Assembly (NCBI RefSeq): GCF_004364935.1
Contig: NZ_SOBT01000010.1
Span: 124,001-188,000 of the forward strand
Reading direction: 5' to 3'
DNA: 64,000 bases
Origin: Panacagrimonas perspica
Lineage (GTDB): Bacteria; Pseudomonadota; Gammaproteobacteria; Nevskiales; Nevskiaceae
Shown: positions 1 through 64,000 of the stretch, one piece after another
How positions within the stretch are numbered: position 1 is the stretch's first letter
Layout of the letters: every line of letters starts with the position of its first letter
The notes under the pieces: model-generated
Databases searched by the model: none
Told to the model about the DNA's origin: nothing
What the model saw: the letters and a program-made list of their open reading frames with translations, nothing else
Made by a program: the position numbers and the translations under genes

Positions 1-51
1 GAGGTGCGGGGCTGTATCACTCGCGCCCCGCCTCGCAGAGGAACGAACGGG

Positions 52-732
52 CTAGGTCAGCGCCTGCTCGATGCTCTGGTCCAAATAAGCCGTCACCGCG
101 CTCTGCCGCCTCTTCATCAGCTTCATCTGCGTGATCATCAGCGCGCCGCCGAGCAGGTTGCGCGCACTGTTCATCGCCGAAACTTTGCGAGGCACCGTGC
201 CCTCCTGCTGGCAAATCCTGATCGTCTTCACGAACTGGCCGATCACGAAGGTCTGGAAATCGATGAACAAGTCCCAGAGACCGAACTCGTTGCGGAACCA
301 GGTGGTCCATTCCAGCCAGACCAGCGCGTACGCGCTGTCGGTATCGATCGAGTCCGCGAAGATGAACATGTGATCGCGAACGCGTTGCCTCGGCGGGTGA
401 TCCGATCCGTGCGCTCGCAAGGCCATCGCCCGGTAGTATCGATCGACTTCCATGATGACGGCCTTCACCAAGGCTTCCCGATCCTTGAAGTAGAAGAAGG
501 CTGTCGGCGTCGAAACCTTCGCCGCCCGCGCGACATCGGCGTGCACCAGGCGCCCCAGACCCTTTGCCGCCGCGACCTGAAGTGCAGCCAAAACCATCTG
601 CGCGCGGCGCTCTTCCTGCGGCATCCTGGAGCGAGCGCCGACCACGCTTGGAACCGTCGGGGCCAACGTCGCCCGCTTCGCCGCAGCTTTGCCTTTGGCG
701 ACGGGGGAACGAGCTCTGACTTCTCGAGGCAT
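52..732 (-). CDS. TetR/AcrR-family transcriptional regulator
   Basis: A 226-residue protein with a TetR-type helix-turn-helix at about residues 45-90, including the typical recognition segment TPTAFFYFKDREALVKAV. A basic N-terminal extension precedes it. The C-terminal two thirds are helical and poorly conserved, as expected for a ligand-binding domain. It is the last gene of a minus-strand series (ABM protein, flavin monooxygenase fusion, DszC-like monooxygenase, this gene), 86 bp after the previous stop. That makes it the natural candidate to bind the three palindromes at 4441-4550 and repress the operon. The effector is unknown; a sulfur compound or C1 metabolite is my inference. The family call is firm, the target is not. 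Confidence 0.88.
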   Translation of the reverse strand: MPREVRARSPVAKGKAAAKRATLAPTVPSVVGARSRMPQEERRAQMVLAALQVAAAKGLGRLVHADVARAAKVSTPTAFFYFKDREALVKAVIMEVDRYYRAMALRAHGSDHPPRQRVRDHMFIFADSIDTDSAYALVWLEWTTWFRNEFGLWDLFIDFQTFVIGQFVKTIRICQQEGTVPRKVSAMNSARNLLGGALMITQMKLMKRRQSAVTAYLDQSIEQALT

Positions 733-818
733 TCTTCGCGAAAGCTTGTTGATTTTGCGTCACTTTAGCACCACCCCTACGCATCGGACACCGACAACGG
801 CGGCCGAGATTTTGTCCA

Positions 819-2000
819 TCAGAAGTAGGCGTTCGTCGGGAAGTCCTCGCCGTGAATCAAGTGCCTGCCGATGTAGTGCGCCTTGTAGATCGTGGGGTTG
901 TGAAGGGTCAGCGTGCGGATCGCGCGCCAATGCCGATCCAGATTCTTCTTGCGGGACGCCGAAGAAGCGCCGCCGACATCGAAGAGTTGATCCGCCGCCC
1001 GCGCCGCGATGCGGTCCACCAGCACCTTGGCTTGCGCGGAACAGAGGGATGCCCGCTGGGAAAGTCGCGGATCCGGGACGCCTTCGCGCACGGAGGCTCG
1101 CGCGTCCTCCAGCGCTTCAGCGGCGATCAGGATCGTCGCTTCGGCGGCGAAGGTCGCCGACGCGAGTTCTCCGACCACCTCCTGCAGAAACGGATCGTCC
1201 ACGGGCCGTGGCGCCAGAGCGTGCGAGAAGGAGCGGTCGCGCGTCTTGAGCACCGTGATGGCGTCACGCACGATGCTGCGCATGACGCCCGCCATCACTG
1301 CCTGCAGATACAGCTGCAGGTAGGCGAACTCGAACGTCGGCGGGGAGGGTTTGTCACGGTCGAGTTCCAGCAAGATGTCCCGGGACTCGACTCGCACATT
1401 CTTGAAGTTCGTGGTCCCGGAGCCCGTCTTGCGCGCGCCCATGCCGTCCCAGTCGTCGACCATCTCGACGCCCGGCGCATGGGTGGGCACGACCAGCGAC
1501 ACGATGGTGTTGTCGCCGCGCGCAGCAAACACATTGATGTAGTCCGAAAACAGGCTGCCGGTGCAGTAGAACTTCGTCCCATTGAGCCGATAACCGTCCC
1601 TATCCGCGACGATGGATGTCTTGAACTGAAGACTTCCGATCGCCGCGCCACCCAGTTCGGTGAGCGCGTTTCCGAACAATTTTCCTGCCGCGATTTCGGC
1701 CAACCAACGCGAGCGCGCGGCGATGTCGTTGGAACGCAGACGTTCTTCAGCGAACCAGTAATGGACGCGCAAAATGTGCGCGACGACCGGATCCGCCTCG
1801 GCGATGTCGATCACCGTCCCGAAGAGCTGGCGGATCGACATGCCCATTCCGCCTTCTGCCGGCGAAAGTCGCAGGGCACCAAGACGCGCTTCACGAACCA
1901 ACTTCATCGCATCAAACGGGTTCTCGTCGATGAGATCCCGCTGATTCGCACCACGGGCTATCTCGGCAAGTGCCTCGCTCATACCCTTCGCGTGTGGCAT
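819..2000 (-). CDS. DszC/SfnB-like flavin-dependent monooxygenase (acyl-CoA dehydrogenase fold)
   Basis: About 393 residues with acyl-CoA dehydrogenase architecture: a helical N-terminal domain, a central beta domain around LFGNALTELGG and GYRLNGTKFYCTGS, and a C-terminal helical domain ending in a DszC-like tail (HYIGRHLIHGEDFPTNAYF). Proteins of this branch (DszC, SfnB) use reduced flavin from a separate reductase to oxygenate sulfur compounds or take part in sulfone/sulfonate assimilation. I chose the start at 2000 because GGAGG lies about 8 bp before that ATG; an in-frame start at 2054 would run through this SD. The gene follows the luciferase-like monooxygenase on the same strand. The substrate cannot be read from sequence; an organosulfur compound fits the neighbourhood. 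Confidence 0.8.
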   Translation of the reverse strand: MPHAKGMSEALAEIARGANQRDLIDENPFDAMKLVREARLGALRLSPAEGGMGMSIRQLFGTVIDIAEADPVVAHILRVHYWFAEERLRSNDIAARSRWLAEIAAGKLFGNALTELGGAAIGSLQFKTSIVADRDGYRLNGTKFYCTGSLFSDYINVFAARGDNTIVSLVVPTHAPGVEMVDDWDGMGARKTGSGTTNFKNVRVESRDILLELDRDKPSPPTFEFAYLQLYLQAVMAGVMRSIVRDAITVLKTRDRSFSHALAPRPVDDPFLQEVVGELASATFAAEATILIAAEALEDARASVREGVPDPRLSQRASLCSAQAKVLVDRIAARAADQLFDVGGASSASRKKNLDRHWRAIRTLTLHNPTIYKAHYIGRHLIHGEDFPTNAYF

Positions 2001-2134
2001 CGCTTCATCCTCCGATGACGACGGTTCTGTCGGAACCCCTTGGCCAAGGTCCAATCACCACGGCCCGGAGCCCATCCTGCTCGAGGCAGCTTCAGTGCTC
2101 GCCCGAGACCTGCAGCGTTGCTCTTAGCGCGTAC

Positions 2135-3892
2135 TCACGCCGGGATCGCATGCGCGCCCACCGCGGTGCTGGACTTCGTCGCAAGGACGCCGACCATCCG
2201 CACGTCTGGCGGGCTGGCCAGCATCTCCGGGGCGATGGCACGCAAAGCCTTGACGATGCCGCCGTGCAGATGGGCCTGCCGGCCGTTCTCGTGCTCGAAG
2301 GTGTCGAAGATTCCGAACTCGAATTCGCCTGCCTGGAAGCCGTACCAGGTCACCGTCCCGGTTTCGCTCATCGCGATGTCGTAGCAGTCGGTGAGCCACT
2401 TCCGAAACTCTTCGGCGCGCTCGGGCTTGGCCTTCATGAGTGCGAGCAGCCCGAGCTTGCGTGGCTTGACCTCGAAAGTAACCGCGCTTCCCCCGGTATG
2501 TCCGTCCGCCGAATCGCGGTACTGGGAACCGTAGTGATCGTCGGCGAGATGAGCGGATCCGCCGAAACGTTCACGCAGGCTCATCGGCGGCAGCGGCGTC
2601 TTCGGGACCAGTCCGCGACGGCGGAGTTCGGGAACCAGGAGGTCCACGAAGTCGGTCATCGTCTCAAAAGCAGTGGCGCGTGCGACGTTGAACCCGTCAA
2701 CGTCCGCGACCTTCATCCATCGCTCCATCTCGTCGGCGACCTGGGACGGAGTCCCCGATGCCACCGCGCTCATCCCGCCAATGCACAGCCATTCGGCGAG
2801 CTTGCGGGGAGTCCACTGCAGTTCGCTGTCGACGCGCGTCAGGATGTCGCTGAACGCTCTCACCCCGTCGCCCTGGAACTGCTCGAGCGGCGCGTCTAGG
2901 TCGGCCGTCGAAAGATCCACACCGGTCCATCCGCCAAACAGCGTGAGGGCAGCCTCGACGCTCCCGTGCTTCTTCACCGCCTCGAGCTTTTCCTGCGCCT
3001 CCGCCTCGGTCTTTCCCACGAACGTTGTGATCATGAGGAGGATCTTCACGCTGCGCGGGTCGCGGCCGGTCTCGGCGATCTCCATGCGGATCAGGTCGAC
3101 GATGGGCCGCATGTCTTCCGGATTGGTGCCGATCAGGAAGATGGCCTCCGCGTGACGCGCGGCGAACTTTCGCCCGCGCGCCGATGCGCCCGCCTGAAAC
3201 AGGAACGGAGTCCGCTGCGGCGAGGGCGAGGCCAGATGCGCACCAGGGACCGAGAAGTACTTTCCCTTGTGTCCGATGTCGCGAATCTTCTTCGGATCGG
3301 TGTAGATGCCGCGCTCCACATCGCGAAGGATCGCACCGTCTTCCCACGAATATTCCCAGAGCTTGTAGCAAACCTCCATGAACTCATCCGCCATGTCGTA
3401 GCGCTTGTCGTGCGGGATCTGGTCGTTCATGCCCAGGTTCACGGCGGCGCTCTTCTGGTAAGACGTGACGATGTTCCAGGCCATCCGGCCCTTGGTGAGG
3501 TGATCCAGAGTCGTCATCTTCCGCGCGAAGGCGTAAGGCAATTCATAGGTTAAAGAACAGGTCGAGCCGAAGCACAGGGTCTTGGTCGCCGCGGCCATCG
3601 CGGAGATCGTCATCACCGGATCGCAGACTGGGAACTGCGCCGCATTCTTGATGGCGTAGTCCTTCGAACCGCCGTACACGTCGTACACACCCAGGACGTC
3701 GGCGAGGAAGAGACAGTCGAAGCCGCCGCGCTCCAACAACTGTGCGAGTTCGATCCAGTAGTCGAGGTCGGTGTGCCGGTGTGTCTGATCCTTCGGATGC
3801 GTCCACATGCCGGGGTTCTGATGGACCACCGTGCTCATGTCGAACGCGCTCAGCAACATCCTGTTCTTGGGTACCGCAGGAGACTTGCTCAT
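2135..3892 (-). CDS. Luciferase-like FMNH2-dependent monooxygenase (DmoA/SnaA/NtaA family) fused to a C-terminal ABM domain
   Basis: A 585-residue fusion. Residues about 10-455 are a TIM-barrel luciferase-like monooxygenase of the NtaA/SnaA/DszA/DmoA group, with the family segments LDYWIELAQLLERGGFD, GRMAWNIVTSY and PFLFQAGASARGR. Residues about 470-585 are an antibiotic-biosynthesis-monooxygenase (ABM) dimeric ferredoxin-like domain clearly related to the separate protein encoded just upstream. Usual family length is 440-480, so the tail is extra. DmoA converts dimethyl sulfide to methanethiol and formaldehyde using FMNH2 and O2. The methanethiol oxidase, sulfide and sox genes in this window make that activity the best inference, but specificity within the family cannot be told by eye. 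The start at 3892 (MSKSP) has CGGAG about 10 bp upstream. Confidence 0.82.
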   Translation of the reverse strand: MSKSPAVPKNRMLLSAFDMSTVVHQNPGMWTHPKDQTHRHTDLDYWIELAQLLERGGFDCLFLADVLGVYDVYGGSKDYAIKNAAQFPVCDPVMTISAMAAATKTLCFGSTCSLTYELPYAFARKMTTLDHLTKGRMAWNIVTSYQKSAAVNLGMNDQIPHDKRYDMADEFMEVCYKLWEYSWEDGAILRDVERGIYTDPKKIRDIGHKGKYFSVPGAHLASPSPQRTPFLFQAGASARGRKFAARHAEAIFLIGTNPEDMRPIVDLIRMEIAETGRDPRSVKILLMITTFVGKTEAEAQEKLEAVKKHGSVEAALTLFGGWTGVDLSTADLDAPLEQFQGDGVRAFSDILTRVDSELQWTPRKLAEWLCIGGMSAVASGTPSQVADEMERWMKVADVDGFNVARATAFETMTDFVDLLVPELRRRGLVPKTPLPPMSLRERFGGSAHLADDHYGSQYRDSADGHTGGSAVTFEVKPRKLGLLALMKAKPERAEEFRKWLTDCYDIAMSETGTVTWYGFQAGEFEFGIFDTFEHENGRQAHLHGGIVKALRAIAPEMLASPPDVRMVGVLATKSSTAVGAHAIPA

Positions 3893-3993
3893 GGATTCTT
3901 GCTCCGAGACTGTCGCAACAATGGGGATCCGGTGCGGCGCTTTCGCTGCCGCGACCTGTTGATCAGAAGATCGGTCCAACCGGCCGAAATGAC

Positions 3994-4299
3994 TCAGGCG
4001 GGTTTGGACGAAAGGATGTCGACCTTGCGAATCTCGGGCGGAGCCGCAAGCAGGTCGGCCTCGACTCCCGCCAGGGCCTTGGCGAACTTCCCCTGCAGGT
4101 GTTGCTCGCGTGAGGCGTCGCCGCGGAACGTGTCGTAGATGCCGAACCGATCACCGGTGATCTGGAAGGCGTACCAGGTCTGCGTGCCGCCCTCTTCAGC
4201 CACGACGCTCAACCCTTTGTTGAGGAACTCCATCAGCGCCGCCTGCTTGCCAGGCTTGGCTTGCAAGTAGATCAGGAGCCCGGGTTTCTGATTTTTCAT
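3994..4299 (-). CDS. Small ABM-domain (antibiotic biosynthesis monooxygenase-like) protein
   Basis: A 101-residue single-domain protein of the ABM superfamily, with the pattern GLLIYLQAKPGKQAALMEFL followed by TWYAFQ and GIYDTF. It is similar throughout to the C-terminal domain of the downstream monooxygenase fusion. ABM proteins form dimers; some are cofactor-free oxygenases and others are auxiliary or chaperone-like. The start at 4299 (MKNQ) is preceded by GAGGAG at a good spacing. It is the first gene of the minus-strand operon, about 100 bp before the monooxygenase, and the palindromic operators lie upstream of it. The same domain therefore occurs both free and covalently attached, which suggests that it works with the flavin monooxygenase. 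The exact role is unknown. Confidence 0.82.
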   Translation of the reverse strand: MKNQKPGLLIYLQAKPGKQAALMEFLNKGLSVVAEEGGTQTWYAFQITGDRFGIYDTFRGDASREQHLQGKFAKALAGVEADLLAAPPEIRKVDILSSKPA

Positions 4300-4440
4300 C
4301 ACTGCTTCTCCTCTCGTTGTGTCGAACGTCGCCGAGGTTCTCGAGTGTCCCAACGCGGCGGACACCGATCCCTCGGTCGGCTGGATCTGGTCGAGACGTC
4401 GGGACCGCATCGCCGTGCCGGCGTGGGACCTCGACTAGTT

Positions 4441-4550
4441 TTGATATTTCTATCAATACGGCCGGAGTCTAGGCTCGGGTTTTTTCGATTGCAACGCTGA
4501 TCGTGCGTGTTGATATAAATGTCAATGCATGCTGCTGATATTTCTGTTAA
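4441..4550. promoter_or_regulatory. Three copies of a 16-bp palindromic operator
   Basis: TTGATATTTCTATCAA (4441-4456) has perfect 6-bp arms around a 4-bp spacer. TTGATATAAATGTCAA (4510-4525) and CTGATATTTCTGTTAA (4535-4550) are degenerate copies. The last two sit 25 bp apart, about 2.4 helical turns. They lie 140-250 bp upstream of the ABM/monooxygenase operon in the only AT-rich part of this gap. Symmetric sites of this size suit a TetR dimer, and the TetR gene ends the same operon. Confidence 0.7.
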
Positions 4551-5040
4551 TTGAGTTTTGCCTTTCCGGTTTAGCCCCCTTTGCCAGATTTTTTACTCCG
4601 GGGCAGCTGCCACTTCACTGCCATGCACGCTGCCATTCAGCGCCCCTGCCCTTTCGAAGCGATGGTCGTACCAAAGCCCAGCGGGGCGACATCTTCAGAT
4701 TCAGCCATGCGGTCGCGGTCGCCGACGCCAATCAATTGCCCAACCCTGGCCTCGATGTCGCCCGGCTGACGCCCCGGGTCCGCGTGTCGCACGAGAAATG
4801 CGCGACGAGCCCTGCTTCCACATGCCGGCACGGCACGTGCGGGTTCGCGGGGCCCGCTCTGCCCGTCACCACCTAGGTCTACTACGGGGATGCACTGGGT
4901 TGTTTACGGGTTACGCCCAACCCTGGAATCTGCGACGGTGTGATCACCTCGAAGGACCCCCCTCGTTGCCATCGCGAGAGAGGGTGTCGTCGGTCCCTTC
5001 GTGCCTCTTACGCAGGCGCGATCCAGCGTGGAGAGACTGC
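4551..5040. other. Non-coding stretch without a recognised gene
   Basis: About 490 bp. Open frames exist, but none shows a domain or a convincing start. A CTAGG-containing element (4873-4877, continuing TCTACTACGGGG) resembles motifs found upstream of the OsmC, OYE and second GFA genes. It is probably the promoter region of the GFA gene, and may also contain decayed sequence. Confidence 0.4.
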
Positions 5041-5442
5041 GTGAAGGCGAGCGTCAGCGGGGGATGCTCCTGCGGTGCAGTTCGATATTTCTCGCGAGCG
5101 CTCACCGAGCAGGTGAGCGTCTGCCACTGCAGAGACTGCCAGGGCACCAGTGGCAGCGCGTTCGCCGTGCGTGCGGGGCTCTACAGTCGTGATCTCGAAG
5201 TCCAAGGCGCCGAAGCTATCGCGATGCATGTCAAGCCGGGCGCAAGCGGACGAGCGACCCGCCGATCGTTCTGTTCCCGATGTGGGTCTCAGATCTTCAT
5301 CTCCTTCGACGCCATCCCGGACCTTATATTCGTCCAGGCGGGCACTCTCGACGACAGCTCCTGGGTCAACCCGAACATCCACCTCTGGTGTGGTGAGAAG
5401 CAGCCGTGGGTCGCCGTGCCAGCCGACGCGCTCGCGACGTGA
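5041..5442 (+). CDS. GFA-family (glutathione-dependent formaldehyde-activating type) zinc protein
   Basis: A 133-residue protein with the three cysteine clusters of the GFA/CENP-V fold: GGCSCGAVRY near the N terminus, CHCRDCQ at about 30 and FCSRCGSQ at about 80. Family members bind two zinc ions; the founding enzyme speeds the reaction of formaldehyde with glutathione, though most homologues are uncharacterised. The frame is open far upstream, but homology begins at the GTG at 5041, which has GGAGAG a few bases before it. It sits beside the putative formaldehyde-releasing monooxygenase operon, and a second GFA gene lies at 38568. A formaldehyde role is therefore plausible but unproven. Confidence 0.82.
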   Translation: MKASVSGGCSCGAVRYFSRALTEQVSVCHCRDCQGTSGSAFAVRAGLYSRDLEVQGAEAIAMHVKPGASGRATRRSFCSRCGSQIFISFDAIPDLIFVQAGTLDDSSWVNPNIHLWCGEKQPWVAVPADALAT

Positions 5443-5473
5443 GCCGCTGATGAAAATGCTCTCCTCATCGCCC

Positions 5474-6763
5474 CTAGGGATGTATTGCGGGTACCGCCTC
5501 CGGGAACGTCCGCGCGGCGTGCCAGTCCGGCCCGAGCGAGCCCTTGAGCATCTGCCAATACAACGACGGCAAATAGGATTTCTTCAGCCACCAATAAGCA
5601 CGCCTGGGGACACGCGGGTCGATTGGGAAGCTGGGCGTCACGACTCCGTCGTACGCAAACTCGGCAAGCATGATGCGGCCCACCGACGTGGTGAGCGGGC
5701 ACGAGGCGTATCCGTCGTATCGGGCCTGCAACTCGCTGCCCTCGCGAGCACTGAGGAGGTTGGCAGCGACCACCGGCGCCTGCGCGCGAACCGCCGCCGC
5801 AGTCTTGCTGTTGGGCGTGTTGGTGCAGTCTCCGAGACCGAAGACGTTGGAGAACTGCGTGTGTCGGAGGGTCTGCTTGTCCACGCTCACCCAGCCGGCG
5901 GCGTCCGCCAGCGGACTTCCCTTGAGTACCTCGGGCGCGGACTGCGGCGGAACCACATGGAGGAAATCGAACCCCGAATCCTCACGGGTCGTCTTGCCGT
6001 CAATGGTGACGTCGAATGTGGCTCGACGACGCAAGCCATCCACGGCGACCAGGTTGTGGCCGAATTTGGGCGTGATGCCGTACGACGCTACGACTTTGTC
6101 GAGTGCCTTGGCGTAGAAAGGCACACCGAAGATGGCGGCGCCGGGCGTGAAGAAGCTCATGTCCGCATTCAGCCCACGCGTCTTGAAACGGTCGGCCGCC
6201 ATGTACAGGATTTTCTGCGGCGCGCCCGCGCACTTGATCGGCATGGCGGGCTGCGTGAAGAGTGCCCGGCCGCCTTGGAACTCGCGGATGCATTTCCACG
6301 TATACGGGGCGGTATCCGCTCGGTAGTTGCTCGAAACACCGTTCTTGCCCAAGGTCGCCTCGAGCCCCTCGATCTTGTGCCAATCGAGCTGGATGCCGAG
6401 CGCGACGACGAGCGATCCATAGGACACGCTGCTGCCGTCGTCGAGATCGACGCGATTCTCGGTCGGCGCAAATCCGATCGCACGGCGCTGGATCCACTTC
6501 ACTCCCCGAGGAATGAACGACTGGGTCGGTCTGCGCGTCTTCTCGACATCGAAGGCGCCAGCGCCGACCAACGTCCACGCCGGCTGGTACCAATGGTCCT
6601 TCGAAGGTTCGATCACGGCGATGTCGAGCCCCGGCTGGCGCCGCTTCAACAACGACGCCACGGTCGTGCCCGCCGCGCCACCGCCGACGATCAGAACGTC
6701 GTGGAACGTCTTCGACGGACTGCTGTTCGAGGCAGGCGCATCCACTCCATTGGCCATCATCAT
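5474..6763 (-). CDS. sqr: Sulfide:quinone oxidoreductase, type II (human SQOR-like)
   Basis: A 429-residue FAD enzyme with an N-terminal dinucleotide-binding motif (VLIVGGGAAGTTVASLL, about residues 24-40). Both redox cysteine contexts of type II SQRs are present: MPIKCAGAPQKILYM at about 200 and VFGLGDCTNTPNSKTAAA at about 335. It oxidises H2S at the cytoplasmic membrane, passes two electrons to quinone and gives the sulfane sulfur to an acceptor such as glutathione. Three ATG codons in a row (6763, 6760, 6757) follow AAGGAGA, so the exact start is uncertain by two residues. It is divergent from the FisR gene. The two share an intergenic region with TGCCA/TGGCA repeats, which suggests persulfide-responsive control. 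Confidence 0.93.
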   Translation of the reverse strand: MMMANGVDAPASNSSPSKTFHDVLIVGGGAAGTTVASLLKRRQPGLDIAVIEPSKDHWYQPAWTLVGAGAFDVEKTRRPTQSFIPRGVKWIQRRAIGFAPTENRVDLDDGSSVSYGSLVVALGIQLDWHKIEGLEATLGKNGVSSNYRADTAPYTWKCIREFQGGRALFTQPAMPIKCAGAPQKILYMAADRFKTRGLNADMSFFTPGAAIFGVPFYAKALDKVVASYGITPKFGHNLVAVDGLRRRATFDVTIDGKTTREDSGFDFLHVVPPQSAPEVLKGSPLADAAGWVSVDKQTLRHTQFSNVFGLGDCTNTPNSKTAAAVRAQAPVVAANLLSAREGSELQARYDGYASCPLTTSVGRIMLAEFAYDGVVTPSFPIDPRVPRRAYWWLKKSYLPSLYWQMLKGSLGPDWHAARTFPEAVPAIHP

Positions 6764-6922
6764 CGAGTCTCCTTGCTGGGGTCCCGCGGCTACGCGGGTC
6801 GGCTTTTCGGTTCACCACTCAGGAAACATGCCGCCCTGCGCGAAAATCAAAACCTCATTGAAAGCGCGGGACAAAATGGATCCGCAGCGATTGTTGACGA
6901 TTCGACGCGTGGCCGAACAGAC

Positions 6923-6952
6923 TGCCAAGTGGCAGCGTTGGCAGTGTTGGCA
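6923..6952. promoter_or_regulatory. TGCCA/TGGCA repeat cluster (putative FisR upstream activating site)
   Basis: TGCCAAGTGGCA (6923-6934) is a 5-bp-armed palindrome. Its right arm starts three 9-bp tandem units, TGGCAGCGT, TGGCAGTGT and TGGCAGCGC, beginning at 6930, 6939 and 6948. The cluster lies 160-190 bp upstream of sqr and about 50 bp before fisR, a usual position for sigma54 activator binding. A related cluster occurs at 8304-8343. Confidence 0.65.
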
Positions 6953-6999
6953 GCGCCGCGTGCGACGCAGTGCCTCGCCGGGACGGATGGAGTCGTCCG

Positions 7000-8298
7000 A
7001 TGACGGACAACGCTTTGCGCCTGTCAGCCCTGGTGTCCTACTTGGAGCACGACGCGACTCCGACAATCCTGCTCGATCCGGACTACAACATCCTTTCGGC
7101 CAACTCGGCGTACCAGGCGCGGTTTGGCGGGAACAAGGCCACGCACATTGGCCAGAAGTGCTACCGGGTGTCGCACCAGTACAGCGTGCCCTGCGATCAG
7201 GCGGGCGAACACTGTCCAATGAAACGCGCGTCGGAGACCAAGACCATCGACCGTGTCCTTCACATCCATCACACACCACGAGGGCCCGAGCACGTCGCCG
7301 TCGAACTGCGACCCATCCTCGACGATGCGTCGACGATCATCGCCTACGTCGAGCGCCTCTCCGAGGTCAGTGCGGTTTCAGCACAGCCGCGTGATGACGG
7401 CCTGGTCGGGCGCTCGGAGTCGTTCAACCTTGCGATTGCGGCGCTGCAGAGGGCCGCGCCGTCGCAGATTCCGGTACTGCTGCAGGGCGAGTCCGGGACA
7501 GGGAAGGAACTGTTCGCAACCGCCCTGCACCGCGCAAGCCCGCGAGCGCGCGGCCCCTTCGTGATCGTCGACTGCACGGGGCTCAGCGAGACGCTGTTCG
7601 AAAGCGAGATCTTCGGCCACGAGCGCGGATCGTTCACGGGGGCTTCAGCGCGCAAGGTCGGATTGGCGGAAACCGCCCACGGCGGAACCTTGTTCCTCGA
7701 CGAGATCGGCGACGTGCCGCTACCCATGCAGGTGAAGCTTCTTCGCCTAATTGAATCCGGGACTTTTCGACGCGTCGGCGCCAACGAAACGCAGCACTCC
7801 GACTTCCGCCTGGTGGCGGCCACCCACAAGCCACTCGAGAAGATGGTCGAGCAGGGTCTCTTCCGCCAGGATCTCTACTATCGACTCAGCGGCTACCCGA
7901 TCCATCTCCCCGCGCTTCGCGAGCGACAGGACGACATCGCGCTTCTCGCCGAGAGCCTGCTGAGGAGAATGGGGCCGGGCAGGCCGTCCGGTATTCATCC
8001 CGAGGCAATCAAGGCCATGAGGGCCTATCCCTTTCCCGGAAACATCCGCGAGCTGCGGAACATTCTCGAGCGTGCGCGGCTCTTCGTCGGCGACGGCGAG
8101 ATCACCACTCGTGAACTTCCACTTGCTCTTCTCGAGCATGCGGCTGCCCCGCCGCGGGTCGCGCCGCCACCGGTGCCCGAGAACATGGCAGACGCGCTTT
8201 CCACCTTCAGCGGAACACGAAGCGAGCTCGCCAGGAAGCTGGGACTGAGCGAGCGCACGCTCTATCGACGCCTGCGTTCCAGCGACAAGAAGCCATGA
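7000..8298 (+). CDS. fisR: FisR-type sigma54-dependent activator sensing sulfane sulfur
   Basis: A 432-residue protein with an N-terminal PAS-like sensor, a central AAA+ sigma54-interaction domain (Walker A GESGTGKE at about 155; a GSFTGA loop, the usual GAFTGA variant, at about 210) and a C-terminal Fis helix-turn-helix ([17 protein letters not shown]). Counting from the ATG at 7000, cysteines fall at 54, 65 and 72. This is the same spacing as the three sensing cysteines reported for Cupriavidus FisR (53, 64, 71), which activates sqr and pdo genes when persulfide modifies them. GGAG precedes the start. The gene lies between sqr (divergent) and the persulfide dioxygenase operon (downstream), as expected for this regulator. 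Confidence 0.92.
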
Positions 8299-8303
8299 CA
8301 GCC

Positions 8304-8343
8304 TTGGCAGTCCATTCAACTGCCAACGACTGCCAATGTGGCA
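8304..8343. promoter_or_regulatory. Second TGCCAA/TTGGCA cluster (putative FisR site)
   Basis: Four half-sites lie in 40 bp: TTGGCA at 8304, TGCCAA at 8321, TGCCAA at 8331 and TGGCA at 8339. The last pair forms TGCCA-N3-TGGCA. The cluster begins just after the fisR stop and ends 86 bp upstream of the sigma54 promoter at 8429. It repeats the motif seen between sqr and fisR. Confidence 0.65.
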
Positions 8344-8428
8344 GCGCCACAAGGATCCACGGGTTGCGGCGCGTTGCCATCGCACTGCAAGTTTCTGATT
8401 CGAAAGCCATGCCGACAGTTTTGCGATT

Positions 8429-8443
8429 TGGCACGGCAAATGC
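8429..8443 (+). promoter_or_regulatory. Sigma54 (-24/-12) promoter of the persulfide dioxygenase operon
   Basis: TGGCACGGCAAATGC matches the sigma54 consensus TGGCACG-N4-TTGC with one mismatch in the -12 box and correct spacing. It is 67 bp upstream of the first gene and about 90-125 bp downstream of a TGCCA/TGGCA cluster, the geometry expected for FisR-driven transcription. Confidence 0.8.
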
Positions 8444-8509
8444 GGTGAGGGCCGGGCGCCCCTTGTCGCATCGGCAGCCCGATGCGCTCATCAAAATGGA
8501 GACGGTCGT

Positions 8510-8926
8510 ATGAAAGACGAGACACGAGAGAAATACCTGAAGGTGGCGTTGATGGTGTTTGGCCTGTTTCTGCTGGTCGGTCTATACCCGCTCATGAACT
8601 GGCTGTGGCCGGACGGCTGGGCGTGGGAACCGCGACAGACCGAGTACGAGCAGATGATTCAGGGCATCTACGCGACGATGGGAATCTTTCTGATCATCGC
8701 GTCGCGAAAGCCGCGTGAGCACCGGAGCCTCATCCAGTTCACGATCTGGTCGAGCGTTGTACATGCGGGAATCATGGCCGCCCAGGCAACGCATGATCAT
8801 CATGAGCACGCGAACCTGATCGGTGACGTCCCTGCTCTGTTCGCCATGGCGGCCGTGCTCTGGTTTCTGCTCCCTAAGGGTGGCACCGCAGCGGCGATGC
8901 CGGACGGGGTCCGCAGGGCGACCTAG
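8510..8926 (+). CDS. Small integral membrane protein (DUF6632-like)
   Basis: A 138-residue protein with about four hydrophobic segments (near residues 10-30, 48-65, 75-92 and 105-125) and a histidine-rich loop (ATHDHHEHAN) between the last two. GGAG lies about 8 bp before the ATG. It is the first gene behind the sigma54 promoter; the next gene begins 2 bp after its stop, so the three genes form an operon. I recognise it only as a DUF6632-type membrane protein found near sulfide oxidation genes. The histidines could bind a metal, but no function can be assigned. Confidence 0.75.
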   Translation: MKDETREKYLKVALMVFGLFLLVGLYPLMNWLWPDGWAWEPRQTEYEQMIQGIYATMGIFLIIASRKPREHRSLIQFTIWSSVVHAGIMAAQATHDHHEHANLIGDVPALFAMAAVLWFLLPKGGTAAAMPDGVRRAT

Positions 8927-8928
8927 TC

Positions 8929-9627
8929 GTGATCTTCCGGCAATTGTTCGATTCGGTCTCGTCGACATACACGTACGTCCTGGCCTCCGGGCCGGGGCGT
9001 GCGGCCGCCATCATCGATCCGGTACGCGAGAAGATGGAGGACTACCTCGCCCTCTTCTCCGCGCTGGATCTGCAGCTGGCGTATGCACTGGACACGCACA
9101 CGCACGCAGACCACATCACCGGCCTGGGCGCGCTTCGGGACGTCACGAACTGTACGACGTTGATGAGCGAGTTCACCAAGGCAGAGTGCGTTTCCCGTCG
9201 CCTCCGCGACGGCGAGCAGATCGAGTTCGATGGGCTCAGGCTGACGGCGCTCTACACGCCGGGGCATACCAGCGAGTCCTTCAGCTACGTGCTGGGCAGC
9301 GACACGCCGCGCGCCGTCTTCACCGGCGACGCGTTGCTGATTCGCGGCACCGGAAGAACCGACTTTCAGGGCGGAGATCCTGGGAAATCCTGGGACTCCA
9401 TCGCGACGAAACTCTTCGCGCTTCCGGATGAAACCATCCTGTACCCCGGGCACGATTACAAAGGTTGGACCTCCTCCAGCATCGGCGAAGAGAAGAAAGC
9501 CAATCCGCGCATCGCAGGGAAGTCCAGGCAGGAATACATCGACATCATGAACGGGCTCAACCTGCCGAGTCCCAAGCTCATGGATGTCGCCATTCCAGCC
9601 AACCTGGCTTGCGGCCGTCCGCGATGA
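8929..9627 (+). CDS. pdo: Persulfide dioxygenase (ETHE1-like)
   Basis: A 232-residue metallo-beta-lactamase-fold iron enzyme that oxidises glutathione persulfide to sulfite and glutathione. Visible metal ligands are the THTHADH motif (H57, H59, D61, H62), H113 in PGHT, D134 in TGDAL and H175 in YPGHDY. The TGRTDFQGGD segment typical of ETHE1 proteins is also present. It starts with GTG 2 bp after the preceding stop and has no rhodanese or DUF442 domain. Together with sqr and the following TauE exporter it completes the route from H2S through persulfide to exported sulfite. Confidence 0.93.
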   Translation: MIFRQLFDSVSSTYTYVLASGPGRAAAIIDPVREKMEDYLALFSALDLQLAYALDTHTHADHITGLGALRDVTNCTTLMSEFTKAECVSRRLRDGEQIEFDGLRLTALYTPGHTSESFSYVLGSDTPRAVFTGDALLIRGTGRTDFQGGDPGKSWDSIATKLFALPDETILYPGHDYKGWTSSSIGEEKKANPRIAGKSRQEYIDIMNGLNLPSPKLMDVAIPANLACGRPR

Positions 9628-9631
9628 CGCC

Positions 9632-10447
9632 ATGCTCGTTCTCTTCGCGTTAGGAATCTGTATTGGACTGACGCTTGGGCTGACCGGTGCTGGAGGATCG
9701 ATCATCGCCGTTCCCATCCTGATGTTCGGGATGGGCTGGACGGTGGCCCAAGCAGGTCCTGTCGCGCTGTTGGCAGTCGCCAGTTCCGCGGCGGTCGGCG
9801 CAATGATCGGATTGAGGCAGCGCCAGGTCCGCTATCGGGCCGCAATCTTGGTCGCTTCGTGCGGAGTCGTGGTCAGTCCAGCAGGGCTGATGACCGCCAA
9901 ACACATACCGCCACACCTTCTGACAGTGGCGTTTGCGGCTCTGCTCGCGTGGGCGTCATTCACTGCCTTGAAGAAAAGCCGGGGATCCAGCCATGTCGGT
10001 GTCTCCGAGTCCGTCGGAGGCGACGGCGCATCGTGCCTGCGGGACGCTGCCACGGGGCGCTTCTGCTGGACCCGGAGCTGTGGTCAGGCCTTGGCGATCA
10101 CCGGTGTGGGAGCAGGATTTTTGTCCGGACTCTTCGGGGTAGGTGGCGGCTTCTTCATCGTCCCGGCATTGCGCCGAATCACCGACTTGTCGATGAACGC
10201 GGTGATCGCCACATCGATGTTGATCATCGCGCTGGTCTCCTCCGGAGCGGCGATATCGGCCGCGCTGGCCGGTCGCCTGCCCCTCGACGTGGGCCTGCCT
10301 TTCGCGTTTGGCGCCGTATGCGGCATGGCCGGAGGGAGGATGGTTTCGGGGAAGGTGGATGGCGTGCTGCTGGCCCGCGGGTTCTCGGCGCTGTGTGGTG
10401 TGATCGCCGTCCTGCTGGTGGCCCGCGAGATCTACGCGTGGCGATGA
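9632..10447 (+). CDS. TauE/SafE-family sulfite exporter
   Basis: A 271-residue membrane protein with two related halves, each opening with a glycine-rich helix: GLTLGLTGAGGSIIAVPIL near the N terminus and GFLSGLFGVGGGFFIVPAL at about 165. A hydrophilic loop separates them. This is the TauE/SafE layout, and such proteins often export sulfite or sulfoacetate. I use the ATG at 9632, 4 bp after the dioxygenase stop, because an earlier start (9584) would add a non-hydrophobic overlap. It is the last gene of the FisR-controlled operon and probably removes the sulfite that the dioxygenase makes. Confidence 0.88.
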   Translation: MLVLFALGICIGLTLGLTGAGGSIIAVPILMFGMGWTVAQAGPVALLAVASSAAVGAMIGLRQRQVRYRAAILVASCGVVVSPAGLMTAKHIPPHLLTVAFAALLAWASFTALKKSRGSSHVGVSESVGGDGASCLRDAATGRFCWTRSCGQALAITGVGAGFLSGLFGVGGGFFIVPALRRITDLSMNAVIATSMLIIALVSSGAAISAALAGRLPLDVGLPFAFGAVCGMAGGRMVSGKVDGVLLARGFSALCGVIAVLLVAREIYAWR

Positions 10448-10727
10448 ATACCTATCTTTTTTTCATCAGGCTGATCCTCCTCGGCAAGCGCGGCATGTCG
10501 TTCGATCACGCGCAGCCACGACCACGCCCGACTCGAGGCCGTAGGCGTCACGGACCGCGCTTTGTTCGGCGGTGCTCCTGATTTACCCCGGCGGAGTCCG
10601 AGGTCCGCCTCTGGATCATCCCGATGCGTCACGGCCGATCGGTGTGCCAGTGTCGTCCTTCTACGCTGACTTCCGAGTTCCCTGCGCACCCTCAGCGTTA
10701 TTCCATTTGTATATTCACTGACTCCAC
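10448..10727. other. Intergenic region upstream of the FadL-like porin
   Basis: A 280-bp gap without a credible gene. It has a T-run (10457-10463) without a stem, a short GGCGGA/TCCGCC hairpin near 10590-10609 and an AT-rich segment (TTGTATATTC) just before the porin start that could hold its promoter. Confidence 0.45.
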
Positions 10728-11972
10728 ATGAAATCGATCCGCTTCGCGTTGATACCCATTGCCATGTCGTGTGCCGTCCCTTCTCACGCGACGATCGGGC
10801 TGTTCGAGCATGGGAACGGCGTGAAATCCCTCGGGATGGGCGGCGTGGGCTACAGCTTCGCAGAGGAATCGATGGGTCTGGCCGCCAATCCCGCTCACGC
10901 GCAGCTTCTTGGTAGCCGCTACGACCTGGGCGTCGACATGTTTATCGCCGAGGCGGTCGCGAGCCACCACGACAATGCGGCGGGACCAGATGCCGAGTTC
11001 AAATCCGACGGCCGGGAGTTCTATTACATCCCTCAGGCCGGCTTCGTGAAGCGCCTGTCCGATCGATGGGCCGTCGGAGCCACCATGCTTAGCGCCGGCC
11101 TGGGCGCCGACTATGACGGCAGTCCGTATGCGCGCTTCGGTGGCGCGGGCCGAACAAACCTGACCCTGGCGTCCTCCAGCCTGGCCACTGCACTGGCTTA
11201 CCGGATCGCACCGACCCACACCGCGGGAATCGGGATCAACTTGGGCTACCAGGTGCTCGCCGCGAAGGGCCTGGAATTCCTTGCCAACTCGGATTCGTCG
11301 GTCGCACCCTCGCACGTGACGAATCAGGGCAAGGATGGCGCGTTCAACGTCGGACTCTCGGCGGGATGGCATGCGCAATTCAATCCATGGCTGGCGGCAG
11401 GGCTTGGGTATCGAAGCAAGAACATGACCGAGCGACACAAGGACTATCGCGGCTTGGTTGCCGAGGGCGGAAGGCTCGAGCTACCCGCGATTTTCGGCGG
11501 CGGGATCACACTCACGCCACGCGCCGACTGGACGATCTCCATGGAGGCCCAGCGTTTCGATTACCGCAAGCAGCGGGCATTCCGAAACGGGCTGTCCCGA
11601 TTCACAGAGGCCAAGCTCGGGTCCGATACCGGCCCGGGGTTCGGATACAACGACCAGGAGGCTTACAAGTTCGGGGTCCGGTGGCAGGCTCATCCTCGGC
11701 TTGCGATCCGTGCCGGCTACGTGCACGCCACCCAGGTCATCGATGAATCGGAAACTTTCTTCGCACCTCTCGGGCCGCTGACGCCCACCGACCACTACAC
11801 CGCCGGTGCCACGTGGAGCGTGGCGGGCTGGGAACTGAGTGGCTACGGTTTTGACGCCGGCAAAAAGACCGTCCGCGGGCGTGGCTCGATCCCGGACGCG
11901 CTGGGCGGTGGCGAGGCTGACATCTCGAACAAGATGTTCGGATTCGGGGTCGCGATCGGCAGGCGCCTTTGA
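10728..11972 (+). CDS. FadL/OmpP1-family outer-membrane transporter
   Basis: A 414-residue protein with a signal peptide (MKSIRFALIPIAMSCAVPSHA), a FadL-like start to the mature chain (GNGVKSLGMGGVGYSFAEES) that would fold into the barrel hatch, many amphipathic beta strands and a C-terminal aromatic/hydrophobic strand ending in GFGVAIGRRL. FadL proteins let hydrophobic molecules diffuse across the outer membrane. The gene lies between the sulfide operon and a two-component system, so it may admit a hydrophobic sulfur substrate such as an alkyl sulfide or sulfone. That substrate is inferred from context only. Confidence 0.82.
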   Translation: MKSIRFALIPIAMSCAVPSHATIGLFEHGNGVKSLGMGGVGYSFAEESMGLAANPAHAQLLGSRYDLGVDMFIAEAVASHHDNAAGPDAEFKSDGREFYYIPQAGFVKRLSDRWAVGATMLSAGLGADYDGSPYARFGGAGRTNLTLASSSLATALAYRIAPTHTAGIGINLGYQVLAAKGLEFLANSDSSVAPSHVTNQGKDGAFNVGLSAGWHAQFNPWLAAGLGYRSKNMTERHKDYRGLVAEGGRLELPAIFGGGITLTPRADWTISMEAQRFDYRKQRAFRNGLSRFTEAKLGSDTGPGFGYNDQEAYKFGVRWQAHPRLAIRAGYVHATQVIDESETFFAPLGPLTPTDHYTAGATWSVAGWELSGYGFDAGKKTVRGRGSIPDALGGGEADISNKMFGFGVAIGRRL

Positions 11973-12070
11973 GGACGCCCGGCTCTCGAACTGGGACGAT
12001 TACCAGTTGACACCGGAGACGTGCGGGGCGAGCGTCTACGGTGTTCGCCAGCCTTTCGAGAAATACAGCC

Positions 12071-13390
12071 ATGGATCCTGAGCCATCGCATCAGCTTGCC
12101 GCCTGGCTCGCCGGCGGCCAGATCACCGCTTCGGTATGGGTATTGATCAGCCTGGTTCTGCTGATGGTAGTAGCAGGCCTGCTCGTGCTCTCGGTCATCC
12201 TCTGGCGGCAACTCCTTTCGACGCAGGGACGGCTCTGGAAGGAGTGGAGTGCACGTGCGGAAGTCGAGCGCGCGCTGTCGGACAAGGAGCAGCGTCTGCA
12301 GACGATCTTCGAGTCGCAGCTGGAGTGCGTGAAGCTGCACGATGCGAACGGAACCATCTTGACGATGAATCAGGCGGGTATCGCCCGTCTTGGCGCCCGG
12401 TGCGCAGCACAGGTCGTCGGCACATCCGTGTACAGCTTCATTGCGCCGGAGCATCACGAGCGGTACCAGACCCTGTCCGCATCCGTGTTCCAGGGCAATT
12501 CCGACTCGATGGAGTTCCGGCTCTGCTGCGCCGCAGGGAACCAGCGACTCTTCGAAACACATGTCGTTCCGATGCGCGATTCGAGCGGCACCATCCTGGC
12601 CGCACTGGCCTTGACGCGCGACATCACGGATCGGCGGAATGCCGAAGAGCGGGCGCAGCGTCATCTTTCGGATCTGGCGCGGGTGGCGCGCATCACCTCG
12701 ATGGGTGAAATGGCGTCCGGCCTCGCTCACGAACTCAACCAGCCCCTCGCTGCCATCGTCAATTACGCTTCGGCTGCGTTGCGGGTGATGCGAACTTCAC
12801 CAGAGAAGATGGCAAGCGCCATCGATTCGCTCGAAGCCATTACCGAAGAGGGACAGCGCGCAGGCCAGATCATCCGCAACGTGCGCGACCTGGTTAGTCG
12901 GACGGAGCCCACGAAGGCGCCAGTCGATGTGAACGAGATCGTCCGGATGATGGTGCTGCTCGCCAAGCCCGAAGCGGCCCGGCACGGAGTTGCGATCCGA
13001 ATGCAGCTGGGCGCGGGCACCGGCGTCGTTCACGCCAGCAAGATCGAACTCGAGCAGGTCGTCTTCAATCTGCTTCGCAACGCCGTCGAGGCAATGGGGT
13101 ATCCCGAGTCCATCGGCCAACCGGCGGTGATCATTTCCACGCGACGGACCCCCGTCGGCAGCGTCGAGGTCGAGGTCGAGGATTGCGGCCCCGGCATCGC
13201 GGATGACGACATCGACCAGGTGTTCGATCCGTTTTTCACCACGAAAGTCGACGGGATGGGGATGGGGCTTTCGATCAGCCGCTCGATCATCGAGGCCCAC
13301 GACGGCCGCCTCTACGTGCGGCCGAACGCGGACAAGGGCGTCACCTTCGGATTCACGCTGCCGCAGTCGGAAGTGCGGTTGGCAGCGTGA
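12071..13390 (+). CDS. PAS-domain sensor histidine kinase (FixL/DctB-like)
   Basis: A 439-residue kinase with one transmembrane helix (about residues 20-45) and a PAS domain (about 80-200) opening RLQTIFESQLECVKLHDANG. The HisKA phosphoacceptor is in GLAHELNQPLAAIVNYA, and the HATPase_c domain has the N box (NLLRNAVEAM), G1 (DCGPGI), F box (DPFFTTK) and G2 (GMGMGLSIS). The ATG at 12071 is preceded by GAGAAA; an upstream start at 12041 is possible. Its stop overlaps the GTG of the response regulator, so the pair is translationally coupled. The signal is unknown. CTAGG elements upstream of several C1/stress genes here might be its output. Confidence 0.87.
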   Translation: MDPEPSHQLAAWLAGGQITASVWVLISLVLLMVVAGLLVLSVILWRQLLSTQGRLWKEWSARAEVERALSDKEQRLQTIFESQLECVKLHDANGTILTMNQAGIARLGARCAAQVVGTSVYSFIAPEHHERYQTLSASVFQGNSDSMEFRLCCAAGNQRLFETHVVPMRDSSGTILAALALTRDITDRRNAEERAQRHLSDLARVARITSMGEMASGLAHELNQPLAAIVNYASAALRVMRTSPEKMASAIDSLEAITEEGQRAGQIIRNVRDLVSRTEPTKAPVDVNEIVRMMVLLAKPEAARHGVAIRMQLGAGTGVVHASKIELEQVVFNLLRNAVEAMGYPESIGQPAVIISTRRTPVGSVEVEVEDCGPGIADDDIDQVFDPFFTTKVDGMGMGLSISRSIIEAHDGRLYVRPNADKGVTFGFTLPQSEVRLAA

Positions 13391-13998
13391 GACCGGTATG
13401 CGTCATCGATGACGATGAAGGAGTAGCAAGATCGCTGCGTGCGCTCTTGTCATCCGTCGGCATCGAGGCGACGAGGTATGCCTCGCCGGAAGCGTTCCTC
13501 ACGAGTGCCAATCCCGCGGATTTCGGATGCCTGGTGCTGGACGTGCGGATGCCAGGGATGAGTGGCATCGATCTCTACGAACTCCTGCGCTCGCGTGGCT
13601 TGAACATTCCCGCCGTCTTTATCACCGGCCATGGGGACGTGCGGACCGCCGTTCGTGCCGTCAAGGCCGGCGCGATCGATTTCATCGAAAAGCCTTTCCG
13701 CGACCAGGAACTCCTGGACTGCGTCCAGAAGGCACTGGCCAGGGACGTCGAACGTCGTGCGGGCACGGACGACTCCGCGGTCACCGAAGAACGCGTGAAG
13801 ACGCTGACGGCGCGGGAAAAGGAAGTGCTGGACTTGGTGGTGGCGGGACAGTCCAGCAAGGTGATCGCCAGGCAGCTGCATATCAGCCCCAAGACCGTGG
13901 AATTCCACCGGGCCCGCGTGATGGAGAAGATGCACGCGCGATCCGTTCTCGACCTGGTTCGGCTGCTGCTCACCGCGCGGCCTTCGACGCCGTCCTGA
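13387..13998 (+). CDS. FixJ-like two-component response regulator (receiver + LuxR HTH)
   Basis: A 203-residue protein: a receiver domain (about 1-120) with the acidic pocket in CVIDDD, the phosphoacceptor Asp in CLVLDVRMPG and Lys in IEKPF, then a LuxR/FixJ HTH (LTAREKEVLDLVVAG to SPKTVEFHRARVMEKM). Its GTG start overlaps the kinase TGA (GTGA). Within 60 bp after the stop lies an inverted repeat GACTAGGGG-N24-CCCCTAGTC upstream of the OsmC gene, a plausible target. Related CTAGG elements occur upstream of the two GFA genes and the OYE gene. Confidence 0.88.
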   Translation: MRPVCVIDDDEGVARSLRALLSSVGIEATRYASPEAFLTSANPADFGCLVLDVRMPGMSGIDLYELLRSRGLNIPAVFITGHGDVRTAVRAVKAGAIDFIEKPFRDQELLDCVQKALARDVERRAGTDDSAVTEERVKTLTAREKEVLDLVVAGQSSKVIARQLHISPKTVEFHRARVMEKMHARSVLDLVRLLLTARPSTPS

Positions 13999-14027
13999 GG
14001 CGCTGCACCCCAAGTTGCTGCGCGCGT

Positions 14028-14069
14028 GACTAGGGGATCTACCGGCCGCTACGGGTGATGCCCCTAGTC
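14028..14069. promoter_or_regulatory. Inverted repeat GACTAGGGG-N24-CCCCTAGTC
   Basis: Perfect 9-bp arms at 14028-14036 and 14061-14069 surround a 24-bp centre that contains ATCTACCGG and CTACGGGTGATG. No T-run follows, so it looks more like a regulator site than a terminator. It sits between the FixJ-like regulator gene and the OsmC gene start at 14184. Confidence 0.55.
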
Positions 14070-14183
14070 GTACCGATGACGCAACCGAGTTGTTCGCATC
14101 GACCACGGCCTCGACACTTTTGGCAGTTTCAGGGCGTGCATTTTCGGACCCTGATCTTTCCACTAATTGCTCAGGGGGCCCCA

Positions 14184-14726
14184 ATGGTCATGTCCGCGAT
14201 TGGCAACAAGATTCAAACGATGACGACAACTCTTCAGAAGAATCCGGGAGTCGCCGCCAAGGTGGTCTACAAAGCCCAGACGCGCCTTCTGGAAGGTACG
14301 CGGAGCACACAATGCGGCGTTTCGGTCCGCAAGCACACCGCGCTCCTCGTCGACGAGCCCGCCGAGCTGGCAGGAGCCGACACCGGCCCGAATCCGGTAG
14401 AGCTTCTCTTGGCCTCGCTGGGAACCTGCCAGGAGATCACCTACTGCCTGTTCGCCAACGTGATGGGTATCGAACTGGACTCAGTGACGGTAGATTTGAA
14501 GGGGCAGATGGACGTGCGCGGACTGTTCGGCATCGACGAATCGATCCCCCCGGGCTTCCAGAAAATCACCTTCGAAACCCGAATCGTCAGCAATGCCGAC
14601 GCCGAAGACATCCAGAAACTCATCCGGCTCGTCGAATCCCGCTGCCCTGTGATGGACACGATCCATCGCCCTGTGGACGTCTCCGGCAGCGCGTTCCTAA
14701 ACGGCGAGGCAATAAGCGCGGCGTGA
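14184..14726 (+). CDS. OsmC/Ohr-family protein
   Basis: About 180 residues with an OsmC-fold core: GADTGPNPVELLLASLGTCQ carries the first conserved cysteine, and the second is in VESRCPVMDTI about 80 residues later. The two-cysteine layout is that of thiol peroxidases and OsmC-like proteins handling organic hydroperoxides or reactive sulfur. AGGGGG precedes the ATG at 14184; a second in-frame ATG follows at 14190. Placed after the two-component pair and before the methanethiol oxidase cluster, whose chemistry releases H2O2 and H2S, it may protect against these products. The substrate is not known. Confidence 0.82.
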   Translation: MVMSAIGNKIQTMTTTLQKNPGVAAKVVYKAQTRLLEGTRSTQCGVSVRKHTALLVDEPAELAGADTGPNPVELLLASLGTCQEITYCLFANVMGIELDSVTVDLKGQMDVRGLFGIDESIPPGFQKITFETRIVSNADAEDIQKLIRLVESRCPVMDTIHRPVDVSGSAFLNGEAISAA

Positions 14727-15128
14727 TTGAGGGCGGCGCAGAAATCCTGCGCCGTAGAGGCGACCAACGCACGGTGCCTAGTAGAGACCCTAGGTATCAC
14801 TGAGTCGCGTCCGGGTACCTCGGACCAGCCCGGTTTGAAAGCATCCGTTACATCGGCTTGCCCACGGGCCGGCGATGAGTCGCACCAAAATAACTAAAGG
14901 AGATCCCCCATGCAGCGCTATGCAGTCGGACGCGCGATTCCGTCCCCAGCCTGATCTGTCCACTCGCATCGCGAACGCCTGTCAAGGGCTCGCGGTGGCT
15001 GATTCACTCGGCCATGCGCCGATTTCTACGACGGACTGCGACTGCTTCTAAGTAGGTAACCGCTGCCGTCGTGAACTAGTCAACACAGACTTTCCAGCCG
15101 TCTAACAATTTCCAACCGAGAGTTCGAA
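14727..15128. other. Leader region upstream of the OYE/mtoX genes
   Basis: A 400-bp gap with CTAG elements at 14778 (CCTAG) and 14790 (CTAGGTATCAC), then a strong Shine-Dalgarno (AAAGGAGA, 14896-14903) with two overlapping small ORFs (see next entry). No domain-level gene is present. It probably holds the promoter of the following genes. Confidence 0.5.
14920..15051 (+). CDS. Candidate small peptide ORF with a CDCF C terminus
   Basis: A strong AAAGGAGA (14896-14903) precedes two ATGs. The one at 14910 opens a 14-codon ORF (MQRYAVGRAIPSPA). The one at 14920, in another frame, opens a 43-residue peptide with one central cysteine (NACQGL) and the C terminus STTDCDCF. The SD spacing favours the 14-codon ORF, which could be a leader; translation of the 43-residue peptide would be reinitiation or coupled. 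I recognise no family. Such short, Cys-ended peptides can be RiPP precursors or metal-binding peptides, but there is no adjacent modifying enzyme I can name. Confidence 0.3.
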   Translation: MQSDARFRPQPDLSTRIANACQGLAVADSLGHAPISTTDCDCF

Positions 15129-16382
15129 ATGATCAGCGAGAAAGAAACCGTCACGATGACGAAGCCGTCAAAGTGGAAAGAGCTCAGCTCCCCCATCACG
15201 ATGCGTGGGGTGACGTTCAAGAACCGGATGATGCGCTCCGGCATGTACGAGGGTATGGCGACCGAACGCGGCATGGTGACGGCCGACCTCGAATCCTGGA
15301 TTGCGCGCCAAGCCGCCGGTGGTGCCGGCTGCATCTTCCCGGGCTATAGCAACGTTGCTCTGCCCCGCTGCATGCCGTTCCAGACGGGTTCCTACAGCGA
15401 CAGCCACATCCCCGGGCTGAAGAAGCTGGCCGACATCATTCACTCGTACGGCGCCGTAGCCGGCCTGCAGCTGGCGGCCGCCGGACGCCAGGCCAATCCC
15501 AACCTGTTCTTCTCCGATGCGGAGGCCGTGATGGGCCCGTCGGCAATGGGACCGAGCCCGATGTACGCGGCCGCGTGCCGTGAGATGACCGAAGCCGAGA
15601 TCTGGAAAGCGATCGAGGACACCGCAGCCGCGGCAGTGAGGGCGAAGAAGGCCGGCTTCGATGTCGTCCTGCCCAACGCCGCCCACGGCTACCTGCTCGC
15701 GCAGTTCCTGTCACCACACACCAACAAGCGAACTGACGCGTGGGGTGGTTCGCCGGAAAAGCGTTTTAAGTTCTTCGACGAAGTTTTCCGTGCCGTCAGG
15801 AAAGCGGTAGGCCCGGACATGCTGGTCTGGACCAAGATCTCCGTTGATGAGCCATGGGACGACGGGATCAATCTGGACGAAGCACGAATTTTCATTCCCG
15901 AAGTGGCAAAGCTGGTGGATGCGATCGAGATCAGCGGTGGAACGATCGTCGACAACGTCTTCATGATGACCCGGGGCGAGATCCCGATCGGAACCCTGAA
16001 GAAAGGCATCGGTAGTTCGGTGGGCGGTATTTCCGCCGGCCTCATCGACGCGCTTTATGGCATGCGGGATTCCGTCAAATTCGAGGAAGCGTACTGGTAC
16101 AAGCATGCGGTCGCCCTGAAGCCTCTCTGTGGCGACACGCCTCTGATCCTCACGGGCGGGCACAAATATCCCGCGACCATGAATCAGATCGTCAAGGAGG
16201 GCACGGCCGACATGCTTTCCCTGGCAAGAGTACTGGCTGCGGAGCCCAACTTCCCTAACGAAGTTCTCGAGGGAAGAGAAGACCCTGGCAAGTGCTCGAA
16301 CTGCAACAAGTGCTTGGTCGAAGTGGTACTGGGCAACAAGCTGAGGTGTTTCCTGCCGGATCCGGGATACAGCTTCAACTGA
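15129..16382 (+). CDS. Old-yellow-enzyme-family NADH:flavin oxidoreductase with a C-terminal Fe-S cysteine cluster
   Basis: A 417-residue TIM-barrel flavoprotein of the OYE/TMADH branch: the N-terminal strand has GVTFKNRMMRSGMYEG, and barrel positions include NAAHGYLLAQFLSPHTNKR and ILTGGHKY. The C terminus carries C-x2-C-x2-C-x11-C (CSNCNKCLVEVV then CF), the 4Fe-4S ligand pattern of 2,4-dienoyl-CoA reductase and trimethylamine dehydrogenase. The protein ends there and lacks their C-terminal pyridine-nucleotide domain. It is 164 bp upstream of mtoX on the same strand, so a redox role in C1-sulfur metabolism is possible. No substrate can be assigned. Confidence 0.8.
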   Translation: MISEKETVTMTKPSKWKELSSPITMRGVTFKNRMMRSGMYEGMATERGMVTADLESWIARQAAGGAGCIFPGYSNVALPRCMPFQTGSYSDSHIPGLKKLADIIHSYGAVAGLQLAAAGRQANPNLFFSDAEAVMGPSAMGPSPMYAAACREMTEAEIWKAIEDTAAAAVRAKKAGFDVVLPNAAHGYLLAQFLSPHTNKRTDAWGGSPEKRFKFFDEVFRAVRKAVGPDMLVWTKISVDEPWDDGINLDEARIFIPEVAKLVDAIEISGGTIVDNVFMMTRGEIPIGTLKKGIGSSVGGISAGLIDALYGMRDSVKFEEAYWYKHAVALKPLCGDTPLILTGGHKYPATMNQIVKEGTADMLSLARVLAAEPNFPNEVLEGREDPGKCSNCNKCLVEVVLGNKLRCFLPDPGYSFN

Positions 16383-16546
16383 CCTCGCGCTGTTCCACAC
16401 CCCAGAACGAATGTCGCCTCGAATCTGCAATAGCAGACGGGGCGACAGGATGACGACTCGAAGCGCCCATTGCCGTAGCCAGTTTTGCACGCACCCATGA
16501 ACCGCCGACGGAAACTCGCCGGCAGATCAGAACCGAGGAGTTTGAA

Positions 16547-17875
16547 ATGAAAACATTGAAGCAATGTTTCACCGCAGCTGCGACAGCCGCGATGCTCGTC
16601 ACTGGCCTCGGCCAACCGGCAGTCGCCGACGAGACCTGCAACTCGCCGTACATGTCTCGCCTGATCAAGGGCCAGGAGCAATTCCTGCACGTCTGGACCC
16701 TTGGAGTAAAAGGCATGGGCGACGGGTCGGACAAGCTCGTCACCGTCGATTCCGATCCCAAGAGCAAGACCTATGGAAAGGTCATCCACTCCTTGTCTGT
16801 CGGCGGGCGCGGCGAGGCGCATCACGTTGGATTTTCCGATGACCGGAAGTTCATCTGGGCGGGTCGTCTCGACGACAGCAAGATCTTCATCATCGACGTG
16901 GGCACGGATCCGGCGAAGCCGAAGGTCGTCAAGACCATCACGGATTTCGCAGCAAAGACGGGGTATGTTGGTCCACATACTTACTACGCCATGCCGGGAA
17001 GGATGCTGATCCAGGCCCTGTCCAACACGAAGGATCACAGCGGCGTCAGCGGTCTGGCGATGTATAGCAACGCAGGCGAGCTGATCGAGACGTACCCGAT
17101 GCCCAAGGATCAGGCCGATATCGGCGGAGGCGATGGCTACGCCTACGACATCGCAATCAACGCGCGCAAGAACGTGTTGTTGACCTCCAGCTTCACCGGC
17201 TGGACCAACTACATGATGGACTTCAGCAAGGTGCTGGCCGACCCGGCTGCAATGAAGAACTTCGGGAACACCATGGTGATCTGGGACCTGAAGGCGATGA
17301 AGCCGAAGAAGGTGCTGGACGTGCCCGGCGCGCCGCTCGAGATTCGGTGGAATCTAGCCGAAGGCCAGGACTGGGCAATCACGTCGACGGCGTTGACGTC
17401 GAAGCTGTGGCTGGTCAAAGAAGATGCGAAGGGCGAGTGGCAGGCCAAGGACGTCGGAAATATCGGCGACCCGTCCAAGGTTCCTTTCCCGGTCGACATC
17501 TCGATCAATGCGGATGGCAAGGGTCTGTGGGTCAACACCTTCTCTGACGGCACCGCTCGCTTCTATGACATGACCAACCCTGAGAAGCCGAAGCAGGTCT
17601 ACGAGAAGGTCATCGGCAAGCAGCTCAACATGGTCTCGCAGAGCTGGGACGGCAAGCGCGTGTACTTCACGTCCTCGATCTTCAGCCTATGGGACAAGAA
17701 GGGCGCCGACGACGAGCAGTTCCTGAAGGCCTACGACTGGGACGGCAAGGAACTCACGAAGAAGTTCGAACTGGACTTCTACGCACTCAAGCTTGGCCGC
17801 GCTCATCACATGAAGTTCAGTGCCAAGAGCGACGTCGCGTCCTCCGACGCGTCGCTGCTGACTTCGCGCCGATAA
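16547..17875 (+). CDS. mtoX: Methanethiol oxidase (SBP56/selenium-binding protein family), periplasmic
   Basis: A 442-residue protein with a Sec signal peptide (about residues 1-27, cleavage near AVA-DE) and a beta-propeller-type SBP56 domain. Conserved metal-site-like segments are GRGEAHHVGFS, YVGPHTYYAM and GRAHHMKFS. Bacterial MtoX oxidises methanethiol to formaldehyde, H2S and H2O2 and depends on copper. GAGGAG precedes the ATG. The stop overlaps the SCO1/SenC start (TAATG), and a MauG-like gene follows, the same mtoX-senC-mauG order described in methylotrophs that grow on dimethyl sulfide. Context and sequence agree strongly. Confidence 0.93.
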   Translation: MKTLKQCFTAAATAAMLVTGLGQPAVADETCNSPYMSRLIKGQEQFLHVWTLGVKGMGDGSDKLVTVDSDPKSKTYGKVIHSLSVGGRGEAHHVGFSDDRKFIWAGRLDDSKIFIIDVGTDPAKPKVVKTITDFAAKTGYVGPHTYYAMPGRMLIQALSNTKDHSGVSGLAMYSNAGELIETYPMPKDQADIGGGDGYAYDIAINARKNVLLTSSFTGWTNYMMDFSKVLADPAAMKNFGNTMVIWDLKAMKPKKVLDVPGAPLEIRWNLAEGQDWAITSTALTSKLWLVKEDAKGEWQAKDVGNIGDPSKVPFPVDISINADGKGLWVNTFSDGTARFYDMTNPEKPKQVYEKVIGKQLNMVSQSWDGKRVYFTSSIFSLWDKKGADDEQFLKAYDWDGKELTKKFELDFYALKLGRAHHMKFSAKSDVASSDASLLTSRR

Positions 17876-18552
17876 TGAGCTGGAAGGGCGCACTGCCTGT
17901 AGCCGCATTGCTTGCGGCGGTATGTAGTGCGCCCTGCGTCACTTTTGCGCAGGTCGTCCCCAGCCCCCCAGTGCAGGATTTCGTGCCACCGGCGGTAGGG
18001 ACTTACCGCCTGCCGCCGATTCAAAAAGCGACGGACGGGTGGGTGCTCGACGGCAATTATTTTCCGAGGCGCCTGTCGAGCTACACGCACGACGCGGTGA
18101 CCCTGCTCACCTTCATCTACACGTACTGCTCAGATCCGATCGGGTGTCCTCTGGCGTACGCCACGCTCGACGGAGTCAAACAGGGCGTGCTCCGCGACGC
18201 TGCACTGAAGGGCCGCGTCCGGCTGGTGAGCCTGTCGTTCGACCCTACGAATGACACGCCTGACGCGATGCGCATCTACGGCGGGCAGAACGCACGTGAC
18301 GAGACCGTACCGTGGAAGTTTCTCACCACGTACTCGATGTGGACGCTGAAGCCGATCCTGGACGGATATGGGCAGGATGTGGACGTGCTCTACGATGGGG
18401 AAGGCAAAGCAACGCGAGCGCGTGCCCACATGCTGAAGATGTTCCTGATCGATCCGCGGGGCGTCGTGCGAGAAGTCTATAGCGCGGCGTTTCTGCACCC
18501 GGACGTCATCCTCAACGACCTCAGGACCATCGCGGCGGAAACGAGACCCTAG
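17875..18552 (+). CDS. SCO1/SenC-family copper chaperone
   Basis: A 225-residue exported thioredoxin-fold protein with a signal peptide (about 1-26) and a copper-site cysteine pair spaced as CSDPIGC (C-x5-C). Some SenC proteins have this wider form instead of C-x3-C. The distal histidine is in RARAHMLKMFLIDPRG. SCO proteins deliver copper or reduce cysteines at copper sites. The ATG overlaps the mtoX stop and the MauG-like gene begins 1 bp after its own stop, so the three are one operon. It most likely supplies copper to MtoX rather than to cytochrome oxidase. Confidence 0.87.
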   Translation: MSWKGALPVAALLAAVCSAPCVTFAQVVPSPPVQDFVPPAVGTYRLPPIQKATDGWVLDGNYFPRRLSSYTHDAVTLLTFIYTYCSDPIGCPLAYATLDGVKQGVLRDAALKGRVRLVSLSFDPTNDTPDAMRIYGGQNARDETVPWKFLTTYSMWTLKPILDGYGQDVDVLYDGEGKATRARAHMLKMFLIDPRGVVREVYSAAFLHPDVILNDLRTIAAETRP

Positions 18553-18553
18553 C

Positions 18554-19696
18554 GTGGGTCTCCTCGGACGACTTCCGACGCAACCCTGGCGAGCGCTCGC
18601 TGCCGCTCTGGCTTTCGCGTTTGCCGCATGTCTTCCGGCTCATGGGGAAGCGGCAGAAGACGCCGCCGCGGAGTGGCTTGGCTTGCCCGCGCTGCCCTAT
18701 CCCGCCGCGTCGGAATCGCTTCGTGAACTCGGTCGGCGCCTGTTCTTCGAGCGCCGGCTCTCGTTCAACAATGCGATGTCCTGTGCGATCTGCCACGTGC
18801 CGGAAGAGGGTTTTGGCACGCACACGTCGCGTACAGCCGTCGGACTGGAGGGACACCTGCTGCCGCGCAATGCGCCGACCTTGCTTAACATCGCGTGGCG
18901 ACCCCGCTTGTTCCATGACGGCCGTGAAAGCTCACTCGCGGACCAAGCCTGGCTGCCCCTGCTGAATCCGCTCGAAATGGGCAACCCGTCCATCTCGCAT
19001 GTCCTGGAGATGCTGGGCGCTGACCCGGAGTATCAGAAAGCGTTTCAGGCGATCTTCGGCAGCAAGCAGCCCACGATGTCGCAAGTCGGTGAGGCTCTTC
19101 AGGCTTTCGAGCGATCGCTGGTGGCGGCAGGGTCCCGATTCGATCTGTGGAAATACCGCGGGCAAGCGTCGGCACTGACTCCCGTCGAGCGAACCGGCTT
19201 CGATCTCTTCCAGGGAAAGGCACTGTGCTCGTCGTGTCACGTCGTCGGCAAAGACGACGCTGTCTTCACTGACGATCGATACCACGTCACCGGTGCGTTT
19301 CTCCGAGAAGCGTCGCCTGCCGCCGCGGGATCCAGCTCTGACGAGATGGCGACGTCGCCCGTCGAAATCGAATTAGCGGCATTCGTACAGGCGGTGCGTT
19401 CCGATCTGGGTCGATATGAAATCACGATGGACCCTGCGGATCGCTACGCCTTTCGTACTGCCAGTCTGCGTAACGTCGAGCTGACGGCGCCTTACATGCA
19501 CGATGGCTCGCTGCTCACGTTGGAAGCGGTCGTTGAATACTACGATCGGGGCGGAGACGCCGTGCCGAACAAGAGTCCACTGATCCGACCGCTTCACCTG
19601 ACGGCCGAAGAGCGGGCGGCTTTAGTGGCTTTCCTGAAGACTTTGTCGTCGCCTGCAGCTGCTGCACTTCCCACCAGGCTCCGCGCGATTCCTTAG
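18554..19696 (+). CDS. MauG/dihaem cytochrome c peroxidase-like protein
   Basis: A 380-residue exported protein starting at GTG, with a signal peptide ending near residue 33. Two c-type haem sites are seen: CAICH at 77-81 and CSSCH at 225-229. Family segments FHDGRESSLADQAWLPLLNP and APYMHDGSLLTLEAVVEYYDRGG are present. The family includes H2O2-using peroxidases and MauG, which builds protein-derived cofactors. As the third gene of the mtoX operon it could mature MtoX or remove the H2O2 that MtoX forms. The sequence does not decide between these. Confidence 0.87.
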   Translation: MGLLGRLPTQPWRALAAALAFAFAACLPAHGEAAEDAAAEWLGLPALPYPAASESLRELGRRLFFERRLSFNNAMSCAICHVPEEGFGTHTSRTAVGLEGHLLPRNAPTLLNIAWRPRLFHDGRESSLADQAWLPLLNPLEMGNPSISHVLEMLGADPEYQKAFQAIFGSKQPTMSQVGEALQAFERSLVAAGSRFDLWKYRGQASALTPVERTGFDLFQGKALCSSCHVVGKDDAVFTDDRYHVTGAFLREASPAAAGSSSDEMATSPVEIELAAFVQAVRSDLGRYEITMDPADRYAFRTASLRNVELTAPYMHDGSLLTLEAVVEYYDRGGDAVPNKSPLIRPLHLTAEERAALVAFLKTLSSPAAAALPTRLRAIP

Positions 19697-19823
19697 CATC
19701 AGCGCTGACGATCCTGCGGTGCAAAAGAAAATGCACGCTCGCAGTCCGCATCCGCGTTTCACGTATGCGTTCCATGAGCAATGAGATGCGTGGGGCCCCA
19801 TTTCTGCCAGGAGGAGTTCGGCC

Positions 19824-20741
19824 ATGAGAAGGCTGTCGATGCTGCGGTCGATCCAGGCCTTCGAAGCAGCGGCCCGGCATGGGAACTTCGGCAAGGCCGC
19901 TGAAGAGCTGGGCGTAACGCCAGCGGCCGTCGGTCAACACGTGAGAGCGCTGGAATCCTGGACCGGCACGAAGCTCTTCAAGCGACAAGGTTCGGGATCG
20001 AATCGTCTGACGCTCACGGAGCGCGGTGCGGTGGCGCTGGTTGATTTCAAAGCCGGGCTCGACCGGGTGGCGATGGGGCTGGAAGGGCTTCGGACCAACG
20101 ACCCATCGAGGCCGCTCGTCGTCACCGCGTCCCATTCATTTGTAAGTTGCTGGTTACTCCCGCGACTCCCATCTTTCTCGGCTCGACACCCGGAAATCGA
20201 ACTGAGGCTCGAGGTGAACGACGGGCTCGTCGACATCGAAGGGGGTGACGCCGACGTCGGTCTGCGGTTCGGGGGCGGGACCTGGGACGGCCTCGTTGCC
20301 CAAAAGCTGATGGAAGAGGAAGTGTTCCCGGTTTGCAGCCCGGCGTGGGCAAAGAGATTCGAAGAGGTGCAACTCGAGGAGGTCTTTTCCTCCTCGGTTC
20401 TGATCCAGGATAAGTCGATCCCGCACCTGAAGATCTTTCCAACTTGGGAAGAATGGCTGGCCAAGATCGGCGCTCGTCCGGGACCCTCGGAGAAGCGCCT
20501 GGAGATCAACTCATCCGCGACCGTCATCCAGGCGGCCGTGGGTAGCCAAGGCATCGCTTTGGCGCGACGTGCTTTCGTCGAAAGCGAATTGAGCACCGGC
20601 CGGCTGGTGCGCCTTGCCGGCAACGTGACGTGGGCGTTGGGTTGGAGCTATTACGTGGTCCACCGGCCTGAGGACGCCCTTCGCGAAGCCGTGCGAGCTT
20701 TCGTCTCCTGGGCGGAAGAGGCCGCCCGCCGTGGAATCTAG
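19824..20741 (+). CDS. LysR-family regulator (GcvA-like)
   Basis: A 305-residue protein with an N-terminal winged HTH (LRSIQAFEAAARHGNFGKAAEELGVTPAAVGQHVRALE) typical of GcvA-type LysR proteins, then two substrate-binding subdomains (PSFSARHPEIELRLEVNDGLVDIEGGDADVGLR). AGGAGG sits about 10 bp before the ATG. It lies between the mtoX operon and the tautomerase/aldehyde dehydrogenase genes, all on the same strand. An 18-bp palindrome 135 bp downstream is a possible binding site for it or another regulator. The ligand is unknown. Confidence 0.87.
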   Translation: MRRLSMLRSIQAFEAAARHGNFGKAAEELGVTPAAVGQHVRALESWTGTKLFKRQGSGSNRLTLTERGAVALVDFKAGLDRVAMGLEGLRTNDPSRPLVVTASHSFVSCWLLPRLPSFSARHPEIELRLEVNDGLVDIEGGDADVGLRFGGGTWDGLVAQKLMEEEVFPVCSPAWAKRFEEVQLEEVFSSSVLIQDKSIPHLKIFPTWEEWLAKIGARPGPSEKRLEINSSATVIQAAVGSQGIALARRAFVESELSTGRLVRLAGNVTWALGWSYYVVHRPEDALREAVRAFVSWAEEAARRGI

Positions 20742-20875
20742 TTGCCTTTGCCGATGAGGGCGGCGAAGAAAAACTATTCACCGCCCCAGGATAAATGCGT
20801 CGACCGCGCGATGGCTCGGGGAAATACTCCGAATGCACCCCGGACGCTTCCATGCCGCGGGGCTCCGAGCCGACA

Positions 20876-20893
20876 AATAGTCGATCGACTATT
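20876..20893. promoter_or_regulatory. Perfect 18-bp palindrome AATAGTCGATCGACTATT
   Basis: The sequence is identical to its reverse complement over all 18 bases. It lies 43 bp upstream of the tautomerase start in otherwise unremarkable DNA, where a repressor operator overlapping a promoter would be expected. Confidence 0.6.
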
Positions 20894-20936
20894 CAATCCC
20901 CGGAAACGTCAATCCACGTCATAGCAGGAGCACATC

Positions 20937-21155
20937 ATGCCGCTCGTAGTCATCAAGGGAATCGAAGGCGTTTTCAGCGCCGCACAGAAGCAGGAAGTGA
21001 TCAAGAAGATCACGGACACGATGGTCTCGGTCGAAGGTGAGCGCATGCGCGCCATCACCTGGGTGCTGTTCGAGGAAGTGAAGAGTGGCGACTGGGGCAT
21101 CGGCGGCAAGTGCTTCACGGCCGAAGACGTCAAGAAGGTCCAGGCGGGCGGCTGA
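20937..21155 (+). CDS. 4-oxalocrotonate tautomerase-family small protein
   Basis: A 72-residue protein beginning MPLVVIKGIEGVFS. Removal of Met exposes the catalytic Pro-1 of the tautomerase superfamily. The body shows the beta-alpha-beta pattern (AAQKQEVIKKITDTMVSVEG then ITWVLFEEV). GCAGGAG precedes the ATG. It lies just before an aldehyde dehydrogenase gene; other members act on keto-enol intermediates or halogenated acids. The true substrate is unknown. Confidence 0.82.
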   Translation: MPLVVIKGIEGVFSAAQKQEVIKKITDTMVSVEGERMRAITWVLFEEVKSGDWGIGGKCFTAEDVKKVQAGG

Positions 21156-21205
21156 GGACATCGGCGCGCTCCGGCGCGCCAAGTTCTGTCAGAACCCAGC
21201 CCAGC

Positions 21206-21235
21206 GCATCGCGGGATGCGGACATCCCGCGATGC
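21206..21235 (+). terminator. 13-bp perfect hairpin between tautomerase and aldehyde dehydrogenase genes
   Basis: GCATCGCGGGATG, loop CGGA, CATCCCGCGATGC. The stem is very stable but no T-run follows, so it may be a partial terminator, an mRNA-stabilising stem or a solitary repeat. It lies 51 bp after the tautomerase stop and 170 bp before the dehydrogenase. Confidence 0.45.
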
Positions 21236-21404
21236 GAAGCCAGGGAGCAGGATCGATCGGCCCGCACGCCCCGCATCACCCGAACATCGAGGTTCTCGCT
21301 TTCGTTTCATTCGGCGGCTTCATCGACAGTTGGAAGACCCGCCAGTCCACGTCACAGCTACCCAACTTTCCGACTGCCGATACGGCAGCCGACTGGAGAA
21401 GAAA

Positions 21405-22925
21405 ATGGATGGAGATAGAGGTTTGACAGCACTCCTGCCCTCTGTGAAGGCGTTCATCGCCACACCGCGGAAGGTCCTGATCGACGGAGCCTGGGTCGCG
21501 GCGAAGAGCGGCAAAACCTTCGAGGTTTTCAACCCGGCGACGGGCAGTGTGATCGGTCATGCCGCGGCCTGCGAGAAGGCGGACGTCGATGACGCGGTGA
21601 AGGCCGCGCGCAAGGCGTTCGACCAAGGTCCTTGGACGAAGATGACGCCTTCCGAACGTGGCCGGATCATCTGGAAGGTAGGCGACTTGATCCTCAAATA
21701 CGCCGAAGAGTTCGCGCAGCTCGAAGCCATCGACAACGGCAAGCCGATCGCGGTAGCGCGCGCGGCCGACGTCATGCTCGCCGCCGACATCTTCCATTAC
21801 ATGGCCGGCTGGGCCACCAAGATCGAGGGCAACAGCCTCTCTCTGTCAGTGCCGTACACCCCCGGCGTGGAATACCAGGCGTTCACGCGCAAGGAGCCGA
21901 TCGGCGTCGTCGCGCAGATCATCCCCTGGAACTTCCCGCTGCTGATGGCCGCCTGGAAGCTCGCGCCGGTGCTGGCCTCGGGCTGCGTGGTCGTCATGAA
22001 GCTGGCCGAAGAAACACCAATGTCCGGCTTGCGTCTGGCCGAGATCATGCAGGAGGCCGGCGTACCCAACGGCGTGGTGAACATGCTCACCGGCTTCGGT
22101 GAGCCCTGTGGTGCGCCCCTTGCGGCACATCCGCAGGTCGACAAGGTGGCCTTTACCGGCTCCACGGAAGTTGGCAAGCTGATCGTGAAGGCCGCCTCCA
22201 ATGATCTGAAGAAGGTCACGCTCGAACTCGGCGGCAAGTCGCCCAACATCATCCTCGACGACGCGGACCTGGATGTCGCCATCGCTGGCGCAGCGATGGG
22301 CATCTTCTTCAACCACGGCCAGGCCTGCTGTGCGGGGTCGCGCCTGTTCGTACAGGAGAAGATCTTCGACAAGGTCGTGGCTGGCATTGCCGACATCGGC
22401 AAGAAGATCAAGCTCGGACCGGGCCTGGATCCGACGACCGAAATGGGGCCGATGGTGTCTCAGGCGCAGTACGAGCGCGTGTCGGGATTCCTGACATCGG
22501 GCAATGAACAGGGTGCCAAGGCACTCTGCGGCGGCAAGCCGGTATCCGGCAGCGGTTACTTCATCGAGCCGACGGTGCTGGTCAACACGAACGAGCGGAT
22601 GAAGGTGGTGCAGGAAGAAATCTTCGGGCCAGTCCTTACGGCGATGCCGTTCAAGAACGTAGACGAGGATCTGATCCGTCGTGCCAACGACAGCTTGTTC
22701 GGACTCGCGGCCGGTATCTACAGCACCAATATCAACAAGGCGCACAAGATCGCAAACCGTTTGAAGGCAGGCACGATCTGGATCAACTGCTACAACGTCT
22801 TCGATGCCTCCATGCCTTTCGGTGGCTACAAGCAGTCGGGCTGGGGTCGCGAGATGGGCCACGAAGTGTTGAAGAACTACCTCGAGACGAAGTCGGTCTG
22901 CGTCGCGCTCGGCAGCGCGATCTAG
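21405..22925 (+). CDS. NAD(P)-dependent aldehyde dehydrogenase
   Basis: A 506-residue enzyme with the family hallmarks: PWNFPLLMAAWKLAPVLASG near 165, the cofactor motif FTGSTEVGK, the catalytic Glu in VTLELGGKSPNI, the catalytic Cys in HGQACCAGSR and the C-terminal MPFGGYKQSGWGREMG. Homology begins after the ATG at 21405, preceded by GGAGAAG, although the frame is open upstream. It most resembles betaine/phenylacetaldehyde-type enzymes. In this island it could oxidise an aldehyde formed from methylated sulfur compounds, but specificity cannot be told. A 72-bp relic of a close paralogue lies at 26837. Confidence 0.9.
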   Translation: MDGDRGLTALLPSVKAFIATPRKVLIDGAWVAAKSGKTFEVFNPATGSVIGHAAACEKADVDDAVKAARKAFDQGPWTKMTPSERGRIIWKVGDLILKYAEEFAQLEAIDNGKPIAVARAADVMLAADIFHYMAGWATKIEGNSLSLSVPYTPGVEYQAFTRKEPIGVVAQIIPWNFPLLMAAWKLAPVLASGCVVVMKLAEETPMSGLRLAEIMQEAGVPNGVVNMLTGFGEPCGAPLAAHPQVDKVAFTGSTEVGKLIVKAASNDLKKVTLELGGKSPNIILDDADLDVAIAGAAMGIFFNHGQACCAGSRLFVQEKIFDKVVAGIADIGKKIKLGPGLDPTTEMGPMVSQAQYERVSGFLTSGNEQGAKALCGGKPVSGSGYFIEPTVLVNTNERMKVVQEEIFGPVLTAMPFKNVDEDLIRRANDSLFGLAAGIYSTNINKAHKIANRLKAGTIWINCYNVFDASMPFGGYKQSGWGREMGHEVLKNYLETKSVCVALGSAI

Positions 22926-22941
22926 TCGGCCACCGCGTCGC

Positions 22942-22970
22942 AGCTGCGCCGGGTCGTGCTCGGCGCAGCT
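22942..22970 (+). terminator. Hairpin after the aldehyde dehydrogenase gene
   Basis: AGCTGCGCCG, 9-nt loop, CGGCGCAGCT, followed by TCTCCC. The 10-bp GC-rich stem begins 16 bp after the stop. The T-run is weak, so a terminator is likely but not certain. Confidence 0.5.
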
Positions 22971-23133
22971 TCTCCCGCGGCCTTGACTCCCATTGATCGG
23001 TCACGGCAGCTGCAACGTCAGTGCTCGCTCGTAACGGCCATGGGACGGGGGCACCTCCGGCGAGGGGCAGTTCTGGATGCGTCTCGATTCACAACATCAA
23101 AAGCCTTAGCTGCACCAGCTTGAGGAAATGCCC

Positions 23134-23931
23134 ATGACGAACGATCCTTTCAGCCAGTTCAAGGCCGGACAGCGCGAAGCCTGGGCCCTGTTCTCTCCCA
23201 TGGCGACCTTCACGACGCCACCGGCAGCGACCCTCGTGGAGTTCGCCGCGGTGCGAGAGAGTGACAAAGTGCTCGACGTTGCTTGTGGTACGGGCGTAGT
23301 GGCGGTCACGGCCGCGCTGCGCGGTGCCAACACGCGCGGACTGGACCTCTCGCCCGTCCTGCTAGAAGACGCTGCTGCGAACGCTGCCACGGTCGGATTG
23401 AGCATCGAGTTCCTGGAAGGAGATGCCGAAGCCTTGCCTTACGACGACGGCACCTTCGACGTGGTGTTGAGCCAGTTCGGGCACATGTTTGCACCGCGCC
23501 CCGAGTTGGCGACGGCAGAAATGCTCCGCGTGCTTAGGCCGGGTGGAACCATCGCGTTCTCGACTTGGCCACCCGACCTGATGATTGGAAGCATTTTTTC
23601 CCTTCTCGGGCGCTATCTGCCCGGACCGACCAACGCCGCGCCGCCGTCGCAATGGGGCGATCCCAATATCGTGCGTCAACGGCTGGGAGATGCGGTTAAG
23701 GACGTGCAATTCCAGTACGACGACATGGTGATGCCTGCGCTCAGTCCGAAGCATTACCTTGCCCATATGGAGCGGACAGCCGGCCCGGTCATAAAACTTG
23801 TGCAGACGCTCAAGGACGAGCCTGGGCGCCTCACGCAGTTCCGCGCCGAGATGGAGTTGCTGATCGCTCGTTTCTTTTCGCACAACCGCGTTCGGCAGAC
23901 CTTCCTGATGACGCGCGCAACAAAGTGCTAG
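23134..23931 (+). CDS. SAM-dependent class I methyltransferase (UbiE/methyltransferase-11-like)
   Basis: A 265-residue protein with motif I VLDVACGTGVVAVTAA, an acidic motif II (GLDLSPVLL), motif post-I GDAEALPYDDGTFDVVLSQFG and LRVLRPGGTIAFSTW. These place it with UbiE-like small-molecule methyltransferases. TTGAGGAA lies too close to the ATG at 23128, so the ATG at 23134 (MTND) is preferred. It stands alone between the aldehyde dehydrogenase and a MetX-like gene. It could methylate a thiol or another small molecule, but no substrate can be inferred. Confidence 0.82.
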   Translation: MTNDPFSQFKAGQREAWALFSPMATFTTPPAATLVEFAAVRESDKVLDVACGTGVVAVTAALRGANTRGLDLSPVLLEDAAANAATVGLSIEFLEGDAEALPYDDGTFDVVLSQFGHMFAPRPELATAEMLRVLRPGGTIAFSTWPPDLMIGSIFSLLGRYLPGPTNAAPPSQWGDPNIVRQRLGDAVKDVQFQYDDMVMPALSPKHYLAHMERTAGPVIKLVQTLKDEPGRLTQFRAEMELLIARFFSHNRVRQTFLMTRATKC

Positions 23932-24109
23932 GCCTGATCGCCTTTTAATGATCACGCGCGCCGGCGACGAGTGTGCCGACGCTATCGCCCCATGCACGAT
24001 CTCATGCATGAGCAACATCTTTACCCCATAGCCGGAGCAGCTCGCTATGGACACCCGCGAAGTCGGGCTCGACGTACAAAGGAATGAGCGCCAACCACTG
24101 GAGACAAAA

Positions 24110-25156
24110 ATGAGCGTCGCATCGTATTACTCGCAGGAAGCACACGGACCGTTTTTCACCAAGCCGCTGGGCAACTTCGAACTTGAGTCCGGAGTGACGC
24201 TGCGGAACGCCACCATCGCCTACTCGACATTTGGCACGCTCTCCCCGGCAAAGGACAACGCGATACTTTTTCCGTCCTGGTACTCGGGGACGTCTAAGAT
24301 CATCGAGCAGGCGTACATCGGCCAGGGGCGCGCGCTGGATCCGGACAAGTACTTCATCGTCGTGGCCAACCAGCTCGGCAATGGATTGTCGTCGTCGCCG
24401 CACAACATGCCGTCCCCGCTCAATGGCGCAAGTTTTCCCGAAGTCATGATCGGGGACGACGTCCGCGCGCAGCACCAACTACTGACGGAGCACCTCGGAA
24501 TCGAGGAGCTTCAACTCGTGCTCGGTGGATCAATGGGTGCGCAACAGACCTACGAATGGGCGGTGCGCTTTCCCAAGATGGTCAAGCGCGCCGCGCCTAT
24601 CGCAGGTACCGCCAAAGGCACCGCGCACAACCAGCTCCTGGTACAGACCTTTCGCGAAGCCATCACAAGCGACCCGCGCTGGGACGAGGGCTGCTACTCC
24701 GACGCCGCCGCGGTACAGCGGGGCCTGCGTCGTCATGCGCGCGTGTTCGCCGCCTCGGGATTCTCGCCCAGGCTGTTTAGCGAGGAAGGCTGGCGCGCGA
24801 TCGGCTTTTCGTCGACGGAGGATTTCCTGACGAACTTCGTGGAAGGTTACTTCCTGCCGATGGACCCCAATAACCTGCTGCTGATGCTCAACAAGTGGGC
24901 CAAGGGCGACGTCACGCGCGGCGCCGGCGGCACCTTACAGTCGGTGCTCTCGAAGATCACCGCGCGTGTGACCACGATCGCCATCCAGGAGGACGGCTTC
25001 TTCCCGCTGGCCGACATTCAGGCCGAGCAGAAAATGACCCCGAACAGCGAGCTGGTCACGATCTCCTCGCCCTGGGGGCATCTGGCGCTCTTCGGCATCG
25101 ATCCGGAGTACAACTCGAAGATCGATGCCACGCTCAAACGGCTGCTCTTGGCCTGA
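24110..25156 (+). CDS. Homoserine O-acetyltransferase (MetX)-like alpha/beta hydrolase
   Basis: A 348-residue alpha/beta-hydrolase. The nucleophile serine is in LVLGGSMGAQQTYEW, with the acid in QEDGFFP and the histidine in SPWGHLALFG. The order and lengths are those of the MetX/homoserine acetyltransferase-like family. The usual MetX motif GPTTQ-type active-site tunnel residues are not obvious, and many relatives in catabolic clusters are plain hydrolases. GGAGAC precedes the ATG at 24110. A role in sulfur assimilation (acylhomoserine for thiol capture) is possible in this island, but a hydrolase role is equally likely. Confidence 0.75.
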   Translation: MSVASYYSQEAHGPFFTKPLGNFELESGVTLRNATIAYSTFGTLSPAKDNAILFPSWYSGTSKIIEQAYIGQGRALDPDKYFIVVANQLGNGLSSSPHNMPSPLNGASFPEVMIGDDVRAQHQLLTEHLGIEELQLVLGGSMGAQQTYEWAVRFPKMVKRAAPIAGTAKGTAHNQLLVQTFREAITSDPRWDEGCYSDAAAVQRGLRRHARVFAASGFSPRLFSEEGWRAIGFSSTEDFLTNFVEGYFLPMDPNNLLLMLNKWAKGDVTRGAGGTLQSVLSKITARVTTIAIQEDGFFPLADIQAEQKMTPNSELVTISSPWGHLALFGIDPEYNSKIDATLKRLLLA

Positions 25157-25523
25157 TCCAGCCAGAGGGTTGAGTCTTGCAGCGGCAGGCTCGAATTTGC
25201 ACACGAAATATCCGGGCCCGCTGTGCCGTGGAAGTCGCTGCCGAATCTTATTGATCGGGCCGATTTGGCTGATCGCGGCACACAGGCGGCGGCCGTAGCC
25301 ACCGGCGACGATGCTGTGCCGACGCCGCCGCACTGCCTGCCGCGGTCGGTGCGCCACCGTCGCTGGCGGTCGCAGCCTGGGCTCATCACGTTGCTCGCGA
25401 GATGCTGAAGAGCCCTCGCCGATTGAATCCTGAGGTCGCCGTAACTGCTGCGGATTGAATGGGGCTTGTGGGCGCCTGCGGCAGACAGACCATTTGGATC
25501 CACGACGTGGTGGGTGCCGTCAT
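25157..25523. other. Intergenic region between convergent genes
   Basis: A 367-bp gap between the MetX-like gene and the minus-strand TlpA gene. I see no gene, repeat or clear terminator in it. Confidence 0.4.
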
Positions 25524-26351
25524 CTATCGGGCGATAGCAGCTTCATTACCGCGAATCGCGGCCAGCTTGGCGGCGAAACTGGCAGTGGTGATCGGACCCA
25601 GGTGGGTTTCGCGCAGGCGACCCTCGGCGTCGAAAAACAAGGTGGCCGGAAGTCCGGGCGTCTGGAACGACGCGGCGACGGTGCCCTCCGTGTCCAGCAG
25701 CACCTGCTCGATCCGCACGCCCGCGCGCTGCAGGTAGGCGATGACGGCTGAGGCCGGTTCGCGCTGGTTAACGAATACAAACTGCGTATCCGCATACTCA
25801 TCCTGAGCTGCCTCCAGCACCGGCATCTCCCGCCGACACGGCGGGCACCACGATGCCCAGAGATTGACCACCAACGGCCGTCCCTGGAAGTCGCTGAGCC
25901 GCGTGGGGCGACCATCCAGCGTCAGCAACGCAATTCCCGGAATAGACACACTGTGCTGCTGAAACAGGCGCAATCCGTTGCTCAGCGCCGCCCATGCAAA
26001 AAGCCCCGCAAACATGGCCGCCCCGAGCGGACGACGGATGCCCGGATCGTGGCGTGTGAGCCACAGTCCGAATGCAACGGACCCTGCAACCCCGGGCAAC
26101 GCGAGAAACCCGCCGTCGTGGATCATCAGGATCGACAGCGGTTCCGCCATGTACTCCGGCCACCAGCGCAACACGAAAGCGAGACGGGCTGTCAGCAGGC
26201 CTGCGAGCAGCAGATCGACGAGTTGTGAAGCCTGCCGTCGCCACCCGCCGCCGGGTCGTAACCGTTCGAGTGTGTAGGCAACGCCTAGCGAACATGACAG
26301 GGCCAGCAGCAGGATCACCACCGGCATCGGCAGTGGTCCAAGGCTCAGCAT
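25524..26351 (-). CDS. Membrane-anchored TlpA-type thiol:disulfide oxidoreductase with an Lgt-like N-terminal half
   Basis: A 275-residue protein. Residues about 1-130 hold four hydrophobic segments resembling the truncated prolipoprotein diacylglyceryl transferase-like module sometimes fused to TlpA. Residues about 135-270 are a periplasmic thioredoxin-like domain with the active site WASWCPPCRREMPVL. It would reduce disulfides or handle thiols at the outer face of the membrane. Its ATG overlaps the stop of the rhodanese gene (ATGA), so the two are coupled. A thioredoxin/rhodanese pair beside sox and mtoX suggests periplasmic sulfur or haem-site thiol handling, comparable to SoxW, but this is not proven. 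Confidence 0.8.
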   Translation of the reverse strand: MLSLGPLPMPVVILLLALSCSLGVAYTLERLRPGGGWRRQASQLVDLLLAGLLTARLAFVLRWWPEYMAEPLSILMIHDGGFLALPGVAGSVAFGLWLTRHDPGIRRPLGAAMFAGLFAWAALSNGLRLFQQHSVSIPGIALLTLDGRPTRLSDFQGRPLVVNLWASWCPPCRREMPVLEAAQDEYADTQFVFVNQREPASAVIAYLQRAGVRIEQVLLDTEGTVAASFQTPGLPATLFFDAEGRLRETHLGPITTASFAAKLAAIRGNEAAIAR

Positions 26352-26698
26352 CAGCGCAGCGCGTTGGAGGCCTTGAGACCACCGACGATGTAGCGCGCGT
26401 TCGTGCAGCCCAGCGCGCGCAGACTGTCGGCCGACAGTGCGCCGCGATTATTGACGTTGCAGTAACAGAGGATGGGCGTATCGAGATCCGGTACGAGGCT
26501 CTCAATATTCATCTCCAGCTTGCCGCGGCTCAGGTTCGCGGATCCGGCGATATGACCGCCCTCGTGCTCCTCGCGATCCCGGATGTCGAGCAGAACCGTG
26601 CCGGACTCCATCAACGCATCCACCTGTTCAGGTCCGACCCCTTCGACGCGCCCGCGGGCCGCGTCGGCGAGCGCCTGGAACTTCTGCGTGTACGACAT
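26351..26698 (-). CDS. Single-domain rhodanese-like sulfurtransferase
   Basis: A 115-residue rhodanese domain with the typical LLDIRDREEHEGGHIAGSANL segment. The active-site loop is CYCNVNNRGAL; aligned to C-x4-R loops, the second cysteine is the catalytic one. The start at 26698 (MSYTQ) fits the domain better than the upstream start at 26743. It carries sulfane sulfur between thiols. It is the first gene of a two-gene minus-strand operon with the TlpA-like protein, and its stop overlaps that start. Confidence 0.85.
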   Translation of the reverse strand: MSYTQKFQALADAARGRVEGVGPEQVDALMESGTVLLDIRDREEHEGGHIAGSANLSRGKLEMNIESLVPDLDTPILCYCNVNNRGALSADSLRALGCTNARYIVGGLKASNALR

Positions 26699-26836
26699 CG
26701 GCGAACTCCGGAAATCGATGCGGCGTGCAGTGTGACACGTCATCGCTCTCGTGCTTCACCATAACCGAGCCAATTCAGCTCGAACATGATTTCCCGAATT
26801 AGCGAGTCTTGTGGCGCACTTACGGCGGGTCACTCT

Positions 26837-26908
26837 CATGTCGACGAGGTAGCTTTCACCGGCTCGACGGAAACCGACCATCTGATCGTGAAAGCCGCAT
26901 TCGAATGA
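26837..26908 (+). pseudogene. Aldehyde dehydrogenase relic (24 codons)
   Basis: This intergenic stretch translates as VDEVAFTGSTETDHLIVKAA, ending in a stop. It matches VDKVAFTGSTEVGKLIVKAA of the intact dehydrogenase at 21405-22925 in 16 of 20 positions. No start or flanking dehydrogenase sequence remains. It is a decayed fragment of a paralogue, evidence of past duplication or rearrangement at this site. Confidence 0.75.
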
Positions 26909-27075
26909 CCTCCTGCCGGTGCTCGCGATAAGCCGGATCAGGAGCTAAATTCATTTAGACGGATGCCTCCGTTTCTCGTCAACTTTATACCTGCGAATCG
27001 AGCGCAGACGTAGTATTTTCAAGGTTCCCGCGCATCATCGAATGCGCGCCCGTTGGACTTCCAAGGAGAATTTGA

Positions 27076-27714
27076 GTGGGTACTGTCAAGACCTTGCTGC
27101 ACGTTGAAGCCTCGCCCCGGAAAGATCGCTCTGCCTCCCTTGAGGTGGCCCGCTCTTTCGTCGATGCACTCAAAGCCAATTCACCAGGTCTTGCGGTCGA
27201 CACGATGGACTTGTGGAAAACGACGTTGCCCGAATTCGATGGAGCCGCGCTGCAGGGCAAGTACGCCGGCCTTGAAGGAAGAGCACGCAATTCGGAAGAA
27301 GAGAAGGCCTGGAGCACGATCACGACGCTTGCCGATCGACTCAAGCGGGCTGACGTCCTGTTGTTCTCGGTGCCGATGTGGAACTGGACCATTCCCTACA
27401 AGCTCAAGCATCTGATTGATCTCATCACGCAGAAGGACGTGCTGTTCTCGTTCGACGAGAAAGGAATGAATGGCCTGCTGCACAACAAGCGCGCCGTTTG
27501 CGTCTACGCACGCGGCATCGACTTCACTCCGGGCACTGGCTTCCCTTCCTCATTCGATCACCAGAAGCCCTACATGGAGACCTGGCTGAACTCGATCGGC
27601 GTCACCGCGATCGACACGCTGATGGTCCAGAAGACCTTGTTTGGACCGGAATTGGACAAGCAGGAACGCGACGCTGCTTCCGAAGCCGCGCGTGCGTTGG
27701 CGGCAGGCATTTAG
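27076..27714 (+). CDS. FMN-dependent NAD(P)H oxidoreductase (AzoR/flavodoxin-like fold)
   Basis: A 212-residue protein of the azoreductase family: N-terminal LLHVEASPRKDRSASLEVARSF (phosphate loop), then ADVLLFSVPMWNWTIPYKLKHLIDLI, the flavin-binding core. It starts at GTG with AGGAGA about 10 bp before. AzoR enzymes reduce quinones and azo dyes and can release reduced FMN. The island has two FMNH2-type monooxygenases but no dedicated flavin reductase that I can see, so this protein is a candidate partner. That link is inference. Confidence 0.83.
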   Translation: MGTVKTLLHVEASPRKDRSASLEVARSFVDALKANSPGLAVDTMDLWKTTLPEFDGAALQGKYAGLEGRARNSEEEKAWSTITTLADRLKRADVLLFSVPMWNWTIPYKLKHLIDLITQKDVLFSFDEKGMNGLLHNKRAVCVYARGIDFTPGTGFPSSFDHQKPYMETWLNSIGVTAIDTLMVQKTLFGPELDKQERDAASEAARALAAGI

Positions 27715-27801
27715 CCCTGTAGAACGCTTGCGGTATTCGGTCCCCCGGAGCCGCCCTGCGGTTCCGACGTAGAGCTCGGGACCGTCTCAGGACACGAAGC
27801 C

Positions 27802-27828
27802 GCCTGGCCCATTCTCATTGGGCCAGGC
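27802..27828. terminator. Symmetric hairpin between convergent genes
   Basis: GCCTGGCCCA, loop TTCTCAT, TGGGCCAGGC: a perfect 10-bp stem midway between the azoreductase stop (27714) and the end of the minus-strand gene at 27894. No T-run is seen on either side, so it may act as a bidirectional transcript boundary. Confidence 0.5.
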
Positions 27829-27893
27829 GCTGAGTGCGAAAATTGCCTGCTTCTCGAAAGCGAGAAGCTGTGGAACCTTGGCAGGCAGCGAAG

Positions 27894-28403
27894 TCAGCAG
27901 CGAGCGACGTAAACCCGTTCCGGGACGTGCGTGTTGAATCGTTCTGCCCAAGGCAGGACGAGCTCACCGGAGGGTCTCGGAAAGACGCCTTTGATTTCCG
28001 CGAACGTGGACGATCCAACTTCGAGGAGTTCGATCTGGGAGATGTCGTTCCAGGCAATGCGTCTGACGGACATTCCGATCTGGACGAACACGGATTCGGC
28101 ACTCACCTGCACGAAGAAATATGCGCTGGTGCCGGCGAGCAGGCCTCGCCCGCCGAAGTAGTGTGCGTCGTCGAGACGCTTCGGATCGTGCTCCGTCCCC
28201 AGTTCCTTCAGTCGACGTTTGTTGATGACTATCCGAAGCACGCCGATGAGCCACGCACATGCGAGGACCGCGAGAACTCCGCAGAAGATGGCGACCGCGA
28301 TGCTGCTGGAGCGTCGGTAGCCAGCCCAACCGCACAGTGCGGCGAGCACCAACAGGCCCGAGTTGTACAAGCTGGGATGGAAGGTGACCGGTTGGCGTTC
28401 CAT
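27894..28403 (-). CDS. Small membrane protein with a PH-like cytoplasmic domain
   Basis: A 169-residue protein with two transmembrane helices near residues 14-60 (GLLVLAALCGWAGY and AVAIFCGVLAVLACAWLIGVL), then a soluble domain with alternating strands (RIAWNDISQIELLEV) like bacterial PH-like/YcxB domains. The start at 28403 (MERQ) avoids an upstream extension that runs through a terminator. I do not recognise a specific family and cannot give a function. It stands alone between the azoreductase and the sox/ctaD terminator. Confidence 0.6.
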   Translation of the reverse strand: MERQPVTFHPSLYNSGLLVLAALCGWAGYRRSSSIAVAIFCGVLAVLACAWLIGVLRIVINKRRLKELGTEHDPKRLDDAHYFGGRGLLAGTSAYFFVQVSAESVFVQIGMSVRRIAWNDISQIELLEVGSSTFAEIKGVFPRPSGELVLPWAERFNTHVPERVYVARC

Positions 28404-28475
28404 TCGTCGAAGACAATCGGTTGAAGCGCGGTTCCGGGTCGGTCGTGACAGTGCTCCGTGCCCCCGGAATCCCAG

Positions 28476-28510
28476 AAAAAAAAACCCGCTTCCGATCAGC
28501 AGGAAGCGGG
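28476..28510 (-). terminator. Rho-independent terminator of the sox-ctaD transcript
   Basis: On the minus strand: CCCGCTTCC, loop TGCTGATC, GGAAGCGGG, then nine T residues (28484 down to 28476). It is a textbook intrinsic terminator 255 bp after the ctaD stop and the only one downstream of the sox operon. Confidence 0.88.
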
Positions 28511-28764
28511 GCGTGACCGTGGTGGCGCCAGGGTCAAAAAGCAGCAGAACCACGAAAGCTGCCGAGGAGGCGAAACAGCTCTGCTGCTAGAGGAGACGTT
28601 TCTCCGATTTCGTCTGCGGCTTCACGCCCAGGAGCCAACAGCCGATCGAAGCGTGTTGACATCAGTTTCCGGAATTTCCATCGTCCGGAACAATCCGTAG
28701 GTGTACGTGGGGGAACTAGGAACCGCCCCAGGCAGATCGCTCGATGGCCGCAAACGAGCGCGTG

Positions 28765-30417
28765 CTACCGGGCGGCGACACCGGCGCCGGAATCGTGCAC
28801 GGCCGTCAGGTCGGAGTCACCCACGTGCGGAGGATCCTCGAAGGTGTGGTACGGAGCCGGCGAGGCCACCGTCCACTCGAGGCCGTGCGCGCCTTCCCAG
28901 ACGCGGTCGGTCGCTTTCTGACCCTTGCGGGCCATGCAGGCAATCATGTTGAAGATGAAGATGAACTGCGCGATGAAGAACACGAACGCGCCGATCGTGG
29001 AGACCATGTTGAAGTCCACGAACTGCACCGCGTAATCCGGCACGCGGCGCTGCATGCCCGCCAGTCCCGAGAAGTGCTGCGGGAAGAAGGTCACGTTGAT
29101 GAAGATGGCCGAGAGCCAGAAGTGCACCTTGCCCCAGAACTCGTTGTACATCACGCCCGTCCACTTCGGGATCCAGTAGTACACGGCGGCGATGATCGAG
29201 AACACGGCGCCCGGCACCAGCACGTAGTGGAAGTGCGCGACCACGAAGTAGGTGTCGTGGTACTGGAAGTCCACCGGCGCGATGGCGAGCATCAGGCCCG
29301 AGAAGCCGCCGATCGAGAACAGGAACACGAAGGCGATCGCGAACAGCATCGGCGTCTCGAACGTCATCGAGCCGCGCCACATCGTGGCGATCCAGTTGAA
29401 CACCTTCACGCCCGTGGGCACCGCGATCAGCATCGTGCTGAACATGAAGAAGAGCTCGCCGGCCAGCGGCATGCCCACCGTGAACATGTGGTGCGCCCAC
29501 ACGATGAACGACAGGAACGCGATCGACGCGGTGGCGTAGACCATCGAGTCGTAGCCGAACAGCGTCTTGCGCGCGAACGTCGGGATGATCGTGGAGACCA
29601 CGCCGAACGCCGGCAGAATCAGGATGTAGACCTCGGGGTGACCGAAGAACCAGAAGATGTGCTGGAACATCACCGGGTCGCCGCCGCCCGAAGCGGTGAA
29701 GAAGCTGGTGGCGAAGTACTTGTCGGTGAGCAGCATCGTCACGGCGCCCGCGAGCACCGGCATCGTCGCGATCAGCAGGTAGGCAGTGATCAGCCAGGTC
29801 CAGCAGAACAGCGGCATCTTGAGCAGGGTCATGCCCGGCGCGCGCAGGTTCAGGATCGTCACGACGACGTTGATGGCGCCCGTGATCGAGCTGATACCCA
29901 TCAAGTGGATGGCGAAGATCAGGAACGGGAAGCCTTCACCGGTCTGCAGCACCAGCGGCGGGTACATCGTCCAGCCACCGGCAGGACCACCGCCCGGCAT
30001 GAACAGCGTCGAGAGCAGCAGCGTGAAGGCGAAGGGCAGGATCCAGAAGCCCCAATTGTTCACGCGCGGCAGCGCCATGTCCGAGGCGCCCACCATCATC
30101 GGGACCATCCAGTTGGCGAGGCCGGTGAAGCCGGGCATGACGCCACCGAAGATCATGACCAGCGCGTGCAGCGTGGTCATCTGGTTGAAGAATTCGGGAT
30201 CGACGAACTGCAGGCCGGGGTGCCAGAGCTCGGCGCGGATCACCAGCGACATCAGGCCGCCGATGAAGAACATCGAGAACGAGAAGATCAGGTACAGCGT
30301 GCCCAGATCCTTGTGATTCGTCGTCTTGATCCACCGCATGATCCCCTTCTCGGGGCCATGGTGATGGTCGTCATGACCGTGGGCGTGATCGTCGTGAGCG
30401 TGGTCGTGGCTGGCCAT
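28765..30417 (-). CDS. ctaD: Cytochrome c oxidase subunit I (aa3 type)
   Basis: A 550-residue, twelve-helix haem-copper oxidase subunit I. Haem and CuB ligands are visible: LHALVM (low-spin haem a His), HPEVYILILP (CuB His and cross-linked Tyr), WAHHMFTVG (two CuB His) and VVAHFHYVLVPG (haem ligands). VPTGVKVFNW carries the K-channel Lys. The N terminus is a His/Asp-rich cytoplasmic tail (HDHAHDDHAHGHDDHHH). The ATG lies 2 bp past the soxB stop, and the gene ends in the operon terminator region. No subunit II, III or assembly gene is adjacent, so this is a lone catalytic subunit co-transcribed with sox. Confidence 0.93.
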   Translation of the reverse strand: MASHDHAHDDHAHGHDDHHHGPEKGIMRWIKTTNHKDLGTLYLIFSFSMFFIGGLMSLVIRAELWHPGLQFVDPEFFNQMTTLHALVMIFGGVMPGFTGLANWMVPMMVGASDMALPRVNNWGFWILPFAFTLLLSTLFMPGGGPAGGWTMYPPLVLQTGEGFPFLIFAIHLMGISSITGAINVVVTILNLRAPGMTLLKMPLFCWTWLITAYLLIATMPVLAGAVTMLLTDKYFATSFFTASGGGDPVMFQHIFWFFGHPEVYILILPAFGVVSTIIPTFARKTLFGYDSMVYATASIAFLSFIVWAHHMFTVGMPLAGELFFMFSTMLIAVPTGVKVFNWIATMWRGSMTFETPMLFAIAFVFLFSIGGFSGLMLAIAPVDFQYHDTYFVVAHFHYVLVPGAVFSIIAAVYYWIPKWTGVMYNEFWGKVHFWLSAIFINVTFFPQHFSGLAGMQRRVPDYAVQFVDFNMVSTIGAFVFFIAQFIFIFNMIACMARKGQKATDRVWEGAHGLEWTVASPAPYHTFEDPPHVGDSDLTAVHDSGAGVAAR

Positions 30418-30419
30418 CG

Positions 30420-32141
30420 CTACAGTAGTCCTGCGTTGTCGGTGACGCCGATCAGGCGCGGGCTTTGGGCACCGCGCGCGACGACTTCCTTCTGATCCTT
30501 GAGCCATCGACTGACGACTTCCCAGATTGGCTCGCCTTCAACATTGGCAGCAACCGGGGCCCAACCGGCGACCTTGTAGGTCTTGGTCGCGTCCAGCCGT
30601 TTTCCATTCAACCGGAGGTCCTGGATCCGATTGCCCACCTTCTCGAACGGTGCGATCGCGTAGGACAGGCCTCCGACCCGCACCATGTCTCCGCCCTGCT
30701 GCAGGTAGGGATCGGGGTTGAACAGGTTGTCCGCGACATCCTCGAGAACGGCCTTGACCCGCTCCCCCGTCATGTCGGTCAGGGTCGTCTGCGGATAGCT
30801 GATGGCCGTCTGGTTCATCACGTCTTCCAGGGTGATGGCCATCCCGGCGGTCAGGCTCGTGCCCCATCGGAACCCCGGCGAAAACGCAATCTCTGCGTTC
30901 TTCTCGGTGAGGAGCGCATCGAGAACGACCTGATCGAACGTTCCGTTGAAGTTACCCCGACGGTAGAGCGTCTCGCCGGCCACCGCGAGCCGCTGCCCAA
31001 GCTTCTCGGCGAAAGGAGCTCGAACCCGCGCGATGAGTGCCGCCATCTCGGGGTCGGGCGTGATGGCATCGGCGAACACGGGCAGCAGTCGATACTTCCA
31101 GCCAGTCGGCCGACCGTTCGCAACGGAGAAATCGAGAACGCCAAGAAACTTGCCGTTGCTTCCCGCGTTGGTGACCAGGGTCACGCCGCCCGCGTTCTTG
31201 ACCTCGATCGGCCGGGCGACCGCGTCGTGCGTGTGGCCGCCCAGGATCGCATCGATACCGGAGACACGGCTGGCGAGCTTGAGGTCGACGTCCATCCCGT
31301 TATGCGATAGCAACACGACCACGACGGCGCCCTGCTTGCGCGCTTCGGTCACCACCTTCTGCAGGTTTTCTTCCTGTATCCCGAACGCCCAGTTCGGGGT
31401 GAAGTGGGCAGGGTTTGCGATCGGCGTATAAGGGAACGCTTGCCCGATGACAGCAGTCGGGACGCCGTTGATCTGCCGAATAACGTAGGGAGGGAAAACG
31501 GGATCGCCGAAATCCTGCGTCCGCACGTTGTGCGCGACGAAGTCGAGCGCGTTATTGAAGTCGGAGGAGATGATCTTCTCCACCCGGTCGCTCCCCAGCG
31601 TGAACTCCCAGTGACCCGTCATGACATCGACGCCCATCAGACGACAGGCATCGACCATGTCCTGGCCCTGGGTCCACATGGCGGTGGCGGAACCCTGCCA
31701 AGTATCGCCACCGTCGAGGAGCAAGGCGCCCGGCCGCGTCGCCTTCATTCGTTTGACGAGTGACGAGAGGTGCGCAAACCCACCGACGCGTCCGAACCTC
31801 GCCGATGCTTCCTCGAAGTCGAGGCAGCTCAGGGCGTAGGCTTCCGGAGAACCTTTCTTGATGCCGTAGCTGCGCAGTAGCGCGTCCCCGACGAGATGCG
31901 GCGGCCGATTCCTCGCCTCACCCACTCCCAGGTTGACCGAAGGTTCCCGGAACAAGATCGGGTTGAGCTGCGCATGGCAGTCCGTGAAGTGGAGCAGGTG
32001 CACTTGGCCAAACCGGGGAACGTCGTACAGACCGTCCCACGAAGCATCGGTCCCGGCGCGGCTGTTCGTGATCGGGAGACCGGAGACGACCGCCGCCGCC
32101 ATGACCTGCAAGAACTCACGTCTCGAAAAAGTGCCGCTCAT
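30420..32141 (-). CDS. soxB: SoxB thiosulfohydrolase
   Basis: A 573-residue periplasmic 5'-nucleotidase-family enzyme with a TAT signal (FSRREFLQVMAAAVVSG). The dimanganese site motifs are HFTDCHAQL, LLLDGGDTWQGS, MTGHWEFTLG, LLSHNGMDVD and ILGGHTHDAV. It hydrolyses the sulfonate group as sulfate from the cysteine-bound S-sulfonate on SoxYZ. The start at 32141 (MSGTF) has GGAAG upstream; an ATG five codons earlier has no SD. It is the last sox gene, followed directly by ctaD. Confidence 0.95.
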   Translation of the reverse strand: MSGTFSRREFLQVMAAAVVSGLPITNSRAGTDASWDGLYDVPRFGQVHLLHFTDCHAQLNPILFREPSVNLGVGEARNRPPHLVGDALLRSYGIKKGSPEAYALSCLDFEEASARFGRVGGFAHLSSLVKRMKATRPGALLLDGGDTWQGSATAMWTQGQDMVDACRLMGVDVMTGHWEFTLGSDRVEKIISSDFNNALDFVAHNVRTQDFGDPVFPPYVIRQINGVPTAVIGQAFPYTPIANPAHFTPNWAFGIQEENLQKVVTEARKQGAVVVVLLSHNGMDVDLKLASRVSGIDAILGGHTHDAVARPIEVKNAGGVTLVTNAGSNGKFLGVLDFSVANGRPTGWKYRLLPVFADAITPDPEMAALIARVRAPFAEKLGQRLAVAGETLYRRGNFNGTFDQVVLDALLTEKNAEIAFSPGFRWGTSLTAGMAITLEDVMNQTAISYPQTTLTDMTGERVKAVLEDVADNLFNPDPYLQQGGDMVRVGGLSYAIAPFEKVGNRIQDLRLNGKRLDATKTYKVAGWAPVAANVEGEPIWEVVSRWLKDQKEVVARGAQSPRLIGVTDNAGLL

Positions 32142-32173
32142 TGATCTTCCATTCATGCCGGCATCGCAGCCCG

Positions 32174-32782
32174 TTACTTGTTGACCGGTGACGCCGGGTC
32201 GAACAGGAATGCCATGACGTCGCGGATCTGCTCTTCCGTCAGGATCTTCGCGTCGCCGAAACGCGGCATGTGGCTGCAGGCGCTATAGGCGTGCGAATTC
32301 CAGATCCGTGTCCACGTGTACTTGAGCATCGCTTCCGACTGACCGCGGATCTTCCCGTAGCCGGCCAGCGAGGGACCCAGGGTTCCGAACGAAATCTCTT
32401 CTGGAGCCAGCTGGTGGCACGCGTAGCAGTTCCCGCCATTCGGCGTGGCGGGATCGTCCGAGGACTGCATGCCGGTTCCGGTCTGGGCGATCTTCTGTCC
32501 TTTCTCCCATTGCCCGAGCAGCTTTCCGTCTGCTGGAAGGACGACACCGTCCATCGCGGCCTTCTGAATTTTTGTGGCCACGTCGGCGGCTACTTCCATT
32601 CCTACAGGGCCACTGCAGGCCTGCTGCATCTCCGATTGCTGGAGTCGATCCAGCCCCGCTTGGCCCTTCGCCCGGTACGAAGCCGTCAGTGACTCGTTGT
32701 CACCGGCCATCGTGGTAGGGGAAAGCGTTGCTAACACGAGCACGAGCAACGAGAGGGTGGCCACAAGGCAGCGCGCGCTCAT
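32174..32782 (-). CDS. soxX: SoxX cytochrome c subunit
   Basis: A 202-residue exported monohaem cytochrome with a signal peptide of about 26 residues, the haem site CYACH at about 120 and the distal Met in CSHMPRFG at about 175. It forms the SoxAX complex that joins thiosulfate to the SoxY cysteine. Its ATG overlaps the soxA stop (ATGA). At about 200 residues it is longer than minimal SoxX; the extra stretch lies N-terminal to the haem domain. Confidence 0.93.
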   Translation of the reverse strand: MSARCLVATLSLLVLVLATLSPTTMAGDNESLTASYRAKGQAGLDRLQQSEMQQACSGPVGMEVAADVATKIQKAAMDGVVLPADGKLLGQWEKGQKIAQTGTGMQSSDDPATPNGGNCYACHQLAPEEISFGTLGPSLAGYGKIRGQSEAMLKYTWTRIWNSHAYSACSHMPRFGDAKILTEEQIRDVMAFLFDPASPVNK

Positions 32783-33603
32783 CGCTTGATCCCCGGTGCG
32801 TCCATGATGCCGCCGTTGGCAGTCGCGCCGAGGTAGGTGAGCAGGCTCACGGCGGCAGGTGACCCGAAGATGAGTTCAGGCAAGCGCTGCTGCCGCGCGC
32901 AATCCACCATCCGCCACTGCATCGTCCGCAGGGCGCCTTGCGAGACGCGATACGCCGGCCAGGATCGATACGCGTTGGCCGCACCTTCCTGGGTGGTGAG
33001 ATTGGGGAGCACTGTGAGTCGAATTCGTTTGCTCGACTGCGAATGGCAACCGGCACACGAAAAGTCGTACGGACCCGCGCGGTAATTGAATAGCCGCTTG
33101 CCTTCGGCGAACGCTGCTTGTTCCTTGGCATGCTTCTGCGGCACCGAGATCACCTTGCCGCGGGATTGGCCGGCGATCCATGCAGTGAGCGCCTCCAGAT
33201 CGGTGGCCGTCTGGCCCTGAACCGAAAACGGGCGCGCAGTGACCGCACTTTCCGACAGCCCTTGAATGTCGTTCATGCACCAAGCGAGCCGCGTCTCCAG
33301 ATCCATGACTCGCCCCGCATCCTTGAAGTAGCGTGGCAACGAGGCGTACGCACCTGCCACGACTCCGGCCCCGAGCCCGAGGTCGCAAGCGGACAGCGGC
33401 TTGTTCTTCGGCCCTCTCGCGGCGCTCCATAACTCTTCGCCCTGCATCTCGACCAGCTCGGCAGGATTGCCCTCTCCCAGCATTTCCCGGTACTGGGAAA
33501 ACATCTCGTCGTCGCCGGCGGCGAATGCGACGGATGCGCAGCAGGAGACGCAGAACAGGGCCGCACGAAACCAGCTTCGGGACGATACTGCGGAAGCGCT
33601 CAC
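32779..33603 (-). CDS. soxA: SoxA L-cysteine S-thiosulfotransferase, single-haem type
   Basis: A 274-residue exported protein starting at GTG within the soxZ stop (GTGA). Only one CXXCH is present (FSCAGCHSQ, about 180). The first haem site of dihaem SoxA is reduced to a lone Cys in SACDLGLG. The active-site cysteine that becomes a persulfide haem ligand is in MVDCARQQRLP. LPRYFKDAGRVMDLETRLAWCM is typical SoxA. It works with SoxX to attach thiosulfate to SoxYZ. The single-haem form is known in some Sox systems. Confidence 0.93.
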   Translation of the reverse strand: MSASAVSSRSWFRAALFCVSCCASVAFAAGDDEMFSQYREMLGEGNPAELVEMQGEELWSAARGPKNKPLSACDLGLGAGVVAGAYASLPRYFKDAGRVMDLETRLAWCMNDIQGLSESAVTARPFSVQGQTATDLEALTAWIAGQSRGKVISVPQKHAKEQAAFAEGKRLFNYRAGPYDFSCAGCHSQSSKRIRLTVLPNLTTQEGAANAYRSWPAYRVSQGALRTMQWRMVDCARQQRLPELIFGSPAAVSLLTYLGATANGGIMDAPGIKR

Positions 33604-33911
33604 GACAGGGCGACCTGGTCGGTTCGCGAGTCACCCTGGTTGTCCTTCCAGGTGACGCTCACGGAGTCACCTGGGGTTCCACCCACGAACTGGAACTGGA
33701 TGAACGGATTCTGGGAGACCGCAGGACCCCAGACCGCGGAGAGGACCACCTTGTCGTTGTGCTTGGCAACCACCTCGTTGATGTAATGGCCGGGAATGGT
33801 CTTTCCCTCCGGATCCTTGCGGAACCCGGTCTCCATCGGATGAGCAATGAGGACTTTGACTTCGGTGCGGCCGTCCTTGATGGCCGCGCGGATCTTCATC
33901 GGACTACCCAT
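33600..33911 (-). CDS. soxZ: SoxZ carrier subunit
   Basis: A 103-residue immunoglobulin-like protein (MKIRAAIKDGRTEVKVLIAHPMETG and FIQFQFVGGTPGD) without a signal peptide; it is exported with SoxY through TAT. The start is placed at 33911 (MGSPMKIR). It forms the SoxYZ heterodimer that carries sulfur intermediates. It begins 15 bp after the soxY stop, and its own stop overlaps soxA. Confidence 0.94.
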   Translation of the reverse strand: MGSPMKIRAAIKDGRTEVKVLIAHPMETGFRKDPEGKTIPGHYINEVVAKHNDKVVLSAVWGPAVSQNPFIQFQFVGGTPGDSVSVTWKDNQGDSRTDQVALS

Positions 33912-33925
33912 GACTTTCTCCTGTC

Positions 33926-34423
33926 TCAACCACCGCAGCCGCCGAGTGTCACCTTGGTCTCGCGAGTCGCGCTGAAGAGCTTCCCATCCGCCTTCACGAC
34001 TGCGATCACGTTGGACGTCTGGGCGACCTTGACCCGCGCGCTGATCATGGCGTCGGTCTGATCTGGAATGGCGAACGCAGCCGCGAACGGGTTCGGGTTC
34101 TTCTCGATGATTAGGTAGATGTCCGTTGTGGACGGAAGCGAACTCTTCACTGTGATCGGAACCACCGAGCCGTTTTCGGCGATGTCGGGTGTCGTCAGCA
34201 CGATCTGATCACTCGGTGTCGGTTTATCGCCCAAGGCCTTCAGCACGTCGTCGACCGTGCGCTCCTTGAACATGCCTTCGAGCGCCTGGGCCCAGGCGCG
34301 GATCGGAGCCAGAGAGAGGAGGAGCAGGCCGCCCATCAGCCGGGCCCCCGACCAGAGGACCTGCCTCCTCGAAAGCACCTCGCGCCGCGAGTGTCCGCCG
34401 TTATTCATATCGCTCACCGTCAT
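33926..34423 (-). CDS. soxY: SoxY sulfur-carrier subunit
   Basis: A 165-residue TAT substrate (SRRQVLWSGARL signal) ending in the swinging arm VTLGGCGG, whose cysteine carries the sulfur intermediates. The mature domain has the SoxY beta-sandwich pattern (DIAENGSVVPITVKSSLP). The ATG at 34423 overlaps the soxD stop (ATGA). The complete C-terminal motif indicates a functional carrier. Confidence 0.95.
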   Translation of the reverse strand: MTVSDMNNGGHSRREVLSRRQVLWSGARLMGGLLLLSLAPIRAWAQALEGMFKERTVDDVLKALGDKPTPSDQIVLTTPDIAENGSVVPITVKSSLPSTTDIYLIIEKNPNPFAAAFAIPDQTDAMISARVKVAQTSNVIAVVKADGKLFSATRETKVTLGGCGG

Positions 34424-35472
34424 TGCGCTGCTCCTCCTGCAATCCATTCCGTGATGGCTTTCATGGTTTCGTCGGGCAACTGGGCGAACGGAGGCATGGG
34501 AACCACTCCCCATACACCGCTGCTGCCGCCACGAATCTTCGACGCGAGATAGGCCGTGGCATCCTTGCGATCTGCGTACTTCGCTGCCACGTCCTTGAAC
34601 GACGGGCCCAGGAGTTTCGCGTCGATAGCGTGGCACCCGAGGCAGCCGTTGCTCGACAACATCGGCGTGACGTCTGGACCGGTGCGCTTCGTGCCTAGAC
34701 CCGTTGCCACGGGAGCAGTGGCGGGGCTCGCCGTCTCGGCTCCCATCGCCAGCTCGACGCCACGTACAGCGCCAAACGAACGATTCTGCTTCGCGAGGTC
34801 GCCATGCGAACCCCGCGCATGGTCAGGCAGCGCCGACGTGATCACCACGTCGCCGTGCAAGCAGTCCTGCATGCAAGGCTTGGCACGCGTATCGGCCTTG
34901 CCGCCCACCTTCCAGAGTCCGTGCTCCTGCGTCATCCCGTTGCGGTTCGGCAGCCGGGCCTGCACGTTCGCCATGGTCTTGTCTGACAGCACGAAGTCGG
35001 CGGGGACGATATCCGCGAGATGGAGCAGATACGCGAGCGCGGCGTAGACCTCGTTTGGCGAAAGCGACTTCGGCCGGTCCCAGGGCATCGCGCGGTTGAT
35101 GTAGTCCCACAACGTCGAGATGGAGGACACCTTGGTGAACGTCGTGCGATAGCTGCCGCCTGCCTTCAGTGAGGCCACCCGGCCGGTGCGGATGTCGTCC
35201 GCCGTGGTGTTGCCGATCAGCGGCGTGAAGACGTGGTTCGCATCGCCGAAGTCGCCGTGGCAGCTGGCGCAACGAGCGCTCCACAGCGCTTCGCCTTCCG
35301 ATACCGAGCCTTGCCCGGCTGGAAGCCCGACAAAATCGGGACGCACGTCGATGTCCCAGGCGCGGATCTCTGCGTCCGTGGCCGATCGACCGACGCCGGC
35401 ATAGTCGGCTCGCACCACGCTGCTGGTGGTTGCCAGCAATCCGAGCAGACACAAGAGCGCAATGTGTTTCAT
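34420..35472 (-). CDS. soxD: SoxD dihaem cytochrome c
   Basis: A 350-residue exported cytochrome with a signal peptide of about 22 residues, the haem sites CASCH (68-72) and CLGCH (about 277) and the Met ligand region PMPPFAQLPDETMKAI near the C terminus. It accepts electrons in the SoxCD sulfane dehydrogenase. The start (35472) overlaps the soxC stop (ATGA). SoxCD lets the pathway oxidise thiosulfate fully to sulfate without sulfur globules. Confidence 0.94.
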   Translation of the reverse strand: MKHIALLCLLGLLATTSSVVRADYAGVGRSATDAEIRAWDIDVRPDFVGLPAGQGSVSEGEALWSARCASCHGDFGDANHVFTPLIGNTTADDIRTGRVASLKAGGSYRTTFTKVSSISTLWDYINRAMPWDRPKSLSPNEVYAALAYLLHLADIVPADFVLSDKTMANVQARLPNRNGMTQEHGLWKVGGKADTRAKPCMQDCLHGDVVITSALPDHARGSHGDLAKQNRSFGAVRGVELAMGAETASPATAPVATGLGTKRTGPDVTPMLSSNGCLGCHAIDAKLLGPSFKDVAAKYADRKDATAYLASKIRGGSSGVWGVVPMPPFAQLPDETMKAITEWIAGGAAQ

Positions 35473-36815
35473 AGCTGGACGTTCGAGACCTCGCCGGACC
35501 GGTCGACCCGCCAGGTCTGGATGGCATTGTTGTGATAGATCGAACGCGTCCCACGGACCTCGCGCAGCATTCGATAGCTGGGTTGCACGAACCCGGTGTC
35601 GTCCATGGCGCGGCTTTGGAGCAGGCAGGGCGAGCCGTCCCACGTCCAGTCGCAGTTGAATCGCGTCAGCGCCTTCGGAAGCTGCGGGCTCTCGAGCCTC
35701 GCTGCCTTCCAGTTCCGGCCGCCGTCAAACGAAACATCGACCCGCTTAATCGTGCCCCGGCCTGACCAGGCCAGGCCGGTCACGTTGCAGAAGCCCTGCC
35801 CCACCAGTTTCTGGCCGCCCGACGGCGTCGTGATCACCGACTTTGCTTCCTGGATCGACGTGTACTGCCGCAGCCGTCCGTCCGGCATCAGGTCGACGTA
35901 GTGGGCCACCTCGTCCTTGGCTCCGTAAGGCTGATCGCCCACTTCGATTCGTCGCAGCCATTTCACCCACGACACGCCCTGCACACCGGGAACGACCAGA
36001 CGAAGCGGATAGCCGTTCTCGGGACGAAGCATTTCACCGTTCATCCCGTAGGCGACGAAGGCGTCGTCCAATGCGCGTTCCATGGGAATCGTGCGCGTCA
36101 TGCTCGACCCGTCCGCGCCTTCCGCCAGCACGAACTTCGCCCTGGATCGATCGATCTTGGCGTCGTCCAGCAAAACCGACAGCGGAACGCCGGTGAACTC
36201 CGAGCAGGAGATCATGCCGTGGGTGTACTGGACGGTCGGCACCGCCACGTTTGCCCACTCCATGGCGGAGTTGGCACCGCATTCGATGAAGTGGATGCGC
36301 GAGACCGAGGGCAGACGCATCAGGTCGTCCATGGTGTACACGCGGGGGCGGCCGACGAGTCCGTTGATCATCAGGCGGTGACGCGATGGATCGACATCCA
36401 CCCATCCCTGGTGATGTCGCTCGAAATGCAGGCCCGAGGGAGTGATGATTCCGAACAGCCCCTGAAGCGGAGCGAATGAGACGGACGCCTGCGCGACACT
36501 GGTCAGTCCCGGTGACTGCCTCCGCGCCAGTGACGTCTCGTAGATCGACGGATCGCCATATGGCTTGAAGACGACCGGCTTGCCGAGCAAAGTCGACCAA
36601 GGCGGCAGATTCAGGATCTCTGCGTCGCCGTCCGATGGATTGCCCGTCGCGCCCATCGCGGAGCCGGCCATCGCGCCGAGCGCAGCAGAGAAGGCACCGC
36701 GGATGAGACGCCGCCGATCCGGATCGATCCCGCCTTTCTGGATCGACACAATCAGCTCAGGGCCAAGAAACCCTTCCGGAGCCTTCTGGACGATCGTGCG
36801 TGCGCTGGAGTCCAT
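35469..36815 (-). CDS. soxC: SoxC molybdoprotein subunit of sulfane dehydrogenase
   Basis: A 448-residue sulfite-oxidase-family protein with a TAT-like signal (DRRRLIRGAFSAALGAMAG) after a long N-terminal region. The molybdopterin-binding domain has the Mo-ligand Cys in HFIECGANSAMEW, and the C-terminal Mo-co dimer domain follows (GTIKRVDVSFDGGRNWKAA). It oxidises the SoxY-bound sulfane sulfur. It is the first gene of the minus-strand sox operon; the promoter must lie in 36816-37150. Confidence 0.94.
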   Translation of the reverse strand: MDSSARTIVQKAPEGFLGPELIVSIQKGGIDPDRRRLIRGAFSAALGAMAGSAMGATGNPSDGDAEILNLPPWSTLLGKPVVFKPYGDPSIYETSLARRQSPGLTSVAQASVSFAPLQGLFGIITPSGLHFERHHQGWVDVDPSRHRLMINGLVGRPRVYTMDDLMRLPSVSRIHFIECGANSAMEWANVAVPTVQYTHGMISCSEFTGVPLSVLLDDAKIDRSRAKFVLAEGADGSSMTRTIPMERALDDAFVAYGMNGEMLRPENGYPLRLVVPGVQGVSWVKWLRRIEVGDQPYGAKDEVAHYVDLMPDGRLRQYTSIQEAKSVITTPSGGQKLVGQGFCNVTGLAWSGRGTIKRVDVSFDGGRNWKAARLESPQLPKALTRFNCDWTWDGSPCLLQSRAMDDTGFVQPSYRMLREVRGTRSIYHNNAIQTWRVDRSGEVSNVQL

Positions 36816-37186
36816 ATGCGTTCGCTCGGCTTCGGAGGGACTGACGGTCTCGAGTGCGACAAAAGATCCGGCTCGTACGGTCCGTCTCGGGCGGTCGTAG
36901 GTCGGTTAGTTGTTTTGCGGGGGACGACGGCGTCTTACGCGCCGTAATCGCCCGGCAGAACACTGGCAGATCGTCTATTCACGTCCTATCCGTGTGGCAC
37001 CGGGTCGGGACTAGCAAGTTCCCGAGGTCGTCCGGCCCCAGCGGCTGATTCGCGTCCGCCTCCAGCCTGCGCAGGACACGGGCGGAAATAGCGTCGCGCC
37101 TTAGGCGCGCGAGGTTGGTGTACGTTTGATGACCGGGATCATCAGCGACACATTCCGAGGTGAGACGTGAACGCGAGAACGGATTC
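36816..37186. other. Divergent promoter region of the sox operon
   Basis: A 370-bp gap between soxC (minus) and the DsrE-like gene (plus). No regulator gene such as soxR is here, and I recognise no operator. It should carry promoters in both directions. Confidence 0.45.
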
Positions 37187-37657
37187 ATGAACCTGCTGCG
37201 AGATGTGCGGCCTCGACATTCGAGGCGAAGCGTCTTGTCGTTCCTGGGGCGCGCTTTCGCGCTTTCGACTCCCTCTGCAGCCGCAATCGCGGCGGTGCCG
37301 CTGCCCGCAGTTCGCGTCGTCTACCATCTAGACGACGTATCAAACGCGATTGCCACGGTTCGAATGCTGCAGAACCACGTGAAGGCGGACAGCAGCGTGC
37401 AGATCGTCGTTGTGGCCCTGGGCGGGGGCGTGGATTTTCTGCTCGCAGGAGGAAAGGACAGCCGCGGAAATCCTTACGAGCCGATGGTCGACGACCTGTC
37501 CGCCGCGGGCGTGGCATTCCGCGCTTGCGGGAACACGCTCACTTTCAGGGATATTCCCGCGTCGGCCGTGCACCCCGAGGCTACGATCATAGAGTCGGGC
37601 GCGGCGGAGATATCGCGCCTTCAGTTTCGTGAGGGGTACGCGTACTACAAGCCCTGA
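37187..37657 (+). CDS. DsrE/DsrF-family protein with a possible export signal
   Basis: About 156 residues. A basic/TAT-like N terminus (RHSRRSVLSFLGRAFALS) is followed by a DsrE-like fold (VYHLDDVSNAIATVRMLQNHVKA, IVVVALGGGVDFLLAGG). A cysteine in FRACGNTLTF is at the position often used for sulfur transfer. A GTG at 37160 would add nine residues. It is divergent from soxC, and DsrE-like proteins near sox genes are thought to move sulfur. The specific role is unknown. Confidence 0.75.
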   Translation: MNLLRDVRPRHSRRSVLSFLGRAFALSTPSAAAIAAVPLPAVRVVYHLDDVSNAIATVRMLQNHVKADSSVQIVVVALGGGVDFLLAGGKDSRGNPYEPMVDDLSAAGVAFRACGNTLTFRDIPASAVHPEATIIESGAAEISRLQFREGYAYYKP

Positions 37658-37671
37658 GGGCATCGGCACTA

Positions 37672-38046
37672 CTACCGAGGCCTCAGGCGCTCCAGCGTCA
37701 TCCAGAACAGTTCGTCCGAGGAATACCCTTCGAACCGATGCTGCTCTACGCGATCCTCCACGATGACAAACGTGGGGGCGCGAACAATGGGCTGGCTGAA
37801 GCTGACGCCTGCTTCGAGATAGGTGCCGAGCGGAACCCTGCGCAACGGAAGCCGCCGACTCTCGTCCGTTCGCATATAGATGGCGCCGACCTGTCTTTCG
37901 AACAATTTGCAGGGGCCACAGGCGGGATCCTCGACGATCAACAGCTCTGCGTTGGAGGCGCCGGAGGTCTGAATCGTGAGCATGATCGAGAGCGCCGCGA
38001 CCAGCGCGCGATTGAGCAGACCGAAGGGGAGCGAAGCCGAAATCAA
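37672..38046 (-). CDS. SoxS-like periplasmic thioredoxin
   Basis: About 124 residues with a hydrophobic leader (RALVAALSIMLTIQTSGASNA) and a thioredoxin-fold domain with the active site EDPACGPCKLFERQV and a cis-Pro region IVRAPTFVIVED. Its size and layout match SoxS, which keeps SoxYZ active by reducing it. No ATG fits; TTG at 38046 is the best start and has no clear SD, so the N terminus is uncertain. It converges with the DsrE-like gene, 14 bp apart. Confidence 0.72.
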   Translation of the reverse strand: MISASLPFGLLNRALVAALSIMLTIQTSGASNAELLIVEDPACGPCKLFERQVGAIYMRTDESRRLPLRRVPLGTYLEAGVSFSQPIVRAPTFVIVEDRVEQHRFEGYSSDELFWMTLERLRPR

Positions 38047-38567
38047 CGTGGGGATTGCCGCGTGAAATGTAGGGCGTCTCGGCTTTCGAGCACGCGCGTT
38101 GCGAAGTGCTCCGACTCGAGCCGGCCTCTACCCGACGAAAATGCGCTGATTGGCGAGTGTGCAATCGCAGTGTCATGGAATCGCTGCTGAACGATGCCCA
38201 TTGGTGGCGCTCCCTGGATGTCATACGGCGACCGCCGCCGTACGTGATCCACTGAGAGCTTTGGGGCTACCCAAACCATTCGCAACGAGCACGTGTGCGT
38301 GGCTCACCTAGGATTCGTACTAGGTTCACCTGGGAATTGACCGCAGATGCGTTTGGGGGCGTTGCAGGAGAAGCTGCAGTGATGCTGGATCGCGGTGAGG
38401 CCGCTACAGTCAGTCGCGACTGAACGACCGCAGCATCGTCCGTCTCCGCCCAGCGCACACCATCCAGTGCACTGCCGAAGACTTCGTGCAGCGAAGATCA
38501 TCGTGTCGACCCGATTCGGGCTCGATGAACACATTCAAATCAGATCGGATCAACGAGGAGAAATACT
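38047..38567. other. Intergenic region with paired CTAGG elements
   Basis: About 520 bp with no credible gene. CCTAGG (38307-38312) and CTAGG (38320-38324) form CCTAG-N8-CTAGG followed by TTCACC, like the elements upstream of the first GFA, OsmC and OYE genes. It is likely the regulatory region of the GFA gene at 38568. Confidence 0.5.
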
Positions 38568-38993
38568 GTGAGTGAACATTCGGGTAGTTGTTTCTGCGGC
38601 GCCGTGCAGTTCACCGTCAGCGGCGAGCCGGCTGCGATGGGCTACTGCCACTGCGAATCCTGCCGACACTGGTCCGCCGGACCCGTAAACGCGTTCAGCC
38701 TGTGGAAGCCGGAGGCGCTGAAGGTCACCAAGGGCGCGGACAACATCGGCACCTACAACAAGACGCCGGTCAGCTTCCGTAAGTGGTGCAAGACCTGCGG
38801 CGGCCATGTCTTCAGCGATCACCCGCCGATGGGACTGGTGGACGTGTACGCCGCCGTCTTGCCGAGCCTGAAATTCCAGCCGGCCGTCCACGTCAATTAC
38901 GCCGAGAAGGTTCTCAGCGTGAAGGACGGACTGCCGAAGATGAAGGATTTCCCCGCCGAGATGGGCGGTTCGGGCGTGACCTTGCCCGACTGA
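38568..38993 (+). CDS. Second GFA-family zinc protein
   Basis: A 141-residue GFA/CENP-V-fold protein starting at GTG with GAGGAG 7 bp upstream. Cysteine clusters are GSCFCGAVQF, YCHCESCRH and WCKTCGGHVFSDHPP. It differs clearly from the first GFA protein at 5041, so it is not a recent copy. Formaldehyde-glutathione adduct formation is the classical activity, and formaldehyde is a predicted product of two enzymes in this island. Confidence 0.82.
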   Translation: MSEHSGSCFCGAVQFTVSGEPAAMGYCHCESCRHWSAGPVNAFSLWKPEALKVTKGADNIGTYNKTPVSFRKWCKTCGGHVFSDHPPMGLVDVYAAVLPSLKFQPAVHVNYAEKVLSVKDGLPKMKDFPAEMGGSGVTLPD

Positions 38994-39139
38994 GCATCGC
39001 GCAGGTCGGACGGGGAAGGCGACCGATCGTACTCGCCGCCTTCTCCGTCTGATCGACACGCGTCGCGGTAGACGGCGCAATCCACGCGCCGACGGCGCGG
39101 CGCGGAACTCGAGTCGCAATTACGATCACAACGACGGCC

Positions 39140-39973
39140 ATGCCCAGTCTCGAGACCCATTACTCGGCAGCCGCCATCGAACAGCGACTCCTGGCCGGTA
39201 TCCGTGCGGCTGGACTAGACCCCGAGCAACGCTTGTCTCCCGAAGAACTCGGGGCGCTCGACCAGTTTCACACCGGGGGACTGCAGGCTTCGCTCGAACT
39301 GCTCGAAGCAGCTCGCATCCGCTCGACCGATCGTGTTCTGGATCTTGGCGCCGGGCTGGCCGGGTCGGCCCGGCTGCTCGCTTCCACCGTTGGCTGTCTT
39401 GTCGACTGCATCGAGCTGTCGTCCGATTACTGCGCGGGTGCCGCGCTGCTGAACCGGCTGACGGGCCTCGAAGACCGAATCACGGTGCGCCTGGGGAGCG
39501 CCCTCGATCTGCCGTATCCCGATGGCGCCTTCGACATCGTCTGGATGCAGAACGTGGGCATGAACATCGCCGACAAGCACACGCTTTACCGGGAGATCGC
39601 CCGCGTTCTCAAACCGGGTGGCCTCTATGCCTTCCAGGAAATGGCTACCGGCGTTTCTGACACGATGTACTTCCCATTGCCGTGGGCCACGGTTCCAGCG
39701 GACCAGCATCTCGCGTCAGTCGATGAACTGCTGTCACTTCTCGATCAATGCGGGTTCGCCACCGAGCTGTTCGAAGACATCAGCGACCTGCACATGAGCA
39801 GGTCCACAGGAAGCACCGTACCCGCCCCGCCGGGGCAGCTCGGCCTGGGCGTTTTCGTCGACGACCTTCCCCGAAAATCCGCTAATGCCAGGCGCAGCCT
39901 CGCGGAGGGCCAGGTGCGGTTCGTGAGAGGAGTGTTTCGGTTAATGGACGACGTCGTCACAGATCCGAGCTGA
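39140..39973 (+). CDS. SAM-dependent methyltransferase
   Basis: A 277-residue class I methyltransferase. Motif I is RVLDLGAGLAGSARLLAST, motif II CIELSSDYCAGAALLNRL, post-I GSALDLPYPDGAFDIVWMQNVGMNI and motif III VLKPGGLYAFQEM. It resembles sarcosine/dimethylglycine-type or ubiquinone-type enzymes (helical N terminus, HTGGLQASLELLEAA). It follows the second GFA gene on the same strand and marks the right end of the sulfur/C1 island before the Tn7-like module. The substrate is unknown. Confidence 0.82.
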   Translation: MPSLETHYSAAAIEQRLLAGIRAAGLDPEQRLSPEELGALDQFHTGGLQASLELLEAARIRSTDRVLDLGAGLAGSARLLASTVGCLVDCIELSSDYCAGAALLNRLTGLEDRITVRLGSALDLPYPDGAFDIVWMQNVGMNIADKHTLYREIARVLKPGGLYAFQEMATGVSDTMYFPLPWATVPADQHLASVDELLSLLDQCGFATELFEDISDLHMSRSTGSTVPAPPGQLGLGVFVDDLPRKSANARRSLAEGQVRFVRGVFRLMDDVVTDPS

Positions 39974-40335
39974 CCATTCTGGTACCCCGTGCTTCTTGGC
40001 GACAGATGCTACTGGAGCGCTATCCGCTCCTCGGAGAATTCGGACCATTTGCTTATCGGTAAATCGGACCTTCTTCATCGACTTCTCGCTTGTTAGCGGG
40101 AGCCAGAATCTTAAGCATCAAATGGTCCGAGAATCGGCAGGCAGGTCACCCGACGCGGCACTCTCTGCAGTGGTCGTGGGCTGCACAGCCTCGACAGTCA
40201 CGCAGAAGCTGGTCTCAGACCTGTTATCGGACCGGATGAAGACTGGTAAGCCGCCCGTACGACTCCTGCGAGCCGCTCGCCACCCCACCCGCTACGAGTT
40301 GGTGCTGCGTCGCGCGTAGGCTGGCGGAAGCCAAC
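39974..40335. other. Probable left end region of the Tn7-like element, with TCGGACC repeats
   Basis: TCGGACCATTTG (40040-40051) is repeated in inverted form as CAAATGGTCCGA (40119-40130). Shorter TCGGACC copies start at 40064 and 40227. A TGTTA that could begin an element end occurs at 40222, with another at 40091. No gene is credible here. Clustered short repeats are typical of TnsB-binding ends, but I could not fix the exact boundary. Confidence 0.5.
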
Positions 40336-41670
40336 TCACTCACTATCGCCTGTTCCTTCTGAAGGCCGGACACGCATCATCTCGCCGAATAATTCCTTTG
40401 CCCCCCATTCGCTCATACTGGTCCGCCCCATAAAACGACGCAGAAAGGCGGTCCGAGTCAATCGGACGCCTTCTATTTCCATCCTTTTCAGAACTCGCAA
40501 CGCGCTTCTTCGTTGCGACAAAATCTTTCGCCATCTTCGTTTAGTCTTTAGGCGGCGGATCCGCCCTGCGAGCTTCTTCACTTTTTTATTGCAGTAGTGA
40601 TAAAGGCTCGATTGCGTGGCCTTAAGCCGGATTGCAAGTTCAGCAATCGAGTCGACCGATGGCTTCGAGAGAGACAACTGCTCGTCTACTGCTGTGGCGA
40701 TTCGCTCTCTGAGACCTTGATCTACTGATCGCGGCCCAAATCTGGGCACTGCCCATACTCCGCGTGCGATATCTAGTGGCATCTGTGCTGCAGCCAAGAA
40801 CGGGTCTCTCAGGGTGTCGAGCGGGCTAACCCCCAGCAAAGCACACACCCTCATCCAGGTCGCCACCCTCGGGCGCCTACGCCCCTTCCACCAATCGCCC
40901 AGCGTATCGGGAGAAATGCGCAGTTGCGTTGCAAGGCTCTCGAGTGTGAGCTTCTGCCCTGCTAGAACTTCCCGAACGAACACTCTCACTTCGTGGCCGT
41001 GAACCGATCGCTGCAGATCAGCGCTTGCCTCAATCAGCTTCGAGGCTTCGGCAGCCAGCCAAATCTGATGAGACGTCGTGGGGTCCGACGGCAGAACCGG
41101 CAGATTTTGGATATCTCCAAGCCAGCATCCGCACTTGCTGCACAGATCAAGCACTCCAGACGTAGGAACAAGCGCTTGCGGCGACCTGCACTTAGGGCAT
41201 CGAGAAGAGAGCTTTGTCTTATCCACAACACAAACGTTCAAATCAGCAACCTGCCAGGCGAGCAGGTCGTGGGATCTGATGTCCGCGCGACGCATTCTTA
41301 GGAAGCACGCCGCGCAGAAATGTCGATCTCTTTTAACCACCAAACCACCTTGTGTGGAGAAGACCTTGATAGCCCATCCGAAGTTCGATGCACCAAGGTC
41401 GTCTCGCTTGGTCACAAGGGAAAGCAACGCTTCTAGCCGGGACTGCATCAATCCGTAGCCATTCAGGCATCCGACGTCACGTGCTCTGAGGTTGGAAAGA
41501 GGCACCGAGTATGTGCTCTCAAGAAGATTGAGAATTCGCAAGGGCGACTTACCGTGGTCCTTTGCGAACGCACAGAGAATGCTTGTAGTGCATTCCGCCT
41601 CTGGCGTGCCGAGCGCGAAGGGTCTAATCGGATATGTCGATACGGCTAATGACGGTAACGAGCCGTTCAT
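40336..41670 (-). CDS. TniQ/TnsD-like target-selection protein
   Basis: A 444-residue protein. The N-terminal TniQ domain has zinc-finger pairs HFCAACF (C119, C122), CPKC (158/161) and CSKCGC (177/180). A central XRE-like HTH follows (LTLESLATQLRISPDTLGDWWKGRRRP), then a TnsD-like C-terminal DNA-binding region (IAELAIRLKATQSSLYHYC) and a basic tail. TnsD/TniQ proteins recognise the attachment site and recruit TnsC. The start overlaps the TnsC-like stop (ATGA). The extended C terminus and the nearby tRNA-Ile gene suggest homing to that tRNA. Confidence 0.83.
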   Translation of the reverse strand: MNGSLPSLAVSTYPIRPFALGTPEAECTTSILCAFAKDHGKSPLRILNLLESTYSVPLSNLRARDVGCLNGYGLMQSRLEALLSLVTKRDDLGASNFGWAIKVFSTQGGLVVKRDRHFCAACFLRMRRADIRSHDLLAWQVADLNVCVVDKTKLSSRCPKCRSPQALVPTSGVLDLCSKCGCWLGDIQNLPVLPSDPTTSHQIWLAAEASKLIEASADLQRSVHGHEVRVFVREVLAGQKLTLESLATQLRISPDTLGDWWKGRRRPRVATWMRVCALLGVSPLDTLRDPFLAAAQMPLDIARGVWAVPRFGPRSVDQGLRERIATAVDEQLSLSKPSVDSIAELAIRLKATQSSLYHYCNKKVKKLAGRIRRLKTKRRWRKILSQRRSALRVLKRMEIEGVRLTRTAFLRRFMGRTSMSEWGAKELFGEMMRVRPSEGTGDSE

Positions 41671-42770
41671 TCGATTCCCACCGGATCGCTTGCCGGGCCT
41701 CTCTCTCCGGGCCGCCGACCGTTGGGCTTCCCTCCCCCATCCGGCTTACTTTCTTCCTTTTTTTCTTGATCATCCTGCCGAGCCTCATCGTTCGTCCTGA
41801 GTTCAGCCGCCTCGAGGTCCTCACGCAGACGCTTAAGCTGCTGCTGGCTCGGAAGGTGTTTCTTGACGTCGCTCCATGCGATCTTGTCTTTTCCCATTTT
41901 CCTTACGTCTTGCAGGGCGGCGACCAGCGCTTTTTTTATATATCCGGGGACAAAGAGCGTTCGCATCTCGATCTGTTGCAACACCTTCTTGTCAGCTAGA
42001 AACTTCTCCTCAGCTGCATCTCCGAGAAGCTCTTGAAACCCTTTGAGCATTGCAACAGCACTAGCCTTTCCCTGAGAGGTCGACGAATCGATTGCCTTAA
42101 CATCGATCAGAACTGCTGCTTGATCGATACTAGAATTGGTTACCTCCGGATTTTCATTGCTTCCCAGCATGTCTCTGATGACCGGGCTTCCGCTCAGAAC
42201 GACAACTTGGGGCCCGCCATTGCGCGCATTAACGATTTTGTTCAGTAATGCGAATGCGTGGTGGTACTCCTTCGGACGTAACGTCCGCAACATGAAGTGA
42301 GCGTCTGTCACGATCAGCACGCGCGTCTCACGCTTCCGAAGCGCCGACGAGAAATCGTCTCGATAGTCGTCTAGAGACCGGAAGTTCGCGTTGCCATTGA
42401 ATTCGGTCCGACCACTCGCTGACTCTGTTGCACGCTTTCGCTGCCCAAGTGCAGGCTCACCTAAGCTCTTGAGACCTTCCACGAAGAACGTTCTCCATCC
42501 GAATCGACCTTCCGTCGGCGGTTTAGCGTCCACTTCGCAGACCATGTACGGGTTGTATCGCTCGGCGCCCTTTTGTAGTTCTGACTTGGCGAATCGAGCG
42601 ATCCTATTCACGCCCAAGCCCCCGACCCCCGTGAGCAAGATTACCGTCCCAGAGATAGCGAGCTCGCACCTAGCTCGAAGCTGAGCGGCGGTTTCGATGA
42701 AGTCGGGATAGTCAACGGTTCGCTCTTCCAACCGGCGGAGGGCCAGGTCGATGTTCTCAGTCGAGCTCAT
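41667..42770 (-). CDS. TnsC/TniB-like AAA+ protein with degenerate Walker motifs
   Basis: A 367-residue protein in the position and size of TnsC/TniB, with an AAA-like core. Where Walker A should read GxxGxGKT it has GVGGLGVN (48-55), lacking the lysine and threonine. Walker B reads VLIVTDAH (D156 then A), lacking the glutamate. The C terminus is a long acidic/basic disordered tail. TnsC normally bridges TniQ and the transposase using ATP; this copy may bind but not hydrolyse nucleotide, or may act without it. ATGA overlaps couple it to both neighbours. Confidence 0.78.
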   Translation of the reverse strand: MSSTENIDLALRRLEERTVDYPDFIETAAQLRARCELAISGTVILLTGVGGLGVNRIARFAKSELQKGAERYNPYMVCEVDAKPPTEGRFGWRTFFVEGLKSLGEPALGQRKRATESASGRTEFNGNANFRSLDDYRDDFSSALRKRETRVLIVTDAHFMLRTLRPKEYHHAFALLNKIVNARNGGPQVVVLSGSPVIRDMLGSNENPEVTNSSIDQAAVLIDVKAIDSSTSQGKASAVAMLKGFQELLGDAAEEKFLADKKVLQQIEMRTLFVPGYIKKALVAALQDVRKMGKDKIAWSDVKKHLPSQQQLKRLREDLEAAELRTNDEARQDDQEKKEESKPDGGGKPNGRRPGERGPASDPVGIE

Positions 42771-45319
42771 TGCTCATCCACCCGGCGCGCGGGACTCGCA
42801 GGAATGCTCTCGACATCGAACGAACTCCATGATGAGAGAGGCGTCGGAGGAGATGGCGTAGAAGGTCCCGGAGTTGGACAGTTCGCCAAGGACGTATGAA
42901 AATCTGCGAGAGGGTCTTTAGAAATCTCAGCAATCTTTTCGAAGATCAGCGCGTGTTCTCGCGCTCTGTCTTTGTTGGATTTTGCATACATCGTATGTGC
43001 CGCTCTGAGTTCAAGACTTACGGCTGCGAGCTCGATTCCTCGAAGGCTGGAGAATCGTTTGTGCGCCCTGTGCTTCAACTCCGTCCACGATCTTCCAAGC
43101 CTCGCGATAACGTAGCTGACGTCGAATGGATCGTACTTAACCGCATGTTTAGCGCCGTAAAATGCGGGATCCACTGCGCCGAGCGGAACATAGGGTTCGC
43201 CTAAGCACCTGAAACCCGTCTGCCTATCGAATTCAAGTCGATTGGTAGGGCAGTACGGCAACAGGATGTAGCGTGCCTGGTCCAGATCTGGATGGAGCCG
43301 GAAGCTCCGATCACCATGGATACGCTCCGACGTTGCTCGAGCTTCGGCCGGAGTCTGACCCGCCAACGCCGATCTTCTGATCCGGGTGTTGGCGAAGTCG
43401 TACAGGAACGCCTCGATGACCATCAGCAGCGACGCGATCGTCCTGTCAGCGAAATTTGCAGGATCCCACCCTTTTGGCCATTCCTTCGGGTCCTGGAACT
43501 TGACGTAGTTTCCGGCCAGATAGACGAACAAGCCTCGCATCAGCCAGCTAAAGCTTCCCTCGACGACTTGACCATCTCGAGGGTTCGAGTAGCGACGCGC
43601 CACTTTGTCCGACGTCATTCGAGCGAGCGATTGCTCGGTATTCACACTGTCGTGCGAACTCTCCCCATCCATCTTCATCCGATCAGTCAGCTTTCCGTGC
43701 CGCCGGTAGCAGTCCCAAAACAGGCTGTCGATCGTCCTATTCGACGGCTTGTCAAACGACACTGTCGACGCAAGAGTTTCGTGAGTACCTTCATCCCGCA
43801 TTAGCGAGAGGATTGGGCTCAGTCCAGGCAAAGGCACCCCGGTAAAGGAGGTTATGCATCTGATCGGGATCGGTGTGTGGTCAATAATCCCGATGCTAAA
43901 AGCTCTTGTCGCGATCCTGCTGACCGTCCCGATCGTAAATGCTACGGCTGGAGATTTTTGATACGCGGCGCCGCTACCTTCGTTTTTCTCGATCGCATCC
44001 AGCTGCGCTTTCCGCTCGTTCCATCGCTTGCCATACGTCACATGGCTTGGAGACATCGTGTTTTCCGCCTCGCAGGCGGCGATGAACTTCCCGTAGGTCC
44101 AAGGCGTTTTGGATGGTCGGTTCTCTGCTCTTGCATCAATGTGCTCGCAGAGTATCGCCTCGGTTTTTTCCGGCAGATGGCTGCCATGAAACCCTCGCAG
44201 CCCGAAGTCGGGGCACAAACCCACCAAGCCTGCTCCGTATTTGGAGACAGCTTCGCGATACAGCCTTAAGTAGGCCCTCTCGAGGTCCGGGAGTGACGAA
44301 GCCAGTTTTTCGTCCGCGAGTGCTTCACGGATCAGCCCATAACGACGATACATCTCGAGTTCGCTCGCCTTGGACATCGCCGAGAAATCAAACTGCTCTT
44401 TTCCAGTTCGATCCTCGGTGAGCGCTGGGGCTTCGACCGGGGCCGCGCGCGCCGCTTCCCAAAGATCTCTGCTCGCGAAGATGCGGGCCACCCCGTAGGG
44501 CTGCAGTTGCTCAGTGAGGAGGTCGACGTAAACGTGCTCATTCACTATGCAGCCGATGACGTCATCTGCGGTCCAGTTCTCCGCCTGTAGCACGACGTCG
44601 CAGTAGCGCGTTACGCCCACGCGCTGAACATGAATGATGAACCGACGCGCGCCGTCGGCCATCTTCCATCGAGTTCGAAATCCTTTGCCGAAAAAGAGAA
44701 GGTTGGACGTGAGGACGGCCGATACGTCTCTCGTCGTTGCGAGGAGGACACCTATTCCCAGCGGCTCACAGCTCGCCAATAGCGGACGATCCAAATACCG
44801 ACCTGACTCGCCGTCCGGCGCGAAGTGCGGATTCCCCTGAGTGGCCTCGTCGCTTGCTTCTTCATCGGTCGCCATTTCGATGAATGCGGCGCTGCCATCG
44901 AGGAATTGGACAAACGCGTCAGGGGTTACCTTTGTGACGATCCGGCGCCCTTCACTGTTCAGGTAGTCGACGCTGATCCGAACTGGCTGTGCCTTCCATG
45001 TGAGCAACTCACGGTTGAACTCGCATTCCAGGTGAAGGGCACCCTCGTTGGAGTCGCTTTCCGCCTCCTGAGTCCGTCCGGTTTGTTCAGATGCAGTACG
45101 CACGACCCCATTGAATTTGCTGCGCCTTGCGCGCCGCGCCGGAGGACTAGCCAACAGTCGCTCAATGAACTGCCTCCCCTCCTCGGTAGGGGAGCGCGCG
45201 ATGGCCTTTGCCCTGCCAAGCAATGACAGAGGTCTCGCATGCGTGATGGGCGCTACCGCTGGCTGAATCCCGGTCGGTTCTGAGTTCGGTTCTGATGCCA
45301 TCCGTTGGGTCACTATCAA
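42767..45319 (-). CDS. TnsB-like DDE transposase with an N-terminal TnsA-like domain
   Basis: An 850-residue protein. Residues about 90-260 resemble TnsA endonuclease (HLECEFNRELLTW, VTPDAFVQFLDG, FIEMATDEE), although the lysine usually following the acidic strand is not evident. Residues about 310-460 are helical DNA-binding modules, and 470-600 an rve/DDE core with candidate triad D480 (GIIDHTP), D551 (KMDGESS) and E587 (VVEGSF). The rest is Mu-transposase-C-like beta plus a proline-rich tail. It is the first gene of the tnsAB-tnsC-tniQ operon. A fused TnsAB would cut both strands (cut-and-paste) if the TnsA domain is active, which is doubtful. Confidence 0.8.
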   Translation of the reverse strand: MIVTQRMASEPNSEPTGIQPAVAPITHARPLSLLGRAKAIARSPTEEGRQFIERLLASPPARRARRSKFNGVVRTASEQTGRTQEAESDSNEGALHLECEFNRELLTWKAQPVRISVDYLNSEGRRIVTKVTPDAFVQFLDGSAAFIEMATDEEASDEATQGNPHFAPDGESGRYLDRPLLASCEPLGIGVLLATTRDVSAVLTSNLLFFGKGFRTRWKMADGARRFIIHVQRVGVTRYCDVVLQAENWTADDVIGCIVNEHVYVDLLTEQLQPYGVARIFASRDLWEAARAAPVEAPALTEDRTGKEQFDFSAMSKASELEMYRRYGLIREALADEKLASSLPDLERAYLRLYREAVSKYGAGLVGLCPDFGLRGFHGSHLPEKTEAILCEHIDARAENRPSKTPWTYGKFIAACEAENTMSPSHVTYGKRWNERKAQLDAIEKNEGSGAAYQKSPAVAFTIGTVSRIATRAFSIGIIDHTPIPIRCITSFTGVPLPGLSPILSLMRDEGTHETLASTVSFDKPSNRTIDSLFWDCYRRHGKLTDRMKMDGESSHDSVNTEQSLARMTSDKVARRYSNPRDGQVVEGSFSWLMRGLFVYLAGNYVKFQDPKEWPKGWDPANFADRTIASLLMVIEAFLYDFANTRIRRSALAGQTPAEARATSERIHGDRSFRLHPDLDQARYILLPYCPTNRLEFDRQTGFRCLGEPYVPLGAVDPAFYGAKHAVKYDPFDVSYVIARLGRSWTELKHRAHKRFSSLRGIELAAVSLELRAAHTMYAKSNKDRAREHALIFEKIAEISKDPLADFHTSLANCPTPGPSTPSPPTPLSSWSSFDVESIPASPARRVDEQ

Positions 45320-45855
45320 AAGGCAATAGGAGGCCCGGCCTTGACGGCGTCACTTTTTCGCTTTACGGTGCGACTCACGACTGAAGCACCAGCTGAAAGC
45401 ACGATCCGTGGTCAGGCAACTGACTGCGGTTTTTGCGTTTTGGGTCTCGCTACTTGATCACGGGATTTCCTCTAGTCGTCGAGCGTTCGAAGGAGCCGAT
45501 TAACTTCGCAACTTAGAACACGCCGAGTGGAAAATCAAAAACCACAGTAAAAACATGTGGTTATTGTACAAAAGTACAATTCAGCCCTGATGGCTGCCGT
45601 TAAGAAAACAGCCTTAAAAATTGCTGTGCGCGCCCAATTCCGTACTTGCTTTCGGAGCCTACAGGCCGGCCAAGCACTCCCGACAGCGGGACTCGAGCGG
45701 CGCGGTGCTGGCGCTACTGACGCGTCGAATTAACGTCCGGCCCCGCGCCGTATTCCGAGGGCGGGTCGTAACCAATTCGACCCTCGTAATCAATTGCACC
45801 TAACAGCGGCGACTAATTGGTTACTCGCGCACCGATGCCCGAACGGCGAATGTGA
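45320..45855. other. Probable right end region and promoter of the Tn7-like element
   Basis: A 536-bp gap between tnsAB and tRNA-Ile2. It holds an AT-rich block (45520-45620) with CCACA-N9-TGTGG and the palindrome TTGTACAAAAGTACAA (45564-45579), probably an operator/promoter of the minus-strand operon. Nearer the tRNA are AATTGGTTAC-type repeats: GTAACCAATT (45768), GTAATCAATT (45786) and inverted AATTGGTTAC (45814). The exact end is not determined. Confidence 0.5.
45564..45579. promoter_or_regulatory. Palindrome TTGTACAAAAGTACAA upstream of the transposition operon
   Basis: Perfect 6-bp arms (TTGTAC/GTACAA) surround AAAA in the AT-rich block 245 bp before the tnsAB start. A second inverted repeat CCACA-N9-TGTGG (45542-45560) adjoins it. 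It is likely a repressor or host-factor site. Confidence 0.5.
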
Positions 45856-45932
45856 TGGTGGGCCCTCCGGGACTTGAACCCGGAACCAACGAATTATGAG
45901 TTCGCTGCTCTAACCGGTTGAGCTAAGAGCCC
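45856..45932 (-). tRNA. tRNA-Ile2 (anticodon CAU, lysidine-modified type)
   Basis: A 77-nt cloverleaf on the minus strand: the acceptor stem starts GGGCTCT and pairs with AGGGCCC, discriminator A, encoded CCA (45858-45856). The D arm is AGCTCAACCGGTTAGAGC, the anticodon loop CTCATAA and the T loop TTCAAGT. An elongator CAU anticodon in the ACTCATAAT context is that of tRNA-Ile2, which TilS converts to read AUA, rather than tRNA-Met. The Tn7-like module lies immediately 3' of it. Confidence 0.9.
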
Positions 45933-46244
45933 AGCGTCTGCGCGCAATGCTGGCCTGCCGAATCGAAAAATCGCGCGAAGAAAGAAGCGGCGCGAGTCTA
46001 GCAAGTTCACTTCCCTGCCCCGAGATGCAGCGAACACGATGATCGGCCATGGCGACATGGCGCTTGGGCAGGCAGGTCATACACGCAAACTGCTGTGACA
46101 CCGAGTCTCGCGCGTCGCGCGCGGCTTGGCCTTCTTGCAGGGCAGGCCTAACATCACAGGGACCCGACGCTCGGGAAGGGACGCGCGGCGAAGTCCTATA
46201 ACGTCGCACAAAAAACCGGTCCGTCATCCGGAGGAGTTTTGGAC
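45933..46244. other. Intergenic region between tRNA-Ile2 and the DUF1302 gene
   Basis: About 310 bp without a gene. It should contain the tRNA promoter (minus) and the DUF1302 promoter (plus). GGAGGAG at 46230-46236 is the DUF1302 Shine-Dalgarno. Nothing else is recognised. Confidence 0.45.
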
Positions 46245-48452
46245 ATGCTGAAGACACTGGCTCGATTGAGCCTCGTCGCCGCGGGCTTGGGGATGATGGT
46301 TCCGGCGCAGGCCGTCAATTTCGAGTATGGGGGCGCGGAGTTCCAGTGGAACACCAAGCTCACCGCCGGCGCAGCGTGGCGAATGGAAGGCCGCGATGTC
46401 GGCAAGATCGGCAAGCTCAACGTGCCGGGCCAGCAGAATCTCTGCAGCAACCGTGGCGGTGACGTCGCCAACTACGGTCCTTACGACGACGACTGCCTCT
46501 CGCTGTTCGGCGATCCGGGCCCGAACAAGCGCCTCGTCAACGCCAGGGGTGGCTACTTCGCCGCGCTGATGGACGACGGCAATCTCAACTACGACAACGG
46601 CGACCTGGTGTCGTCGATCTTCAAGATCAACACGCAGCTCGGCGGCACCTGGGGCGACTGGACGCTGAAGCTCAACTACGTGGGCTTCTACGACGAGACC
46701 AACTACAACCTCGACGTCAAACACACCAACACGCAGTACCAGCCGTCAAGCGAACGCCGCAGCGACAGCATCCAGGGCCGGTCGGGCCTCAAAGGCGAGT
46801 TCCGCGAAGCCTTCCTGCTGCGCAACTTCGACATCGGTGATCGCTCTTTCTCGATCGCGGTCGGCAACCAGCGCCTGCGCTGGGGCGAAGCCAACCTGCA
46901 CCTGTTCAACACGCTCGATGCGATCAACCCGCTCGACGCCATCCTCGCGCTGCAGCCCGGCTTCAATCTGAATGAGCTCGCGGTACCCACTGGCATGGTG
47001 CTGCTCACAGCGGACATCGTCACCAACGTCAGCGCCGAGCTCATGTACCAGTACGACTGGGACACGACGCGCGTACAGCCCAGCGGTACGTTCTTCTCCA
47101 GCGCCGATCCCGCCGGCATCGACACCTACCGCCCGGTGCTGAGCCTCGGACAGTTCCCGGAAGATCCCAACAACCAGTACATACCGGCGCTTCCGTTCCG
47201 CCTGTTGTCGTCGAGCACGCGTAACGCTCCGGTGGAAGAGAACGGTCGTCCCGCCAAGGACGGCGGACAGTTCGGCCTTCGCGTGAACTGGTACGCCGAG
47301 AATCTGAACGACGGCACCGAGTTCGGCGTGTACTTCCTGAACTATCACAGCCGCGTGCCTTACTTCTCGATCATCGAGGCGCAGGCCACCTGCCTGCGAA
47401 GAAACGGCATTGGCGATGCGGTAACCTCGCTGGCCGGCTGTCTTGCGCCGCAGAGCGCGGGGGTCTTCAACCCCTACCTGCTGGGCAACTCGAATCCCGC
47501 CGGCGAACCGCTGCCGATCAACTCATCGACCCTGCTCCTCGATTATCCCGAGGACATCCGCATGTTCGGCGTCAGCTTCAACACCACGGCGCTCGGCTGG
47601 TCGGTGTCGGGCGAGTATTCGTACCGTCCCAATCTGCCGGCGCAGGTGCTGATCTCCGACGTGTTCTTCGCCGGCTACCAGCAGGCCTTCGCGCAGCGTG
47701 ACGTGACCCTGGGGTCCAGCGGCCTGCCGCCGCAGGTGGACGCCCTGCTCGGCCAGCTCGGAATCCACATCCCGGCGACCGGCGCGATCCTTCCCGGCGC
47801 CGAGACGTTCATTCCGTCGTTCCTGACGCAGTACCGCGGCCGCACCATCGCCAACAACGATGAGTACCAGCCGGGCGAGTACGTGAAGGGCTACGAGCGC
47901 CTGAAAGTAGGCCAGTTCGTCATCAACGCGCTGAAGCTGTTCCCCAGCACGCTGGGCGCGGACGACGTGACGTTCCTCGCGGAATTCGGCTTCACGCACA
48001 TCATCGACATGCCGGAGAAGGGCGACATCTACTTCCAGGGCAATCTGGAACACACGCATCCCAGCCCGGGCGCCGATTGCACCGGTTTTGCCGCCGGCAC
48101 GAACTGCAACGCCCTGGACGTCGTGGCGCGCATCAACCCGACGCGGATGAAGGATGGCTTCGCGGACGACTTCGCCGCCGGCCTGCGTTTCCTGCTGCAG
48201 TTCAACTACAGCAACTTCATGAACTCGGGCGTCAACGTGAAGCCCACACTGCTGTGGTTCGAGGACATCTACGGCACGACGATCTTCCCGGTGCAGAACT
48301 ACGTCGAAGGCAACCGCTGGGTCATCCCGGGCCTCCAGTTCGAGATCGGGCAGTCGCTCAACGGCACGCTGCTGTACCAGTACTTCGACGGCAAGGACAA
48401 CGTGCTGCAGGATCGCGACAACCTGTCGGTGAGCCTGACGTACAGCTTCTGA
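46245..48452 (+). CDS. DUF1302 outer-membrane-type protein
   Basis: A 735-residue protein with a signal peptide (MLKTLARLSLVAAGLGMMVPAQA) and many beta strands. Typical DUF1302 segments are QLGGTWGDWTLKLNYVGF, VGNQRLRWGEANL and a C-terminal barrel strand NLSVSLTYSF. The start is at 46245 after GGAGGAG. DUF1302 proteins are predicted porin-like outer-membrane proteins that almost always occur with DUF1329, as here. They are often linked to hydrophobic-compound metabolism, but the transported molecule is unknown. An intrinsic terminator follows the gene. Confidence 0.87.
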   Translation: MLKTLARLSLVAAGLGMMVPAQAVNFEYGGAEFQWNTKLTAGAAWRMEGRDVGKIGKLNVPGQQNLCSNRGGDVANYGPYDDDCLSLFGDPGPNKRLVNARGGYFAALMDDGNLNYDNGDLVSSIFKINTQLGGTWGDWTLKLNYVGFYDETNYNLDVKHTNTQYQPSSERRSDSIQGRSGLKGEFREAFLLRNFDIGDRSFSIAVGNQRLRWGEANLHLFNTLDAINPLDAILALQPGFNLNELAVPTGMVLLTADIVTNVSAELMYQYDWDTTRVQPSGTFFSSADPAGIDTYRPVLSLGQFPEDPNNQYIPALPFRLLSSSTRNAPVEENGRPAKDGGQFGLRVNWYAENLNDGTEFGVYFLNYHSRVPYFSIIEAQATCLRRNGIGDAVTSLAGCLAPQSAGVFNPYLLGNSNPAGEPLPINSSTLLLDYPEDIRMFGVSFNTTALGWSVSGEYSYRPNLPAQVLISDVFFAGYQQAFAQRDVTLGSSGLPPQVDALLGQLGIHIPATGAILPGAETFIPSFLTQYRGRTIANNDEYQPGEYVKGYERLKVGQFVINALKLFPSTLGADDVTFLAEFGFTHIIDMPEKGDIYFQGNLEHTHPSPGADCTGFAAGTNCNALDVVARINPTRMKDGFADDFAAGLRFLLQFNYSNFMNSGVNVKPTLLWFEDIYGTTIFPVQNYVEGNRWVIPGLQFEIGQSLNGTLLYQYFDGKDNVLQDRDNLSVSLTYSF

Positions 48453-48470
48453 TCGCCGTTCGTCTCAAAG

Positions 48471-48497
48471 AAAAAAGCGCCTTCGGGCGCTTTTTTC
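48471..48497 (+). terminator. Rho-independent terminator after the DUF1302 gene
   Basis: AAAAAA-GCGCC-TTCG-GGCGC-TTTTTT: a 5-bp GC stem with a UUCG tetraloop, flanked by A and T runs, 25 bp after the stop. It would work in both directions. Confidence 0.88.
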
Positions 48498-48652
48498 TTT
48501 GCTGCCGCCGGTCCCGCGTCGACGGGCATCGATGACGCCAACCGCAGCAGACTCGCATTCGCGACCGCGGCCATGGCGGAGCGGTTAATGTGATTCGCGG
48601 CCTGCGGGTGAATGCTCCGCCCGCGGTCCGGATAAAAAACTGGAGAGACGAC

Positions 48653-50491
48653 GTGAACAAGCGCGCTGGCTTCGCACTGGCCTGTCTGCTCGGCTGCACC
48701 ACCGCCGGTGCCGCGGCGCCCGCCGATCAGGCCGCGCGCCTGGGCAAGGATCTCACCGAAGTCGGCGCCGAGCGGGCCGGCAACAAGGAGGGCAGCGTTC
48801 CCGTCTATGTCGGCAAGGGCGCCTTCGCGCCGGCAATGCTGAAGATGACGCGCGCGCAGCTCGAAGACCTGCGCAAGCGCCTCGTGAAGGACATCCAGGG
48901 GATGGTCGGCGATCCCGCCGTCACCGCCGACATCCTGACGCAGGCCCAGGCCATCATGGATGCCGAGCCGGCCAAGGCGAAACAGGTGCTCGCGGTGGTG
49001 CGGGCCATGCTGTCGTCCGACGCTTCTCTGAAAGCCGATTTCGACAAGGTCCTCGCCGGCCGCGGCGGCAAGAGCGTCGATGGACTGCTCGGGCAGGTCG
49101 AGTCCGGCAAGCTCAAGCTGCCGCAGATCAAGGACGACATCGTCGCCGTCATCACCGAACTCAAGAAGGGCGGTGGCGACGCCTTCATGTCGCGGATGGT
49201 CGCCGCGTTCGACGTGGGCCGCGTGCTCGAGATCGTCAGCATCATCGACGACCCCAAGACGCGCGTGCAGGCCAACGCGCTGGTCATGAAGTACATGCCC
49301 GCCTACGTGAAGGGCTTCCTCGACTACAAGACGCCGGGCAGCACCGCGGGCGCGCTGGACTCCATCAAGCCGCTCTACGTCATCACGCAGGCCAACCTCA
49401 AGGAGCACGAGGCCCAGCTCAGCGATGGCCACAAGGCGATGTTCAAGACGTATCCCGACTACAAGATGATCGTGTTCCCGAGTTACCGGAACGCGTTCTT
49501 CCCCGACGAGATCCTGAAGGCCACCGTCGCCAATGCGACCTCCGCCACGCTGACGGGCACCGACGAGATCAAGGGCGCGAAACTCGGCTTCCCGTTCCCG
49601 GTGCCGACCTCGGGCGCCGAGCCGCTGTGGAATCACAAGCTCAAGTTCCGCGGCTCGGCCGTCAAGCGCTACAACAACCAGGCCATCGTGAAACCGGACG
49701 GCACGTACAAGATCAGCAAGCTGGTCGAGGACGTGAAGTTCAAGTACGCCAATCTCAAGGAGCCGGCCGAGATCCAGACCGGCGGCCTGTTCGCGTACTA
49801 CCTGCAGGAGGTGCTCGAACCACCGCGCGTCGCCGGCCAGGTGATCCTCGTGCACGAAACAGCGGGCAATCCTGGCCTGACGCGCAACGCCTGGATCTAC
49901 TCGCCGGGCCTGGCGCGCGTGAACCGCGCGCCCGACGTGGGCTACGACAATCCCTCGATCGGCTCCGACGGCGAGCAGTTCAACGACCAGATCGATGTCT
50001 TCAACGGTGCGCTCGATCGATTCGACTGGAAGCTGATCGGCAAGAAGGAAGTGCTGATCCCGTACAACTCCTGGATGCTCAACAGCCCCACGTTCAAGTA
50101 CAAGGACGTGATCCGGCCGGGCCACATCAACCAGGATCTGGCGCGCTACGAATTGCATCGCGTGTGGGTCGTCGAAGCCACGCTCAAGAGCGGCCAGCGC
50201 CATCGCTTCGGCAAGCGCCGTTTCTATCTCGACGAGGATTCCTGGGCGATCGCGGTGGTGGACTGCTACGACAATCGCGGCGAACTGTGGAAAGTCCAGG
50301 AAGCACACCTGCTGACGATCCCGTTCATCCCGACGGTCAGCGGCATCCCCGAGACGATCTACGACCTGCAGTCCAAGCGCTACTTCGTCACGACGATGAC
50401 CAACGAGGACGCGATCTCGGACTTCGAGGTCAAGTACGAGGATTCGATGTTCACGCCCTCGGCGCTGCAGAAGAAGGCCCGGGCCAAGTAA
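48653..50491 (+). CDS. DUF1329 outer-membrane lipoprotein-sorting-type protein
   Basis: A 612-residue exported protein starting at GTG (48653, GGAGAG upstream) with a signal peptide of about 23 residues. An unusual helical insert of about 200 residues precedes the DUF1329 domain (FPSYRNAFFPDEI onward; GFPFPVPTSGAEPLWNHKLKFRG; YLDEDSWAIAVVDCYDNRG). DUF1329 proteins have a LolA-like fold and are usually about 450 residues, so the N-terminal part is extra. The stop overlaps the ATG of the YCF48-like gene (TAATG). It probably moves a lipid or hydrophobic compound with DUF1302 and the RND protein. Confidence 0.85.
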   Translation: MNKRAGFALACLLGCTTAGAAAPADQAARLGKDLTEVGAERAGNKEGSVPVYVGKGAFAPAMLKMTRAQLEDLRKRLVKDIQGMVGDPAVTADILTQAQAIMDAEPAKAKQVLAVVRAMLSSDASLKADFDKVLAGRGGKSVDGLLGQVESGKLKLPQIKDDIVAVITELKKGGGDAFMSRMVAAFDVGRVLEIVSIIDDPKTRVQANALVMKYMPAYVKGFLDYKTPGSTAGALDSIKPLYVITQANLKEHEAQLSDGHKAMFKTYPDYKMIVFPSYRNAFFPDEILKATVANATSATLTGTDEIKGAKLGFPFPVPTSGAEPLWNHKLKFRGSAVKRYNNQAIVKPDGTYKISKLVEDVKFKYANLKEPAEIQTGGLFAYYLQEVLEPPRVAGQVILVHETAGNPGLTRNAWIYSPGLARVNRAPDVGYDNPSIGSDGEQFNDQIDVFNGALDRFDWKLIGKKEVLIPYNSWMLNSPTFKYKDVIRPGHINQDLARYELHRVWVVEATLKSGQRHRFGKRRFYLDEDSWAIAVVDCYDNRGELWKVQEAHLLTIPFIPTVSGIPETIYDLQSKRYFVTTMTNEDAISDFEVKYEDSMFTPSALQKKARAK

Positions 50492-51549
50492 TGCGGCGCG
50501 TCGGCGTCCTGTTCGGCGTGATCGCCTTGCTCAGTGGCGCCGCCCCGGCGCAGCAGGAGATCGAGGACGCGGCGCCGGCAGAGACGGCAGCCGTCGCACG
50601 CGGGCCGAGTCCGGCGGTGATGGCGCCCAAGGCGGCGAAGAACCGTCTGCTCGACATCACGACGGCCGGCCCGCGGCTGGTGGCCGTCGGACAACAGGGC
50701 GTCATCCTGACGTCCGACGACGGCACGGCCTGGACGCAGTCGCCGTCTCCGGTGAGCACGATGCTCACGCGCGTCCACTTCACCGATGCGAAAGCAGGCT
50801 GGGTGCTCGGCTACGACGCCACGATCCTGCAGACCGCGGATGGCGGCGCCACCTGGGTCCTGAAGCATCACGATCCCAAGGGTCGCGCGCTGTACGACCT
50901 GCTGTTCCTCGATTCGAACAACGGCATCGCGATCGGCGCCTACGGCACGATGCTCGTCACCACCGACGGCGGCGCCACGTGGACGGCGCGCGACGATGCG
51001 CTGACCGGCCTGGGCATGCATCTCAACGCGTTGCAGAAGCTGGCCGACGGCACGCTGTTCATCGCCGGCGAGCGTGGCCTGATGGCGCGCTCGACCGACG
51101 CTGGCGCGACCTGGTCGATCCTCGATTCGCCGTACGCCGGCTCGCTGTTCGGCGCGATGCCCCATGGCGACAAGGGCGCGCTGGTATACGGCATGCGCGG
51201 CAACGTCTACGCCGCGACCGACCTCGCGAGCTGTCCGGTGGTCGATCCCGCAACCTGGGATCCGTATGCGCGTGAGACGGTCGCGGACGCGGAGAAGATC
51301 GCGGCGCTCGGCTGGCGCAAGATCGAAAGTCCCGTTCGCGAGAGCCTGTTCGGCGCGGTGCCGCTGGCCTCCGGCGGTGCGCTGCTGATCGGCGTGAACG
51401 GCACGACGCTGAAGCTCGATGCCGGAGCCGCGACGATCACGGCCGTGAAGACGCCGGCGGTCGAGACGCTCGCCAAGGGCGTGCGCTTCGGCGAGCACGT
51501 GTTCGCGGTCGGACGGCGCGGCGTCGAAGATCTGGGAGCGGCGCCATGA
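50491..51549 (+). CDS. YCF48/BNR-repeat beta-propeller protein
   Basis: A 352-residue exported protein with repeats of the YCF48/sialidase BNR type: GVILTSDDGTAWT, TILQTADGGATWV, TMLVTTDGGATWT and GLMARSTDAGATWS, about 40-45 residues apart, forming a propeller. The signal peptide covers about residues 1-20. It overlaps the DUF1329 stop and precedes the RND gene. In these clusters it is thought to act as a periplasmic scaffold. No enzyme site is seen. Confidence 0.83.
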   Translation: MRRVGVLFGVIALLSGAAPAQQEIEDAAPAETAAVARGPSPAVMAPKAAKNRLLDITTAGPRLVAVGQQGVILTSDDGTAWTQSPSPVSTMLTRVHFTDAKAGWVLGYDATILQTADGGATWVLKHHDPKGRALYDLLFLDSNNGIAIGAYGTMLVTTDGGATWTARDDALTGLGMHLNALQKLADGTLFIAGERGLMARSTDAGATWSILDSPYAGSLFGAMPHGDKGALVYGMRGNVYAATDLASCPVVDPATWDPYARETVADAEKIAALGWRKIESPVRESLFGAVPLASGGALLIGVNGTTLKLDAGAATITAVKTPAVETLAKGVRFGEHVFAVGRRGVEDLGAAP

Positions 51550-51563
51550 GTGAAAGGCCGCCC

Positions 51564-51631
51564 GTAGCCCGGACGAAGTCCGGGAACCCGATCCGTTCGG
51601 AGAGAGACATCCCGGACTTCGTCCGGGCTAC
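51564..51631. repeat. REP pair (inverted GTAGCCCGGACGAAG... arms)
   Basis: Two 21-bp arms, exact reverse complements, at 51564-51584 and 51611-51631 with 26 bp between them. Each arm is itself a hairpin (CCGGAC/GTCCGG). The pair lies between the YCF48-like and RND genes. Related copies occur at 54393, 58094-58159, 58604-58670 and 61386-61452. Confidence 0.88.
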
Positions 51632-51655
51632 GCCGATGTGTCGCGGGGTGAACGC

Positions 51656-54196
51656 ATGAGTGTCGCCACGACATCCACCGGTTTCACTCGCGCGATCCTG
51701 CGCGTCGTCGAGCCGGTCATCTTCGGCAAGCGCGTGTTGACGCTCACCCTGCTGATGCTGATCACAGCCTTCCTCGGCTGGCACTCGGCGCAGCTTCGGC
51801 CCAATGCCGGCTGGCTGAAGATGGTGCCGCAGGCACATCCGTACATGCAGACGTTCATGCAGTACTACCAGGACTTCGGCGGCGCCAACACGGTCCTGAT
51901 CGCGCTGAAGAACCACAAGGGCGACATCTACCAGCCGGAGTTCATGGAGACGCTGCGCAAGGCGGCGGACGACGCGTTCTTCATTCCGGGTGTCGATCGC
52001 GCACGCGTGAATTCGATCTTCTCGCCGAGCATCCTGTACATCGAAGTCGTCGAAGGCGGCCTCGCCGGCGAGAACGTGATTCCGTCCGACTACGCGGCGA
52101 CGCCTGAGATGATGGCGCGCATCCGTGGCAACGTGGCCAAGGCCAATGTCATTGGCCGGCTCGTGTCCGAAGACCAGACCACGGCATTGATCCAGCTCGA
52201 ACTGCTGGAGACCGATCCGAATTCCGGCACGACGAAGGATCGCGAGGAACTCGCCAAACCGATGCTGCAGCGCCTGCGCGAGGCCTGGCAGAACGGCAGC
52301 GACGTCGGCGCCAAGCTCAAGGCGGTCTCGACGCTGCTGACGAAGAACGAGGACGCCAAGGCCGGACTCGATTACGTGCAGGTGGGCGAGGCCCTGGAGA
52401 AGATCCGCGCGAAATACGAGACCGGCGACATCACGGTGCACATCGTCGGCTTCGCCAAGGTCGTCGACGACATGACCAAGGCGAGCATGCAGGTCGGCGT
52501 GTTCTTCGTCGTCGCGCTGCTGCTGATGGGCCTGCTGCTGTGGATCTACATCGGCAGCTTCCCGCTGGCGATGATCGTGGTCAGCACCTCGCTGGTGGCC
52601 TGCACCTGGGAACTGGGCCTGCTGCACGCCATCGGCTACGGCCTGGATCCCTTCGCGCTGCTGGTGCCGTTCCTGATCATGTCGGTCTCGGTCAGTCACG
52701 GCGTGCAGTACGTCAGCGCCTGGGCCAACGAGATCTCGACGCGCGACGCCACGCCCTACCAGGCCTCGCTGGCGACGTTCCGCTCGCTGGCGATTCCCGG
52801 CGTCGTCGCACTGCTCGCCAATGTCGTCGGCTTCTCGACGATCTACCTGATCAACATCCAGGTGATCCGCGAGATGTCGGTGAACGCGGCCTTCGGCATG
52901 GCCGGCGTGATCATGGTCAACAAGATGCTGCTGCCGATCGTGCTGTCGTACTTCCGGCTGCCGAACGTCGAGGGTTTCCGTCGCGCGACCGAACTGCGCG
53001 ACCGCCTCGGCGATGCCGTGTTCCGCCGCATGGCGCTGCTGACGCGACGCGGCCCGGCGATCGTCGTGACCACGATCTGCCTGCTGCTCGCGGCCTTCGG
53101 TGCCTCGCAGTACCACCGCGTGCAGATCGGCGACACGACCGACGGCGTGCCCGAGCTGCGGCCGGACTCGCGATTCAACCAGGACGCGCGCGCGGTTGCG
53201 GCGAACTTCTCGATGGGGGTCGATCATCTCAAGGTCATCGCCGAGTCCTTCGACGACGGCTGCATCGACTACGACGTGATGGCCGAGATGGACCGCTTCT
53301 CCTGGTACATGAAAAACCAGGATGGCGTGCGCGACGTGCTGTCGCTGATCGAACTCGCCAAGCTCGCCAACTCCGGCCTCAGCGAAGGCCGTCTCGACGC
53401 CGAGGTGCTGCCGCGCGCACCCGAATCGCTGGCGCAGATCACGGCCCTGGTCCCGACGACCACGGGTTTCTTGACCGACACCTGCGACGCGCTCGCCCTC
53501 TTCATCTTCACCACCGATCACAAGGCCGACACGATCACGGCGCTGACCGACGCGGTGAAGCACTACGCCGACGATCTGCAGCAGGACAAGCGGGTCAAGC
53601 TGCGCCTGGCCTCCGGCAACATCGGCGTGATGGCGGCCACCAACGAGGAAGTTCGCCGCAACGAACTGCCGGTGGTGTTCTACGTCTACGGCGTGATCCT
53701 GCTGTTCCTGTGGCTGAGCTTCCGTACCGTGTCGGGCGTGCTGTGCATCGGCATTCCGCTCGCCACCGTGACCTTGCTCGGCTATGCGGTGATGGCGGCA
53801 CTCGGCATCGGGCAGAAGGTCGCGACCTTGCCGGTGCTCGCCTTCGCCTGCGGCATCGGCGTGGACTACGGCATCTACAGCTACTCGGTGGTCGCGGCCG
53901 GACTGCGCAAGGGCCTGACGCTCGAGGAGGCGTACTTCCAGAAGATGCGCTCCACCGGCAAGGCCACCTTGTTCACCGGCGCCGGCATGGCGGTGGGCGT
54001 GCTGTTGTGGATCTTCTCGGACCTGCAGTTCCAGAAGGACATGGGCATCCTGCTGGTGTTCGGCTTCACGGCGAACATGATCGGCGCGATCGTCGTGCTG
54101 CCGTCGCTCGCCCACTTCTTCTCGAAGGAAGAGCTGAAGCACGCGGGCAAGGATCTCACCGCGGGTGCGGATGACGCGATTGACGACAAGCGCTGA
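51656..54196 (+). CDS. RND-superfamily transporter (MMPL/HpnN-like)
   Basis: An 846-residue integral membrane protein with the RND duplication: TM1 (RVLTLTLLMLITAFLGW), a large periplasmic loop, five helices including GVFFVVALLLMGLLLWIYI and SVSVSHGVQYVSAWANEI, then a second TM1 (AIVVTTICLLLAAFGASQY), a second loop and helices containing LAFACGIGVDYGIYSYSVV. It lacks the RND-MFP partners of drug pumps. With DUF1302, DUF1329 and YCF48 genes it probably exports or imports a hydrophobic compound. The start at 51656 is chosen over the in-frame GTG at 51638. Confidence 0.86.
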   Translation: MSVATTSTGFTRAILRVVEPVIFGKRVLTLTLLMLITAFLGWHSAQLRPNAGWLKMVPQAHPYMQTFMQYYQDFGGANTVLIALKNHKGDIYQPEFMETLRKAADDAFFIPGVDRARVNSIFSPSILYIEVVEGGLAGENVIPSDYAATPEMMARIRGNVAKANVIGRLVSEDQTTALIQLELLETDPNSGTTKDREELAKPMLQRLREAWQNGSDVGAKLKAVSTLLTKNEDAKAGLDYVQVGEALEKIRAKYETGDITVHIVGFAKVVDDMTKASMQVGVFFVVALLLMGLLLWIYIGSFPLAMIVVSTSLVACTWELGLLHAIGYGLDPFALLVPFLIMSVSVSHGVQYVSAWANEISTRDATPYQASLATFRSLAIPGVVALLANVVGFSTIYLINIQVIREMSVNAAFGMAGVIMVNKMLLPIVLSYFRLPNVEGFRRATELRDRLGDAVFRRMALLTRRGPAIVVTTICLLLAAFGASQYHRVQIGDTTDGVPELRPDSRFNQDARAVAANFSMGVDHLKVIAESFDDGCIDYDVMAEMDRFSWYMKNQDGVRDVLSLIELAKLANSGLSEGRLDAEVLPRAPESLAQITALVPTTTGFLTDTCDALALFIFTTDHKADTITALTDAVKHYADDLQQDKRVKLRLASGNIGVMAATNEEVRRNELPVVFYVYGVILLFLWLSFRTVSGVLCIGIPLATVTLLGYAVMAALGIGQKVATLPVLAFACGIGVDYGIYSYSVVAAGLRKGLTLEEAYFQKMRSTGKATLFTGAGMAVGVLLWIFSDLQFQKDMGILLVFGFTANMIGAIVVLPSLAHFFSKEELKHAGKDLTAGADDAIDDKR

Positions 54197-54220
54197 TGGC
54201 GGGCCCCGCGGACGGAGTCA

Positions 54221-54352
54221 TTTACCGCAAAGGCGCAAAGGGAAAAGAAAGGACGCAAAGGAAAGAACGAGAATTTGGCCCGCACCAGGCCTTGTCCAAC
54301 GCCTTGCGATTATCTCTGCGCCCTTTCTTTTCCCTTTGCGCCTTTGCGGTGA
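54221..54352. repeat. Inverted repeat of the CTTTGCGCCTTTGCGG type
   Basis: ACCGCAAAGGCGCAAAGGG near 54224-54242 is matched in reverse by CCCTTTGCGCCTTTGCGGT (54332-54350), with further AAAGAAAGG/CCTTTCTTT pairing inside. The central ~70 bp is unpaired. It is a known type of dispersed intergenic repeat. A single REP arm follows at 54393-54413. Confidence 0.75.
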
Positions 54353-54392
54353 AAACGCAGCTTCCTCGAACCCAGACTTCGACCAGCGGGAT

Positions 54393-54413
54393 CCCGGACT
54401 TCGTCCGGGCTAC
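54393..54413. repeat. Single REP arm
   Basis: CCCGGACTTCGTCCGGGCTAC in one orientation only, just before the end of the AraC gene. It is identical to an arm of the pair at 51564-51631. Confidence 0.85.
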
Positions 54414-54423
54414 GGTGACGGAA

Positions 54424-55302
54424 TCAGCCCGACTTGCGCCGCACGCTGCCCGGCCCGAACCCGTGCACGCGCTTGAAGCTGCGCCGGAACGCCGCCTCGG
54501 TCTGATAGCCCAGCCGCTCCGCGACGTGTGCAACCGATAGCCGCGGATCGCGCAGCAGCTTGAGCGCCTGCGCCATGCGCCAGCGCGTCAGGTACTGGTA
54601 CGGCGTCTCCTCCAGCACTTCGGCGAAACGTTCCGCGAACGCAGTACGCGACAGCAGGGCCTCGTCGGCCAGCGAAGCCACGGTCCAGTCCTTGCCCGGG
54701 AACCGGTGGATCGCATCGAGCGCGCGCTTGAGTCGCGGATCCGCCAGCGCCGCGAACAGTCCGCGGCGCAGCGCGCTGCTCGCGAGGTACTGGCGCAAGG
54801 CCATCACGAACAGCGCGTCGGCGAGTTTGTCGACGACCGCCTGGGTACCGAAGCCGGTGTTGCCCGCTTCCTGCACCAGCAGTTCGGCGAGGCTGCGGTA
54901 GGCGTTGCCGGATCCGGTGCCGTGCACGTGCATCAGGTCCGGCAGGCCCGCCATCACCGGGTTGCCGGTGGTCGATTCGAAATGGAATTCGCCGCAGAGC
55001 ATCGTCGTGAAACTGTCGGCACGCACGCTGCCATCTGCCTCTTCGAGCGGCGTCAGCACGTGCGCGGTGCCGCGCGGCATCACCACGAGATCGCCGGATT
55101 CCAGCTTCACCGGCGGCGTGTTCTCCAGCGTCAGCCAGCAGGTGCCACGGTCCACCAGGTGAAACCAGGCGGTGCCAGGAGGCGCCTGGGGATCCCAGTC
55201 GCGCCAGCGCCCGCAGTAGCGCATGTTGTCGGTGATGCGCGCGTGCATCTGGTAGGCGGCCAGGATGCCATCGAGCAGCGCGTCGTCTGTACGTTCCGTC
55301 AT
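54424..55302 (-). CDS. AraC-family regulator with an N-terminal cupin domain
   Basis: A 292-residue protein. A cupin sensor (AWFHLVDRGTCWLTLE, ESGDLVVMPRGTAHVL) is followed by a double AraC HTH (WTVASLADEALLSRTAFAERFAEV and SVAHVAERLGYQTEAAFRRSFKRVHG). The start at 55302 (MTERT) is preferred to an upstream ATG. It diverges from the DoxX/HvfX gene 80 bp away, so it may control the Hvf operon or itself. The ligand is unknown. Confidence 0.88.
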   Translation of the reverse strand: MTERTDDALLDGILAAYQMHARITDNMRYCGRWRDWDPQAPPGTAWFHLVDRGTCWLTLENTPPVKLESGDLVVMPRGTAHVLTPLEEADGSVRADSFTTMLCGEFHFESTTGNPVMAGLPDLMHVHGTGSGNAYRSLAELLVQEAGNTGFGTQAVVDKLADALFVMALRQYLASSALRRGLFAALADPRLKRALDAIHRFPGKDWTVASLADEALLSRTAFAERFAEVLEETPYQYLTRWRMAQALKLLRDPRLSVAHVAERLGYQTEAAFRRSFKRVHGFGPGSVRRKSG

Positions 55303-55381
55303 GGAGTGCGGACCCACGGGCACAGGCGGTGAAGCGACACGAGGCTAGCATGGCCCTCATCGCGTTCGGGTCTGCCATCTC

Positions 55382-56053
55382 ATGACATCTGCCCTGCTCC
55401 GCATTCGCACGTCGTACGACTCGCTGGTCGAGGCCTGCGGCCGCGCGGATTTCCTGGCGCCGCTGCTGCTGCGCTTGTACCTCGCGCCGGTCTTCTGGAT
55501 GGCCGGCTGGACCAAGGCCATGAGCTTCGAGGACACCGTCACCTGGTTCGGCGCCGATGGCCTGGGCCTGCCGCTGCCCACCTTGATGGCCGTGCTGGCC
55601 ACCGGCGCCGAACTGCTGGGCGGCCTCTGTCTCGCTGTCGGCCTGGCGGTTCGCCCGATCGCCGTTCCGCTGATGCTGACGATGCTGGTGGCCATCCTGT
55701 CGGTGCACTGGCCCAACGGCTGGCTGGCCGTCGCAGAACCGCAGGGGCTGTTCGCGAACCAGCGGACGATGGAAGCGGCCGAACGCCTGTCACAGATCAA
55801 GGCGATCCTGCGCGAGCACGGTGACTACGACTATCTCACCGGCAAGGGCAGCCTCGTGATCCTGAACAACGGGATCGAATTTGGGGCAACCTACTTCCTG
55901 ATGCTGCTGTCCCTGTTCTTCACCGGGGCTGGCCGCTGGTTCAGCGTGGATTACTGGATCGGCTCCAGGCTGGCCCCTGTTCACGCACGGCGGCCTGCGT
56001 CCGGCACGATGGCGCCGACGTATGTGTCCTCGCAGATCGCGCCGCGAAACTAG
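55382..56053 (+). CDS. DoxX-family membrane protein (HvfX-like)
   Basis: A 223-residue protein with four transmembrane helices (LLLRLYLAPVFWMAGWTKAM, LPTLMAVLATGAELLGGLCLAVG, PLMLTMLVAILSV and FLMLLSLFFTGAGRW). DoxX-type genes are the usual fourth member of hvfABC operons. It lies 52 bp before the HvfA-like precursor. Its role, possibly redox or export at the membrane, is not established. Confidence 0.83.
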   Translation: MTSALLRIRTSYDSLVEACGRADFLAPLLLRLYLAPVFWMAGWTKAMSFEDTVTWFGADGLGLPLPTLMAVLATGAELLGGLCLAVGLAVRPIAVPLMLTMLVAILSVHWPNGWLAVAEPQGLFANQRTMEAAERLSQIKAILREHGDYDYLTGKGSLVILNNGIEFGATYFLMLLSLFFTGAGRWFSVDYWIGSRLAPVHARRPASGTMAPTYVSSQIAPRN

Positions 56054-56105
56054 TTCAAAGCCTCATCAATCGGGCCCTTTCGGGCCTCAATCAAGGAGAA
56101 TCACC

Positions 56106-56387
56106 ATGACCAATACCCCGTCCAAGAAGCCCCTCGCCGTCGTCCTCGGCGCCGCGTTCGCGCTCACCGGCATGACCGCACACGCCTCCGTGTTCCAGAC
56201 CACCGATCTGAGCTCGGGCTACACCGTGGCGGTGGCTGGCGACGACAAGGCCGGCGACCACAAGTGCGGCGAGAAGAAGACCGGTGAAGGCAAGTGCGGC
56301 GAGAAGAAGGACGAAAAGAAAGCCGGCGAAGGCAAGTGCGGTGAAGGCAAGTGCGGCGAGAAGAAGGAAGAGAAGAAGGGCGGCTGA
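56106..56387 (+). CDS. hvfA: HvfA-like RiPP metallophore precursor (bufferin/MNIO substrate)
   Basis: A 93-residue secreted low-complexity peptide. A signal peptide (about 1-27) is followed by a core rich in Gly, Lys and Glu with four cysteines (C54, C64, C78, C83), each in KCGE; three are in EGKCG repeats (61-65, 75-79, 80-84). EGKCG cysteines in HvfA are reported to be turned into oxazolone/thioamide copper ligands by HvfB-HvfC, and both partner genes follow. AAGGAGA precedes the ATG. An 11-bp hairpin after the stop probably limits transcription of the enzymes relative to the precursor. Confidence 0.9.
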   Translation: MTNTPSKKPLAVVLGAAFALTGMTAHASVFQTTDLSSGYTVAVAGDDKAGDHKCGEKKTGEGKCGEKKDEKKAGEGKCGEGKCGEKKEEKKGG

Positions 56388-56399
56388 GGCCTTTCGCGC

Positions 56400-56427
56400 G
56401 ATGCAGCCGGGAACGTCCGGCTGCATC
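56400..56427 (+). terminator. Intercistronic hairpin between hvfA and hvfB
   Basis: GATGCAGCCGG, loop GAACGT, CCGGCTGCATC: an 11-bp perfect stem 13 bp after the hvfA stop, followed by a weak pyrimidine stretch (CACTCTTT). It is likely an attenuator or processing stem giving more precursor than enzyme mRNA. Confidence 0.6.
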
Positions 56428-56461
56428 GCACTCTTTGGATCATCCCATCGACTCGAACCGC

Positions 56462-57325
56462 ATGACGGCGATCACGCCACACGTTCAAGGTGCGGGTCTC
56501 GGCCTTCGACGTGAATTGCTGACCCCGCTCGCCGACGCCGAAGCATCCGCGTCGGGCATCGGCTTTCTCGAGGTCGCGCCCGAAAACTGGATGGGCGTGG
56601 GTGGCCGCCTGGGACGCAAGTTCCGCTCGTTCACCGAGCGCTTCAAGTTCGTCACACACGGCCTGTCGCTCTCGATCGGCGGCCCGGCTCCACTGGACGA
56701 AGACTTCGTGCGCGGGCTCAAGGCCTTCCTCGACCTTCACCGCATCGCGGACTACACCGAACATCTGACGTGGTGCTCCGACGACGGACACCTGTACGAC
56801 CTGATGCCGATTCCGTTCACCGACGAAGCGGTCGAGTACGTCGCCGCGCGCGTTCGCCGCGTGCAGGACATCCTCGAGCGCCGCATCGCCCTGGAGAACG
56901 CGAGCTACTACGCGGCGCCGGGTCAGCAACTCAGCGAGATCGAGTTCATTCGCGCCGTCATCGAACGCGCCGATTGCGATCTGCTGCTCGACGTCAACAA
57001 TCTCTGGGTCAACAGCATCAACCATCGCTACGACCCCGACCGCTTTCTGGATCAGCTTCCGCTGGAGCGCGTGCGCTACGTGCACGTCGCCGGACATTAC
57101 GTCGAGGCCGAAGACCTGCGCGTCGACACGCACGGCTCGGATGTCGTCGAGCCGGTGTGGGCGCTGCTCGAACGCACCTACGCGAAGCTCGGTCCGGTGC
57201 CGACGCTGCTCGAGCGCGACTTCAACATTCCGCCGCTGCCGGAACTGATGCGCGAGCTGGATCAGATCCACCACCTCCAGGCACGCCATCGCCGTGACCC
57301 GCAGTCCCGCCGCGCAGCAGCCTGA
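56462..57325 (+). CDS. hvfB: HvfB-like MNIO family (DUF692) peptide-modifying iron oxygenase
   Basis: A 287-residue TIM-barrel protein of the DUF692/MNIO family. Probable multinuclear iron ligands are in THGLSLSIGG, YTEHLTWC, LENASYY, LLLDVNNLWVNS, HVAGHY and DTHGSDV. MNIOs oxidise cysteines or aspartates of ribosomal peptides. Homology starts at the ATG at 56462. The 3' end overlaps the HvfC gene by about 30 bp. With HvfC it should modify the EGKCG cysteines of HvfA. Confidence 0.9.
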   Translation: MTAITPHVQGAGLGLRRELLTPLADAEASASGIGFLEVAPENWMGVGGRLGRKFRSFTERFKFVTHGLSLSIGGPAPLDEDFVRGLKAFLDLHRIADYTEHLTWCSDDGHLYDLMPIPFTDEAVEYVAARVRRVQDILERRIALENASYYAAPGQQLSEIEFIRAVIERADCDLLLDVNNLWVNSINHRYDPDRFLDQLPLERVRYVHVAGHYVEAEDLRVDTHGSDVVEPVWALLERTYAKLGPVPTLLERDFNIPPLPELMRELDQIHHLQARHRRDPQSRRAAA

Positions 57326-58076
57326 TCTGCGGACGCTGCAGGCGCGCTTTTCTGCGCACCTGCGGGATCCGTCGCGCCATCCGCCGCCCGAGGGCATCGA
57401 AGACCGGCGGCTGAAGATCTATCGCGACCTGTTCTACAACAACGTCGAGGATTTTCTCGCGAACGCCTTCCCGGTGATCCGCGCGCTGTCCGCCGACACG
57501 GTCTGGCATGCCCGCGTGCGCGATTTCTACGCGCGCCATCGCTCTTCCGCGCCGCAGTTCTACCGGCTCGCCGAGGAGTTCCTGAATTTCCTGCAGCACG
57601 AGCGCGGCGAGCATCCGGACGATCCGCCGTTTCTCGCCGAGCTGGCGCACTACGAGTGGGTCGAACTGGCGCTGGGCATTTCCGAAGCGGAGCTGACGCC
57701 GGAGCTGGCCGATCCCAATGGCGATCCGCTGGAGCAGCCGCCGGCCCTGTCGCCGCTGGCCTGGCCGCTGGCCTACGTGTGGCCGGTTCACCGCATCGGG
57801 CCGGACGTGCAGCCGACGCAGCCGCCGGCGCAGCCCACCTACCTGGTCGTCTACCGCACGCGTCAGGACGACGTGAAATTCATGGAGATCAATGCCGTCA
57901 GTGCGCGGCTGATGCAATTGATCGAAGAGAACCCGCAGGCCAGCGGGCGCACGCTGCTGCTGCAGATCGCGGGTGAGTTGCAGCATCCGGAGCCTTCGCA
58001 GATCGTCGAGGCCGGTCGCGGCATGCTCGCCGGCTTGCGCGAGCGCGACATCCTGCTCGGCACGCGTCACGGCTGA
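57294..58076 (+). CDS. hvfC: HvfC-like partner protein (DUF2063)
   Basis: A 260-residue protein with the N-terminal DUF2063 domain (LRTLQARFSAHLRDPSRHP, RDLFYNNVEDFLANAFPVI) and a C-terminal domain. Such proteins bind the precursor peptide and activate the MNIO. It starts with GTG inside the hvfB end, so it is translationally coupled. The operon order here is hvfX-hvfA-hvfB-hvfC. Confidence 0.88.
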   Translation: MTRSPAAQQPDLRTLQARFSAHLRDPSRHPPPEGIEDRRLKIYRDLFYNNVEDFLANAFPVIRALSADTVWHARVRDFYARHRSSAPQFYRLAEEFLNFLQHERGEHPDDPPFLAELAHYEWVELALGISEAELTPELADPNGDPLEQPPALSPLAWPLAYVWPVHRIGPDVQPTQPPAQPTYLVVYRTRQDDVKFMEINAVSARLMQLIEENPQASGRTLLLQIAGELQHPEPSQIVEAGRGMLAGLRERDILLGTRHG

Positions 58077-58093
58077 AGCGGAACACCGCTTCC

Positions 58094-58159
58094 GTAGCCC
58101 GGACGAAGTCCGGGGTGTCACTCCGGTATCGAATGGCTCCCGGACTGCGTCCGGGCTAC
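58094..58159. repeat. REP pair downstream of hvfC
   Basis: Arms at 58094-58114 (GTAGCCCGGACGAAGTCC...) and 58139-58159 (...GGACTGCGTCCGGGCTAC) face each other. The inner bases differ by one (GAAG versus GCAG). The stop codon and last codons of the minus-strand gene at 58118 lie inside the element. Confidence 0.85.
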
Positions 58160-58585
58160 GGTGGCGCCGACTGGCGCCACCGCTATCGCGCCCAGATAGC
58201 ACGCTGTCGCGATCAGCAACCCCGTGACCGGCATCCGGAACCAGTAGCGCAGTCCCAGCACCAGGTAGCCGAGCAAGGTCAGCAAACCCAGGCCGAGCAG
58301 GAACGTCGACGCGAATAGCATCGCGCCATGGAACAGCGCGAGGTACGCATAGATGGCGCCGAACAGCATCGGACCCATGCTGTGGCTGCCGTTGAACCCG
58401 ATCCAGGCGTTCCACATGCTCGTCCTGCGCGTGAGCTGAGGCGCGTCCTGCTTCATCCGCACTTCGGTCTGCGGATCACGCGGATGGAACTTGCGCGATG
58501 CGAATGTCAGCCACAGATGTCCGGTTCCCATCGAGAACGCCATCGCGGCGCTTGCTGCCATCAGCCCTTGTGCCAGCGAGATCAT
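58118..58585 (-). CDS. Conserved small integral membrane protein
   Basis: A 155-residue protein with four hydrophobic segments (LAQGLMAASAAMAFSMGTGHL, SMGPMLFGAIYAYLALFHGAML, LGLGLLTLLGYLVLGL and LLIATACYLGAIAVAP). A GFNGSHSMGP motif lies in the middle. I recognise it only as a proteobacterial membrane protein of unknown function. The last ~13 residues (VARTQSGSHSIPE) are encoded by the REP element, so the ancestral stop was probably replaced by the repeat. Confidence 0.7.
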   Translation of the reverse strand: MISLAQGLMAASAAMAFSMGTGHLWLTFASRKFHPRDPQTEVRMKQDAPQLTRRTSMWNAWIGFNGSHSMGPMLFGAIYAYLALFHGAMLFASTFLLGLGLLTLLGYLVLGLRYWFRMPVTGLLIATACYLGAIAVAPVGATVARTQSGSHSIPE

Positions 58586-58603
58586 GTCGCTCCGCCTCGT
58601 TCC

Positions 58604-58670
58604 ATAGCCCGGACGCAGTCCGGGATCTTTTCGTGGCTCGAAGACGGATCCCGGACTGCGTCCGGGCTAC
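58604..58670. repeat. REP pair between the membrane-protein gene and the DUF2474 micro-ORF
   Basis: Arms at 58604-58624 (ATAGCCCGGACGCAGTCC...) and 58650-58670 (...GGACTGCGTCCGGGCTAC), 25 bp apart. These are of the GCAG variant, like the second arm at 58139. Confidence 0.85.
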
Positions 58671-58677
58671 GCGATCG

Positions 58678-58815
58678 TCAGCCTCCGACGATCCGCGCCA
58701 TCACCGCCTTCAGCACGAACACCACCCCACCGAACAGCGCGACACCCGTCGCCCAGATCAACACGAACCATAGCCACTGACGCCCGCCAGAATCCGGCGG
58801 CGTTTCAGTGGGCAT
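58678..58815 (-). CDS. DUF2474-type 45-residue membrane peptide of the Cio oxidase
   Basis: A micro-ORF encoding MPTETPPDSGGRQWLWFVLI followed by a single hydrophobic helix (ATGVALFGGVVFVLKAVMA). It overlaps the cioB 3' end by 11 bp, so it is the last gene of the cioAB operon. DUF2474 peptides are short single-helix proteins at this position, analogous to CydX, and probably stabilise the oxidase. Confidence 0.8.
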   Translation of the reverse strand: MPTETPPDSGGRQWLWFVLIWATGVALFGGVVFVLKAVMARIVGG

Positions 58816-59806
58816 AGCTGGCTCCCGGCTTGACCTTGCCGCGGAACACCCAATACGCGTACGCCGTGTAGATCATCACCATCGGCAGCGAGAAGGCCAG
58901 CGCCACCAGCACGAAGCGCTGCGACGTCTCGGGCGCCGCGGCCGCGTGCACCGTCAGGCTCGGCGGCACGATGTGCGGCCACAGGCTGATGCCGATGCCG
59001 ATGTAGCCCAGCGCGAACAACGCGATCGCGTAGAAGAACGGGGCGTAGTGCGCCTGGTTGCGGATCTCGCGATACAGCGAGATCGCCACGACCGCCGTCG
59101 CGATCGGCACCGGCGACAGGCTCAACCAATGGGTGCCGCCGAACCAGCGTTCCGCGATCGCCGGAAATTTCAGCGGCGTGTAGATCGACACCACCGTCAG
59201 GACCAGCAGCGAGACCAGCAACGCGCGCGTGGCGGCACGCTTCGCAAACCCCTGCAGCTCTCCTTCCGTCTTCAGGTTCAGCCAGGTCGCTCCCAGCAGC
59301 GCGTAGCCGCCGACGACACCGACGCCGACGACGATCGAGAACGGCGTCAGCCAGTCGAACGGCCCGCCGGCGAACTGGCGGCCCTGGATCTTCACGCCTT
59401 CGAGCAGCCCGCCCAGCAGCAGGCCCTGGCTGAAGGCAGCCACCGTCGATCCCACCGAGAACGCGCGATTCCACCAGTGCCGCGTGGCCTTGGCCTTCAC
59501 GCGAAACTCGAAGGCCACGCCGCGGAAGATCAGCGCGAACAGCAGCGTCATGATCGGCACGTAGAACGCCGGCAACGCGATGGCGTAGGCCAGCGGAAAC
59601 GCGGCGAACAGCACGATGCCGCCCAGGATCAGCCAGGTCTCGTTGCCGTCCCAGATCGGCGCGATGCAGGCGATCGCCGTGTCGCGCGTGTCCTCGTCGG
59701 GCATCAGCGGAAACAGGATGCCGACACCCAGATCGAAGCCGTCAAGAATGACGTAGGCACCGACGCCGAACACGATCACGCCGGCCAGCACGAGCGTCAG
59801 GTCCAT
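58805..59806 (-). CDS. cioB: Cyanide-insensitive/bd-type quinol oxidase subunit II
   Basis: A 333-residue membrane protein of the CydB family with nine predicted helices. The N terminus MDLTLVLAGVIVFGVGAYVI, LDGFDLGVGILFPL and WDGNETWLILGGIVLFAAFPLAYA are typical. It begins 1 bp after the cioA stop. With subunit I it oxidises quinol with O2; CioAB-type bd oxidases resist cyanide and sulfide, which would suit an H2S-producing cell. Confidence 0.92.
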   Translation of the reverse strand: MDLTLVLAGVIVFGVGAYVILDGFDLGVGILFPLMPDEDTRDTAIACIAPIWDGNETWLILGGIVLFAAFPLAYAIALPAFYVPIMTLLFALIFRGVAFEFRVKAKATRHWWNRAFSVGSTVAAFSQGLLLGGLLEGVKIQGRQFAGGPFDWLTPFSIVVGVGVVGGYALLGATWLNLKTEGELQGFAKRAATRALLVSLLVLTVVSIYTPLKFPAIAERWFGGTHWLSLSPVPIATAVVAISLYREIRNQAHYAPFFYAIALFALGYIGIGISLWPHIVPPSLTVHAAAAPETSQRFVLVALAFSLPMVMIYTAYAYWVFRGKVKPGASYAH

Positions 59807-59807
59807 G

Positions 59808-61199
59808 TCAGAGGTTCTCCTTGACGCCCACCGACGGCGGATCCTGCGTCAGCTCCGCGGGCCGCGCGCCGCGCATGACTTCGGGGTGGATCGTCGGCAG
59901 GCTCGGCCCGGTCTGCACGAGCTTGAACACGTAGTACAGGTAGGCGATCAACAGCAGGCCGTAGACCAGCACGAAGATCGTCAACGACGTCGCCACCGAC
60001 GCGGCCGGAATATCCGAGACGCCCTCGTGCGTGCGGATCAGCCCATGCACGAGCCAGGGCTGGCGACCGGTCTCGGCCACGATCCATCCGGCGAGCGTCG
60101 CGATGAAACCCAGCGGCGTGGCGACCACGAACGCGCGCAACATCAGGCGATCCTGCTCGAGCTTGCCGCCGACCCATCGCCACACACCCCAGGCGCCGAG
60201 CAGCAGGAACAGGAATCCCAGCCCCGCCATCACGCGGAAACCGAAGAACACCGGCAGCACCGGCGGCTGCATCTCCGGCGGCACCGAGCCGAGTCCCTGG
60301 ATCTCGCCATCCAGATCGTGCGACAGGATCAGGCTCGCGAGCTTCGGAACGGCGATCTCGAAATGATTCTGCTGCGCCTTCTGGTCGGGAATGGCGAACA
60401 CCAGCAGCGGCGCGCCGCGCGTGGTGTGCCACAGGCCTTCCATCGCCGCGACCTTGATCGGCTGATGTTCCCGCACGTTGAGGCCGTGGAAATCGCCGAC
60501 GACGATCTGCAGCGGCGCCGCGATGGCCAGCACCGTGATCGCCGTGCGCAGACCCGCGAGCCCCGCGCCTCGATACACGTCCTTCCACAGGCACCATGCC
60601 GATCCGCCGGCCACGACGAGCGAGGCGGTGATCGACGATGCCAGCAGCATGTGCGTGAGCCGGTACGGGAACGAGGGATTGAACACGACAGCCCACCAGT
60701 CCGTCGGCACGAGTTGTCCGTTGATCCACTCGGCGCCCTGCGGCGTGTGCATGAAGCTGTTGGCCGACAGGACCCAGAACGCGGAGTTCGTCGTGCCCAG
60801 CGCCACCAGAAGGCTCGCGAGGAAATGCAGGCGCGGACCAACCTTGTCCCAGCCGAACAGCATGATGCCGAGGAAGCCCGCTTCGACGAAGAACGCGGTC
60901 AGCACTTCGACCGACAGCAAGGGGCCCAGCACCGGCCCGGCCAGGTCGGAGAAACGCGAGAAGTTGGTCCCGATCTCGTAGCTCAGCACCAGACCCGAGA
61001 CCACGCCCATGCCGAACGTCAGCGCGAAGATCTTGACCCAGAACCGGTAGAGCTCGAGCCAGTAGGCGCGCTGCGTGCGCCGCCACGCCGCTTCGAAGCA
61101 CACCAGGAACCAGGCCAGACCAATGGTCAGCGTCGGAAACAGGATGTGGAATCCGATGGTGAAGCCGAACTGGATTCGCGACAGCAGCAGAGCGTCCAC
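59808..61199 (-). CDS. cioA: Cyanide-insensitive/bd-type quinol oxidase subunit I (short Q-loop)
   Basis: A 463-residue CydA-family protein. Haem ligands are in FTIGFHILFPTLTIGLAW (haem b595 His), RLTHMLLASS (haem b558 His) and NHFEIAVPKL to the Met region. The GRQPW motif (ETGRQPWLVHGLIRT) is present. The Q loop is short, as in the CioA subgroup. I chose GTG at 61199 because AGAGGA lies about 6 bp upstream; the frame is open ten codons further. Confidence 0.92.
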   Translation of the reverse strand: MDALLLSRIQFGFTIGFHILFPTLTIGLAWFLVCFEAAWRRTQRAYWLELYRFWVKIFALTFGMGVVSGLVLSYEIGTNFSRFSDLAGPVLGPLLSVEVLTAFFVEAGFLGIMLFGWDKVGPRLHFLASLLVALGTTNSAFWVLSANSFMHTPQGAEWINGQLVPTDWWAVVFNPSFPYRLTHMLLASSITASLVVAGGSAWCLWKDVYRGAGLAGLRTAITVLAIAAPLQIVVGDFHGLNVREHQPIKVAAMEGLWHTTRGAPLLVFAIPDQKAQQNHFEIAVPKLASLILSHDLDGEIQGLGSVPPEMQPPVLPVFFGFRVMAGLGFLFLLLGAWGVWRWVGGKLEQDRLMLRAFVVATPLGFIATLAGWIVAETGRQPWLVHGLIRTHEGVSDIPAASVATSLTIFVLVYGLLLIAYLYYVFKLVQTGPSLPTIHPEVMRGARPAELTQDPPSVGVKENL

Positions 61200-61385
61200 G
61201 TACGTCCTCTGATATTCGTCGCGGCCCACCGCTCGTACCGAGTCTTGTGCAGGACGCGAAGGGCTGCTCCTCCGACGTCGTGAATGATCCGCCCCTTGCC
61301 GCGCTTTGTCATTCGCGTGTGCGACGACGTCGGCGGTCGCGGGTTCTCACATGTTCCCGAACGTGCGCGAAGTCTTCGTGCCCCC

Positions 61386-61452
61386 GTAGCCCGGGCGAAG
61401 CCCGGGGTTTTCCTGATCGATGAAACAGGATCCCGGGCTTCGCCCGGGCTAC
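61386..61452. repeat. REP pair (GCCCGGGCGAAG variant)
   Basis: Arms at 61386-61406 (GTAGCCCGGGCGAAGCCC...) and 61432-61452 (reverse complement), 25 bp apart. The stop codon of the following minus-strand gene (61449-61451) lies in the right arm. Confidence 0.87.
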
Positions 61453-64000
61453 GGGGTGCGCGCGCCGACGGCTTCGGACAGCACGTCGCGCGCCTGCAAC
61501 ATCGCGTAGGACCGGATCCTGCACAGCAGGTCGCCGTCCAGGCAGCCTTCGAGCCGCGCCTGCAGTTCATCGCGCAGCGCCTTGTCCGCCGGCTCGCGCT
61601 CGTAGCCGACCTCGGCATACAGCGCGTCGGCGGCAAAGGCATAGCGCGCCGCAAGGGGCTCGTTCCCCGCGGTCTGAATTTCCACCGCGGCGAGCCGCTC
61701 GAGCGCTTCGGGCGCCAGATGCGAGGCGCCGACCTCCAGCGAGATGCGGCCGACCTCGACGAAGTTGCGGCGCGCCTGTGCGATGTCGCCCTTGCGCAGC
61801 AGCGCCAGCCCGGCCGTCGACAACACGTGCGCGACGCCTTCGAGGCTGCCGAGTTCGCGAAACGTGTCGGCGCCGGCGGTGGCCAGGCGCAGCGCCTCGT
61901 CGTATTCGCCGATCTCGATCAGCCCCACCGCGAGATTGTTCGACAGGCGCGCGCGATCGAAACGCCAGCCGCGAAGCTCGGCCTCCGCAAGCCGCTCGCG
62001 CAGCCGCGGCACCGCCTCGGCATAGCGGCTCTGCTGCAGCATCAGCGTGGCGAGCTCGGTGTCGACGACGAACCGGCGATACGGATCGTCGACGCCCGCG
62101 AGGATCTGCGACTGCTCGAGCAGCAGCGTCTCGGCCGCCGCGTAATCGCCACGATCGCGCGCGCAGGTGGTGAGCTGTTTCAGCGCCTCGACACGCGTCT
62201 GCACGTCGTTCATCTGGATCGCCAGTCGCAGCGCTTCGCGCAGCAGGCTCTCGACGCGCGCGGGCTCGGATCCGCGCAACAGGCGCCCGAGCGCGATCAG
62301 CAGATGCGCCCGCGCCTGCGGATCATCGCTGGGCAGGGCCTCGGCTCGCTGCGTCCATTCGATGCCTTCCTGCAGGCGTCCACGCTTGATCCAGAAATGC
62401 GCCAGCGCCGTCGTCAGCCGGATGGTCGGGTCGTGCGCACCGAGGCGATGGCCGATGTCCAGCGCCGCGCGCAGGTTGTCCTGCTCGAGCACGAGGCGCT
62501 GCATCCATTGCGGCCCCTGGGCACCGGTGATGCGCGGCACCGCGTTCCGCGCCATCGTCAGGGCCCAGGCCAGCAGCCCACGCTGCACACCCAGCGAATC
62601 GCCGGCGTGAAGTTTCTCGCGGGCGAACTCGCGCAGCGTCTCGAGCATCCCGTAGCGGTGATCGTCACTGGCAGGGAATCCCAGGCGATACGTGACCAGC
62701 GATTTGTCGACCAGCGCGGTCAGCAGGTCGGCCATGTCTTCCACCGGCAAGCCATCGCCGGCGCACACGGCCTCGGCCGCAGCGAGGTCCCAGCCGTCGG
62801 CGAACACGGCGAGACGATCGAACAGCAGCCGCTCCGACGCAGACAGTGTTTCGTAGCTCCACTCCACGGTGGCGCGCAGCGTCCGGTGGCGCGACCCGGT
62901 ATCGCGCGCGCTGCCGGACAGCAGGCGGAAGCGATCCTTCAGACGCAGCGCGATCTCGCCGACGGGCAGGGCGCGGGCACGGCTGGCCGCCAGTTCCAGC
63001 GCCAGCGGCATGCCGTCGAGGCGGCGGCAGATCTCGCCGACGGATTCCGCCGTGCGGCTGTCGAGCGTGAAGTCCGCGCGGTGCGAATGGATGCGCTCGA
63101 CCAGCAGGCGCGCAGCCTCGGACAGCTCGCCGCCCTCGCCCTGCGTCGCCAGCGGATCCATTCGCAGCACCTGCTCGCCCGACAGGTACAGCGGCTCACG
63201 CGACGTCGCCAGCACCCGCACTCCCGCGGCCGCCGCCAGCGTGCCGGCGATGCGCGCGGCAATGGCCAGCAGGTGCTCGCAGTTGTCGAGGATCAGCAGG
63301 ACCGATCGCGATTCGAGGTATGCGGCGATCGAATCCAGCAGCGGCCGCTCGCCTTCTTCGGCGATGCCCAGGGCGTACGCACAGGCGCGTATCGCCGTTT
63401 CGTCGTCGTGCGCAGGAGCCAGCTCGACCAGCCACACGCCATCGCCGAAGAACGGCAGCAGGTCGCCGCCGACCTCGAGCGCCAGTCGCGTCTTGCCGAC
63501 CCCTCCGGGGCCGACGGCAGTGACCAGGCTGCGCTCGCGCAGCAGTTGCCCGAGGCGCGCGCGCTCGTCGACGCGTCCGATGAACGAGGTGGCCGAGCGC
63601 GGCAGGTTGTGTCCGCGGACCGACAGCGTCCTGGGCAGGGGGAACTCGGATCGCAAACCCGGGTGGCAGAGCTGCAGCAGACGCTCCGGCTGCGGAAAAT
63701 CCTTCAGCCGGAAGCTGCCGAGATCGCGCAGACTGCAGCCATCGGGAAGCCGCCCGGCGGCCGCCTCGCCGGTCGCGGTGGAGACCAGCACCTGGCCGCC
63801 GTGGCCCGCTGCCGAGACGCGCGCGGTCTGGTGGACCGCCAGCGAGATGTAGCTGTCGCCGTAAGGCTCGGCCTCGCCGGTGTGCACGCCGACGCGGATC
63901 GCCAGGCGCACGTCCTGCGGCCAGGCCTGTGCGTCGATGGCCGCCTGCGCCTGCAGACAGGCACAGATCGCGCCCGCTGCATCGGTGAAGACGCAGAAGC
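61449..64000 (-). CDS. Large regulator: class III cyclase-like domain, NB-ATPase and TPR domain (5' end outside window)
   Basis: The frame stays open through the window edge, so the N terminus is missing. The visible part begins with the end of an adenylate/guanylate cyclase homology domain (RVGVHTGEAEPYGDSYISLAVHQTARV). An AAA/NB-ARC-type ATPase follows (Walker A AVGPGGVGKTRLALEVG; Walker B SVLLILDNCEHLLA; GMPLALELAA), and then about 400 residues of TPR-like helices. Such proteins are signalling ATPases or transcriptional regulators related to the AfsR/LuxR group. The C terminus runs into a REP element. No partner can be inferred. Confidence 0.82.
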   Translation of the reverse strand, partial: FCVFTDAAGAICACLQAQAAIDAQAWPQDVRLAIRVGVHTGEAEPYGDSYISLAVHQTARVSAAGHGGQVLVSTATGEAAAGRLPDGCSLRDLGSFRLKDFPQPERLLQLCHPGLRSEFPLPRTLSVRGHNLPRSATSFIGRVDERARLGQLLRERSLVTAVGPGGVGKTRLALEVGGDLLPFFGDGVWLVELAPAHDDETAIRACAYALGIAEEGERPLLDSIAAYLESRSVLLILDNCEHLLAIAARIAGTLAAAAGVRVLATSREPLYLSGEQVLRMDPLATQGEGGELSEAARLLVERIHSHRADFTLDSRTAESVGEICRRLDGMPLALELAASRARALPVGEIALRLKDRFRLLSGSARDTGSRHRTLRATVEWSYETLSASERLLFDRLAVFADGWDLAAAEAVCAGDGLPVEDMADLLTALVDKSLVTYRLGFPASDDHRYGMLETLREFAREKLHAGDSLGVQRGLLAWALTMARNAVPRITGAQGPQWMQRLVLEQDNLRAALDIGHRLGAHDPTIRLTTALAHFWIKRGRLQEGIEWTQRAEALPSDDPQARAHLLIALGRLLRGSEPARVESLLREALRLAIQMNDVQTRVEALKQLTTCARDRGDYAAAETLLLEQSQILAGVDDPYRRFVVDTELATLMLQQSRYAEAVPRLRERLAEAELRGWRFDRARLSNNLAVGLIEIGEYDEALRLATAGADTFRELGSLEGVAHVLSTAGLALLRKGDIAQARRNFVEVGRISLEVGASHLAPEALERLAAVEIQTAGNEPLAARYAFAADALYAEVGYEREPADKALRDELQARLEGCLDGDLLCRIRSYAMLQARDVLSEAVGARTP

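Follow-up and report, generated by a model that had tools for sequence, protein, structure and literature searches.

In Tn7, TnsA and TnsB are separate proteins, glmS is the target, TnsE is present, TnsC uses ATP and the ends begin with TGT. Among its relatives, PmcCAST (Tn7744, type I-B2) combines a TnsA-TnsB fusion, TnsC and a TnsD that targets a tRNA (PMC11406308), and its tRNA-Val target plasmid is named in PMC10293859. In CyCAST (Tn7745, type I-D), where TnsA and TnsB are likewise fused, TnsD directs insertion to a site downstream of a tRNA, ~30-33 nt past tRNA-Leu (PMC10293859). Homing to a tRNA by TnsD is already known in the TnsAB-fusion subfamily. Tn7-like transposons with cargo, up to 140 kb long, sit downstream of tRNAs, and few complete pathways have been reported as their cargo (Benler 2021, PMC8649781), the word sulfur having 0 occurrences in the main text of that paper.

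The locus described here lies in a 64,000-nucleotide stretch of the Panacagrimonas perspica genome (the window). Its tnsAB, tnsC and tniQ/tnsD genes encode the transposition machinery for a 56,737-bp Tn7-like element carrying cargo, as defined by the empty site in a congener, the terminal inverted repeats (TIRs) and the target-site duplication (TSD) (Table 1). PmcCAST is the closest relative of solved structure for the profiles of all three proteins and shares the TnsA-TnsB fusion, TnsC and TnsD, but the window element showed neither Cascade nor a CRISPR array, nor a second TniQ; moreover, PmcCAST TnsC has the motifs GASGVGKT and VDEA, whereas the window TnsC has neither, and the target is a tRNA-Ile2-type gene instead of tRNA-Val. 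CyCAST differs by its RNA-guided pathway and its longer reach beyond the tRNA, compared with 18-19 bp before the TSD in the window lineage. Like Tn7, the element inserts under TnsD guidance at a set distance on the 3' side of a conserved gene and has a 5-bp TSD; it differs from Tn7 in the arrangement of TnsA and TnsB, in the target, with respect to TnsE and probably in the use of ATP by TnsC.

Table 1. Features of the element and its target site (window coordinates unless a locus is given).
Feature	Position	Strand	Details
Right-hand 45.8 kb of the 56,737-bp Tn7-like element	1..45831	.	congener empty site, TIRs, TSD
SfnB-like / acyl-CoA-dehydrogenase-fold oxidoreductase (cargo)	819..2054	-	SfnB 270 bits, below cutoff 431; Acyl-CoA_dh domains
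NtaA/DmoA-family FMN monooxygenase, family-level assignment (cargo)	2135..3979	-	TIGR03860 516.7 bits, cutoff 279.7
TauE/SafE sulfite exporter family (cargo)	9584..10447	+	
Methanethiol oxidase MtoX (cargo)	16547..17875	+	NF052453 760 bits, cutoff 650
MauG-type di-haem protein (cargo)	18554..19696	+	CCP_MauG 5.2e-48; MbnH, MauG models below cutoff
SoxB (cargo)	30420..32156	-	TIGR04486 831 bits, cutoff 550
soxX, soxA, soxZ, soxY (cargo)	32174..34636	-	
Two-domain cytochrome c ORF (SoxD-like by position only) and SoxC (cargo)	34420..36815	-	
TnsD-type TniQ protein, internal Cro/C1-type HTH	40336-41670	-	444 aa
TnsC, AAA+ family, degenerate Walker A (GVGGLGVN) and Walker B (VTDAH)	41667-42770	-	367 aa
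TnsA-TnsB fusion transposase, tnsAB	42767-45319	-	850 aa, TTG start; DDE kept; TnsA Lys to Ala (FIEMAT)
Two extra repeat-core copies, GTAACCAATTCG and GTAATCAATTGC	45768..45797	+	inverted relative to the end; 1 and 2 mismatches; candidate TnsB sites
Right TIR, TGCGCGAGTAACCAATTAGT	45812..45831	-	18/20 identical to left copy
Left TIR copy, TGCGCTAGTAAGCAATTAGT	L032:8096-8115		
5-bp TSD CCGAT	45832..45836	.	other copy L032:8091-8095
Spacer between TSD and tRNA 3' end	45837..45855	.	19 bp; 18 bp in G003
tRNA, CAU anticodon, probably tRNA-Ile2, target gene, intact	45856..45932	-	ARAGORN label tRNA-Met

The congener (G001) is collinear with the locus on both flanks and has an empty site, lacking what lies between positions 8081 and 64845 of the P. 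perspica locus. This comparison, suggested in the preliminary description, together with the TIRs gave both ends and the 5-bp TSD: the left end is G000:C3:113095 (L032:8096), 10.9 kb before the start of the window, and the right end, at 45831, is 24 bp from the 3' end of the tRNA. Because the empty-site control swaps the 40 bp to the left of the junction, it has no power on its own over the last few bases. Within 83 kb, the full terminal repeat with at most 5 mismatches occurs only at the two ends, CCGAT adjoining both, and the combined agreement of TIR (18/20) and TSD (5/5) was reached by 0 of 2000 shuffles (best shuffle 14). As regards the arrays of TnsB sites expected at Tn7-like ends, the repeat core is present, with at most 2 mismatches, in two copies at the left end and three at the right end; a related element from another genus of the family (G003) has one clear repeat copy at each tip only, its next-best copies within 35 kb having 5 and 6 mismatches. 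The window element ends begin with TGCGC, a departure from the TGT of Tn7, and those of the G003 element with TGTGC.

The ~50 kb of cargo holds many genes of sulfur and C1 catabolism, and its Sox genes together with a methanethiol oxidase set it apart from the elements of Benler 2021. None of 50 scanned cargo ORFs matched Cas, resolvase or integrase proteins (E limit 1e-5 for 30 ORFs and 1e-3 for 20), and no CRISPR-like direct repeats of at least 20 nt were found within 120 bp, so the Cascade genes and CRISPR array that characterize type I-B2 and I-D CASTs were not detected in these ORFs or by the direct-repeat search; the earlier statement that resolvase, Cas genes and CRISPR arrays are missing agrees with this. 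A homologous sulfur gene cluster is located away from the tRNA in G001, and such cargo is therefore also found outside the element. Matches to the initial 12 kb of G001:C51 are scattered across the P. perspica genome, a pattern that speaks neither for nor against a move of the sulfur cluster onto the element within the genus.

The three genes form open minus-strand frames over 5 kb, with neighbours overlapping by 4 bases. TnsA and TnsB are fused in one frame that matches PDB 9bw1 chain M with E 4.9e-50 alone and E 1.8e-190 as a 3-member profile (residues 15-833), and, in an alignment to TnsAB relatives, D480, D551 and E587 of the TnsB part fall on the DDE residues, as in a TnsB-type DDE transposase. 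The TnsA catalytic set, which we take to be E, D and ExK with their usual roles in this protein, is incomplete in the window copy, and loss of the Lys could mean that this copy is dead. The third protein has the character of a target selector: its 3-member profile matches TnsD of PmcCAST (PDB 8v32) with E 2.5e-51 over positions 5-419, i.e. almost end to end, an internal HTH_3 domain is found (E 4.8e-7), PADLOC TniQ_IB gives 4.8e-10, and the TniQ Pfam match (E 0.00037) falls under its cutoff. These results uphold the preliminary description of a coupled TnsAB, TnsC and TniQ/TnsD trio, including the internal HTH and the TnsD-like form of TniQ.

The CAU tRNA probably resembles tRNA-Ile2 more than the genome's other CAU tRNA, under a rule of identity that we assume to apply here. 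The proposed location beside tRNA-Ile(CAU) therefore stands as far as the CAU anticodon is concerned, with tRNA-Ile2 as its probable identity, but 'directly downstream' is loose, because the TnsAB start codon is 536 bp from the tRNA. The G003 element, which lies behind the same tRNA, encodes a TnsAB that is 35% identical and has a TIR of 18/19, the 5-bp TSD GACTT, a length of 22,075 bp and metal-efflux cargo. Both elements with definable ends keep a fixed distance 3' of the tRNA, the TSD following after 19 bp in the window element and 18 bp in G003. That this lineage homes to the tRNA gene, as already proposed, is well supported, because the second, independent element sits there at near-equal spacing with its own repeats, TSD, length and cargo.

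A copy of the G003 type at 96% identity is present in a genome of another family (G066). TnsAB searches found 4 others among 146 relatives (E 1e-10), 4 others among 85 within the order (E 1e-30), 1 other among 369 within the class (E 1e-30) and 1 other among 398 within the phylum (E 1e-20). A contig scan with the TnsAB pair gave a single locus, L033 (a contig from an Algiphilus bin that is identical to G014:C73), and single-protein searches of viral contigs and phages gave no match. For a distant element beside tRNA-Glu (G061), ends were not defined, since its best pair reached 11/18, below the 12-13 of the ten best controls.

The window TnsC was recognized by a profile of 10 other TnsCs with E 2e-20 (Z 1000), as a member of the AAA+ TnsC family; the same profile, built without the window clade, matched G003 TnsC with E 2e-43 and did not report the TniQ control. 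L052 is absent from these ten because it gave TnsAB frames and no TnsC, and plasmid comparison sequences were drawn from 7 of 44 matching records. The 3-member profile of the clade matched PDB 8fcu TnsC with E 2e-51, while searches with the single window TnsC gave neither a PDB chain at E 1 nor a plasmid record. The alignments of the ten-member profile to the window and G003 proteins span both Walker motifs, where the Lys of Walker A and the Asp of Walker B, present in 10/10 comparison TnsCs, are absent from all three of the window clade. An arginine pair found in 9-10 of the 10 is also lost in the clade, the window column being uncertain as the profile leaves this stretch unaligned. With 96% identity between the G003 and G066 copies, the three clade sequences make up only two independent lineages. 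The three genomes yielded no second TnsC at E 0.001, and an AlphaFold single-sequence model of TnsC (mean pLDDT 39) was unusable. TnsC of this clade thus appears to be a pseudo-ATPase that has lost its ATP-binding parts, and the earlier suggestion of a distinct Tn7-like lineage is fair given this degenerate TnsC.

It is very probable that the locus is a 56.7-kb Tn7-like transposon of the tRNA-homing TnsAB-fusion subfamily, related to type I-B2 and I-D CASTs but without CRISPR, inserted 3' of tRNA(CAU) with ~50 kb of cargo. Sequence comparison establishes its ends, its 5-bp duplication, the congener empty site and the genes it contains, and also that another element of this lineage inserted independently at the same tRNA. 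The preliminary description had instead proposed a minimal, cargo-free element of ~6 kb (39974-45932) unrelated to the adjoining sulfur island. Its remark on lower G+C is correct (0.544-0.585 in six 1-kb segments of 40-46 kb vs 0.607-0.644 in three per flank), G+C is lowest and GC3 low in the trio, and no cargo lies between trio and tRNA; however, the full repeat occurs only at ends 56.7 kb apart with matching TSDs, the congener is without the entire segment, and the 12-bp core, allowing 2 mismatches, is not found near 40 kb, the nearest copy being at 42132 inside tnsC. We reject this very improbable reading, as the cargo extends into the sulfur island, an outcome that the preliminary description had itself named as one that would refute it, and the true left end, with repeat and CCGAT, is L032:8096 and not 39974. 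A 57-kb island adjoining a tRNA might also suggest an integrative island that owes its mobility to a tyrosine recombinase and in which the tns genes merely ride along, but with no integrase match in the 50 cargo ORFs, a 5-bp duplication outside the tRNA, no copy of the tRNA 3' end, and TIRs, this was rejected as scarcely credible.

Turning from the extent of the transposon to its activity, it seems rather unlikely that the three genes are an immobile, decaying remnant whose TnsA and TnsC losses reflect decay and no new mode of action. This would fit the absence of the TnsA Lys, which is kept in G003 and missing also from two distant TnsABs, and the retention by the window TnsC of 9 of the 36 columns conserved in comparison TnsCs (18 in G003). 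On the other hand, the frames, their overlaps, the ends and the TSD are intact, the TnsC losses are common to G003, and the G003 type occurs in another family and shows purifying selection (dN/dS 0.19 for TnsC over 333 codons and 0.07 for the TnsAB C-terminus over 515 codons, estimates that refer to the G003/G066 pair and not to the window's own genes). That TnsC still uses ATP via unusual residues, having lost the motifs and not nucleotide binding, is unlikely: the P-loop glycines remain in all three proteins and the Walker B glutamate in G003 and G066, but each lineage has changes in Walker A as well as Walker B. At somewhat less than even odds, this is a Tn7-like lineage with a pseudo-ATPase TnsC kept by selection, in which homing to tRNA-Ile2 and transposase recruitment would proceed without ATP binding or hydrolysis by TnsC.

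In the proposed mechanism, TnsD would bind the 3' part of the tRNA gene via its middle and C-terminal regions and recruit TnsC, which would bridge to TnsAB at the end sites AGTAANC(A/G)AT(A/T)AG, acting as a non-hydrolysing, probably nucleotide-independent scaffold. TnsAB would then join the ends at a fixed distance from the tRNA (18-19 bp plus 5 bp), leaving it intact. The TnsA nuclease may be weakened or lost in the window copy, so that its present movement, if any, would be replicative or absent.

This work describes a single 57-kb tRNA-homing Tn7-like unit that carries a large gene set for the oxidation of methylated sulfur compounds and thiosulfate. If the pseudo-ATPase reading is true, the scaffold role of TnsC would be separable from its ATP-driven control, and natural TnsCs without ATPase motifs would offer a direct route to asking what ATP does in target selection by Tn7 and CASTs.

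The congener G001 has the order dapF, DUF484, xerC, small lipoprotein, tRNA(CAU) and DUF1302 gene (names other than that of the tRNA come from reading of translations), and its blastn collinearity with the Panacagrimonas perspica contig ends on the left at own position 8081 and restarts at 64845, window coordinates being own coordinates minus 19001. Both terminal repeats fall inside this gap, CCGAT adjoins each of them, and no further copy of the repeat with up to 5 mismatches occurs in 83 kb. When the junction zones were dinucleotide-shuffled in pairs 2000 times, no shuffle equalled 18/20 plus a matching 5-mer, the best reaching 14. The flanks joined with one CCGAT score 201 against G001, compared with a mean of 166 and a maximum of 178 in a coarse control (n=200) in which the last 40 bp left of the join were swapped for element sequence. 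The preliminary description of a minimal module without cargo thus gives way to a large Tn7-like element of 56,737 bp, which leaves its target tRNA intact.

Coordinates of transposition genes, element ends and flanking genes (C3, own contig; L032, own DNA reaching left of the window; C1, contig of G003, a member of the same family but another genus)
Feature	Location	Strand	Remarks
TnsAB (TnsA-TnsB fusion)	window 42767-45319	minus	open gene, overlaps TnsC by ATGA
TnsC	window 41667-42770	minus	open gene, ATGA overlap with neighbours
TniQ	window 40336-41670	minus	open gene, overlaps TnsC by ATGA
Left terminal repeat	L032:8096 (start)		20-mer TGCGCTAGTAAGCAATTAGT
Right terminal repeat	window 45831 (element end)		reverse complement of TGCGCGAGTAACCAATTAGT
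Own dapF	C3:110186-111016		
Own tRNA(CAU)	C3:169856		
G003 trio	C1:82420-87307		11 kb from CAU tRNA
G003 right end	C1:98348 (end)		reverse complement of TGTGCAGTAAACGATAAGG, then GACTT, 18 bp, tRNA 3' end 98372
G003 left end	C1:76274 (start)		TGTGCAGTAAACGATAATG, GACTT just before

Fifty element ORFs outside the trio, some of them doubtful, were scanned against Pfam (E limit 1e-5 for 30 and 1e-3 for 20), and 10 also against NCBIfam. Methanethiol oxidase, an NtaA/DmoA-family monooxygenase, SoxB, SoxA, SoxX and, twice, SoxC scored over curated cutoffs; SoxY and SoxZ were identified via Pfam, and further cargo includes TauE, a sigma-54 activator, aldehyde dehydrogenase, a MauG-type protein, rhodanese and GFA. 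The 50 Pfam-scanned cargo ORFs gave no match to a Cas protein, resolvase, integrase or second TniQ, in agreement with the earlier statement that Cas and resolvase genes are absent. The two SoxC-type sulfite dehydrogenase genes (L032:15090-16418 and window 35469-36815) each adjoin a cytochrome c ORF. For ORFs chosen by a score favouring high GC3, this value is mostly 0.61-0.85 in the cargo (0.90-0.91 in two ORFs), 0.58-0.64 in the trio and 0.84-0.95 in 7/8 ORFs upstream of the element. MtoX occurs in two of the 85 genomes of the order (E 1e-50), the own genome and G001. In G001, a compact cluster of sulfur genes with homology to the cargo lies at C51:12926-30037 (L059, L060); this contig matches 13/36 tested cargo proteins at 49-83% identity, both SoxC queries matching one gene. 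In the first 40 kb of the 56-kb contig no end repeat with fewer than 6 mismatches occurs, and TnsAB was not found in G001 (genome 90% complete).

The trio itself is as first described, three ATGA-coupled Tn7-like genes of lower G+C. At E 1, Pfam and NCBIfam give no match for TnsAB, a weak AAA match for TnsC alone, and HTH matches plus a below-cutoff TniQ match for TniQ. Three-member profiles (window protein with G003 and G061 relatives) match chains of the type I-B2 PmcCAST (PMC12585508): TnsAB 9bw1 (E 1.8e-190), TnsC 8fcu/9bw1 (2e-51) and TnsD 8v32/9bw1 (2.5e-51). As single queries, window TnsAB also matches 9bw1 (E 4.9e-50) and window TnsC matches no PDB chain. Independent support for TnsC comes from blastp against the TnsCs of G003 (27% identity, E 4e-45) and G061 (24%, E 3e-13), and from a ten-member profile of other TnsCs (E 2e-20).

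Both the kind of element and its target class are already known (PMC11406308, PMC8649781, PMC10293859). I-B2 and I-D CASTs derive from TnsAB-fusion elements whose TnsD uses various tRNA genes (PMC11406308), and Benler 2021 (PMC8649781) places insertions of Tn7-like elements downstream of tRNAs and describes complete pathways as rare among their cargo. Among the open-access papers listed on these subjects, we recognised no report of the window element or of a TnsC lacking the Walker lysine. Tn7-like elements with Nevskiales gave no open-access match; tRNA-Ile is absent among the best 10 of 70 open-access matches on Tn7-like elements and tRNA-Ile, and for sox/methanethiol the best 10 of 112 were considered.

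A tRNA pattern search of the own genome gave 11 places (reversed control, 18); ARAGORN, run on five of them, found two CAU tRNAs and labelled both Met. The second looks Met-like, and the target (GGGCTCT...AGGGCCCACCA) resembles tRNA-Ile2. Behind the same tRNA, G003 carries a 22,075-bp element, its ends sought using the spacing of the window element as guide, with metal-efflux cargo (CzcCBA-like, MerR and cation diffusion facilitator genes, from reading of translations). Judged from sequence, it represents an independent insertion, because the repeats and duplication differ and TnsAB is 35% identical to the window copy. Its GACTT lies 18 bp from the tRNA, whereas 30-33 nt is given for the type I-D CyCAST in Faure 2023 (PMC10293859). 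DNA of G014 and G066 matches the G003 region at 99.4% over 6718 bp and 96.2% over 2550 bp, respectively. In G066, a TnsAB of the G003 type adjoins cation-efflux genes (L008:9481-12672); its frame starts at about residue 329, without the TnsA part, which may reflect either a genuine loss of TnsA in nature or an artefact of assembly.

In the window copy, Ala stands in place of the TnsA lysine. G003 and G014 have the lysine, and L034 and L050 lack it too. The latter, a Caballeronia sp. M1242 plasmid, has a 29-kb stretch that may combine two Tn7-like elements: it contains two TnsAB frames, one of them with altered TnsA catalytic residues, and two TnsC-like frames whose Walker motifs are canonical. 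In G061, a distant TnsAB/TnsC/TnsD trio (L010:4186-10136) whose ATPase motifs are intact adjoins tRNA-Glu(CTC) on its TnsD side; no element ends were definable at L010.

TnsC motifs were compared with ten TnsCs (G061, two L050 frames, five cyanobacterial plasmid loci, G348 and G644). All ten have the Walker A lysine and the Walker B aspartate; in the own, G003 and G066 proteins the lysine is V and the aspartate T, S and S, respectively, G003 and G066 counting as one lineage. The arginine pair (9/10 and 10/10) is QA in the own protein, where the alignment is uncertain, and FP in the other two. A search of the three genomes (E 0.001) gave no additional TnsC. Comparison of G003 with G066 gives a dN/dS of 0.19 for TnsC (29 synonymous changes, 17 non-synonymous) and of 0.07 for the C-terminal part of TnsAB (41 and 9); on these ratios, selection has kept the altered TnsC, at least in the G003/G066 lineage.
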